Source: Alphaproteobacteria bacterium
Lineage (GTDB): Bacteria > Pseudomonadota > Alphaproteobacteria > Micropepsales > Micropepsaceae
DNA length: 40,138 bases
NCBI GenBank assembly: GCA_018971835.1
Contig: JAGWZW010000027.1
Span: 1 to 40,138 of the forward strand
Direction of reading: 5' to 3'
Shown: one piece after another, positions 1 through 40,138 of the stretch
Layout of the letters: every line of letters begins with the position of its first letter
Position numbering within the stretch: the stretch's first letter is position 1
Made by a program: the position numbers and the translations under genes
The notes under the pieces: generated by a model
The model's database searches: none
Told to the model about the DNA's origin: nothing
The model's input: only the letters and a program-made list of their open reading frames with translations

Positions 1-131
1 CGGACACCTATCCCTTCGAGCACGCCTTCCTCGCGCGCACCGCCACGCGCATCGTCAACGAGGTCAAGGGCATCAACCGCGTGGTGTACGACTGCACGTC
101 CAAGCCGCCCGGCACGATCGAGTGGGAGTGA
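1..131 (+). CDS. guaA: GMP synthase (glutamine-hydrolysing), C-terminal end only
   Basis: Only the last 42 codons are inside the window, read in the frame starting at base 3 and ending with TGA at 129-131. The translation contains [15 protein letters not shown] and ends in PPGTIEWE, which is the highly conserved C-terminus of GuaA: the dimerisation region and the terminal xGTIEWE tail that contributes to XMP binding. GuaA converts XMP to GMP using glutamine and ATP in the cytoplasm. The stop is followed after only 22 bases by the bioF start, so the two may be co-transcribed. The rest of the gene lies to the left of the window. Confidence 0.9.
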
Positions 132-153
132 GGGGCAAGAACGCGGACCGGCC

Positions 154-1320
154 TTGGCAAATTCCCTGGATACCTTTGCACAATCGAAGCTCGCCGAGCT
201 GGAGGCCGGGCACCTGCGCCGGCGGCTGGCCGAGACGCTGCGCGAGGACGGCATCTGGGTTTCCCGCGGCGGCCGGCGGCTGCTCTCCTTCTCCTGCAAC
301 GACTACCTGAACCTGACGCATCATCCGAAGGTCAAGGCTGCCGCCGCGGAAGCCGTGGCGCGCTACGGCGCCGGCGCGGGGGCATCGCGGCTGATCACCG
401 GCAATCATCCGCTGTTTGCGGAACTGGAGGCGCGGCTGGCGCAGTTGAAACAGGCCGAGGCCGCCTGTGTCTTCGGCTCGGGTTATCTGGCCAATGCCGG
501 CATCATTCCCACGCTGGTGGGGCCGGACGATCTGCTGCTGGTGGACGAACTCGCCCATGCCTGCTTGTGGGCGGGTGCGCAGCTTTCGCGCGGGCGGGTG
601 GAGAAATTCCGCCACAACGACGTCGCTCATGTCCGTGCCGTGCTCGCGGAGCAGCGCGCGGCGCATGACCATGCGCTGATCGTGACGGACGGCGTGTTCT
701 CGATGGACGGCGATCTGGCGCCGCTGGACGAGCTGGCCGCGCTGGCGCAGGAGTACGAGGCCTGGCTGATGAGCGACGATGCGCATGGCCTGGGCGTGCT
801 GGGCGGCGGCCGCGGTTCGAGCTTCCTGTCGGGCAAGAAGTCCGCCGTCGATCTGCAGATGGGCACGCTGTCCAAGGCGATCGGTAGTTACGGCGGCTAT
901 CTCTGCGCCAGTGCTCCGGTAATCGATCTCATCAAGACGCGGGCGCGCACGCTCGTCTATTCCACCGGCCTGCCGCCCGCCAGCGCCGCCGCCGCGCTGA
1001 CCGCGCTCGACATCATCGAAGCTGAGCCGGAATTGGCGGCAAGCCCCGTGGCCAAGGCGCAGGCCTTCACCCGCGCCGCCAACCTGCCGCTGGCGCAGAG
1101 CACGATCGTGCCAATCGTGCTGGGCGAGGCGACGGCGGCACTCGAAGCCTCCGAGATGCTGGCGTGCGAGGGCTTTCTGGTGATGGCCATCCGCCCGCCC
1201 ACCGTGCCCGCCGGCACCGCGCGGCTCCGCCTCGCTTTCACCGCCGGCCATCCCGACGAAGAGATCGCGCGTCTCGCGCAAATCGTGCGCGAACGCCTGC
1301 CGGGCAGACAGGCGCGATAG
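154..1320 (+). CDS. bioF: 8-amino-7-oxononanoate synthase (biotin synthesis)
   Basis: A 388-residue protein of the alpha-oxoamine synthase family (PLP fold type I). BioF condenses pimeloyl-ACP or pimeloyl-CoA with L-alanine to make KAPA, the first committed step of biotin ring assembly. Visible signatures are SFSCNDYLNL near residues 45-54, ASRLITGNH near 78-85, the cofactor-binding SDDAHGLG near 207-214 and the PLP lysine in GTLSKAIGSYGGY (Lys241). The length is typical of BioF. The start is TTG at 154; no ATG or GTG lies in frame between it and the guaA stop, and no strong Shine-Dalgarno is seen. Related enzymes (2-amino-3-ketobutyrate CoA ligase, ALA synthase, serine palmitoyltransferase) share the fold; the sequence looks most like BioF. 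No other bio genes are adjacent. Confidence 0.85.
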   Translation: MANSLDTFAQSKLAELEAGHLRRRLAETLREDGIWVSRGGRRLLSFSCNDYLNLTHHPKVKAAAAEAVARYGAGAGASRLITGNHPLFAELEARLAQLKQAEAACVFGSGYLANAGIIPTLVGPDDLLLVDELAHACLWAGAQLSRGRVEKFRHNDVAHVRAVLAEQRAAHDHALIVTDGVFSMDGDLAPLDELAALAQEYEAWLMSDDAHGLGVLGGGRGSSFLSGKKSAVDLQMGTLSKAIGSYGGYLCASAPVIDLIKTRARTLVYSTGLPPASAAAALTALDIIEAEPELAASPVAKAQAFTRAANLPLAQSTIVPIVLGEATAALEASEMLACEGFLVMAIRPPTVPAGTARLRLAFTAGHPDEEIARLAQIVRERLPGRQAR

Positions 1321-1475
1321 TCCCGCTTGGGCGCCGGCCGAAAGCTGCGTTCTGCGGCAAGGACGGCGCGCGACTGCGCGTTGCGTTCCCGTCCGCTCCG
1401 GTCAACCGGGGATACCGAAGGCGCAATTCCCGGCCATCTGCGCGCCATGTATACACACTATATTCATAAGTAATT

Positions 1476-1494
1476 GTAGGAAAAATATTCCTAT
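1476..1494 (+). repeat. Near-palindromic site, copy A
   Basis: The 19-base sequence GTAGGAAAAATATTCCTAT contains the perfect inverted repeat TAGGAA-N5-TTCCTA (1477-1493). A second copy matching at 17 of 19 positions lies in opposite orientation at 1559-1577. The centres are 83 bases apart, close to eight helical turns, so dimeric proteins bound at both would face the same side of the DNA. This is consistent with an operator pair; the regulator is unknown. Confidence 0.55.
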
Positions 1495-1508
1495 ATCTGT
1501 GAGCGCAC

Positions 1509-1526
1509 ATAAATTCGCGAATTTAT
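1509..1526. repeat. 18-bp perfect palindrome
   Basis: ATAAATTCGCGAATTTAT equals its own reverse complement over all 18 bases. It lies between the two copies of the TAGGAA-type site. A perfect palindrome of this size in an AT-rich intergenic region is typical of a binding site for a homodimeric regulator such as a MarR or TetR type; which protein binds is not shown by the sequence. Confidence 0.6.
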
Positions 1527-1558
1527 CGGCGCAGGTTCCACCTCATTGAACAGTATAG

Positions 1559-1577
1559 ATGGGAATTTTTTTCCTAC
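1559..1577 (-). repeat. Near-palindromic site, copy B (inverted)
   Basis: On the minus strand this reads GTAGGAAAAAAATTCCCAT, differing from copy A only at positions 11 and 17. It lies about 50 bases before the first possible start of the transferase gene, a position compatible with repression or activation of the EPS promoter. Confidence 0.5.
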
Positions 1578-1625
1578 ATATTGGCTATACAACTTCTGCT
1601 TGCATTTCATTTATTCTTCTAGTAC

Positions 1626-3011
1626 TTGTATTCGCGTGACGCGGTCGCGCCGTTCTCAAGAGAAGAACCAAACTTGTTCGAAGCACTTGGCACCCGGAAG
1701 TGGGACTTTGCGACGACCGGCGCCGACGCACAGATTCAGATTGCCAAGGGCATGGTGTTTCTGCGGGCGGAGACGCGGGCCGCCGAGCCGGAAGCGGTCG
1801 CGGGCGCGGTTTCCGACCGGCCGGACCTTTGTCCGGTGCCGCTCGCGCGCGCCGGAAACATGCTGTTTGATTTGAGCCAGGGGCTGCTGACGGGGATTGC
1901 GGCGCTGGTTTCGGCTGCCGGCTATCGCGACTTGCTCCTTCAATATATCGGAAGTCTGACCGGTTCGGCAGGCCCCGGATATCCCGCAGTCCTGTTCGCG
2001 CGGGCGACTGCTCCGCACCCTCTCGCAAAATATCTCGGGGCAAAACTCGTCACGCGGCAGGACGTGCTCATCATCTCCGCTCAGCGCGACACGGCGGGCC
2101 TCCGTGCGAAATTGGGGAATGATCTGATACAACCCAATGTCGTCGCCTTTGCGGCGTGCGGGCGCCGTGCCGACTGGCGGGAGATTCAGGATCGCATCGT
2201 GCGCCAAGTTTGCGCGCAGTCTCTGGCGTCGCCGGGCTGCGATATCTTTTTGATCGAAGAAGGCTTTGAACCGGAGCAGATCCGCGAACTCGTAAACGGG
2301 CTTCGGGTCTTGCCGGTCCAAATCTCATTCGTCCCGAACCGCGACAACAATGCGCGGGGCAGGCGCCCGGATTGCACGGATCTGCATGCCTCCGAACTCC
2401 AGCGCCCGCCAATGAACCGGCTTCAGTGCGGCATCAAGCGTGGGCTGGATATTGCCCTGTCGGGCATCGCCCTCATGGCGCTGGCGCCGTTGCTGCTGCT
2501 GATTGCCGCCGCCATCCGGCTCGAATCAAGCGGGCCGGTGCTATTCCGCCAAAGACGGCTTGGCCGTTATGGCAGGCCGTTCACCATCCTCAAATTCCGC
2601 ACCATGCAGGTCGAGGAAGAAGGCCCCGACCTCAAGCAGGCCACGCGCGACGATCCGAGGGTCACGCGCGTGGGCCGGATACTGAGGCGCTCCAGCCTCG
2701 ACGAACTCCCGCAATTGCTCAATGTCCTGCGCGGCGAAATGAGCCTCGTAGGGCCGCGCCCGCACGCCGTCGTCCATGACAGGCAGTTCGCGCAATTGGT
2801 CGAGCATTACGAAGTCCGCCAATATGCCAAGCCTGGCATCACCGGTTGGGCGCAGGCCAATGGCCTGAGAGGCGAAACCTCGTCTCATGACCGTGTGCGG
2901 CGCCGGATCGAATACGACCACTATTACGTCCGTAACGCGAGCCTTTGGCTCGATCTGAAAATCCTGCTTCTGACATTGCGCGAAATCTTCAACCAGGAGC
3001 ACGCGTATTGA
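1626..3011 (+). CDS. Undecaprenyl-phosphate sugar-1-phosphate transferase (initiating EPS transferase)
   Basis: The C-terminal 200 residues are a clear bacterial sugar transferase domain (polyprenyl phosphate hexose-1-phosphate transferase; WbaP/WcaJ/PssY/HfsE group). There is one membrane segment ([20 protein letters not shown]), then [24 protein letters not shown] (split motif), [23 protein letters not shown] and [16 protein letters not shown]. This enzyme starts the repeat unit by moving a sugar phosphate onto undecaprenyl phosphate at the inner membrane. The middle region resembles the nucleotide-fold domain common in this group ([30 protein letters not shown]). Unusually, the four N-terminal membrane spans of the long family members are not visible. 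The start is uncertain: TTG 1626 gives 461 residues but has no good ribosome site; TTG 1674 is preceded by AGAAG; ATG 1752 and ATG 1860 are alternatives. Confidence 0.85.
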
Positions 3012-3068
3012 AGCGCTTGTTGCATATCCGCATGGGCCATGACGGTCTGCCGCGGGGGGATAAGAGAA

Positions 3069-3085
3069 GGGGCTAGTAGCGTTCT
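3069..3085 (+). promoter_or_regulatory. Degenerate ops-like sequence before the RfaH-like gene
   Basis: GGGGCTAGTAGCGTTCT resembles the distal part of the enterobacterial JUMPstart/ops element (GGGGCGGTAGCGTG), with TAG in place of GG and one late mismatch. It ends five bases before the ATG of the RfaH-like gene. It is weaker than the perfect match at 3773 and may be chance. Confidence 0.25.
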
Positions 3086-3090
3086 AGGTC

Positions 3091-3711
3091 ATGCCGGCTG
3101 CTATTCGTTTGAAGACATGTGAGTCCGCTGAACGGCCAAAGTCGGCGCAGAGCGACGGCGCGGCGTGCAGCAATAATTGCGCCCCTCGGCCTTCCGGCGC
3201 GATATGGGAAGAGGCCGCCCGCTGGTATGTCGCGCGGACCAGGCCCGCTGCCGAAGGGCGCGCGCTCTTGAATCTGCAGCGGCAAGGTTATCGGGTTTTC
3301 CTTCCACAGATGCGAAAAGTCGTCCGCCACGCGCGCAAGGTGGAAGCGAGATTGGCTCCCCTGTTTCCCGGTTATCTCTTCATTTGTCTTGATCTCGGCT
3401 TCGAGCCCTGGGGCGCCATTAACAGCACCTATGGCGTAGCGCGGCTCGTCACGCAGAACGAGCGGCCGCAACCTATGCCGGCCGGGTTGGTTGAAGGTCT
3501 GCAAGCGCAGATCGGTGCGGACGGCGCCTTCTCATGGCGGCCCCAACTCAGGATCGGTCAACCGGTCAAGATTGCTGAAGGGCCGTTTGCGAATTTCGTT
3601 GGTGTTCTTGAGCATCTCGACAGCGCGGGGCGCGTGCGCGTCCTGCTGGACATGCTGGGACGCTCGGTTTCCGTTGCGTTGCGGAGCGAAGCATTGGTTC
3701 CCGTGGCGTAG
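3091..3711 (+). CDS. RfaH-like transcription antiterminator (specialised NusG paralogue)
   Basis: A 206-residue protein with an N-terminal NGN domain and a C-terminal KOW-type domain. After a poorly conserved 40-residue leader it reads WYVARTRP...LLNLQRQGYRVFLP, APLFPGYLFICLD and INSTYGVARLV (NGN, about 45-125), then IGQPVKIAEGPFANFVGVL (KOW, about 155-200). Aligned by eye to E. coli RfaH, positions equivalent to R16, R23, Q24 and T72 are kept, K10 is Arg, H20 is Asn and R73 is Tyr; several of these contact ops DNA in RfaH as I recall the literature. RfaH-type proteins ride RNA polymerase through long polysaccharide operons and suppress pausing and Rho termination. A perfect ops-like element follows 61 bases after its stop. 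This is not the housekeeping NusG, which would be expected beside secE and rplK. Confidence 0.85.
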   Translation: MPAAIRLKTCESAERPKSAQSDGAACSNNCAPRPSGAIWEEAARWYVARTRPAAEGRALLNLQRQGYRVFLPQMRKVVRHARKVEARLAPLFPGYLFICLDLGFEPWGAINSTYGVARLVTQNERPQPMPAGLVEGLQAQIGADGAFSWRPQLRIGQPVKIAEGPFANFVGVLEHLDSAGRVRVLLDMLGRSVSVALRSEALVPVA

Positions 3712-3748
3712 CGCGTAAACGCTGCCGAGGAAATGACCGTCGCCAAGA

Positions 3749-3767
3749 GGTGAAACGCGATTTCACC
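3749..3767 (+). other. Intergenic stem-loop upstream of ops-like element
   Basis: GGTGAAA-CGCGA-TTTCACC forms a perfect 7-bp stem with a 5-base loop. It is not followed by a T-run, so it is not a standard intrinsic terminator. It ends five bases before the ops-like element, in the gap between the RfaH-like gene and algD. It may be a pause or attenuation hairpin, or help present the ops signal. Confidence 0.5.
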
Positions 3768-3772
3768 CCGAT

Positions 3773-3784
3773 GGCGGTAGCGTG
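3773..3784 (+). promoter_or_regulatory. ops-like element (RfaH recruitment signal)
   Basis: GGCGGTAGCGTG is identical to the core of the enterobacterial ops (operon polarity suppressor) element found in JUMPstart leaders. It is in the noncoding gap between the RfaH-like gene (stop at 3711) and algD (ATG at 3834), on the transcribed strand orientation in which ops acts. In E. coli the element pauses RNA polymerase and its exposed non-template strand recruits RfaH. The location beside an RfaH-like gene and ahead of about 20 kb of EPS genes supports the same role here. Activity in this organism is inference. Confidence 0.6.
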
Positions 3785-3833
3785 GAATGGCGGCTGCTCT
3801 CGCCATGCGCGGCGAATACGAAGTGAGGTCAGC

Positions 3834-5147
3834 ATGAAGATCAGCGTATTCGGGCTGGGCTACGTCGGTGCGGTTTCGGCCGGATGTCTGACCGCCGCCG
3901 GCCACGAGGTGGTAGGCGTGGATCCGGCCGCCATCAAGGTTGACCTTATCAACGACGGCCGATCGCCGGTCATCGAAGAAGGGCTGGATGAATTTATTGG
4001 CCGGGCCGTACAGGCAGGCCGCCTGAGAGCCACGCAAGACGTTTACGATGCAATTCGCTCGACGGATTTATCGCTGGTCTGTGTCGGAACCCCGAGCAAG
4101 CCCAATGGCGATCTCGATCTTCGCCACGTTGCTGCGGTAAGCCGGGAAGTGGGCGAGGCGCTTTCCATGAAAAACGGGCGGCATACGGTTGTGATCCGCT
4201 CTACCGTGATGCCCGGCACCACGCGCGGCCTGGTGATCCCCCTCCTGGAAAAGGCGAGTGGGCGGCAAGCCGGCACGGGTTTCGGCGTCGGCAACAACCC
4301 GGAATTTCTTCGCGAAGGCACGGCGGTAGCGGACTTTTTTCATCCCCCGAAAACGGTCATCGGCGCTGTTGACGGGCAGACTTCCGACGATATCGCCGCA
4401 TTGTATGGCGATCTTCCTGCGCCGCTCATCCGCACCTCAATCGAGGTCGGCGAGATGGTCAAGTATTGCGACAACGCGTGGCACGCGCTGAAGGTCACCT
4501 TCGCAAATGAAATCGGAACGACGTGCAAGGCCGCTGGAATCGACAGCCACGCGGTGATGGACATCTTTTGCAAGGACAGCAAGTTGAACCTCTCCTCCAC
4601 CTACCTCAAGCCTGGGTTCGCCTTTGGTGGATCGTGCCTGCCAAAGGATGTTCGGGCGCTCGCCTACAGGGCGCGCTCTCTCGACCTCGATTTGCCGGTA
4701 CTGAACGCGATTTTGCAATCCAACGAACGGCAGATCAGCCGGGGCTTCGATCTCATAACTGCTCGCGGCAAGCGCGCTGTCTCGTTTCTCGGCGTCAGCT
4801 TCAAGGCCGGTACGGACGATCTGCGTGAGAGCCCGATACTGGAGCTTGTGGAACGCTTGATAGGAAAAGGCTATGACGTGCGGATTTTCGACAAGAACGT
4901 CAGTCTGTCGAAGTTGGTAGGTGCCAATCGCGAATTTCTTCTCAAGAGCATTCCTCATGTCTCCTCGCTGCTGGTCGGATCGCTTGACGAGGCGCTGTGC
5001 CACGGTGAGACGATCGTCGTCGGCACGCGCGATCCGGCGTTCATGAAGATCGGGGAACGCCTGCGTCCGGAGCATTTTCTCGTGGACTTGGTGCGCATTG
5101 AAGCCCGGCAGCAACTTGACGGGCGCTACGATGGAATCAACTGGTAG
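3834..5147 (+). CDS. algD: GDP-mannose 6-dehydrogenase (AlgD type)
   Basis: A 437-residue NAD-dependent nucleotide-sugar dehydrogenase. AlgD oxidises GDP-mannose twice to GDP-mannuronate. It has the Rossmann motif GLGYVGAVSAGCL (7-19), the GTPSKPNGDLD segment (85-95), and the catalytic cysteine in FAFGGSCLPKDVRAL at Cys268, the same number as in Pseudomonas AlgD. Long AlgD-like stretches such as SFKAGTDDLRESP and KSIPHVSSLLV favour AlgD over UDP-glucose dehydrogenase (Ugd), though I could not run a tree. The start is ATG 3834 with GTGAGG upstream; the longer frame from 3750 would run through the hairpin and ops-like element and adds nothing conserved. No alg8/alg44-type polymerase is present, so the mannuronate is probably a residue of a Wzx/Wzy-type repeat unit. 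Confidence 0.88.
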   Translation: MKISVFGLGYVGAVSAGCLTAAGHEVVGVDPAAIKVDLINDGRSPVIEEGLDEFIGRAVQAGRLRATQDVYDAIRSTDLSLVCVGTPSKPNGDLDLRHVAAVSREVGEALSMKNGRHTVVIRSTVMPGTTRGLVIPLLEKASGRQAGTGFGVGNNPEFLREGTAVADFFHPPKTVIGAVDGQTSDDIAALYGDLPAPLIRTSIEVGEMVKYCDNAWHALKVTFANEIGTTCKAAGIDSHAVMDIFCKDSKLNLSSTYLKPGFAFGGSCLPKDVRALAYRARSLDLDLPVLNAILQSNERQISRGFDLITARGKRAVSFLGVSFKAGTDDLRESPILELVERLIGKGYDVRIFDKNVSLSKLVGANREFLLKSIPHVSSLLVGSLDEALCHGETIVVGTRDPAFMKIGERLRPEHFLVDLVRIEARQQLDGRYDGINW

Positions 5148-6360
5148 CACGCCCATGCGCGTCCTGATCATTGTCGAGAACCTGCCGGTTCCGTTTGACC
5201 GCCGCGTGTGGTCGGAGGCAACGACCCTTGCCCACGCAGGCTATGAAGTGTCGGTGATCTGCCCAAAGGGGAAAGGTGCGACAGCCTCCTTCGAGATCAT
5301 CGACGGCGTCCATATATTTCGTCATCCTCTTCCCGTTGAAGCACGTGGAGCGCCAGGCTACCTCCTCGAATACGGGGCGGCGCTCTTTTGGGAGTTCGTG
5401 CTAAGCCTCAGGGTGCTGTTTGGCCGGGGCTTTGACGTGATCCAGGCGTGCAATCCGCCGGACCTGCTTTTCATTATCGGGGCATTCTACAAGTTTGTAC
5501 TCGGGAAGAAGTTTGTATTCGACCATCATGACATAAATCCCGAGCTTTATGAGGCCAAGTTCGGCAAGCGCGGCCTGCTCTGGCGCGTCGTGGTGCAGCT
5601 CGAACGGTGGACTTTTGCGCTCGCGGATATTTCCATTGCCACCAACGAATCCTATCGTGCGATAGCGATCGAACGCGGGCGGATGAAACCGGGCCGGGTG
5701 TTTGTTGTGCGATCGGGGCCGACATTATCCCGGGTTTGCGCCCGGCCGCCCGACGATGGGTGGAAAAATGGGCGAAAATATCTGGTCGCATATGTCGGTG
5801 TTATTGGCTGCCAGGAGGGGCTGGACTTGCTCCTGCACTCCGTCGCCTACATCCGGAATTCGCACAGGCGTACCGACGTTCAATTCGTGATCGTCGGCAT
5901 TGGGCCCGAACTGGAGCCGATCAAAAGATTAGCTGGCAAATTGCTATTGGAGGGTCTTGTAACCTTTACCGGCCGCGTCGACGACGACACGCTCTTCACG
6001 ATTCTTTCCACTGCGGACGTTTGCGTTAACCCGGACCGCCCAAACGCCATGAATGACCGGTCAACCATGAACAAAATCATGGAGTACATGGCGATCGGAA
6101 AACCCATCGTCCAGTACGATCTTCGCGAGGGGCGCCATTCGGCCGGCGAAGCGTCGCTTTATGCCCGCAACACCGACCCAGACGACTTCGCCCGGAAGAT
6201 ACTCGAACTTCTTGCCGATGCGCCGCGCCGCAAAAGCATGGGCGAGTTCGGCAGGCGGAGGGTTTTAGGCGAACTTTCGTGGCAGCACGAGGCGCCCAAG
6301 TTGTTGGAAGCGTACGCGTCCCTGCGCGGTGCGCGTGAATGTGAACCGTTACCGAACTGA
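5131..6360 (+). CDS. Glycosyltransferase family 4 protein
   Basis: A 409-residue GT-B retaining glycosyltransferase. The N-terminus RVLIIVENLPVPFDRRVWSEA is typical of bacterial GT4 enzymes in surface polysaccharide loci. The donor-side C-domain has LVAYVGVIGCQEGLD, FVIVGIGPELE, VTFTGRV and MNKIMEYMAIGKPIVQYDL, where the glutamate of the EYMAxGKP motif contacts the nucleotide sugar. It should add one sugar to the lipid-linked repeat unit on the cytoplasmic face; donor and acceptor cannot be read from sequence. ATG 5131 overlaps the algD end by 17 bases, suggesting translational coupling; ATG 5155 is an alternative. Confidence 0.85.
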   Translation: MESTGSTPMRVLIIVENLPVPFDRRVWSEATTLAHAGYEVSVICPKGKGATASFEIIDGVHIFRHPLPVEARGAPGYLLEYGAALFWEFVLSLRVLFGRGFDVIQACNPPDLLFIIGAFYKFVLGKKFVFDHHDINPELYEAKFGKRGLLWRVVVQLERWTFALADISIATNESYRAIAIERGRMKPGRVFVVRSGPTLSRVCARPPDDGWKNGRKYLVAYVGVIGCQEGLDLLLHSVAYIRNSHRRTDVQFVIVGIGPELEPIKRLAGKLLLEGLVTFTGRVDDDTLFTILSTADVCVNPDRPNAMNDRSTMNKIMEYMAIGKPIVQYDLREGRHSAGEASLYARNTDPDDFARKILELLADAPRRKSMGEFGRRRVLGELSWQHEAPKLLEAYASLRGARECEPLPN

Positions 6361-6479
6361 TGGAAATGTGCCGCCTTGAAAGGCTCGCGGCGTGCGGGCC
6401 CCGTCTGCTCTGCGCAGGCTACCGTCAGTGCGGTAAGCGCGCATCGATCGCGTTTGTGCTGCCTGTGTGATCGTCGATC

Positions 6480-7886
6480 ATGTCACTCACCACAAGACAA
6501 TACATTTTGAAGGGTGCCCCCTGGGCGGCTACCGGGCGCATAGTCTATGCGGCGCTAGGGTTCTCGACATCTGTGCTGCTTGCGCGCCTGCTGACGCGAA
6601 GCGACGTGGGACTGTATTTCCTGTCGATCAGCCTCTCGTCTTTCATTGCGATATTCGCCAGGGCCGGGATGGACAACGTGCTGTTGCGGCGAATTTCCGG
6701 AAGTATCGGCAGCGGCCGGCCTCAGGAGGTTGTCGCAGCGACCAAGTGCGCAATGCGGGTCGTTACGATATCAACACTTCTCTGTGTAGCAGGCTATCTT
6801 GTCGTCGGCCCCGGGCTGACGCCCTGGCTGTTTCCGGTCTCCCGGTTGAATATGGTAACGGTGCCGACCGCCCTTTGGATTGGAGCCCTCGCGCTGCAGA
6901 TGACGCTTACGGAAGTGCTGCGCGGCTTCAAGGACATACGCGGCGCGGCGCTGACTGGCGGCATCACAAATTCCGCGCTGTTCGTCGTTCTGTTGCTGGT
7001 CGTGGCGCTCGCCGGCGGGCGGTCGTATCTGAATGCGACGGTCGTACTGTGGCTCTCGTTGGCGGCGGCGGCTGTCAACATCGTTCTGGCCGCGGCGCTC
7101 GTTCTTACCGCAAGCCGGGCGCTGCCGCACGAAGCTGTATCCACGTTGTCGGCGCGGAAGCTCCTTAGTGAAGCGTGGCCACTGATGCTGGACAGCGTCG
7201 TGCTCTTCGGCCTTGCGAACATCGGGCTGTGGGTTGTGGGCGCGATGTTGTCCGCGGAGCAGGTCGCCATTTACGGGATGGCCCTCCGTCTTGTGACCTT
7301 GGTGTCTATGCCAACGCAGATCGCCAATTCCGTCCTGCCGCCGCTGATGTCCCAACTATACGTGCAGGGCAGATTGCGAGAGCTCGAGAATATCGTACGG
7401 AAGACCACCACGTTGATAGCGCTGCCGATGTTGCTCGTGCTGCTGCCGCTCGTGCTTTATGGCGGAACGATACTGGCCGCCCTTTTCGGACCGGCGTACC
7501 GTGAGGGCGGGGCAGTTATCGGTTATCTGGCGCTCGCACAGGCAGCAATGGTTGTCGCGGGTTCGTCCGGGTTTCTTCTTATCATGACGTCGCATCAACG
7601 GGCTGCGGCGGCAATTTCGACGTCGGCCGCTGTCGCGTACTTGCCATTGGCCATAATGGCGGCAAAACCCTATGGCGCGGCGGGGGCCGCATTCGCTTTC
7701 TTATGCGTAATGACCGTAACGAAAATTGCGCAGGTAATAGTTGCACGTGTGCGCGTCGGAATATGGACTCAGTTCGATGTAACGAGCCTAAATCGGTCGA
7801 GTTTGAAGAGGCTCGTACGAAAAGCAGTCGAAAGAAGGTCGCCTGTACATGACGATCGGGCCTCCGACGGGGCGCGCTATGGTTGA
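6480..7886 (+). CDS. Wzx-type polysaccharide repeat-unit flippase
   Basis: A 468-residue integral membrane protein of the MOP superfamily (polysaccharide synthesis group). Hydrophobic segments run through the whole chain, about 12 to 14 spans, with the family-like N-terminus ILKGAPWAATGRIVYAALGFSTSVLLARLL and a second-half start at EAWPLMLDSVVLFGLANIGLWVVGA. Members flip undecaprenyl-diphosphate-linked oligosaccharides across the inner membrane. A 119-base gap without clear signals separates it from the upstream glycosyltransferase. The C-terminal 30 residues are polar and basic, likely cytoplasmic. I leave the symbol blank because Wzx sequences are too divergent for a firm name. Confidence 0.85.
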   Translation: MSLTTRQYILKGAPWAATGRIVYAALGFSTSVLLARLLTRSDVGLYFLSISLSSFIAIFARAGMDNVLLRRISGSIGSGRPQEVVAATKCAMRVVTISTLLCVAGYLVVGPGLTPWLFPVSRLNMVTVPTALWIGALALQMTLTEVLRGFKDIRGAALTGGITNSALFVVLLLVVALAGGRSYLNATVVLWLSLAAAAVNIVLAAALVLTASRALPHEAVSTLSARKLLSEAWPLMLDSVVLFGLANIGLWVVGAMLSAEQVAIYGMALRLVTLVSMPTQIANSVLPPLMSQLYVQGRLRELENIVRKTTTLIALPMLLVLLPLVLYGGTILAALFGPAYREGGAVIGYLALAQAAMVVAGSSGFLLIMTSHQRAAAAISTSAAVAYLPLAIMAAKPYGAAGAAFAFLCVMTVTKIAQVIVARVRVGIWTQFDVTSLNRSSLKRLVRKAVERRSPVHDDRASDGARYG

Positions 7887-8715
7887 TGGCGTAATAGCGA
7901 GCGTCGCCCGGCGGCCTGAACGAACAGGAGTAACGGGACGCATACTGTACCAAGGCCTGCGAAATTGCAGAGACGCGATCTCGGCCGCTTCCGCACTTGC
8001 ATTTGCCTCCGACAGGCACCCGCTGGAGCCGAAAGAGTATTCTTTGCTCCCGGAGCACAGCATTGCCTATCTGGTGATATCGAAGGTGGCCTGCAGCTCC
8101 ATCAAGGCGGTTATGCTCTCTGCCGTTTCCGAAGACCAGCTGGCAGATGATTTTTCCGTGCACAGAAGCACAGCGTTGCAAAGGCGCCTTGGAACGCTGA
8201 GTGGCGACGAGGCGTCGTACTACAAATTTACGTTTGTCCGAAATCCGTTTGCAAGGCTGGTTTCTGCGTACGTCAACAAATTTGAAACGCTGGACGTGGT
8301 CCGGCTCAATGGATACAGCCGATATTTGAACGGCATTATTTCACTGGATATTTCGTTCGCTGAATTTTGCCGGCTGGTGGCCGGCATTCCGGACCGCTTG
8401 GCCGAGCGGCATTTTAAGTCACAATATTCTACTGTCTACGATGGCGCCCGCTGCTGTGTAGACTTCGTGGGCAAGTTCGAGAACCTTCGTGCCGATTTTT
8501 CCAGGATTCCCTTGCTGGGCGAGCGCGCATGTCTGCCGCACTTCAATCGATCGCAGGGCTACGACTTTCGTTCCTATTACACGCGCGACCTGGTCCGCCT
8601 GGTCGCGGACCGTTACCGGAACGATATCGAGGCATTTGGATATCATGGCGCGGCAGCAGAACTCGATGAATATTGCAGGGGGCACGATATCGCCCAAGGC
8701 GGCGCCGGCGCATGA
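7849..8715 (+). CDS. Carbohydrate sulfotransferase (Sulfotransfer_2 type, PAPS-dependent)
   Basis: A 288-residue protein with both PAPS-binding motifs of the Golgi chondroitin/dermatan/HNK-1 sulfotransferase family. The 5'-phosphosulfate loop is VISKVACSSIK (76-86), like the PKVACSN loop of the animal enzymes. The 3'-phosphate motif is FVRNPFARLVSAYVNKF (129-145), equivalent to RDPFERLVSAF. Such enzymes move sulfate from PAPS to a sugar hydroxyl or amino group. Between the flippase and a glycosyltransferase in one operon, its substrate is most likely the EPS repeat unit, which implies a sulfated polysaccharide. It overlaps wzx by 38 bases. ATG 7849 has AGAAGG upstream; ATG 7879, overlapping the wzx stop, is an alternative. 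No signal peptide is seen, so it should act in the cytoplasm. Local GC is low: I count 25 of 60 in 8221-8280. Confidence 0.85.
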   Translation: MTIGPPTGRAMVDGVIASVARRPERTGVTGRILYQGLRNCRDAISAASALAFASDRHPLEPKEYSLLPEHSIAYLVISKVACSSIKAVMLSAVSEDQLADDFSVHRSTALQRRLGTLSGDEASYYKFTFVRNPFARLVSAYVNKFETLDVVRLNGYSRYLNGIISLDISFAEFCRLVAGIPDRLAERHFKSQYSTVYDGARCCVDFVGKFENLRADFSRIPLLGERACLPHFNRSQGYDFRSYYTRDLVRLVADRYRNDIEAFGYHGAAAELDEYCRGHDIAQGGAGA

Positions 8716-9977
8716 AAATATTCTACGCGACCGTTGACGAATATCCGCCGTTCCGGGTCGATGTCGTTCAGCTGTTCGGTGTGTTCGTTGCGAGGAGTGG
8801 GATAGAAATAGATTGGTGGATGCGGCCGGTCGCGCCAGGAAAGCGGACCGTTGTCACGGGCGAATATGGGCAACGCTACTGGATATCGTGGCGCCCGCGC
8901 GCGGTCGGCCTGGTTGGGAACGCGGCGCGCGCGATAGCGGCGTTGCTGCATCTCGTCGGTGGGCTGTTCAGGGCAATATCCGGAGATCATGAAATCGTTC
9001 AGGTACGAGACTTGCCGCTCTCAGCGATATTTTACCTTGCTGCTGCCAGGTTGGCGCGCCGGCGCTTTGTCTATTGGATGTCATTCCCTATGCTGGAGGG
9101 ACGGCAGGCGAGGTTAGCCGATCCGGCTGTCCGGAGCCGGCGCCTCAAGGTTCTTGCTGTTCGTCTATATGTCATGATCGCCAAGCCGGTCCTTTATCGC
9201 GTTGTGCTGCGCTGCGCGGATCACGTATTTGTGCAGAGCGAAGAGATGAAAAAGGTCATTGCCGCCAAGGGCGTGCCAAGCAGGTTGATGACGGCCATAC
9301 CGATGGGCGTCAACGTAGACCTCTATAACACGGAAACTGTGGCAATAGCGGCTTTGCACGAAGCAGGGGGTCGTAGGGTTCTATGTTATGTCGGCGCCAT
9401 AGAATCGATCCGCCGCCCGGAACTGATAATAGAGTCTTTGGCGTTGGTCAGGCGGTCGGGGTTTGCCGTGGTTCTTCTCATGATCGGCGCGCCCGATGGC
9501 CCCGAGAAAGAGAAATTGCGCCGGACCGCAGAATTGCTCGGCTTGAGCGATGATGTGATCTGGGTGCCGTTCTTGCCACTTGCCAAGGCGCTGTCCTACG
9601 TGAAGCGCGCGGATATCTGCCTGGCGCTTTGCCCAGACACGCCACCTCTCTCTGTGGCGTCACCCACAAAGCTTGTGGAATACCTGGCGATGGCGCGCCC
9701 GGTGGTGGCAAACGAGCATCCCGATCAGAGGTGGGTCATCGCGGCAAGCGGCGCGGGTCTTTGTGTTCCGTGCACCGCGGACGGTTTCGCCAAAGGTATC
9801 ATAAGCCTGCTGCGCGATCCGGCGCGCGCTTCGGTGGCGGCGAGCCGTGGCCCGGCATGGGTTCGAGAGCACCGATCTTATGCGCATTTGTCCGCCAACG
9901 TGGTGAGTACTTATCAGCAGATGTTGAAGCCGCAAACGCATGAAGGGCGTTCCCTGAAGCGGCGGGTGTGTGAATGA
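8712..9977 (+). CDS. Glycosyltransferase family 4 protein
   Basis: A 421-residue GT-B protein. Its N-half is divergent with hydrophobic stretches (AARAIAALLHLVGGLF, AIFYLAAARLA) that suggest membrane association. The C-half has PMGVNVDLYN, VLCYVGAIESIRRPE, VVLLMIGAPDGPE and SPTKLVEYLAMARPVVANE, the last being the nucleotide-sugar site with its conserved glutamate. Presumed role: adding one sugar to the lipid-linked repeat unit. ATG 8712 overlaps the sulfotransferase stop in an ATGA arrangement, so the two are translationally coupled. Sugar specificity is unknown. Confidence 0.82.
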   Translation: MKIFYATVDEYPPFRVDVVQLFGVFVARSGIEIDWWMRPVAPGKRTVVTGEYGQRYWISWRPRAVGLVGNAARAIAALLHLVGGLFRAISGDHEIVQVRDLPLSAIFYLAAARLARRRFVYWMSFPMLEGRQARLADPAVRSRRLKVLAVRLYVMIAKPVLYRVVLRCADHVFVQSEEMKKVIAAKGVPSRLMTAIPMGVNVDLYNTETVAIAALHEAGGRRVLCYVGAIESIRRPELIIESLALVRRSGFAVVLLMIGAPDGPEKEKLRRTAELLGLSDDVIWVPFLPLAKALSYVKRADICLALCPDTPPLSVASPTKLVEYLAMARPVVANEHPDQRWVIAASGAGLCVPCTADGFAKGIISLLRDPARASVAASRGPAWVREHRSYAHLSANVVSTYQQMLKPQTHEGRSLKRRVCE

Positions 9978-11323
9978 TGCGTCTGCACGCTCGCCATACC
10001 GGTGTAATAGTTTTGTTTATACTGGTGGCAACCCTGTTCAACTATCAATTCTTCAATTGGGCGCTCATAAACAGCGCAGTATTTGCCGATTATCAGTCCG
10101 GGGTCACGGTATCCAGTCCGTTGTACATGGCCGTCAAGGTCGGCCTAACGGTTTCGGCGGTGGGCTTACTTCTGATCCATCACAAGCGCTCGGTGAAGTA
10201 TCTCGGCCTTGGCGCTCCGGCAACCGCTTTGATGCTGTGGGCCATATTGACGGCAGTCTGGTCGGCGGATCGACTGGGAACCCTCCAGGCAGCGTTATCC
10301 TATGCCGCAACCCTTGCTCTTGCATTGGCAGCGGTGACGCTCACATCGCTCGAGAAAGCCAAAAAAATCCATCTGATTGCCGTGGCTCTGGTGATTGTCG
10401 GCAGCTATGCCTTGGTGTTGTTCGTGCCCAAAGTGGGCGTACACCAGGTAACGGATTCGGTGGCCCAAGTTCACGCCGGAGATTGGCGAGGCACTTTCGA
10501 TCATCGCAGTTCGTTTGGCGAATTCATGGCCTTTGCCTTTGGCTTGTTCCTGTGCTTTCGCCGGACGTGCGGGCGGTGGTTAAGCCTCATAGGCATGCTT
10601 GCAGCACTAGCCGGCGTCATAATGAGCCGGTCCGGCGGCTCGCTGGCATCCGCAGTCCTGATTGCCGCCTGCTATTTGATATATGGAGCGTACGCGCACC
10701 GCCGCCTTAACGGGCGGTTGCTGATGATGCTGGGAGCATGTCTGTCGCTTGCGGTGGTTGCTGCGTTGTCTGGCGTGGTCGTTCCCGAACTTCTCTTGCT
10801 GTTCGGCAAAGACCCGACCCTCACCGGCAGAACACTTATCTGGACGCCGCTGATGTACCTGATCTGGAAAAATCCTGTTCTTGGTTATGGTTTCGAAACG
10901 GGATATGGGCATTACGCAGCGCCATTGGTGTGGGATTATACTCACACACTATACAATGCGCACAATGGCTACATTTTGGCGATGATCTATTGTGGCGCGA
11001 TTGGAACAGCGTTGTTGATCGCGGTATTCGGGCATATCGGTTATATCGTGCTCTCCTCCAAAGCGAAGCCAGGGACGGCGGGCTATGAGGTCATGGCCTT
11101 CGGTTTTGTGTTTTCGGTTTACGCGTTGTGGATCAGCGTGATCGAGGGATTCATTATGTCAAGATCCAGTTACCTGGCAGGAGCAACTTGGCTTACCTAT
11201 TTTCTCGTGCTGCGAGCCGATAACGATTTGCGCCGCGCCCGGGCGTGGTGTTCGCTTGTTGCAAGAAACGGGAGACTGTCAGGCGTTCTTCCCGGGAATT
11301 TGTCGCGCGCTGCAGCTCGGTAA
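9974..11323 (+). CDS. Wzy-type O-antigen/EPS polymerase
   Basis: A 449-residue multi-spanning membrane protein of the O-antigen ligase/polymerase family (Wzy_C type). About 10 to 12 hydrophobic segments are visible. Family hallmarks are WRGTFDHRSSFGEFMAF (about 165-181; compare the usual W-R-G-x-F-x-H-K-N motif) in a large periplasmic loop, and TLTGRTLIWTPLMYLIWKNPVLGYGF followed by NAHNGYILAMIYCGAIG. It should join flipped repeat units into polymer in the periplasm. ATG 9974 overlaps the upstream glycosyltransferase stop (ATGA). A WaaL-type ligase role cannot be excluded, but with Wzx and Wza/Wzc nearby polymerase is the better reading. Confidence 0.82.
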   Translation: MMRLHARHTGVIVLFILVATLFNYQFFNWALINSAVFADYQSGVTVSSPLYMAVKVGLTVSAVGLLLIHHKRSVKYLGLGAPATALMLWAILTAVWSADRLGTLQAALSYAATLALALAAVTLTSLEKAKKIHLIAVALVIVGSYALVLFVPKVGVHQVTDSVAQVHAGDWRGTFDHRSSFGEFMAFAFGLFLCFRRTCGRWLSLIGMLAALAGVIMSRSGGSLASAVLIAACYLIYGAYAHRRLNGRLLMMLGACLSLAVVAALSGVVVPELLLLFGKDPTLTGRTLIWTPLMYLIWKNPVLGYGFETGYGHYAAPLVWDYTHTLYNAHNGYILAMIYCGAIGTALLIAVFGHIGYIVLSSKAKPGTAGYEVMAFGFVFSVYALWISVIEGFIMSRSSYLAGATWLTYFLVLRADNDLRRARAWCSLVARNGRLSGVLPGNLSRAAAR

Positions 11324-11420
11324 CGCTGACTTTACAGCGGCTCGATTTCGTGCCCGTCGTGTAGCGAAGAATCTGGCGCGCCGCGTTTGGAGGCGGGGCG
11401 CAACCGTTCACGCCACATCG

Positions 11421-11588
11421 GCGATAACAGGTTCTGTGCGTATCGGTTCGGGCGCCGTAGCTGCTGCAAATGCGGCTATCACCTGTGACGTGCGGCCATG
11501 TTGCCTGGTGGCCGGGGGCTCCGCCGCCATAAAGCGACCGGCAATCGATGCGCGGTTCTATCGCCGTGGCTGTAGGGCGGCTCTTTAG
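11421..11588 (+). pseudogene. Remnant of a hexapeptide-repeat acyltransferase C-terminus
   Basis: In one frame this stretch reads AITGSVRIGSGAV, ANAAITCDVRPCCLVAGGSAA and IKR, matching the end of left-handed beta-helix acetyltransferases (IGxGAVVGANAVVTKDVPPYxIVAGNPAxVIK). No start codon, ribosome site or N-terminal acyltransferase sequence precedes it in this frame; upstream it runs into the end of the polymerase gene. Several usual residues are changed (DVRPCC for DVPPY, GGSAA for GNPA). I read it as a decayed fragment, evidence that an O-acetyltransferase gene was once between the polymerase and galE. Chance similarity in a GC-rich frame is possible. Confidence 0.45.
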
Positions 11589-11833
11589 CCGACGTAGCTG
11601 TCGCAATACGCATGAAGTTAGGAACAGCTAATCGGGTCCAGGTTCGCTGTCGGCGCGAGTCCATTGCGTCTGGATCACAGATGCTGCCGAGGAAGAGTTT
11701 CGGACTCTTCTCGATCATGGTGCGGAATGATCCGCCGCGAGTTCTCAGTGTCCCCGTCCAATGTGCCGGTCCTTGCTCGTCCGCGGTGCGGCCTTGGCGT
11801 CGCGGTCTATTTGGAGGATAGCGGAGACCACCT
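11589..11833. other. Noncoding gap before galE, with a stem-loop
   Basis: No gene is recognisable. The one clear structure is GAAGAGT-TTCGG-ACTCTTC at 11692-11710, a perfect 7-bp stem with a 5-base loop and no T-run after it. Together with the acyltransferase remnant just upstream this makes about 500 bases without an intact gene, the longest break inside the otherwise tightly packed first half of the cluster; a promoter for the galE segment could lie here but I cannot point to one. Confidence 0.4.
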
Positions 11834-12814
11834 ATGGCCATACTTGTTACCGGAGGGGCCGGTTACATCGGCAGTCATATGACCTACGCGCTAATTGATC
11901 GCGGCGAGGAGGTAGTTGTGCTGGATAACCTCTCGACCGGAAGCCGTTCACTAGTCTGCAAGGATGCAACGTTCATAGAAGGTGACGTTGGCGATCATGC
12001 CCTGGTACGACGAATCGCCGAAGCGTATCGGATTGAGAGCGTTATACACTTTGCAGGTTCGGTTGTGGTGCCGGAGTCTGTTGCAATTCCGTTGGCCTAC
12101 TATGCCAACAATGCGATGGCCTCGCGCTCGCTCATCGAAGCCTCTGTGGAATCCGGCGTAGAGCACTTCATCTTTTCGTCCACCGCTGCGGTATACGGCG
12201 CAACACAGACCGGGAAGGTGGCGGAAAATGCGATCCGGGATCCGATCAGCCCGTACGGGCGTTCAAAGCTGGTAATAGAATGGATGCTGCAGGACACTTC
12301 GCGCGCATATCCCGAATTTCGCCACATGGCTTTGCGATATTTCAATGTCGCCGGCGCGGATCCCGCGGGCCGCACCGGTCAATCGACACCGCGTGCGACC
12401 CACCTCATCAAGCGGGCCTGCCAGGTGGCGCTGGGGCGCGTTCCTCATCTTGATATTTTCGGCACCGATTATCCGACGCCGGACGGCACGGGCGTACGAG
12501 ACTTTATTCACGTAGTCGATCTGGTTTCTGCTCACGTCCTGGCACTTCAGGCGCTGAGGGCGGGCGCCCGCTCCGCCTGCTACAATTGCGGGTACGGTAT
12601 CGGGATCAGTGTGCGGCAGGTCGTATCCGAGTTGGAGAAGATCGTCGGCCGGGCATTGCCGGTTAAAGAATGCGGCCGCCGCCCCGGAGACGGCGCGACA
12701 GTCGTTGCCGATCCGGCGCAGATCGAAGCCGGGCTTCATTGGCGCGCTGAACACGGCGAATTGAGAGAAATCATCGCCTCTGCACTCGAGTGGGAACGAA
12801 CCCTTGAGGCATAG
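11834..12814 (+). CDS. galE: UDP-glucose 4-epimerase
   Basis: A 326-residue extended short-chain dehydrogenase. It interconverts UDP-glucose and UDP-galactose with bound NAD. Visible are the NAD motif TGGAGYIGSH (6-15), LDNLSTG (30-36), the substrate segment FSSTAAVYG (about 114-122) with the catalytic serine/threonine, the YGRSK catalytic pair (Tyr141, Lys145), MALRYFNVAGAD, and DGTGVRDFIHVVDL. These are GalE hallmarks, so function is secure, though UDP-GlcNAc or uronate epimerisation cannot be excluded. GGAG lies 7 bases before ATG 11834. It probably supplies UDP-galactose for the repeat unit. Confidence 0.92.
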   Translation: MAILVTGGAGYIGSHMTYALIDRGEEVVVLDNLSTGSRSLVCKDATFIEGDVGDHALVRRIAEAYRIESVIHFAGSVVVPESVAIPLAYYANNAMASRSLIEASVESGVEHFIFSSTAAVYGATQTGKVAENAIRDPISPYGRSKLVIEWMLQDTSRAYPEFRHMALRYFNVAGADPAGRTGQSTPRATHLIKRACQVALGRVPHLDIFGTDYPTPDGTGVRDFIHVVDLVSAHVLALQALRAGARSACYNCGYGIGISVRQVVSELEKIVGRALPVKECGRRPGDGATVVADPAQIEAGLHWRAEHGELREIIASALEWERTLEA

Positions 12815-12865
12815 CAGCGGCGTGAGAGCGCTTGGCGCTCAAACCAGCCAGAACTGGAGTTCGCA

Positions 12866-14827
12866 TTGTGTGGAATAGTCGGATGGGCCGTTGCACGCGG
12901 CAAGAGCCAGAGTGCCGGGACGTTGCTCCACCTGGCCAATCTGCTGGCGCATCGCGGCCCGGATGGCGCCGGGCACTGGCTCGGCCACACGGCTGATGGG
13001 CGCTGTCAGATCGGCCTGGGCCACAGGCGCTTGTCGATCATCGATATCGGCGGCGGCGTTCAACCGATGTGGAGCGGCGACAGGGCGCACTGTCTGGTCT
13101 TCAATGGTGAAATTTACAACTATATCGAGTTGCGAGACGAATTGCGAAGGCTGGGTCATGGCTTTCGCACTGAGTCCGACACCGAGGTGCTGCTTGCGGC
13201 CTATCGCCAGTGGGGGGTGACGGCCTTGTCGCGCCTGCGCGGCATGTTTGCATTCGCACTTTGGGATGCCACCCGGCAGTGCCTTCTGCTGGCCCGCGAT
13301 CCGTTCGGGAAGAAGCCGCTTTTTATCGCCGGCGGGGAGGGCTTTTTTGTCTTCGGGTCCGAGATCGATCCGGTGCTGGCATTTCCGGGCGTCGGCCGGA
13401 ATTTCAATGTTGCGGCATTGGGTCACTATCTGCTGAACCGCTATGTTCCGGGCCCGGCTACGTTCTTCCGGGGCGTGCAGAAGCTGCAACCGGGCTGTTA
13501 TGGAGTGTGGGGTGGCGGCGATCTGGCGATCTCCCGCTATTTCACTCCGCCATCCGGCACGACAGAACCGGACATCGTCGCCTTCGAGGACGCATTGGCG
13601 CTGTTCGAGACGACGTTCGACGACGCCGTGCGAATTCGGATGCGCAGCGATGCTCCCTATGGAGCCTATCTCTCCGGCGGCATTGATTCCTCGGCGGTGG
13701 TCGCCGCCATGTCGCGCCATAGCGGTGCGCGAATTCGAACGTTTTCGGTGGGCTTCGAAGACGCCCGCTATTCGGAGCTGGATCATGCGCGAACTGTAGC
13801 TTCGCATTTCGGCACCGATCATCACGAGCTGGTCGTCACGCCGCAGGCGTTCATGGAACATTGGCCGTCCGCCCTACGCAGCCGCGGCGCGCCGGTGAGC
13901 GAGGCATCGGATATTCCGATCATGATGCTGTCCCGCATGGCATCGCAGTCCGTGAAAATGGTTCTGACGGGCGAAGGTTCCGATGAGCTGCTGGCGGGCT
14001 ATCCAAAGCATCGCGCGGAGCAATGGATAACGCGCTATCAACGGGCGATGCCCGGAATATTGCACGACGGGCTGGTCGCGCCGCTGGTCCGCGCGCTGCC
14101 CTATGGATTTCGCCGCCTCAAACTCGCAGCATGTGCCGCCGGCGAGCGCGATCTGTCCGCCCGTATGCGCCTGTGGTTCGGCGGTATCCCGGCGGCGGAG
14201 CGCGATAACATCCTGGGGCACGCCGCGCCATCGGAGCCAGACGATCCCTATCCCTATTCGGCGGCGATCGGATCGGACGTTCGCCGCACGCTGTTCTTTG
14301 ATCAGACCTCGTGGCTGCCCGATAACCTGCTGGAGCGCGGGGACCGCATGATGATGGCCGGTTCGATCGAAGGCCGGATGCCGTTTATGGATACGGCCCT
14401 CGCGCAGCTCGTCGCGCGGTTCCCCGATCGGTTCCTGCTTGGCCGCAAGGGCGGCAAGGCCGTGCTGCGGGCGGCAATGGACAAGGTGCTTCCGGAAGCC
14501 ATCGTGGCCCGAAAAAAGGTCGGCTTTCGGGTGCCGGTCGATGAGTGGTTCCGCGGGCCCTACCGCAATCTGGTCAGGGAGTTGCTGACAAGCTCCGAGA
14601 CCAGGATCACGCGGTTTTGCAGCACGCAAACTTTGCGTCGGCTGGTCGATGATCACATCGAAGGCCGCCAGAATAACGAGAAGGCGCTTTGGGCGCTGGC
14701 CAACCTCGAGATGTTTACGCGCATCTTCAACCTCGTCGAAGGCGACGATATGCCGGCGGGAGATGGCGCGCTCATCGCAATGCCGGCTCCTCGGGGCGAT
14801 ATGGCGCAAGGCGCGACTTATGGCTGA
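12866..14827 (+). CDS. asnB: Asparagine synthase-type glutamine amidotransferase
   Basis: A 653-residue class II glutamine amidotransferase/ATP-dependent amide ligase. The mature protein would start with the nucleophile Cys2 (MCGIVGW). The glutaminase half (1-200) has HRGPDGAG, HRRLSIID and FNGEIYNY. The synthetase half has the pyrophosphate loop LSGGIDSS near 268-275 and LTGEGSDELLAGYPKH. The start is an unusual TTG at 12866 with TGGAG upstream. In EPS and O-antigen loci such proteins often amidate sugar carboxylates (uronamides) rather than make asparagine; with AlgD in the same cluster, amidation of a uronic acid is plausible but unproven. Its last bases overlap the next glycosyltransferase start. 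Confidence 0.88.
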   Translation: MCGIVGWAVARGKSQSAGTLLHLANLLAHRGPDGAGHWLGHTADGRCQIGLGHRRLSIIDIGGGVQPMWSGDRAHCLVFNGEIYNYIELRDELRRLGHGFRTESDTEVLLAAYRQWGVTALSRLRGMFAFALWDATRQCLLLARDPFGKKPLFIAGGEGFFVFGSEIDPVLAFPGVGRNFNVAALGHYLLNRYVPGPATFFRGVQKLQPGCYGVWGGGDLAISRYFTPPSGTTEPDIVAFEDALALFETTFDDAVRIRMRSDAPYGAYLSGGIDSSAVVAAMSRHSGARIRTFSVGFEDARYSELDHARTVASHFGTDHHELVVTPQAFMEHWPSALRSRGAPVSEASDIPIMMLSRMASQSVKMVLTGEGSDELLAGYPKHRAEQWITRYQRAMPGILHDGLVAPLVRALPYGFRRLKLAACAAGERDLSARMRLWFGGIPAAERDNILGHAAPSEPDDPYPYSAAIGSDVRRTLFFDQTSWLPDNLLERGDRMMMAGSIEGRMPFMDTALAQLVARFPDRFLLGRKGGKAVLRAAMDKVLPEAIVARKKVGFRVPVDEWFRGPYRNLVRELLTSSETRITRFCSTQTLRRLVDDHIEGRQNNEKALWALANLEMFTRIFNLVEGDDMPAGDGALIAMPAPRGDMAQGATYG

Positions 14828-15941
14828 AACCAGGCCGATGCGGCGTTTGAGGGTGGCGGTTGTCACGCCGCTCGGCGTTGGCGGCCGCGGCGGGATAGAT
14901 CGCCTTATGGATGAGTTGCGCCCGCTACTTGCGAAAGAAGAGGCGTCGGGCATCCACGTTCGCTTCCTGGTAAGCCGCGGCAGTGGCAGCATAGTGTTCT
15001 CGCCGTTCCATCTTGCGCGCGCTGTGACAATCATCGTGCGCGACGGCCTGCTTCGCAGGGTCGATGTCGTTCACATCAACCTGTCCCAGGACGGCAGCGC
15101 CTATCGCAAGCTGATCATCGCGTGGGTGTGCCGGAGACTGAAACTGCCCTATGTCCTCCACTTGCATGGCTCGAACTTCCATACCTTTTGGGACAGTGCG
15201 GGCCGGCGGCTGAGCCGTGCGCTCACGACGATGTTTGCCTGCAGTGCGATGACCGTCGTACTCGGCACCGTTTGGCTCAACTTTGTAATGCGCAAGGCTC
15301 CTGCTCTTGCCTCGAGGATCGTCATTCTTCCCACTGCTGCGCGCGATCCCGGGCAGCGGAGGACGCAGCAGAGCGGCAAACCGCGCCGGATTTTCTTCTC
15401 CGGTCAGCACGGCCCGCGCAAGGGTACTCGCGAACTCATCGGCGCGCTGAACAGGCTCAAGTGCGATCCGTCGTGGAGCGCCACAATGACTGGAAACGGC
15501 GCGATCGATCAAACGCGCGAGGCGGCGAAATCGGCGGGAATCGCGGATCGGGTGACGATCCCCGGCTGGATTCCTAGCAGCCAATTCGAAGCGTTGCTGG
15601 ATGAAGCGGACATTTTGGTGCTGCCTTCGCATGACGAGAACCTGCCTCTCTCGGTGGTTGAAGCATTTGCGCGGGGCATTGCGGTAATTGCCACGCCGGT
15701 CGGCGCACTGCCGGATATCATCAAGGATGAACAGACCGGGCTGCTGGTACCTGCAGGCGACGTCGCTGCGCTTGCCGCGGGAATCGAACGCCTCCTTCAT
15801 GACGATGTGCTGCGGGCCCGCTTGGGCAGTGCAGGCCGGAGTGTCTACGAGGAGCGGCTGACGTTGCCGGCGTACGCGCGGCGCCTCGCCGAAACCTGGC
15901 GTCAGGCGCAGCACAATTTCGCGGACGAAGCCGCGCGCTAG
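14820..15941 (+). CDS. Glycosyltransferase family 4 protein
   Basis: A 373-residue GT-B protein with a full GT4 pattern: RVAVVTPLGVGGRGGIDRL (6-27 region, acceptor domain glycine loop), YVLHLHGSNFH, RRIFFSGQHGPRKGT (donor phosphate-binding Arg/Lys), VTIPGWI, and the E-x7-E motif in SHDENLPLSVVEAFARG. Presumed to add one sugar to the repeat unit; specificity unknown. ATG 14820 overlaps the asnB stop by 8 bases, so the pair is translationally coupled. Confidence 0.87.
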   Translation: MAETRPMRRLRVAVVTPLGVGGRGGIDRLMDELRPLLAKEEASGIHVRFLVSRGSGSIVFSPFHLARAVTIIVRDGLLRRVDVVHINLSQDGSAYRKLIIAWVCRRLKLPYVLHLHGSNFHTFWDSAGRRLSRALTTMFACSAMTVVLGTVWLNFVMRKAPALASRIVILPTAARDPGQRRTQQSGKPRRIFFSGQHGPRKGTRELIGALNRLKCDPSWSATMTGNGAIDQTREAAKSAGIADRVTIPGWIPSSQFEALLDEADILVLPSHDENLPLSVVEAFARGIAVIATPVGALPDIIKDEQTGLLVPAGDVAALAAGIERLLHDDVLRARLGSAGRSVYEERLTLPAYARRLAETWRQAQHNFADEAAR

Positions 15942-16086
15942 CCGGCACAGGAAGATCGCCGCCTACAGCCATGTGCCGATCCACGCATTCGCCGTGGCGT
16001 CGAAAATCGTGCCGGCGTTCGCGCGCGGTCAAGGAAAGCCGGACGCCCGGCGGGTCGATCATCGTTTCCAGCAACGGGGTAGATTG

Positions 16087-16731
16087 ATGTTGAGATATGT
16101 CAAGACGGCGGCGAAGGAAGCCCTGGCGCCGGTTCTTTACAAACATCCGCCGAGCGGCCTGGCGCCGGAGCGGCTGGCGATTTACCTCACGGCGTTGCTT
16201 GAGCGCCGCGAACTGCCGGGCGATGTTGCCGAGGTGGGATGCAATATCGGCGGCACGGCGGCAATTGCCGCCCGTATGCTGCGGCGCGTCGAAAACCGCT
16301 CGCGATATATCTGCTACGACACGTTTGGCGGCTTTGTTCCCGAGCAGTTCTCGGCGGACGCGCGGACAGGCACCACGGAAAACTCGCGCACCATGTTCTC
16401 AGCAAACTCCACGCGGCTGGTGCGGAAGATCCTTGATTTGCACGATTGCGAGCACGTCGAACTCGTCGCCGGCGACATCGCGACAGTTGCGGAAGGTCTG
16501 CTTTCACCGGTCTACAGCGTTGTGCTCGTCGACGTCGATCTTTCGGAGCCGACCTACGTTGCTCTCAAGCGCTTTTGGCCGCGGCTGGCACCGGGAGGCG
16601 CGATATTTGTAGACGATTGCCAGGAAGATGGGGAATGGAAGGCGCAGGTGGGATATCGGCGCTTCTGTTCGGAATATTCGCTGCCAGAGGAATACCACTT
16701 CGGACTGGGCGTTCTGCACCGGAGCCTGTAG
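16087..16731 (+). CDS. TylF/MycF-type SAM-dependent O-methyltransferase
   Basis: A 214-residue class I methyltransferase of the macrocin-O-methyltransferase (TylF) group, which methylates sugar hydroxyls. Motifs are GDVAEVGCNIGGTAAIAARML (split; SAM motif I, about 40-60), the YDTFGGFVP segment characteristic of the group, LVDVDLSEPTYVALKRFWPRLAPGG and the metal-binding-type IFVDDC. In an EPS cluster it likely O-methylates a repeat-unit sugar. The frame is open back to 15973, but conserved sequence begins at MLRYVK and GGGGTAG lies six bases before ATG 16087. The 145 bases upstream (15942-16086) show nothing recognisable. Confidence 0.8.
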   Translation: MLRYVKTAAKEALAPVLYKHPPSGLAPERLAIYLTALLERRELPGDVAEVGCNIGGTAAIAARMLRRVENRSRYICYDTFGGFVPEQFSADARTGTTENSRTMFSANSTRLVRKILDLHDCEHVELVAGDIATVAEGLLSPVYSVVLVDVDLSEPTYVALKRFWPRLAPGGAIFVDDCQEDGEWKAQVGYRRFCSEYSLPEEYHFGLGVLHRSL

Positions 16732-16798
16732 GCGCAGATCGGCGGATCCTCTTAAGGCGGAAGGGCCTTCTGGCAATGCCCGAAAGGTTGTTCGCCCA

Positions 16799-18901
16799 AT
16801 GACGCGCACCGAGTTGAAACGGATTGGCTGGTACTGGCGGCGCTTGCGCCCGATGACTCCGGGCGAAGTTGCCCTTCGGCTGTGGGACCGCGCATATGAA
16901 TGGCAATGGCGCAATCTCTTCTTCGCGCGCGGTCTGGCGCCCGGGCCGGGGCAGGGCAAGCGACCACGGGTATTCCGCGGTGGGCTGACGCGAACGCAGG
17001 CTTCCGCCGCGCCCGCGGATGCAGGCGTAAGCCTGCTGAAGTGTGCGGAGCGCCTGCTGGAAGGAAACTGGCAGGTGTTTGCCGTCGGGCGCGACGACGC
17101 CACGCCGGCCGTCGACTGGCACTGGGATCCCAAAAGCGGCAGTAGGGTGCCTTCGCGCGCCTATTCCTACGACATCCGCATAACCGGAGAGAACCTTCCG
17201 TTCGATACGAAATACGTTTGGGAACTCTCGCGCCACCATCACACCACCGTTCTCGCCGCAGCCTACTGGCTGACCGGCGAGGTGCGGTATGCGGAAGCAG
17301 CGGCCGCGCATGTGCAAAGCTGGTGCCGCGAAAACCCTTTTCTGCACGGCATACACTGGGCCAGCGCCATCGAGCTGGGCATACGCCTCACATCCTTTGT
17401 CTGGACCAGGCGGTTGCTTGAGGATTGGGCGGGATGCCGCGCCGCGTTTGAAGATGACCGGCTCTTCTGCGAGCGCGTCTATCAGCATCAATGGCTTCTG
17501 GCCAGGCGCATGAGTTATGGCTCGTCGGCCAACAATCACCTGATCTCCGAGGCTACCGGCCTGTTTGCCGCTTCATCGTCTATGCCGTGGTTTTCTGAGT
17601 CAGATGCCTGGCGGCTGAAGGCGCAGCGTGTTCTGGAGCGCGAATATCTTCGCCAGATATTTCCGAGCGGAATGAGCCGCGAACTGGCTACGGCCTATCA
17701 TGCCGCCAATGTGGAATCGTTCTTCGTTAATGTCGTCGAGAGTGAATTGAACGGGGCGCCGTTCAGTGACGCCTTCTGGGATGTGGGGCGGCGCATGGTG
17801 GATTGCATCGCCGATCTTGCTGACTGCCGCGGCCGTCCGCCACGCCAGGGCGACAGTGACGATGCCTGCTGCGTCATGCTCGACAATCCCGGTTACGATC
17901 GCTGGACGGATTTGCTGACCCTTGGGGCCGCGGTCTTTGGCGGCGCCGCTTGGTGGCCGCAGGAAGGCCGTCAAACGTTGAGGACCTGGTTCTTCGCGTC
18001 GATACTCAAGGCAGGAGGTCGGCACCGCGGGGCGCCGTCGCACAAGAAACGCAAACATTGCTATCGGGAAGGGGGGCTTGCTGTGCTTCGCGGACGAACC
18101 AGTTCTGAAGAGGAAATTTATTGTGCCTTCGATGTGGGCCCGCTCGGTTACTTGTCCATTGCGGCGCATGCGCATGCGGATGCCCTGGCCTTTGAGCTGC
18201 GTGTCGAAGGGCAGCAGATTCTCGTTGATCCGGGTACGTACAGCTACACTGCCCCCTCATCATGGCGCGATTACTTTCGCTCGACCCGGGCGCATAACAC
18301 GCTCGAACTGGGCGAGATCAGCCAATCCAGGAGCGGCGGTCCCTTCCTTTGGACGAGCGCCGGAAACGGGCGCCTGCTCCATGCCGCCGGCATGGACGAG
18401 GGCGCGCCGGTTGCTACCGTGGAAGGCGAGCATGACGGATATGTCAAGAGCCTGCGGGCCAGGCACCGGCGGCGCCTGACGCTTAACCGGAACGCCGGCC
18501 AGCTTGTCATAGAAGACCATGTGACGTGCGCGTCGGATGTGTCGTGCAATCTCCTTTTTCATCTTCACCCGGATGTACAGTGCGAGCTGTTGGACAACGT
18601 CGTAACTTTGCGTTGGACGGCGGACATGACCAAGCGGTACCTGCAGATCGCGCTGCCGGCAGCGCTTTCGTGGAAGGCGGTGTCCGGCTCTACGGATCCC
18701 ATCCTCGGCTGGTATTCAGGTGCCTACGATTCAAAAGTGCCGTCGATCACGCTCATCGGCAAGGGTGAGATACGCGAGACAGCTATTCTGTGCACGACCG
18801 TAACGTTTGCAGGCGAATCTCTGTACCATGCCGAAATTGACAAAGCGCCGATGTGCGCGCCGCCTGCAAGGCCGCAAAAAACCGGGGAGCGCACGCTATG
18901 A
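16799..18901 (+). CDS. Heparinase II/III family polysaccharide lyase
   Basis: A 700-residue protein with an alpha/alpha-toroid N-half and a beta-sandwich C-half of the Hepar_II_III type. The helical domain has WELSRHHH (about 141), YWLTGEVRYAEAA, NPFLHGIHWASAIELGIRL, SSANNHLISEATGLFAAS and LATAYHAANVESF; the Asn-His and Tyr-His pairs fit the catalytic residues of such lyases. The C-domain has LSIAAHAHADALAFEL (about 449-464), LVDPGTYSY and FRSTRAHNTLELGEISQS. These lyases cleave uronate-containing glycans by beta-elimination. No signal peptide is visible, as is common for EPS-cluster members, so its location is unclear. Uronate cleavage matches AlgD in the cluster: it may trim or turn over the polymer. 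It overlaps the next gene by ATGA. Confidence 0.82.
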   Translation: MTRTELKRIGWYWRRLRPMTPGEVALRLWDRAYEWQWRNLFFARGLAPGPGQGKRPRVFRGGLTRTQASAAPADAGVSLLKCAERLLEGNWQVFAVGRDDATPAVDWHWDPKSGSRVPSRAYSYDIRITGENLPFDTKYVWELSRHHHTTVLAAAYWLTGEVRYAEAAAAHVQSWCRENPFLHGIHWASAIELGIRLTSFVWTRRLLEDWAGCRAAFEDDRLFCERVYQHQWLLARRMSYGSSANNHLISEATGLFAASSSMPWFSESDAWRLKAQRVLEREYLRQIFPSGMSRELATAYHAANVESFFVNVVESELNGAPFSDAFWDVGRRMVDCIADLADCRGRPPRQGDSDDACCVMLDNPGYDRWTDLLTLGAAVFGGAAWWPQEGRQTLRTWFFASILKAGGRHRGAPSHKKRKHCYREGGLAVLRGRTSSEEEIYCAFDVGPLGYLSIAAHAHADALAFELRVEGQQILVDPGTYSYTAPSSWRDYFRSTRAHNTLELGEISQSRSGGPFLWTSAGNGRLLHAAGMDEGAPVATVEGEHDGYVKSLRARHRRRLTLNRNAGQLVIEDHVTCASDVSCNLLFHLHPDVQCELLDNVVTLRWTADMTKRYLQIALPAALSWKAVSGSTDPILGWYSGAYDSKVPSITLIGKGEIRETAILCTTVTFAGESLYHAEIDKAPMCAPPARPQKTGERTL

Positions 18902-19884
18902 CCGGCGTGCGCGGCGCGGCCCGTCTGCATCTGGTAACAGGAGCGGCCGGTTTTGTCGCCAATTGCCTGATCGGGCGGCTTCTTGCGGCCGGAGATGCGG
19001 TTGTCGGGTTCGATAACTTATCGCGCGGCACGCTCGCCAATATCGCGACCTTCGCGAACGCGCCCGCCTTCGCCTTCCAAAAACTCGACGTCTCGGACCG
19101 CGCCGCGCTTGCTGATGCCTTCGCCGCTGCGCTGGCCGGCCATCCGGATTATTCGGCCACGGTCTGGCACTTGGCCGCCAACTCCGACATCCAGGCCGGG
19201 GTTGAAAATCCCGATATCGATCTGCGCGATACGTTCATGACCACCTTCAGCACGCTTGACGCGATGCGGCGGAATGGCCTTCGCGTTCTGGCCTTCGCTT
19301 CTACGTCCGCGGTTTACGGTCCGCTGACGGCAAAACTGCGCGAAGATATCGGCCCGCTGTTCCCCATCTCTAATTATGGCGCGATGAAGCTGGCGTCCGA
19401 GGCGGCGATCTCCGCTGCCGTCGAGGCGCACTTGGAGCGCGCCTGGATATTTCGCTTTCCCAACGTGGTGGGCAGTGCCGCCACGCATGGCGCGCTCTAC
19501 GATTTCGCTGGCAAGCTCCGCCGTACACCGGACAAACTGGAGGTTCTCGGCGATGGAAATCAACAGAAAGCCTATCTTCTTGTCGAAGAGCTGGTGGATG
19601 CCATGTTGTTCATCTGCGCGCACGCGGCTGACCGCCTCAATTGCTTCAATATCGGTCCGCTCGACGCGGGCGTAACCGTGCGCTTCCTTGCCGAGGAAAT
19701 GGTACGGCATGCCGCGCCATCGGCACAAATCCGTTATACCGGCGGCGATCGCGGCTGGGTCGGCGATGTGCCGCGGTTTTCCTATTCGGTCAAGAAGCTG
19801 CGCCGGCTCGGATGGTCTCCGAAAACCGGCTCCGCAGGGGCCGTCCGTGCTGCCGTTCCCGTTGTCTGGCAGGAAAGCAAATAG
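18898..19884 (+). CDS. NAD-dependent sugar epimerase/dehydratase
   Basis: A 328-residue extended SDR protein with TGAAGFVAN (NAD motif, about 15-23), FDNLSRGT, HLAANSDIQAGV, ASTSAVYG (catalytic Ser/Thr) and YGAMK (catalytic Tyr-x3-Lys). The following genes make GDP-heptose, and epimerases next to hddA/hddC/gmhA often act on the heptose or on another nucleotide sugar; the exact substrate cannot be read. It resembles members annotated as UDP-glucose 4-epimerase-like. ATG 18898 overlaps the lyase stop, and six bases separate it from the next gene. Confidence 0.8.
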   Translation: MTGVRGAARLHLVTGAAGFVANCLIGRLLAAGDAVVGFDNLSRGTLANIATFANAPAFAFQKLDVSDRAALADAFAAALAGHPDYSATVWHLAANSDIQAGVENPDIDLRDTFMTTFSTLDAMRRNGLRVLAFASTSAVYGPLTAKLREDIGPLFPISNYGAMKLASEAAISAAVEAHLERAWIFRFPNVVGSAATHGALYDFAGKLRRTPDKLEVLGDGNQQKAYLLVEELVDAMLFICAHAADRLNCFNIGPLDAGVTVRFLAEEMVRHAAPSAQIRYTGGDRGWVGDVPRFSYSVKKLRRLGWSPKTGSAGAVRAAVPVVWQESK

Positions 19885-19890
19885 GCGCCG

Positions 19891-21558
19891 ATGCAGGCGG
19901 TCATCCTGGCCGGCGGGCGCGGAACGCGGCTGGCGGCGCTGACGGGCGGGCTCCCCAAGCCGCTGATCGACATCGGCGGCAGGCCGCTTTTGGTGCGGCA
20001 GATCGAGCTTCTGCAGGCGCACGGGGTCACGAGCGTCCTAGTTCTGGCGAGCTATCGCGCCGATCTCCTCAAGTCTGTGCTGATGGCGCAGGCGGGCCTG
20101 CAACCCGCGCTGGAATTTGCAGAGGAAGATGAAGCGGCGCCGCTCGGTACGGCGGGAGCGCTGCTGAATGCCTTCCACCTTCTCAAAGAGCGGATGATTG
20201 TACTCTATGGCGACTGCATGCTGAACGTCGACGTGGGGCGGATGCTCGCCTGGCATCGCGCGCGCGGCGCGCAGGTCAGCCTGCTCGTTCATCCCAACGA
20301 TCATCCCGAAGATTCGGATCTGGTCGAAGCGGATCCGGATGGGCGCGTCACCGCCCTTCATTCCTGCCCGCATCCCGCGGGAACATGGCTCGCCAATCAG
20401 GTCAACGCCGCGCTGTATGTGATCGAGAAGCCGGCACTTGCCCTTGCGCACGCGCGCTGGCGAGATGCGCCTGAAACTAAGCGGGCAATTGACATCGCCA
20501 GGCATCTGTTCCCGCAGCTGCTGGCGTCCGGCACCGGGCTCTACGCATATCGCAGCCCGGAATACATCAAGGACGCGGGAACTCCGAAGCGCTATGCGCG
20601 GGTTCTGGGCGACTGGTGTTCCGGCCGGATCGCCCGCACCGGGCTCGATCATCCGCAGAAGGCGATCTTCCTCGACCGCGATGGAACGCTCAACGAGGAA
20701 GTCGATCACGTGACGCGCGCGGAGGAGTTGCGGCTGATTCCCGGCGTGGGCGGGGCATTGCGCCGGATCAATGAATCGGAATTCCGCGCGGTGGTGGTGA
20801 CCAATCAACCGGTCCTCGCACGCGGCGATTGCGATGCAGCGGCGCTGGCGCGCATTCACGCCAAGCTGGATACGCTGCTGGGCCGGGAAGGCGCCTATCT
20901 CGATGCGCTGTATTACTGTCCCCATCATCCGCATCGCGGCTATGCGGGCGAAGTTCGCGAACTCAAGATCGATTGCACCTGCCGCAAACCCGGGCCTGGC
21001 CTGTTGCTCGCCGCCAAAACCGATCTCAACATCGATTTCGCGCAATCCTGGATGATCGGCGACAGCACGGTCGATCTGCAGACGGCCAAGGCGCTCGGCA
21101 TCCGGTCGGTGCTGGTCGAAACGGGCAAGGCCGGAAAGGACGGTGCGTTCGATGCCGCGCCGCTGTACCGTTTCGCGACGCTGGAGGCGGCGGCGCGCTT
21201 CATCATCGACGAGCATCCTTCGCTTTTCGCGATTGCGCGGGAGGCGAGCGCAGATTGGCAGGCGGGGGAATGCGCCGTCCTTGGAGGCGAGGGCGATCTG
21301 CTGCAGTGGGCGGGGCTCTTTGCAGAGGCCTGCACAGCACGCGGGCTTCAGGTGTTGGTAAATCCCGGGACGGCACAACCGTTGTCCGCGAACACGCTGG
21401 TGATCATCACCGTAGAGCCATCTGCGCACGCGCAGTCGTCTTTGTCGGCCTTCCGGTATATCGGCGTGGAAAGGCTGGGCGGCAACGCAACCCGGTTCGG
21501 AACCTGCGGCAACGCCCGCGACGCGGCCGGTACGGCAATAGAGCGGGGGCACATTTGA
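19891..21558 (+). CDS. Fusion: heptose-1-phosphate guanylyltransferase and heptose-1,7-bisphosphate phosphatase
   Basis: A 555-residue two-enzyme fusion. Residues 1-235 form a nucleotidyltransferase (LAGGRGTRLAALTGG...PKPLIDIGGRPLL; YGDCMLNVD), as in HddC, which makes GDP-D-glycero-alpha-D-manno-heptose. Residues 255-420 are an HAD-IIIA phosphatase of GmhB type: FLDRDGTLNEE (nucleophile Asp), VVTNQP (though VLARG replaces the usual GIARG), the zinc loop CPHHPHRG...CTCRKP, and MIGDSTVDLQTAKALG. The last 125 residues match nothing I recognise; they include CAVLGGEGDLLQWAGLF and VIITVEP. With the next two genes this covers all four steps from sedoheptulose 7-phosphate to GDP-heptose. Confidence 0.85.
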   Translation: MQAVILAGGRGTRLAALTGGLPKPLIDIGGRPLLVRQIELLQAHGVTSVLVLASYRADLLKSVLMAQAGLQPALEFAEEDEAAPLGTAGALLNAFHLLKERMIVLYGDCMLNVDVGRMLAWHRARGAQVSLLVHPNDHPEDSDLVEADPDGRVTALHSCPHPAGTWLANQVNAALYVIEKPALALAHARWRDAPETKRAIDIARHLFPQLLASGTGLYAYRSPEYIKDAGTPKRYARVLGDWCSGRIARTGLDHPQKAIFLDRDGTLNEEVDHVTRAEELRLIPGVGGALRRINESEFRAVVVTNQPVLARGDCDAAALARIHAKLDTLLGREGAYLDALYYCPHHPHRGYAGEVRELKIDCTCRKPGPGLLLAAKTDLNIDFAQSWMIGDSTVDLQTAKALGIRSVLVETGKAGKDGAFDAAPLYRFATLEAAARFIIDEHPSLFAIAREASADWQAGECAVLGGEGDLLQWAGLFAEACTARGLQVLVNPGTAQPLSANTLVIITVEPSAHAQSSLSAFRYIGVERLGGNATRFGTCGNARDAAGTAIERGHI

Positions 21559-22547
21559 TTATCTCGCGGACGCCCTGCCGGATGAGCTTCGTGGGCGGCG
21601 GTACGGACCTGCCGAGCCATTACCTGCGCTATGGCGGCGCGGTCGTCAGCACCGCGATCGACAAATACATCAATGTCGTTGTCAACACGAAGTTCGACGA
21701 CAGCATCCGCATCGGCTACTCGCGAACCGAGATTTGCAAAACAGTCGACGAGGTCCAGCACCCGATTGTGCGGGAGTGCTTGCGGTTACTCGGCATTTCG
21801 AAACGCATCGAAATTGTTTCGCTCGCCGATATTCCGGCCAGCGGCACCGGGCTTGGCTCGTCCAGCTCTTTTGCGGTCGGTCTGCTCCATGCGCTTCACG
21901 CACATCTCGGCAACGTTCCGACCAGATCCGAACTGGGGCGAGATGCCTGCCGCATCGAGATCGACATCTGCGGCGAACCGATCGGCAAGCAGGATCAGTA
22001 CGCGGCGGCTTTCGGCGGGCTGAATTTCATCCGCTTCAACCGGGACAATACCGTCGAGGTCGAACCGCTGGGCTGCGCCGACGATGTTCAGGGCCGCATA
22101 GAGTCCTGCACGCTCGCCTTCTATACCGGCATCGAGCGGAGCGCCTCGGCCATTCTGGAAGAACAGAACCGCCAGATCGAAACCGGCAGAAAAACCGAAG
22201 CTTTACGGCACATGTGCGACCAGGCCTATCAACTCCGGGACGAACTCCGGCGCGGCAATGCCGATGCTGTCGGCGTATTGATGCACGATGGGTGGACGCT
22301 GAAAAAGTCGATCTCCGACAAGGTTTCCAGCGGCGATATCGACACGTGGTACGAGGCCGGGCGCGAGGCGGGCGCGCTTGGCGGCAAGCTTCTGGGCGCC
22401 GGCGGCGGGGGCTTTCTCGTCTTCTATGCCGAGCCGCAGAAGCATGACGCCATCCGTCGCGCGCTTGCCGGGCTGCGGCCAGTGACATTCCGGCTCGACC
22501 GCAACGGCAGCGGGATCGTATTCCACGACGGTGTGGGCAAAGCTTAG
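21555..22547 (+). CDS. hddA: D-glycero-alpha-D-manno-heptose 7-phosphate kinase
   Basis: A 330-residue GHMP kinase. Signatures are the N-terminal RTPCRMSFVGGGTDLPSHY typical of HddA and related sugar kinases, the ATP loop PASGTGLGSSSSFAVGLLHAL (split; about 94-112), GKQDQYAAAFGGLN, and the C-terminal GGKLLGAGGGGFLVFY. It phosphorylates heptose 7-phosphate at C1. The start is TTG at 21555, overlapping the upstream stop (TTGA); conserved sequence begins immediately after (LIISRTP), so no later start fits. Gene order fusion-hddA-gmhA places it clearly in the GDP-heptose pathway. Confidence 0.87.
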   Translation: MIISRTPCRMSFVGGGTDLPSHYLRYGGAVVSTAIDKYINVVVNTKFDDSIRIGYSRTEICKTVDEVQHPIVRECLRLLGISKRIEIVSLADIPASGTGLGSSSSFAVGLLHALHAHLGNVPTRSELGRDACRIEIDICGEPIGKQDQYAAAFGGLNFIRFNRDNTVEVEPLGCADDVQGRIESCTLAFYTGIERSASAILEEQNRQIETGRKTEALRHMCDQAYQLRDELRRGNADAVGVLMHDGWTLKKSISDKVSSGDIDTWYEAGREAGALGGKLLGAGGGGFLVFYAEPQKHDAIRRALAGLRPVTFRLDRNGSGIVFHDGVGKA

Positions 22548-22556
22548 CGAGGCATC

Positions 22557-23174
22557 ATGTTTCCCGACAAACCGTATGCAGACGCGAAGAACTATGCCGT
22601 GGACTATCTGGCGGCGCTGTCAGAAGCTGCCTGTGCCATCGATGTGAAGGCATTCGGGCGCGCTGCCGATCTGATCGTTGCCACGATTGCCGCGGACCGG
22701 ACGATCTTTGCTTGCGGCAATGGCGGTTCAGCAGCGATTTCCAACCACTTGCTATGCGATTTCGCCAAGGGCATTCAGACGGATACCGGGATCCGGCCGA
22801 AGATCGTCAGTCTCAGCTCGCATGTCGAGCTGATAACAGCCATCGGCAACGACATTTCCTTCGAAGATATCTATCTTTATCAAATCCGTACGGCGGCGCG
22901 GGCCGGCGATGCGTTGCTGACCATCAGCTCGTCGGGGAATTCGGAGAACGTCGTGCGGGCGGTGGCATGGGCGCGCACCAATCGCATGCGGACGATTGCG
23001 CTCACTGGCTTTGATGGCGGCCGTAGCGCCGGACTGGCAGACGTCAATATCCATGTGCCGGCCAGGAACTATGGCGTGGTGGAAGATCTGCATCAGTCCG
23101 TGATGCACATCCTGGCGCAATATACGCGTCTCCGGAACATGATCGGCGCGGATGTTTTGAGCACGCAATTTTAG
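22557..23174 (+). CDS. gmhA: Sedoheptulose 7-phosphate isomerase
   Basis: A 205-residue SIS-domain protein. GmhA converts sedoheptulose 7-phosphate to D-glycero-D-manno-heptose 7-phosphate, the entry step of the heptose pathway. Motifs are FACGNGGSAAISNHLLCDFAKG (split; about 51-71), the sugar-phosphate loop TISSSGNSENVVRAV, ALTGFDGG, and the helix EDLHQSVMHIL near 176-186. Nine bases separate it from hddA, with GAGG just before the ATG. Together with the two genes upstream it completes a self-contained GDP-heptose supply. Confidence 0.88.
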   Translation: MFPDKPYADAKNYAVDYLAALSEAACAIDVKAFGRAADLIVATIAADRTIFACGNGGSAAISNHLLCDFAKGIQTDTGIRPKIVSLSSHVELITAIGNDISFEDIYLYQIRTAARAGDALLTISSSGNSENVVRAVAWARTNRMRTIALTGFDGGRSAGLADVNIHVPARNYGVVEDLHQSVMHILAQYTRLRNMIGADVLSTQF

Positions 23175-23207
23175 CTGGGCATTGGACACATTCACGAAAT
23201 TGCGCAT

Positions 23208-24176
23208 GTGGCAGAACGGATCGTCGGATTTCAGCTCATGGCCGGGAACACGAATTTTATAGAGCGAAGATCGTGCCCGGTGTGCGGGGCTGCGCGCGGG
23301 AACGTTCTGTTCGATGCGCGGTATGATTCCGAAAGGGTCGCTGCGTACCTGGCGGAATGGTATGGACAGGTCGATCTGGCGCCGCTCGCGGGCATTCGAT
23401 ACACGGTGAAAAAATGTAATGAGTGTGGCTTCGTGTTTCAGGTCGTTGTTCCGGCAGGGGCTTTTCTGGAAGTGCTGTACGACGGCTGGATCGGCGGCGA
23501 AGCCAGGGAGGAACTGCGCGACCGGTATGTTGCGGCCGATTACAGGTATCTGGCGTTTCAGGTAGACTGGATACTGCGCTATTTCCGGAAGCCGCCGCGG
23601 GAGATCGCCGTCTTCGATTTCGGCATGGGCTGGAGCGAATTTCTCGAAATGGCGCGCGCTTTTGGCTGCGACGTGGCCGGCATGGAGCTTTCGGAAAAAA
23701 GGGTCTGCTATGCGCAATCGATCGGCGTGCAGACGATTTCGATGGATGAACTTCCCGAGGGCGCATTTGATTTTATAAACACCGAGCAGGTATTCGAGCA
23801 CCTCGCCGAACCCAGGCAGGTGCTGGAGCGTTTGGCGCGCGCCGTCAGGAAGGGCGGCTTGATCAAGATTAGCGTACCGGATGGAAGAGGTGTTGAGCGC
23901 TTGCTCAAGCGAGCCTGCGGCAGGCCCAGATGGACGCGCGGTGAATTGATGCCGGTAGCGCCTTTGGAACACATCAATTGCTTTACCCACAAGACGATCG
24001 CCAGGATGGCATCGGAGGCCGGCCTTCGGCTCGCGCGGCCGGACGTTCTTTCGCTGATGCAATCGACGACGGGATGGCTGACGCCCGGAGAACTGGCCAA
24101 CAATATCCTGCGGCCGATATATCGCCACGTCTATCCGAAGAGCACATTTGTCTATCTTGAGCGGCTTGCAGCCTAG
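23208..24176 (+). CDS. Class I SAM methyltransferase with N-terminal zinc ribbon
   Basis: A 322-residue protein. Residues 20-80 carry a CPVCG...CNECGF pair that fits a four-cysteine zinc knuckle, common at the front of sugar methyltransferases. The core has VFDFGMGWSEFLEMARAFG (SAM motif I, about 138-156), FINTEQVFEHLAEPRQVLERLARAVRKGGLI (split) and a C-terminal EHINCFTH segment. It probably methylates a nucleotide sugar or repeat-unit residue; whether at C, O or a carboxyl group is unclear. GTG 23208 is the first start; ATG 23238 is equally possible and neither has a strong ribosome site. It is the last gene of the large EPS unit. Confidence 0.78.
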   Translation: MAERIVGFQLMAGNTNFIERRSCPVCGAARGNVLFDARYDSERVAAYLAEWYGQVDLAPLAGIRYTVKKCNECGFVFQVVVPAGAFLEVLYDGWIGGEAREELRDRYVAADYRYLAFQVDWILRYFRKPPREIAVFDFGMGWSEFLEMARAFGCDVAGMELSEKRVCYAQSIGVQTISMDELPEGAFDFINTEQVFEHLAEPRQVLERLARAVRKGGLIKISVPDGRGVERLLKRACGRPRWTRGELMPVAPLEHINCFTHKTIARMASEAGLRLARPDVLSLMQSTTGWLTPGELANNILRPIYRHVYPKSTFVYLERLAA

Positions 24177-24683
24177 CCAAGGCGGAAGACTCCATAGTCG
24201 GGAGGAAATTGCATTCCGGGTTCTGCCCTCAGGATTGGTCTGGCGCTCCTTCCTGCTTCCGTCATACCGCTTTGCGCGCATCAGCCATCCCTTGTCCGCG
24301 CGGCGGCGGTATGGGTTCTCGACAAGGTGCAGGGGCAACCGCGAGCGATGGCGGGTGCGTTTCGGCGAGCCTCGATGCGGCCAGCACTTCGGCGGTGTTC
24401 ATGGCGTTGGCGGCATGAACCGCAAAAATACCGGAGTGCCGGTCGCGGTGAGGATGTTCGGCAATACCGCGGCGCGCCGGCCGGCTTCAGGATGATCAGC
24501 CCGGGCCCGGCAGCGGGTTCGCGGCGTCGCTCGAGGCGGCTGACTCTTTCCGGGTGCGAGAACCTGAAGCCTGGGTTTTTCCAAAGATATCTGCAATCAG
24601 TAGTTGTAAATACACAATGATGCACTTATAAGGTTGGCGGCTGGCAGTGATGCCGGGCGCTTTCGATCAACCGGAAAACGCAG
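24177..24683. other. 507-base gap between the two EPS transcription units
   Basis: I see no supportable gene on either strand; the open frames here have no start sites with ribosome sites and no recognisable motifs. Most of it is GC-rich, ending in an AT-rich stretch (about 24590-24635) that contains a good sigma-70-type promoter and the small palindrome AGATATCT. A terminator for the upstream unit would be expected here but no T-tailed hairpin is evident. Confidence 0.5.
24604..24632 (+). promoter_or_regulatory. Sigma-70-type promoter for the export operon
   Basis: A -35 hexamer TTGTAA (24604-24609; 4 of 6 against TTGACA) and a -10 hexamer TATAAG (24627-24632; 5 of 6 against TATAAT) are separated by exactly 17 bases. 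They lie about 50 bases before the phosphatase start. The inverted repeat TTGT-N6-ACAA overlaps the -35 and could be an operator. Confidence 0.5.
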
Positions 24684-25133
24684 TTGGACGTGATCTACAG
24701 CCTTCTGTTTGTCTGTACCGGCAACCTTTGCCGTAGCCCGATGGCGGCAGCCATGTTCGCTGTCGGCGCGGGGCGCTGCAAAAGGCCGATCAGCGTGGCG
24801 TCCGCGGGTGTGGCGGCCCGCAGCGGTCAACGCTCGCCGGAGGCGGTCGTTTCGCTGATGGCCGAACGCGGCCATGATCTGGCCGGGCATCGTGCGCGAC
24901 CGGTAACGCGCGAACTGGTCGGCCAGGCCGATCTGGTTCTCGTGATGGAGGTGGCACAAAAGCGCTTCATCGAAGCGCGGTGGCCGGCTCTCAAAGGCAG
25001 GGTTCGGCGCCTGGGAGATTGGCGCGGCGAAGACATCCCGGATCCTTACGGCGAGTCCGGCCGCCATTATGAAGATTGTCTCCTGCGGATAGAGGCGTGC
25101 CTTGCCGATTGGCAGGAGCGCTTGCCGTCATGA
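24684..25133 (+). CDS. Low-molecular-weight protein-tyrosine phosphatase (Wzb type)
   Basis: A 149-residue LMW-PTP. The P-loop is VCTGNLCRSPMA (Cys11 nucleophile, Arg17), and the general-acid loop is DIPDPYG (Asp120). Wzb-type enzymes dephosphorylate the Wzc tyrosine autokinase, and the cycling controls polymer length and export. The gene heads the Wzb-Wza-Wzc unit, and its stop overlaps the Wza start (ATGA). TTG 24684 is the first start; GTG 24690 would remove only two residues. Confidence 0.88.
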   Translation: MDVIYSLLFVCTGNLCRSPMAAAMFAVGAGRCKRPISVASAGVAARSGQRSPEAVVSLMAERGHDLAGHRARPVTRELVGQADLVLVMEVAQKRFIEARWPALKGRVRRLGDWRGEDIPDPYGESGRHYEDCLLRIEACLADWQERLPS

Positions 25134-26308
25134 AGGCTGGGCCCTTTATCGCAGTTCTTTTGGCGGGCTTCACACTCTGCGGATGCTCGGCCCATTATGC
25201 CGGCCTCTTTCCGGGAATGGGGTTTAACGGCGCGCTGCCGCGCCGCGAAGCCTGGGTGGGCCGTGTGGGCCGATATGAAGTCATGGCCATCACGCCCAGC
25301 CTGTTGCTGGCGCAAGCGCTGGCGCGCAAGCAGGTGGACGTCGGCCGCGCCAATGCAGCGCTGAACGAAGAGGTTGCCGGCTACCGGTATCTGGTCCAGC
25401 CGCGCGACGTGCTGTCGATCGCGGTCTGGGGCGATCCGACCAAGACCATGATCTTCACGCCGATGGCGGCGCCCGGCAGCACGGTCACCAGCGCCCCGGC
25501 GGCGTCCGGCTTCAAGGTCAACCCGGACGGCACGATCTACTTTCCCTACGCCGGAACGGTGGCGGTGGCAGGAAAGACCACCGAGGAGATTCGCGCGGAC
25601 CTTGCCCGGCGCATGACGCCCTACATCCAGAACCCTCAGATCACCGTCGATGTGGCTCAGTTCAACAGCCAGAATTATCAGGTGGCCGGCGTTGTGGCGA
25701 AGCCCGGCCTTTATCCCATCACCGATTCCCCGATGACCGTATCCAAGGCGATAGCCCTGGCGGGCGGGGTTCCGCCGCAGATTCAGAGCGGCACCTCGAA
25801 CGGCAATGCGATCGCCCGGCCGCTGGGCGACCTGTCGCGTGTCCTGTTTGTCCATGATCGCGGCGCGACGCTGCTGGATCTCCATGCGCTGGAAGCCAAC
25901 GGCGATCGCAGCCAGGACCGGCTGGTGGGGCCGGGCGATGTCATTCGCGTGCCGGACGATTCCTTCGAACAGGTTCATGTGATCGGCGAAGTCCATAGCC
26001 CGGGAAATTACACGCTGAACGGTCATACGCTGAATCTGTCCCAGGCGCTTGGCGATGCCGGCGAGGTGGACCTGGCCACGGCCGATACGGCGCGGATCTT
26101 TGTGTTCCGCGGCGCCTACGAGCATCCGCAGATTTTCTGGCTCGACGCGAGTTCGCCCGATGCCATGCTGCTCGCCAACGGCTTTCAGCTCGAGCCGCAG
26201 GATGTCGTCTATGTGGCGACGGCTGGCCTGGTGAGCTGGGATCGCGTCATCAATCAAATCCTGCCAACCGTGCAGACCGTCTATTTCACCAAAGTGATGA
26301 CCCAGTGA
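25130..26308 (+). CDS. Wza-type outer-membrane polysaccharide export lipoprotein
   Basis: A 392-residue protein of the outer-membrane polysaccharide exporter (OPX) family. The N-terminus MKAGPFIAVLLAGFTLCGCSA is a lipoprotein signal with the lipidated Cys about position 19. The poly_export domain starts at YLVQPRDVLSIAVWGDP (about 90-105), with GFKVNPDGTIYFPYAGTV, and is followed by two SLBB segments: NYQVAGVVAKPGLYPI and VHVIGEVHSPGNYTL. The C-terminal SWDRVINQILPTVQTVYF fits the amphipathic outer-membrane helix. It forms the export channel with the Wzc-type partner encoded next, four bases downstream. Capsule and free EPS systems both use it. Confidence 0.9.
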   Translation: MKAGPFIAVLLAGFTLCGCSAHYAGLFPGMGFNGALPRREAWVGRVGRYEVMAITPSLLLAQALARKQVDVGRANAALNEEVAGYRYLVQPRDVLSIAVWGDPTKTMIFTPMAAPGSTVTSAPAASGFKVNPDGTIYFPYAGTVAVAGKTTEEIRADLARRMTPYIQNPQITVDVAQFNSQNYQVAGVVAKPGLYPITDSPMTVSKAIALAGGVPPQIQSGTSNGNAIARPLGDLSRVLFVHDRGATLLDLHALEANGDRSQDRLVGPGDVIRVPDDSFEQVHVIGEVHSPGNYTLNGHTLNLSQALGDAGEVDLATADTARIFVFRGAYEHPQIFWLDASSPDAMLLANGFQLEPQDVVYVATAGLVSWDRVINQILPTVQTVYFTKVMTQ

Positions 26309-26312
26309 CGTC

Positions 26313-28604
26313 ATGAACCAGAGGGAAGAGCTGCCTTTGGCTTATGCAATGCCGCCGGAGCCCGATGGCGACGATTTCGATCTGGGCCGGCTGATCGGCG
26401 CGGTCAGCGAGGCACGCTGGCTGGTTCTGGGCATTGCCACGGCGGTGCTGGCATTGGGGACGCTCTATGCGTTCCTCAGAACGCCGATCTACGAAACCTC
26501 GACCGACCTGCTGGTCCTGACCCAGCAAAGCGGCGGCCTGAGCGGCCTGGAAGAACTTTCCTCGATGCTGCAAGGCTCCGCGTTGCCGACGCAGACCGAG
26601 ATCCAGCTGATGCAGACCCGGTCCGTCCTGGTTCCGGTGATCAGCCAGCTGCACCTCGATATCGCGGTGAGCTATGGCGGCTGGCCGATCCTGGGCCCGC
26701 TGCTCGGCTGGCAGGACCGGCCGGACGTCGAGGTCAGCCGGTTCGAGGTTCCCGCCGCGCTCGAAGGCGATGCCTTTGAGGTCGTGCCGCTCGAAGGCGG
26801 CCGCTATCGCCTGCTCGATCCGAACGGTCAGGTGGTTCTGGAAGGGGTGGCCGGCAAGACGGCGGCCGCCAAGGTCCAGACGGACGACGGCTTTGGCATC
26901 GTCATTCTGCGCATTGCGCATATCGGACCCGACGTGGGAGCGTTCGCGCTGACCAAATTGCCCATGAACCAGGTGGTCGCGCAGATACGCGACAGCCTCA
27001 ACGTCAGCGAGCTGGGGCTGCAGACCGGCATCGTCCAGGCCAAGCTGCGCGGAACCTCGCCAACGCTGATCACCCGCGAGCTTAACGCCATCGCCCAAAC
27101 CAATGTTGAAGGCAATGCCAGGCGCAGCGCCCTGCAGGCCGGCAAACAGCTTCAGTTCCTGAAGGCCCGCTTGCCGGACATCGAACGTCAGGTTCAAAAG
27201 GCGCAAAAGGCGCTTTCGGATTTCCTGAGCGATCATCGCACGCTGGTTTTCGCACAGGACACGACCTATCTCACCCAGCGCGGATCGCAGCTGGAGCAGC
27301 AGATCGGCCCGCTCGAGGCGCAACTGGCCGAGGCCAGAGTTGCTCTCGGCGCGCAAAATCCCGAGATCGGCGTGCTGCAGGCGCAGCTGGCGGAACTGAC
27401 AAAGCGGCGCGACGAGCTTTACGCGGGCGTTTCCAAACTGCCCAAGGATCAGCAGACCCTGATCCGCCTCCAGAGCGACGCGACGACGGCGCAGAGCCTG
27501 TATCAGGCCGTACTCAATCAGACCCAGACGCTTCAGGTCGCGCAGGCGGGCGCCGTCGGCGATGTGGTGATCGTGGATACGGCAGAGCTGCCGACCAAGC
27601 CGGTATTTCCCAGACGTCTGTTGGTCATGGCCGGCTCGTTGGTACTGGGTCTTTTTCTGGGGCTCGGCACGGCGGTCGCGCGGCGCACGCTGTTCGAAGG
27701 CGTCGAAGACCCGGAGGTGCTGGATCGTGTTCTGGGCCTGCCGGTTCATGCGGTGATTCCCCATTCGGATCGGCAGGAACGGATCGAGCGTGGCCGGCTG
27801 CCCCTGGTGCCGGACGAGCCGCGCCTTCTGGCGGCGCAGAAATTTCCTGACGATGCGGCGAGCGAGGGGCTGCGGAGCCTGCGCACCTCCCTGCAATTGA
27901 CGCTGCCGCAGGGCAGCCCGCATATCTTGTGCCTTACCAGCCTCGGCCCGGGCGAGGGCAAGAGTTTCGTCGCCAGCAATCTGAGCTATCTGTCCTGCCA
28001 GGGCGGCCAGCGCGTGTTGCTGGTCGATGCGGATTTGCGGCGCGGGCATTTGCACAAGGTGTTCGGGCTGGAGCGCGGCCCGGGGCTCGCCGAGGTGCTC
28101 GCCGGCAAGGCTGGTGTGGAAGATGTGATCCATCACGTCGGCGGCTCGCATTTGGGCGTGCTGACCACGGGCGCTCTGCCTGACGATCCGGCCGAACTGT
28201 TGCTGGCCTGCGATCTCGCGCCGATCATGGCGAAGCTGCGTGCCGCCTACGATCTGGTGATTATCGAGGTTCCACCGGTCCTGGCGGTGAGCGATGCCTT
28301 CGTGCTGGCGCGGCATGCTACGCTCTGCCTGCTGCTCCTGAAATACGGGGCGCACAACGAGCGGCAGATCGAACTCACGAAGAAGCGCTTTGAACGGCAT
28401 AACATCACGCTTCTCGGCTCGGTGCTGAATGATGTCAGCGTTGCGGCGCGGCGCTACGCCTATCACCAGTACGGCTACCAATATCACTATCAGTATCACC
28501 GCGGCGACGGGACAGAGGATGTCTCCCGGACATTCTGGCAGAGGACGAAGTCGTTGCTCTGGAAACGGCACAGGAGCCGGATCAAAAGAAGCGGCGGGGC
28601 CTGA
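26313..28604 (+). CDS. Wzc-type polysaccharide co-polymerase/tyrosine autokinase
   Basis: A 763-residue PCP-2a protein. It has an N-terminal Wzz-type domain with a first membrane span (WLVLGIATAVLALGTLYAFL, about 35-54), a long periplasmic coiled region rich in Gln, Leu and Ala (about 270-400), and a second span (LLVMAGSLVLGLFLGLGTAVA, split, about 436-456). The C-terminal kinase has Walker A SLGPGEGKSF (about 543-552), Walker A' VLLVDADLRRG (about 568-578), and a Walker B-like IIEVPP where the usual Asp is Glu. The tail is tyrosine-rich (YAYHQYGYQYHYQYH, about 714-728), the autophosphorylation cluster. It controls polymerisation and export with the Wza protein and is reset by the phosphatase upstream. 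Confidence 0.9.
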   Translation: MNQREELPLAYAMPPEPDGDDFDLGRLIGAVSEARWLVLGIATAVLALGTLYAFLRTPIYETSTDLLVLTQQSGGLSGLEELSSMLQGSALPTQTEIQLMQTRSVLVPVISQLHLDIAVSYGGWPILGPLLGWQDRPDVEVSRFEVPAALEGDAFEVVPLEGGRYRLLDPNGQVVLEGVAGKTAAAKVQTDDGFGIVILRIAHIGPDVGAFALTKLPMNQVVAQIRDSLNVSELGLQTGIVQAKLRGTSPTLITRELNAIAQTNVEGNARRSALQAGKQLQFLKARLPDIERQVQKAQKALSDFLSDHRTLVFAQDTTYLTQRGSQLEQQIGPLEAQLAEARVALGAQNPEIGVLQAQLAELTKRRDELYAGVSKLPKDQQTLIRLQSDATTAQSLYQAVLNQTQTLQVAQAGAVGDVVIVDTAELPTKPVFPRRLLVMAGSLVLGLFLGLGTAVARRTLFEGVEDPEVLDRVLGLPVHAVIPHSDRQERIERGRLPLVPDEPRLLAAQKFPDDAASEGLRSLRTSLQLTLPQGSPHILCLTSLGPGEGKSFVASNLSYLSCQGGQRVLLVDADLRRGHLHKVFGLERGPGLAEVLAGKAGVEDVIHHVGGSHLGVLTTGALPDDPAELLLACDLAPIMAKLRAAYDLVIIEVPPVLAVSDAFVLARHATLCLLLLKYGAHNERQIELTKKRFERHNITLLGSVLNDVSVAARRYAYHQYGYQYHYQYHRGDGTEDVSRTFWQRTKSLLWKRHRSRIKRSGGA

Positions 28605-28676
28605 GGTGCGCTAAAGGCTGCGCGTTCCGCGAATGCGGGCGGCAGCTTTCTACACGCTTCGTAACCTTTTGGGTTG

Positions 28677-29123
28677 ATGCGGGTACAGCACGACATCACG
28701 GACCAGATCGTGCAGGGCTGCCTGATGGGGCGGGCCCGCGTGCTGACGCGCGTGCTCACCGGCATCTACGATGAAGCCCTGCGGCCGTTCGGCATCAAGG
28801 CCAGCCAGCTCAATCTGCTGGCGGTGGTGGCGATGATGGCGCCGATCCGCCGGACAGACATCGGCAGGCTGATCCACCTGGATCCCTCGACGCTGACGCG
28901 GAACCTGCATGTCATGCTGAGCAATGGCTGGATCGAAGAGGTCATGGATAACGAGGATGGCCGTGGCCTGCCGCTGCAGGCGACGGAAAAAGGATGCGGG
29001 CTGCTCGATCAACTGGGGCCGGCCTGGAAGGGCGCGCAACGCAAGGCGTTGAAGCTCCTGGGTGAGGATGGCGCGGCGCTGCTACTCCATCTTTCCGGCG
29101 GGCTGATGGGTAACTTCGGTTGA
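28677..29123 (+). CDS. MarR family transcriptional regulator
   Basis: A 148-residue winged-helix protein. The pattern is MarR-like: helix 1 with VLTRVLTGIYDEALRPFGIKASQLNLLAVV (split), the recognition helix-turn-helix IRRTDIGRLIHLDPSTLTRNLHVMLSNGWIEE (split, about 58-88), and the wing with DNEDGRGLPLQATEKG. MarR proteins are dimers that bind 16-20 bp palindromes and usually respond to small ligands. ATG 28677 is preferred over an adjacent TTG three bases upstream. It follows wzc by 72 bases in the same direction and might control the EPS genes, for example at the palindromes near 1509; that is speculation from position. Confidence 0.82.
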   Translation: MRVQHDITDQIVQGCLMGRARVLTRVLTGIYDEALRPFGIKASQLNLLAVVAMMAPIRRTDIGRLIHLDPSTLTRNLHVMLSNGWIEEVMDNEDGRGLPLQATEKGCGLLDQLGPAWKGAQRKALKLLGEDGAALLLHLSGGLMGNFG

Positions 29124-29237
29124 GGCTTTATTTGGTCATGAAGTTGTATATGCAAGAAGACCCGGCAAGGGGCGCGTCACCCGCGGTGCAATAATGCCGG
29201 ACGAACGGGCGTCCCGGTCAGCGCGGATACGCGGGCT

Positions 29238-30437
29238 TCAGAAGAAGCACTTGCCGTCGCCGCGATAGGTGGTGACGCGCTCCACCACGCGGCCGGCCTG
29301 GATCAGCAGCAGTTCGTTGAAGCGTTCGCACAACTCGCCCGCCTTGGCGTGGCGGAAGAACAACGGCTCGCCGATGCCGATCTTCACGTCTGCGGGCAGG
29401 CGTACCGGCGTCTGCACTTCGCCGGTGCCTTCGTTGGCGAACAGGCTGCTGCCTTCGGGCAGCCAGGGCTGCGGCAGCCGGCTGGGCCCGGCCGGACCCG
29501 AAGCGATGTAGCCGCCGCCCGAACAGGTGGCGATGCCCTCGCCCGGAAGGCGCACCACCGGCAGCGCGAAACCGGCGGCAGGCTCGGCGCGGAACACCTC
29601 GTAATGGTCGAACAGCGTGGGCAGGTAGAGGCCCGAACCGGCGGCCAGTTCGGTGACACTGGGTTCGTCGCGCGTTGTTTCGAAGCTGCCCGTGCCGCCG
29701 CCATTGACGAAGCGCAGGCTGAACCCGGCGTCCCTCAGTGCGGCCACCACGCGCGTGCGCCGCTGCCGCACTTCCGTGATCGAGCGGCGCTTGAGCGCGC
29801 GGATGATTGCATTCTTCAGGCGCTGGCCGGGCACGGCATCGGCCAGCCCCGCGATCTGGCCCTCATAGCCCATGAGCCCGTCAAGCGTGAGATATTTATG
29901 CCGTGCGATGGCATGCGCCAGCGCCAGCGCGCTTTCGGCATCCTTTACCGGCGAGCGATACACGCCAAAATGCAGCCCGGGAAAATCGCTCGACAGGTCG
30001 AGATCAATCGCCACCGGCATGACCACGCCCGCTGCTGCCCCCGCCGCATCGATCGGGTCGAGTTGGCCCGCGCCATCGACCATCAGCGTGATGCGGCGGC
30101 CCTCTCCGATCTGCCGCGCCACAGCTTCCAGATCGTCGCGCTCGACGGTGGGATAGGCCACGACCAGATCGTCGAAACCCTGCGTGGCCAGCCACGCCGC
30201 CTCGCCCGCCGAATAGCACAGCAGGCCATTGAGAAAGGGCGGCCTGGCCAGCGCGCGCTTCATCAGCGCCACCGAACGCACAGATTTGCTGGCCAGCCGG
30301 ATGGGCAGCGGCCCGGCCCGCCGCGCCAGCCTTTCGAGGTTGGCATCGAAGACGTCCAGATCGACGAAGGCGGCCGGAAGGTGTTGCCCTTCGAGCGCGG
30401 CACGGTAATAGGCATAACGTGAGGATGGCGCGTTCAC
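29238..30437 (-). CDS. PLP fold-type III enzyme (D-threonine aldolase/D-serine dehydratase-like)
   Basis: A 399-residue protein with an alanine-racemase-type N-terminal barrel (AAFVDLDVFDANLERLARRAG...IRLASKSVRS, PLP lysine at Lys51) and a C-terminal beta domain ending in VTTYRGDGKCFF. Mid-protein motifs include LMGYEGQI and FVNGGGTGSFE, the phosphate-binding glycine loop. This combination is typical of proteins annotated as amino acid deaminase/aldolase, acting on D-threonine, D-serine or related beta-hydroxy D-amino acids. The natural substrate is not clear. It is convergent with the MarR gene; the 114-base gap has a weak hairpin around 29197-29216 (CCGGACG/CGTCCCGG). Confidence 0.75.
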   Translation of the reverse strand: MNAPSSRYAYYRAALEGQHLPAAFVDLDVFDANLERLARRAGPLPIRLASKSVRSVALMKRALARPPFLNGLLCYSAGEAAWLATQGFDDLVVAYPTVERDDLEAVARQIGEGRRITLMVDGAGQLDPIDAAGAAAGVVMPVAIDLDLSSDFPGLHFGVYRSPVKDAESALALAHAIARHKYLTLDGLMGYEGQIAGLADAVPGQRLKNAIIRALKRRSITEVRQRRTRVVAALRDAGFSLRFVNGGGTGSFETTRDEPSVTELAAGSGLYLPTLFDHYEVFRAEPAAGFALPVVRLPGEGIATCSGGGYIASGPAGPSRLPQPWLPEGSSLFANEGTGEVQTPVRLPADVKIGIGEPLFFRHAKAGELCERFNELLLIQAGRVVERVTTYRGDGKCFF

Positions 30438-30525
30438 GGCAGCGGTCCTTTCCTTCGATGTGCTTCCGGCGTGGCAATGGACATGATCTTGAACTTGCCG
30501 ATGCGCTGTCGGCGCGGGCGGCCGG

Positions 30526-31755
30526 TCAGCGGGCGCAGTCGGTGAGGGCTGCGTAAACCAGCGTGCGCAGTTCCTTGCGGACCGGGTAGGTGGAGGAGGG
30601 GATCAACTGCGTCATGAAGACGGTAATCAGTTCTTCCTTCGGGTCGATCCAGAACGCGGTCGACGCGGCGCCGCCCCAGAAATATTCTCCGACGCTGCCG
30701 GGCGTCAGCGTTTTGGCGCGGTCCAGCACCACCGCAAAGCCGAGGCCGAAGCCGAGGCCCTCATTGCCCGCCTCGCTGAACAGCGAGCGGGACAAGTCCA
30801 TCAGTTCCCGGCCGCCGGGCAGGTGGTTCAGCGTCATCAGCGCGATGGTCTTGGGGCTGAGGAAGCGCTGGCCGTTCGCGGTGCCACCGTTCAGCAGCAT
30901 CTGGCAGAACTTGAGGTAGTCGTCCGCCGTGCCGGTCAGCCCGCCGCCGCCAGAAACGAATGCCGGCGGGGCCAGGTATTTGCTCTTCGCCGGATCGTCC
31001 TGCAGCACCACCTTGCCCTTGGCGTCGAGGCCGTAGCAGGCGGCGAAACGGTCCGCCTTCTCCGGCGGCACCTGGAAATCGGTGTCTGCCATGCCCAGGG
31101 GATCGAGGATGCGCGTCTTGACGAAGCGCTCGAACGGCAGGCCCGAAATCTTGCCCACCAGATAGCCCAGGATGTCGGTCGAAACCGAGTAGTTCCAGGC
31201 CTCGCCCGGCGAGAACTCCAGCGGCACCTGCGCCAGCGCCGCGATGGTGTCGTCGAGGTTGAGCGGCGAGGCTTCGAGCGTGCCGATGTTCAGCTTCCGG
31301 TACGCCGCATCGACATTGCTGCGCTGCTGGAAGCCGTAGGTGAGGCCGGAGGTGTGGCGCATGAGATCGATCATGCGCATCGGCGCGCTCGTGCGCCGGG
31401 TCTGGAAGGCGCCCGGCACGCCGGCTACGAACACGCCCAGGTCGCGCCATGCCGGGATGAAACGGTGCACCGGATCGTCCAGCGCCACCAGCCCTTCCTC
31501 CACCAGCATCATGAAGGCGACGGAGGTGATGGGCTTGGTCATAGAATAGATGCGGAAGATCGTATCCTCCGTCATCGGCGTGCCGCGCTCGCGGTCCTTC
31601 AGGCCGAGCGCCGAGCGGTGAACCACCTCGCCCTTGCGTGCCACCAGGGTCAGCGTCCCGGCGAGCTTGCCGGTATCGACGTACCGGGTCTTCAGAAAAT
31701 GGTCGAGACGGGCTAGACGGGCGGACGAAAGGCCGAGAGCTTCCGGTTTGGTCAA
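30526..31755 (-). CDS. Serine hydrolase of the beta-lactamase/EstB family
   Basis: A 409-residue class C beta-lactamase-fold hydrolase. The catalytic S-x-x-K is YSMTKP (Ser71, Lys74), the Tyr motif is WNYSVSTD (Tyr189), and there is a WGGAASTAFW segment near the C-terminus in the position of the KTG-like box. There is no signal peptide, which favours a cytoplasmic esterase or transesterase (EstB type) over a true beta-lactamase. Its 5' end faces the acyl-CoA synthetase; the 132-base gap between them should contain both promoters but none is clear. Confidence 0.82.
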   Translation of the reverse strand: MTKPEALGLSSARLARLDHFLKTRYVDTGKLAGTLTLVARKGEVVHRSALGLKDRERGTPMTEDTIFRIYSMTKPITSVAFMMLVEEGLVALDDPVHRFIPAWRDLGVFVAGVPGAFQTRRTSAPMRMIDLMRHTSGLTYGFQQRSNVDAAYRKLNIGTLEASPLNLDDTIAALAQVPLEFSPGEAWNYSVSTDILGYLVGKISGLPFERFVKTRILDPLGMADTDFQVPPEKADRFAACYGLDAKGKVVLQDDPAKSKYLAPPAFVSGGGGLTGTADDYLKFCQMLLNGGTANGQRFLSPKTIALMTLNHLPGGRELMDLSRSLFSEAGNEGLGFGLGFAVVLDRAKTLTPGSVGEYFWGGAASTAFWIDPKEELITVFMTQLIPSSTYPVRKELRTLVYAALTDCAR

Positions 31756-31887
31756 GGCGTTTCTCCCTCTGGCGACCGTGTCAGTCTAGTTCATACCGGA
31801 AATTAGAAAAGTGCCAGCTTCCTGTTGCAGGGCCGGGCCGGCAATGGCTAACCTGCCGCCGACCATAATACCCGCGAGGAAACGCCG

Positions 31888-33639
31888 ATGACCGACACGC
31901 CCAAATCCGGGTGGCCCGCCATGTCGCTGGCTGAAGCCCACGCTCTGCTCACCCGGCCCGGCTCCAGGCTGGAGATGGAGGAGGTTCCGATCCGCGGGGT
32001 GAAGACGCGGGTCTGGAAATTTGCGCCGCCCACCGTGCGCGAGGTGATGTATGTGGGGCGCGTCTTCGGCGAGCGTACCTTCCTCGTCTACGAAAATGAG
32101 CGCTGCACCTTCGAGGGTTTTTTCCGCGCCGCAATGGCTTTCGCGCACGAGCTGCAGGCCCGCGGCATCGGCAAGGGCGACCGCGTCGCCATCATCATGC
32201 GCAATCTGCCCGAATGGGTGGCCGCGTTCTACGGCGCCGCGGTGATCGGCGCGGTGGTGACGCCGCTCAACGCCTGGTGGACCGGGCCGGAGCTGGAGTA
32301 CGGCCTGGTCGATTCGGGCGCGCGCGTCGTGGTGGCCGACGCCGAGCGGTTGGAGCGCATCCTGGAGCATCTGGTAAATTGCCCGGACCTCGAACATGTC
32401 TATGTTAGCCGCTACGAGGATGAACTGCCCCACCCCATCGTCTCCCGTCTGGAGGAGGTGATCGGCGCGGTGAACGACTGGAGCAAGCTGCCGGACCGCG
32501 CCATGCCCGACGTCGCGCTCGAAGCCGATGACGACTGCACCATTCTTTACACCTCCGGCACCACGGGTAAGCCCAAGGGCGCGCTTGGCACCCATCGTGC
32601 CATGATTTCCAACGTCTTTGCCGCGGCCTGCGCCAACGCGCGCAACTTTCTGCGCCGGGGCGAGACGCCGCCGGAACTGGACCCGTTCACCGCTCCGCAG
32701 CGCGCGGCGCTGCTTTCGGTGCCGTTTTTCCACGCCACGGGCTGCTTTGCCGTGCTCAATCCCTCGCTGATCTCCGGCGGCAAGCTGGTGCTGATGCGCA
32801 AATGGGATGCCGAGCAGGCCATGCAGCTCATCGAGCGCGAGAAGATCAACCTGGCCGGCGGCGTGCCGACCATCGCCTGGCAGCTCATCGAGCATCCGGC
32901 ACGCGGCAAATACGATCTGTCGTCGCTGGAGCAGGTGTCCTACGGCGGCGCGCCCTCCGCGCCGGAGCTGGTGAAGAAAATCCGCGAGGTCTTCCCCAAA
33001 TCGCAGCCGGGCAACGGCTGGGGCATGACCGAGACCTCGGCCATCTGCACCAACCATTCGGCCGAGGACTACGAGCACCGTCCCGATTCGGCGGGACCGG
33101 CCGCGCCGGTGTGCGATCTGAAAGTGGTGGGGCCGAACGGCGAGACGCTGCCGCCGGGCGAAGTGGGCGAACTGTGGGCCCGGGGCCCCAACATCGTCAA
33201 AGCCTATTGGAACAAGCCCGAAGCTACGGCCGAAACCTTCGTGGACGGCTGGGTCAAGACCGGCGATCTGGCGCGCCTCGATGAGGAAGGTTTCTGCTAC
33301 ATCGTCGATCGCGCCAAGGACATGCTGATCCGCGGCGGCGAGAACATTTATTGCATCGAGGTGGAAAGCGCGCTTTACGAGCATCCCGCGGTGATGGACG
33401 CGGCCGTCGTGGCGGTGCCGCATCATACGCTGGGCGAGGAGCCGGGCGCAGTGGTACATCTCAAGCCCGGCATGCACACCACGGAAGCCGAACTGCGCAG
33501 CTTCGTCGCCGGCAAGCTCGCCGCCTTCAAGGTGCCGGTGAAGGTGGTGTTCTGGCCCGAAACCCTGCCGCGCAACGCCAATGGCAAGATCCTGAAGAAC
33601 GAACTGAAGAAGGTTTTTGCCACCGAGCCGAACGTGTAA
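31888..33639 (+). CDS. AMP-binding acyl-CoA synthetase
   Basis: A 583-residue adenylate-forming enzyme. The P-loop is ILYTSGTTGKPKGALGTH (about 219-236), followed by GNGWGMTETSAI (A5-type), DGWVKTGDLARLDEEGFCYIVDRAKDMLIRGGENIYCIEVE (A7-A8 hinge, split), and the catalytic lysine in PRNANGKILKNEL near the C-terminus. It activates a carboxylic acid, probably a fatty acid, to the acyl-CoA via an acyl-AMP; chain length cannot be read. A ribosome site GAGGAAA lies before the ATG. The stop at 33639 is one base from the end of the convergent TetR gene. Confidence 0.87.
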   Translation: MTDTPKSGWPAMSLAEAHALLTRPGSRLEMEEVPIRGVKTRVWKFAPPTVREVMYVGRVFGERTFLVYENERCTFEGFFRAAMAFAHELQARGIGKGDRVAIIMRNLPEWVAAFYGAAVIGAVVTPLNAWWTGPELEYGLVDSGARVVVADAERLERILEHLVNCPDLEHVYVSRYEDELPHPIVSRLEEVIGAVNDWSKLPDRAMPDVALEADDDCTILYTSGTTGKPKGALGTHRAMISNVFAAACANARNFLRRGETPPELDPFTAPQRAALLSVPFFHATGCFAVLNPSLISGGKLVLMRKWDAEQAMQLIEREKINLAGGVPTIAWQLIEHPARGKYDLSSLEQVSYGGAPSAPELVKKIREVFPKSQPGNGWGMTETSAICTNHSAEDYEHRPDSAGPAAPVCDLKVVGPNGETLPPGEVGELWARGPNIVKAYWNKPEATAETFVDGWVKTGDLARLDEEGFCYIVDRAKDMLIRGGENIYCIEVESALYEHPAVMDAAVVAVPHHTLGEEPGAVVHLKPGMHTTEAELRSFVAGKLAAFKVPVKVVFWPETLPRNANGKILKNELKKVFATEPNV

Positions 33640-33640
33640 C

Positions 33641-34912
33641 TTATTTCGAGAATATCCCCATCAGCAGCGGCTTGGCGTAGAGCGCCGCCGCCTCGGAGAG
33701 CGGCGCGCCTGGTGCGGCCATGCCGAGCGAGGCCGCCGCGTTCAGCGCTGCGTTCATGAGTTGGGCCGCGATCACCGGATCGACGGCACGGATCGCGCCC
33801 TGCATGATCGCATCGGAGATCATCGCCGCGAAGCGGTCCGATACGCGCGTCCAGCGCGATACCGTGTCCTGGCGGATGGTTTCGGGCAGCGCGCTCAGCG
33901 CCGAGGCGCGCAACAGCGGCCCCTGGTCGGACACCTGGTATTCGGCCAGTGTCGCCGCGGCCGAGCACAGTCGCTGCCATTCGCTGCCGGGCTGCTTCAT
34001 GGCGGCGGACTGCACGCGGCGGATGACGTCGAAGGTGCGGTCGAAGCAGGCCACTACCAGGTCGTCCTTGGCGTCGTTGTGATGATAGAACGAGCCCTTG
34101 GTGACATTGAGGTGCGCCGAGATCTTCTCCACCGAGGCGCCGCGATAGCCGTGATCGTTGATCAGCTTGGTGGCGGCGATCAGGAAGGTTTCACGCCCGC
34201 CATCCTGCGCGCTCGCCGGCGTGCGGCAGGCGTCGGCCAGCGACAGCGGCTCCCATCGCGCGTTTTCGTGCGCCAGCCCGTTGTTCAGGATGTCGAACAT
34301 GCGCGCCCCGATGCGCGGATAATCCTCCACCTCGTAGCGCGCCAGCCACACTGCGGACCAGTAAATCTGCTCCATCAGCATGTGCGTGCGGGCGTTGGCG
34401 GCGCTGCGCTCCAGCCCGATGCCCGGTGCCTGGAACATCGCGCGCACCTTGCGGAAGAGCGCGTTGTACGGCTCCAGCACGATGGATAGGTGCGGTTCCT
34501 TGAGCGCGCGGATGTCGTTGAATACGACGGTCGGCCGTTCCTCGCCTTCGCGGATGCGCCGGTTGGATTCCAGGTAGAGTTCGATGAAGCGCCGCAGCCG
34601 CGCGCGCGGATCGGCTTGCGCGAAGGCGTCGTCGGTCAGCCGGTCGAACCATTCGATGCCGCGCAGGAAGCAGGCGACGGCCAGATCCTCCTTCTTGCGG
34701 AAGTAATAGGTGACCGAGGTGGTGGAGAGGTCCACGCTCGCCGCCACGTCGGCCAGGGTCATGCCCTTCACGCCGCGCCGGTTGAGCAGCGAGGTGGCCG
34801 CCGAGACGATGGCGTCCTTCTTGCGGGCATAGCGGTCGGCCGGTGCCGCGGCAGACGGCAGCGGTGCCCCGGTTTCCGCCGCCAGGCGAATATCGGGCTG
34901 CTTCGGGCTCAT
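33641..34912 (-). CDS. Tandem TetR-family regulator (two DNA-binding heads)
   Basis: A 423-residue protein with two complete TetR units in one chain. Head 1 (about 30-80) reads AIVSAATSLLNRRGVKGMTLADVAASV...TSVTYYFRKKEDL; head 2 (about 240-290) reads FLIAATKLINDHGYRGASVEKISAHLNVTKGSFYHHNDAKDDL. Each is followed by its own ligand-domain-like helical region. Most TetR proteins are about 200 residues with one head, so one polypeptide may act as an intramolecular dimer. It is convergent with the acyl-CoA synthetase, so lipid metabolism is a plausible target. ATG 34912 is chosen; GTG 34918 with GGAGG seven bases upstream is equally good. Confidence 0.85.
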   Translation of the reverse strand: MSPKQPDIRLAAETGAPLPSAAAPADRYARKKDAIVSAATSLLNRRGVKGMTLADVAASVDLSTTSVTYYFRKKEDLAVACFLRGIEWFDRLTDDAFAQADPRARLRRFIELYLESNRRIREGEERPTVVFNDIRALKEPHLSIVLEPYNALFRKVRAMFQAPGIGLERSAANARTHMLMEQIYWSAVWLARYEVEDYPRIGARMFDILNNGLAHENARWEPLSLADACRTPASAQDGGRETFLIAATKLINDHGYRGASVEKISAHLNVTKGSFYHHNDAKDDLVVACFDRTFDVIRRVQSAAMKQPGSEWQRLCSAAATLAEYQVSDQGPLLRASALSALPETIRQDTVSRWTRVSDRFAAMISDAIMQGAIRAVDPVIAAQLMNAALNAAASLGMAAPGAPLSEAAALYAKPLLMGIFSK

Positions 34913-35054
34913 CGGCACGTCACTCCCTCCCTTTATTGATCTATAGCATAAGGTAGTCCGGTCCATGCCGCCCCGCGCGCCGGGCCCGGGCCCTGAGCGT
35001 CGAAGACTGTAAAATTTTCATGATATCTGCGCGGGTCTGGTACCGGCGCGTATA

Positions 35055-36377
35055 TTGACGGGGCGAATCGTCGGCGTGATCCGTCCGGCGAGGCAGGCTT
35101 GGGAGGCAGAACTGGACGAGGATCGGCGCACATGGTGGCTGGCGGCGGCCGGGCTCGCCGGCGGCGGCCTCGTGGCCGGGCTGGGCGGCCGCCCGGCCCT
35201 CTGGCTGGTGCTGGGCGCAGCGCTGGCGGTGTCGGTGACGGGCGCGCTGATGCGCCGGCGCGAGGCGCGCCGGGCCGCCGTGGTGGCGCCCACCGCGACG
35301 CCGCCGGGCCTGCCCGCGGGAACCGCCCAGGTCTTCGAGCAGTTGCCCGATCCCCTGCTGCTGCTGGATGCCGGCGCGCGGGTGCTGTTCGCCAACAAGG
35401 CGATGCGGGCGGTGGTGGGGCTCGATGCCCAGAAGAAGCCGGTGTCCGCGGTGCTGCGCACGCCCGAGGTGCTGCAGGCGATCGAGAAGACCGCCGGTAC
35501 GGGGGCGCAAACCTCGGTTGAGTTCATGGTTCGCGTGCCGGTGGAGCGGCATTACCAGGCCTATGTCACGCGGGTGGACGAGCCGCGCATGACCGTGCTG
35601 TTGCTTCACGATCTCACCGCCATGAAGCGGGCCGAGCAGGCGCGGGCCGATTTCGTCGCCAACGCCAGCCACGAGCTGCGTACGCCGCTGGCCGCGGTAT
35701 CGGGCTTCATCGACACGCTGCGCGGCCACGCCAGGGAAGATCCCGAGGCGCGCGAGAAATTTCTGGAGATCATGAGCGTCGAAGCCGGGCGGATGCGTCG
35801 GCTTATCGACGACCTGCTCTCGCTCACCCGCATCGAGCAGAACGAGCACGTACCGCCTTCGGGCGCGGTCGATCTGGGTGCAGTGGTGCGTGACGCGGCG
35901 GCGGCGCTGGCGCCCCTGGCCGAGGCGGACGGCGTCACCCTCGCCATTGGGGATTCGGCGGGCCTTCCCGCCGTCACCGGCCAGCGCGACGAGTTGATCC
36001 AGCTCTTCCAGAACCTGCTCCACAACGCCATCAAATATGGCCGCAAGGGTGGCCATGTCTGGGTTTCGCTGGCGCTGGCCAAGCCCGGGGCGCCGGCGCG
36101 GCGCGGTGCCGGGGCGATGGTTTCGGTTGCCGTCAAGGATGACGGCGAGGGCATCCCGCGCGAGGCCATTCCGCGCCTGACCGAGCGGTTCTACCGCGTG
36201 GACGTGAAGCGCAGCCGCGAGAAAGGCGGCACGGGGCTCGGCTTGGCCATCGTCAAGCATATCGTCAACCGCCATCAGGGCCGGCTGCAGGTGGAGAGCC
36301 AGCCCGGGCAGGGCAGCTGCTTCACGGTCAGCCTGCCGGCGGCGGAGGGCGCCAGCGTTACCCGGGCGGCGGAATAA
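35055..36377 (+). CDS. phoR: Phosphate sensor histidine kinase PhoR
   Basis: A 440-residue membrane histidine kinase. Two N-terminal membrane spans (about 27-45 and 48-65) are followed by a PAS-type domain (FEQLPDPLLLLDAGARVLFAN, split, about 93-190), HisKA with FVANASHELRTPLAAVSGF (His206), and HATPase_c with the N box FQNLLHNAIKYG, G1 DDGEGIP and G2 GGTGLGLAIVKHIV. The architecture and the phoU-phoB neighbours identify PhoR, which phosphorylates PhoB when phosphate is scarce. The start is TTG 35055 without a clear ribosome site; GTG 35076 is an alternative. Confidence 0.85.
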   Translation: MTGRIVGVIRPARQAWEAELDEDRRTWWLAAAGLAGGGLVAGLGGRPALWLVLGAALAVSVTGALMRRREARRAAVVAPTATPPGLPAGTAQVFEQLPDPLLLLDAGARVLFANKAMRAVVGLDAQKKPVSAVLRTPEVLQAIEKTAGTGAQTSVEFMVRVPVERHYQAYVTRVDEPRMTVLLLHDLTAMKRAEQARADFVANASHELRTPLAAVSGFIDTLRGHAREDPEAREKFLEIMSVEAGRMRRLIDDLLSLTRIEQNEHVPPSGAVDLGAVVRDAAAALAPLAEADGVTLAIGDSAGLPAVTGQRDELIQLFQNLLHNAIKYGRKGGHVWVSLALAKPGAPARRGAGAMVSVAVKDDGEGIPREAIPRLTERFYRVDVKRSREKGGTGLGLAIVKHIVNRHQGRLQVESQPGQGSCFTVSLPAAEGASVTRAAE

Positions 36378-36392
36378 ATCCCGCCAGCGCGG

Positions 36393-36410
36393 GCGTCATA
36401 GAATTGTTAT
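36393..36410 (+). promoter_or_regulatory. Candidate Pho box upstream of phoU
   Basis: GCGTCAT-AGAA-TTGTTAT has the layout of two 7-base half sites with a 4-base AT-rich spacer. Each half matches the Pho box half CTGTCAT at 5 of 7 positions. It sits about 107 bases before the phoU start in a gap between phoR and phoU. PhoB binding here would give autoregulation of phoU-phoB. Confidence 0.35.
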
Positions 36411-36422
36411 AAATGTGTCGCA

Positions 36423-36444
36423 TACCCGTGGCGTTCCGCGGGTA
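36423..36444 (+). other. Stem-loop in the phoU leader
   Basis: TACCCGTGG-CGTT-CCGCGGGTA forms a 9-bp stem (one G-U pair) with a 4-base loop between the candidate Pho box and the phoU start. There is no T-run. The motif GGGTA recurs twice more downstream (36468-36490). It might be an RNA structure affecting phoU expression or a remnant of a terminator. Confidence 0.35.
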
Positions 36445-36516
36445 GGGACTATGCGCGCAGGATAGTCGGGTACGAAACGATTCGGGTATTGGCATCGTGA
36501 CGTCCGGAGGCCGGCA

Positions 36517-37248
36517 TTGGGAAACGAGATGAGCGAACACATCGTTAAGGCTTTTACCGAGCAGCTCGAAACGCTGTCGAGCACGGTTGCCCAGATGGGC
36601 GGCCTGGCGGAAGCCCAGCTGGCCGATGCGGTGGATGCCATCGCCAAGCGCGATTCGGCGCTGGCCGAGCGCACGGTGGCCGGTGACGCCAAGGTCGATC
36701 AGGCGCAGCAAGCGGTGGAGAACCAGGCCCACAGGCTCCTGGCGCTGCGCCAGCCGATGGCGGTCGATCTGCGCGAGACGCTGGCGGCGATCAAGATCGC
36801 CGGCGAGCTGGAGCGCATCGGCGATCTCTCCAAGAACATCGCCAAGCGCGCACTGGTGCTGAACCGCGAACCGCCGATTCGCCTGACGCAATCGCTGGCG
36901 CGCATGGGCAAGGCGGCGATCGGCCAGCTCAAGACCGTGCTCGACGCCTATTCGGACCGCAATGCCGTCGGCGCCGAAACCGTCTGGCGCAACGACGACG
37001 AGGTGGACGAACTTTACAACAGCCTGTTCCGCGAGTTGCTCACCTATATGATGGAAGACCCGCGCACCATCGGGCTGTGCACGCATCTGCTGTTCGTCGC
37101 CAAGAACATCGAGCGCGCGGGCGACCACGCCACCAACATCGCCGAGACCGTCTATCACATGGTGACAGGCGGCTATCTGGCGACCGACCGGCCCAAAGCC
37201 GACATCACCGCCACCACCAACGTGCCTTTCAATCGCGGGTCGTCATGA
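36517..37248 (+). CDS. phoU: Phosphate signalling protein PhoU
   Basis: A 243-residue all-helical protein with two PhoU repeats. Family motifs are ELERIGDLSKNIAKRA in the first half and KNIERAGDHATNIAETVYHMVTG in the second; these E/D-rich helices bind metal. PhoU links the Pst transporter to PhoR and keeps the Pho response off when phosphate is plentiful. TTG 36517 has GGAGG six bases upstream; ATG 36529 would shorten it by four residues. Its stop overlaps the phoB start. No pst transporter genes are present here, unlike the usual layout. Confidence 0.9.
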   Translation: MGNEMSEHIVKAFTEQLETLSSTVAQMGGLAEAQLADAVDAIAKRDSALAERTVAGDAKVDQAQQAVENQAHRLLALRQPMAVDLRETLAAIKIAGELERIGDLSKNIAKRALVLNREPPIRLTQSLARMGKAAIGQLKTVLDAYSDRNAVGAETVWRNDDEVDELYNSLFRELLTYMMEDPRTIGLCTHLLFVAKNIERAGDHATNIAETVYHMVTGGYLATDRPKADITATTNVPFNRGSS

Positions 37249-37955
37249 CGCTGAAACCCACCGTTCTGGTCGCCGAAGACGAAGCGGCGCTGACCACACT
37301 GTTGCGCTACAACCTCGAACGCGAGGGCTATCGCGTGCTCGAAGCCCATGACGGCGAGGAAGCCCTGCTGGTCGCCAGCGAGGAAAAGCCCGACGTCGTG
37401 CTGCTGGACTGGATGATGCCGCAGCTTTCCGGCATCGAGGTTTGCCGCCGGCTGCGCACGCGGCAGGAGACGCGCAACGTCCCCATCATCATGCTGACCG
37501 CGCGCGGCGAGGAAACCGATCGCATCCGCGGCCTCGATACCGGCGCCGACGATTACATCACCAAGCCCTTTTCGATGGACGAATTGCTGGCGCGGCTGCG
37601 CGCCGTGATGCGCCGCATCCGCCCGGGCCTGGCCGACGATGTGGTGCGCATCGGCGATATCGAGATGGACCGCGTGGCCCATCGCGTGCGCCGCTCCGGC
37701 AAGGACGTGCACCTCGGCCCTACCGAATTCAAGCTGCTCGATCACCTGATCCAGCATCCCGGCCGTGTCTTTTCCCGCGAGCAGTTGCTCGATGCGGTGT
37801 GGGGCTCGGACGTTTACGTCGAGGCCCGCACGGTGGACGTGCATGTCGGCCGCCTGCGCAAGGCGCTCAACCTCGAAGGGGTGCGCGATCCCATCCGCAC
37901 CGTGCGCTCGGCCGGCTACGCGCTGGACGACACTTTTGTCGGCGAGATGGCCTGA
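37245..37955 (+). CDS. phoB: Phosphate regulon response regulator PhoB
   Basis: A 236-residue OmpR/PhoB-type response regulator. The receiver domain has VLVAEDEAAL, the phosphoacceptor in VVLLDWMMP (Asp55), MLTARGEE and YITKPFS (conserved Lys). The C-terminal winged helix has LGPTEFKLLDHLIQHPGRVFSREQLLDAVWG and RTVDVHVGRLRKAL...IRTVRSAGYAL, strongly PhoB-like. Phosphorylated PhoB activates genes with Pho boxes. ATG 37245 overlaps the phoU stop (ATGA), so the two are translationally coupled. Confidence 0.93.
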   Translation: MTLKPTVLVAEDEAALTTLLRYNLEREGYRVLEAHDGEEALLVASEEKPDVVLLDWMMPQLSGIEVCRRLRTRQETRNVPIIMLTARGEETDRIRGLDTGADDYITKPFSMDELLARLRAVMRRIRPGLADDVVRIGDIEMDRVAHRVRRSGKDVHLGPTEFKLLDHLIQHPGRVFSREQLLDAVWGSDVYVEARTVDVHVGRLRKALNLEGVRDPIRTVRSAGYALDDTFVGEMA

Positions 37956-37965
37956 AAACGGCAGC

Positions 37966-37992
37966 TAGCGAACAGGGCATCCCTGCTCGCTA
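37966..37992. terminator. Stem-loop between convergent phoB and gcrA
   Basis: TAGCGAACAGGG-CAT-CCCTGCTCGCTA forms a 12-position stem with one internal A-C mismatch, ten bases after the phoB stop and 24 before the gcrA stop on the other strand. It can be extended by CAGC/GCTG with a bulge. There is no obvious T-run on either strand, so it may be a Rho-assisted or 3'-end stabilising structure serving both genes. Confidence 0.5.
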
Positions 37993-38016
37993 ACCGCTGT
38001 CGACTGTCCGCTCGTT

Positions 38017-38463
38017 TCAGCTTGCCATGCGGGTCTTGTCGCGGCGCGGCTGCTGCGGCTGGTAGGCCTTGCGGGCGTGGGCCTCGCAATAGGGCGAGCC
38101 ATTCTTGGGCTTGCGGCCGCAGAAATGGAACTCGTTCTCCGACGGATCGCCGATCGGCCAGCGGCACATGCGGTCGTTGATGGTCAGCACCGTGGCGAAG
38201 CTGCCGTCGTCGAGGATCACGGGATCCTCTTCCACCACCGGCGCGGCCGGGGCATGGGCGCGCACCGGCGCCTTGGGCGTCATGGCCAAGCGCGGCCGCT
38301 CGCTGCGCGAGGGGCTGGCTCGACCGGCCAGACCGAGGCGATGAACCTTGCCGATTACGGCATTGCGGGTTACCCCGCCCAGTACGCGGGCGATCTGGCT
38401 GGCCGACAGCCCTTCGGTCCAGAGCGACCTGAGCTGCTCGACGCGTTCGTCCGTCCACCCCAT
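38017..38463 (-). CDS. gcrA: GcrA cell cycle regulator
   Basis: A 148-residue GcrA protein. The N-terminal helix-turn-helix MGWTDERVEQLRSLW...SASQIARVLGG..TRNAVIGKVHRLGL is almost diagnostic; the C-terminal sigma-interacting domain has CRWPIGDP and FHFCGRKPKNGSPYCEAHA with three conserved cysteines. GcrA binds sigma-70 and activates promoters carrying GANTC sites methylated by CcrM. A good ribosome site (AAAGGAGG) precedes the ATG. I saw no GANTC in the stretch immediately upstream of its start. The gene is the best lineage marker in the window. Confidence 0.95.
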   Translation of the reverse strand: MGWTDERVEQLRSLWTEGLSASQIARVLGGVTRNAVIGKVHRLGLAGRASPSRSERPRLAMTPKAPVRAHAPAAPVVEEDPVILDDGSFATVLTINDRMCRWPIGDPSENEFHFCGRKPKNGSPYCEAHARKAYQPQQPRRDKTRMAS

Positions 38464-38827
38464 CCCGAGCCTCCTTTGGCTATGGCACTAGATATCGTAG
38501 CCAAGGTTAAGGCTCGCACAAGGGTTGCAAGCCGCACGCAATCCCTTGTCCACAGGATGGCGGCCGGACGGACGCAGCAGGTTGTGGAGGAATTTTTTCA
38601 GCACCGCCCCCTTGAGGCGGGACGCTGCCATCTCCATTTGGGCTATATCCCGATCAATCCGCTCCCGAAGAGCCTGCCCCCCTGCCGGCGGCCGCGCGAT
38701 CTTTCGCCCGGGGCCTGGCGGCTACCCGAATATTGCCCTTGCTGCCGGAAAATCGGATAAGAGCCAAAGCCGGGCCCGCGCGTGCCCGGCTTATCTGTTT
38801 CAACCGCTCGCGCGAAGGAGAAACGCC
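38464..38827. other. 364-base divergent region between gcrA and argD
   Basis: No gene is supported. The region must contain the gcrA promoter (leftward) and the argD promoter (rightward). Structures seen are an inverted repeat ACAAGGG...CCCTTGT with TTGC/GCAA continuing inward (38518-38549), CCGCC-N7-GGCGG near 38605, and a strong hairpin in the argD leader listed separately. I cannot assign -35/-10 elements with confidence. Confidence 0.45.
38767..38792 (+). other. Strong GC-rich hairpin in the argD leader
   Basis: AAGCCGGGC-CCGCGCGT-GCCCGGCTT is a perfect 9-bp stem with an 8-base loop, followed by ATCTGTTT. It looks like an intrinsic terminator, but no gene on the plus strand ends before it: it lies 35 bases before the argD GTG. 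It could be an attenuator controlling argD-argF or the 3' end of a small RNA. Confidence 0.45.
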
Positions 38828-40014
<1,187 letters not shown>

Positions 40015-40018
<4 letters not shown>

Positions 40019-40138
40019 ACGCGCTGACCAGAACGGCTGAAGGGCCGAAGCATTTCATCGACCTGTCGGATTTCGACACCGCCACGCTCAAGGCGCTGAT
40101 CGCCGAGGCGCGCGCGCGCAAGGCGGCGCGGGCGGGCC
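40015..40138 (+). CDS. argF: Ornithine carbamoyltransferase, N-terminal part
   Basis: The first 41 codons only; the gene runs off the right edge. The translation has [27 protein letters not shown], matching the N-terminus of ArgF (xHFLDLSDL...LxxILxxAxxxK). ArgF makes citrulline from ornithine and carbamoyl phosphate. Its ATG overlaps the argD stop, and argD-argF adjacency is common in Alphaproteobacteria, which supports the call. Confidence 0.85.

Follow-up and report, generated by a model that had tools for sequence, protein, structure and literature searches.

A candidate hairpin–ops loading site beside an RfaH-like gene, and its recurrence in Alphaproteobacteria

How RfaH-like proteins find their targets is described for few of them. 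Passages in papers of 2019 and 2020 give the recruitment mechanism as known for no specialised NusG paralogue except E. coli RfaH (PMC6391919, PMC7593976), and the statements we draw on from papers of 2019–2021 likewise treat the recruitment of the other specialised paralogues as unknown and suggest action in cis. An RNA hairpin has meanwhile been linked with LoaP, in Bacillota (PMC12691694). An alphaproteobacterial contig raises the question in concrete form: within a polysaccharide locus, the gene for an RfaH-like protein is followed by the 12-mer GGCGGTAGCGTG, which also forms part of the E. coli JUMPstart element (100% matches). Could this be the site at which the protein loads onto RNA polymerase? 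The window, as we call the whole stretch analysed, is this 40,138-base contig, from a draft genome of 3.67 Mb (162 contigs, 96.7% complete).

The window locus and its RfaH-like protein

The + strand of the window holds a putative operon in the order class I/II aminotransferase, WcaJ-like, rfaH-like, element and UDP-sugar dehydrogenase, as a preliminary description of this DNA had it. Its features are as follows.

1626..3011, + strand: polyprenyl glycosylphosphotransferase (WcaJ/EPS_sugtrans-like), proximal gene of the putative operon (Pfam/NCBIfam matches)
3091..3711, + strand: RfaH-like NusG paralogue (NGN + KOW), 206 aa (Pfam NusG; TIGR01955; model; structural match)
3712..3833, + strand: noncoding gap of 122 bases holding the element (no promoter-like or terminator-like match in the gap)
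3745-3784: match to the covariance model R1 (built from alignment A3, see below), 18.6 bits, E 0.02
3749..3767, + strand: 7-bp RNA hairpin GGTGAAA-cgcga-TTTCACC, window copy of the conserved hairpin (letters; folding; class-wide hairpin support)
3773..3784, + strand: ops element GGCGGTAGCGTG, with the core GCGGTAGC at 3774-3781 and T11-G12 at 3783-3784 (direct reading; recurrence downstream of RfaH-like genes)
3834..5147, + strand: UDP-glucose/GDP-mannose dehydrogenase family gene, first gene past the element (Pfam/NCBIfam matches)
5098..24176, + strand: putative target genes (Pfam/NCBIfam matches)
25076-26308: further Poly_export gene

The genes at 5098..24176, which would lie on a single transcript, encode glycosyltransferases, a flippase-like protein, a sulfotransferase, Wzy_C, GalE, an amidotransferase and methyltransferases, as well as heparinase II/III-like, epimerase, NTP transferase/HAD and SIS proteins. 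About 20 kb of exopolysaccharide genes had been claimed downstream, and polysaccharide-type genes do continue 3′ of the element to about 24-26 kb. The element lies on the non-template strand, upstream of these putative targets, and begins 61 nt past the RfaH-like stop codon. Direct reading confirms that its 12 bases equal the E. coli ops core and stand five bases past the hairpin; TG is present at positions 11-12, making U11 a putative pause position. An intrinsic terminator or internal promoter in the gap was considered and rejected, as none is listed there. Use of the ops RTG as a start codon was rejected as well, and in the window the RTG is out of frame with the dehydrogenase gene.

The protein carries both an NGN and a KOW domain (Pfam, model and structural match). 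Its NusG NGN domain is found at 2.4e-19 (Pfam NusG), and the conserved domain starts at about residue 43. The best NCBIfam model is TIGR01955 RfaH, at 99.6 bits; because this falls short of the equivalog cut-off of 144.5, we call the protein RfaH-like rather than RfaH in the strict sense. The LoaP model NF033641 gives 47.7 bits, under its cut-off of 125. In an AlphaFold2 model (61-row alignment; pLDDT 94.8, pTM 0.74) the KOW domain consists of beta strands. The structure closest to this model is RfaH in the ops-recruited complex 8pen, over the NTD (Z 14.9, 2.0 A over 101 residues), and the KOW part resembles the NusG KOW 2xhc (0.8 A over 55).

We compared the residues with which RfaH reads DNA, namely K10, H20, R23 and R73, which make side-chain contacts, and Q24 and T72 in the interface. 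Their window equivalents are R10, N20, R23, Q24, T72 and Y73. The R23, Q24 and T72 equivalents named in the preliminary description are thus all present, and H20, R73 and K10 are changed. E48 is replaced by A. On the single model at hand, E. coli-type autoinhibition (alpha-helical KOW, E48-R138 contact) is not predicted for the window protein, and a fold switch is possible.

Recurrence of the element beside RfaH-like genes

The exact 12-mer has a single copy in the draft genome, where a reversed control pattern has five. Copies with at most two mismatches number 11 in the window against a shuffled mean of 6.85, and 7 of 100 shuffles reach 11. With so mild an excess in number, the 12-mer is significant by its place and conservation, not by its count.

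A protein search of 37 genomes of the genus, the window's own included, found an RfaH-like gene at E <= 2e-20 in 13. Reading downstream at 13 such loci showed a TCACC-type arm separated from the core by a short spacer in 11; GCGGTAGC is exact in nine, and L003 and L004 have a core with one mismatch. The exceptions are L007, without an element, and L021, which has the 12-mer without the arm. One genome of the set (G028, locus L002) has two tandem RfaH-like genes, each with its own hairpin–ops unit (1437-1480 and 2090-2135, - strand). At G032:C60:15540-16085, in the same genus, a second RfaH-like frame holds three internal TGA codons and is probably a decayed copy.

Across 385 genomes of the class, profile A1 found 92 RfaH-like loci in 89 genomes at 109 bits or more; the next matches, at 95.4 bits or less, are presumably mostly housekeeping NusG. 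Besides the window this leaves 91 loci, of which we examined 80, leaving out the 11 lowest-scoring. At 26 of the 80, GCGGTAGC follows the gene on the same strand within 0-400 nt, and any other 500-nt bin, on either strand, contains it at only 0-4 of the 80. R1 and the core combined, with L099 counted across two overlapping contig ends, place a canonical element directly downstream at 31/80 loci; two more (L165 and L168) have a variant and were counted apart. A further 10/80 have an element 0.9-8 kb from the gene, on either strand and in some cases in a divergent leader, and R1 and the core found no element in the examined stretch at 37/80. Placement of the element beside its regulator, as proposed from the window, is thus not universal.

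The association is also seen at the level of whole genomes. R1 matches at E <= 1e-3 occur in 43 of the 385 genomes, and 38 of these 43 have an RfaH-like gene, against 89/385 overall (Fisher p 1.8e-22); the profile search did not find one in the remaining five. Since six of the 20 sequences in A3, from which R1 was built, come from these genomes and lie beside RfaH-like genes, we removed the six source genomes from the table, which leaves an RfaH-like gene in 32/37. The earlier proposal was to be given up if relatives showed no excess of the ops core next to genes of this type; the enrichment proved very strong. A side observation is L327 (G070:C16:275891-275933), a strong element of 39 bits in a genome where no RfaH-like gene was detected. 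On a tree the element occurs in both deep clades, patchily, with 21 changes against a shuffled mean of 27.3 (5/500 shuffles are as low).

The perfect match to E. coli seen in the window is not the norm in the class. Among 34 sites beside RfaH-like genes selected by the 8-mer core alone, T11 is present in 30 and G12 in 24, and position 1 is mostly T (27/34). The constancy of the core at these sites is no evidence by itself, as the core was the search string. The description of the element as a perfect ops-like 12-mer thus holds for the window and fails as a rule: relatives keep GCGGTAGC, mostly with T at position 1. Two kinds of core variant were also seen. L165 (6141-6161, + strand) and L168 (5356-5376, - strand), from two genomes of one family, have ACACCCGNTTTGCGGAGCGTG, which lacks the T6 position, and the neighbouring proteins carry E23, R24 and S or A at 72. 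A T6-to-C core, GCGGCAGC, lies beside RfaH-like genes at L098, L120, L122 and L004.

Among the 31 element-adjacent proteins, Q24 is found in 29, T72 in 30, R23 in 18, H20 in 14, R73 in 12 and K10 in none. E48 is E in three and lost in 28, and R138, its contact partner, is kept in all 31. Taken with the beta-KOW model, the loss of E48 suggests that ops sites exist without fold-switch autoinhibition. Q24 and T72 do not mark the element sharply, as RfaH-like proteins without an element in the stretch mostly have both residues too (30/37 and 31/37). A canonical element lies within the stretch for 2/11 proteins without Q24 and 39/69 with it (p 0.024, uncorrected for kinship); this association and that of E23/R24 with the T6-less core come from few lineages and are only suggestive.

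We also scanned genomes of named species with the pattern TCACCCGRANKGCGGTAGCRTG, independently of any protein, which gave at least 119 stretches, with 80 loci among the matches listed. At 63/80 sites among the matches listed, the core follows the end of a same-strand RfaH-like gene by 45-198 nt (median 65); this count keeps near copies (L178, L189), and three loci have less than 200 nt upstream. By record labels, confirmed in taxonomy for Aquibaculum and Kiloniella, the sites among the matches listed are mostly alphaproteobacterial (Methylocystis, Bradyrhizobium, Nitrobacter, Kiloniella, Thalassospira, Roseospira and many MAGs); some are labelled Proteobacteria only, and a few Delta-, Zeta- or Gammaproteobacteria. 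The next ORFs, scanned at 76 of 77 sites among the matches listed (L189 was dropped), include Epimerase at 22 and Polysacc_synt_2 at 18, in overlapping sets. By raw count, the ops RTG is in frame with the next long ORF at 14/77 sites.

Elements are not confined to the position behind the gene. The core-only search found divergent elements upstream of the RfaH-like gene at L134, L137, L138 and L143, and elements kilobases downstream that keep the TCACC-type arm (TCACCC). R1 copies lie on other contigs or far off, for example 647 kb away in G295. At 20 distant elements, 18 next ORFs were scanned (L335 and L338, weak matches, were dropped), giving RmlD 4, DegT 4, Epimerase 4, Polysacc_synt_2 3 and ABC transporter 3, with overlaps. 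The sequence is therefore probably read in trans too, and the hairpin does not need an rfaH-like gene before it.

The arrangement of gene and element is not unique to the window organism, and it also occurs outside the class. In other classes of the phylum we read 30 of 37 RfaH-family matches, three of them with less than 220 nt downstream. Seven (L298, L302, L303, L307, L308, L309 and L312) have the exact 12-mer 59-308 nt after the gene, and the L312 element is the same as that in the Zetaproteobacteria-labelled L237. In the other 23/30, among them the family with the best scores, the available DNA shows no core in the first 400 nt past the gene. At L298, L302, L303, L307, L308 and L309 the exact E. 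coli-type ops lies 64-308 nt after RfaH genes, with differing predicted folds before it; the folds before the out-of-class 12-mers have raw predicted energies of -4.0 to -17.7 kcal/mol.

The hairpin before the ops element

Across the 34 sites selected by the core alone, TCACC occupies a near-fixed spot before the core. The same conservation in the named genomes carries no weight, because TCACCCG is part of the search pattern; the core-selected sites do count. For folding, 113 sites were reduced to 106 by removal of identical ones. We then compared native hairpins with chimeras that join the left arm of one site to the right arm of another, an arm-swap test that tolerates shifted arms. At the 34 core-selected sites the native energy is -14.05 kcal/mol against a permuted mean of -11.91 (z -6.1), and at 72 pattern-selected sites the native hairpins are again steadier than the chimeras (z -11). 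In A3, an alignment of 20 sequences of equal loop length, 84.5% of cells pair, both partners vary in 5 of 11 pairs, and the covariation score is 0.233 against 0.114 in shuffles (0/500 as high); this result is favoured by the choice of the alignment, which was picked for its good pairing and its equal loops. When the four stem pairs nearest to ops were scored rigidly and without gaps, the excess was modest: 77 cells paired where permutation gave a mean of 65.5 (sd 3.7), and 165 where it gave 155.5 (sd 4.5). Apparent loop length differs widely among sites. Arm-swap energies, covariation and near-fixed spacing together show that the hairpin and ops, paired in the preliminary description of the window, are conserved as a unit.

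The window hairpin is a weak copy of this conserved hairpin. Folded in isolation it has only moderate stability (-7.3 kcal/mol, with z -1.9 and -2.4 in two cuts of the stretch), and its short stem stops 5 nt short of ops position 1, which puts it about 16 nt from U11. With 18.6 bits against R1, the window element was not recovered by a whole-genome R1 search at E 0.05. A separate observation concerns window 3712-3783: once ops has been transcribed, the RNA can refold, with the upstream ACGCUGCC pairing with GGCGGUAGCGU (-27.3 kcal/mol, z -2.5).

In the predicted folds, the last paired base falls 0-4 nt before ops position 1 at 32/34 sites, that is, 11-15 nt from U11. Hairpins 10-13 nt from the RNA end are described as stimulating pausing, and at 11-13 nt they are believed to prevent backtracking, with hisL at 11 (passages in PMC10268239). 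The predicted spacing of the conserved hairpin is thus near that of pause hairpins. PMC11001881 and PMC6391919, in the relevant parts, class the E. coli ops pause with backtracking pauses and set it apart from those stabilised by a hairpin. For the E. coli JUMPstart letters used, which match E. coli at 100%, folding puts the end of the stem 1 nt ahead of position 1, so the spacing geometry is common to both.

A candidate loading site among known systems and rival readings

By its makeup, the system fits the working of RfaH–ops and JUMPstart, with a protein that is RfaH-like by score and an element far below the JUMPstart gathering score. It shares with E. coli RfaH/ops an NGN-KOW protein whose NTD is structurally nearest to RfaH in the ops complex, the equivalents of Q24, T72 and R23, the 12-mer, and polysaccharide genes downstream. 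Unlike E. coli RfaH, the window gene sits inside its putative target operon with the element after it, the KOW domain is modelled as a beta barrel, E48 has become A, H20, R73 and K10 are not kept, and the protein scores below the TIGR01955 cut-off. JUMPstart RNA (RF01707) likewise has a stem-loop directly before ops (5 nt before it in the window), and the window aligns with the RF01707 model end to end, yet it scores 14.2 bits (L116, 11.3) where the gathering score is 35. No Rfam family reached its gathering score in the 15 sources scanned, and a known Rfam family for the element was rejected on this ground. The hairpin arms of the class are of the GGGTGA/TCACCC type, those of JUMPstart CTGG/CCAG, and classic JUMPstart sites stand in 5′ leaders, whereas the window element follows the regulator gene. 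The portion of a 2010 paper used here lists JUMPstart for gamma-Proteobacteria (PMC2864571). LoaP, from Bacillota, also combines a NusG paralogue with an RNA hairpin and a regulator near its own operon; in the account we draw on, its hairpin, unlike that of the window, is of the UNCG type, with no discernible pause and no ops core described (PMC12691694). A resident regulator of long operons is likewise a trait of UpxY, TaA and other operon-encoded NusG paralogues, and the passage that treats the UpxY/TaA type called its recruitment unknown in 2020 (PMC7593976).

We consider it very probable that the RfaH-like protein loads at the element at 3749-3784, directly after its own gene, with the hairpin assisting in a JUMPstart-like manner. 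By analogy with E. coli RfaH, RNA polymerase would transcribe the regulator gene and then arrive at the site, where the T11-G12 consensus pause would halt it as the nascent RNA hairpin forms behind. The non-template core, a GGTA loop closed by C3:G8, would be exposed and bound by the NGN domain. The protein would then stay on polymerase, keep NusG and Rho off and, as an antiterminator, carry it through about 20 kb of polysaccharide genes. As the protein looks non-autoinhibited, some of the specificity probably comes from loading near its own gene; that such elements also occur at distant places and in divergent leaders speaks for a reading of the sequence itself as well. In E. coli, changes at core bases 3-8 weaken or abolish RfaH recruitment, according to the part of PMC5995543 that deals with them. 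Against the loading-site reading stand the 37/80 element-less loci, the patchy tree, the 5/43 element genomes without an RfaH-like gene and the T6 variants beside RfaH-like genes; H20, R73 and K10, partly kept in the class, are lost in the window, whose stem, at about 16 nt from U11, lies outside the usual pause-hairpin range.

A non-autoinhibited protein might instead load onto the nearest polymerase in cis without reading DNA, the hairpin and TG acting as a pause only. The beta-KOW model and the loss of E48 would suit this account, as would the cis recruitment proposed in a passage of PMC6391919 and the ops-independent activity that a preprint, in the part concerned, ascribes to monomorphic homologues of RfaH whose genes adjoin their operons (PMC13015549). 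We think it unlikely: the central ops bases are given as dispensable for E. coli pausing (PMC5995543, in the section cited), yet within the loci the 8-mer core is enriched only beside the genes, and core-found copies kilobases off bear the same TCACCC arm. Comparably improbable, in our estimate, is that the RNA hairpin is the main recognition element and the ops core mainly a pause. The arm-swap and covariation results speak for recognition of this kind, and LoaP is described, where its target is treated, as binding a UNCG hairpin in the target leader (PMC12691694), but the apparent loop length is very variable between sites and the NTD is structurally nearest to RfaH bound at ops. A combined reading of hairpin and ops is possible.

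The median distance of 65 nt past the RfaH-like stop codon, at the 63/80 sites among the matches listed, could also point to an attenuator, 3′-end or processing signal that regulates the rfaH-like gene itself. The gap is without a terminator-like match, and elements of the same kind occur in divergent leaders and before other genes, which makes such a role quite improbable. Chance resemblance to ops draws some support from raw counts, since TCACCNNNNNKGCGGTAGC in the 385 genomes has 26 reversed-control matches against 73 real ones and the 12-mer in its own genome five control copies against one. Its probability is nonetheless negligible, and we reject it on the enrichment beside RfaH-like genes (26/80 downstream; 63/80 listed named sites) and the genome-level co-occurrence (38/43), to which the arm-swap test adds.

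More tentatively, and with greater doubt than belief, one may picture the pause hairpin and ops as an old, Pseudomonadota-wide loading device that began as a self-loading cassette, with ops reading predating autoinhibition. Polymerase would halt right behind the stop codon of its own antiterminator gene, and the ribosome finishing that gene would hand the fresh, non-autoinhibited protein to the same polymerase. E. coli RfaH, stand-alone, fold-switching and acting on JUMPstart sites in leaders, would then be the derived form.

In a literature search, mostly of non-subscription papers and largely by listing, no ops-like elements were named beside alphaproteobacterial RfaH-like genes. The surprising part of our findings is that ops-like sites accompany a protein of beta-KOW look. 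Part of a 2026 preprint ties beta-KOW RfaH homologues to ops-independent activity (PMC13015549), and the published order of RfaH evolution, as outlined in the source consulted, places ops contacts and autoinhibition late and together; our observation bears on that order. It also raises the possibility that the JUMPstart hairpin acts as a pause hairpin. The pairing of gene and element in many relatives suggests how RfaH-like proteins find their targets, and a conserved hairpin–ops unit beside a resident gene would be a concrete answer to the recruitment question for a large alphaproteobacterial group and some other Pseudomonadota.
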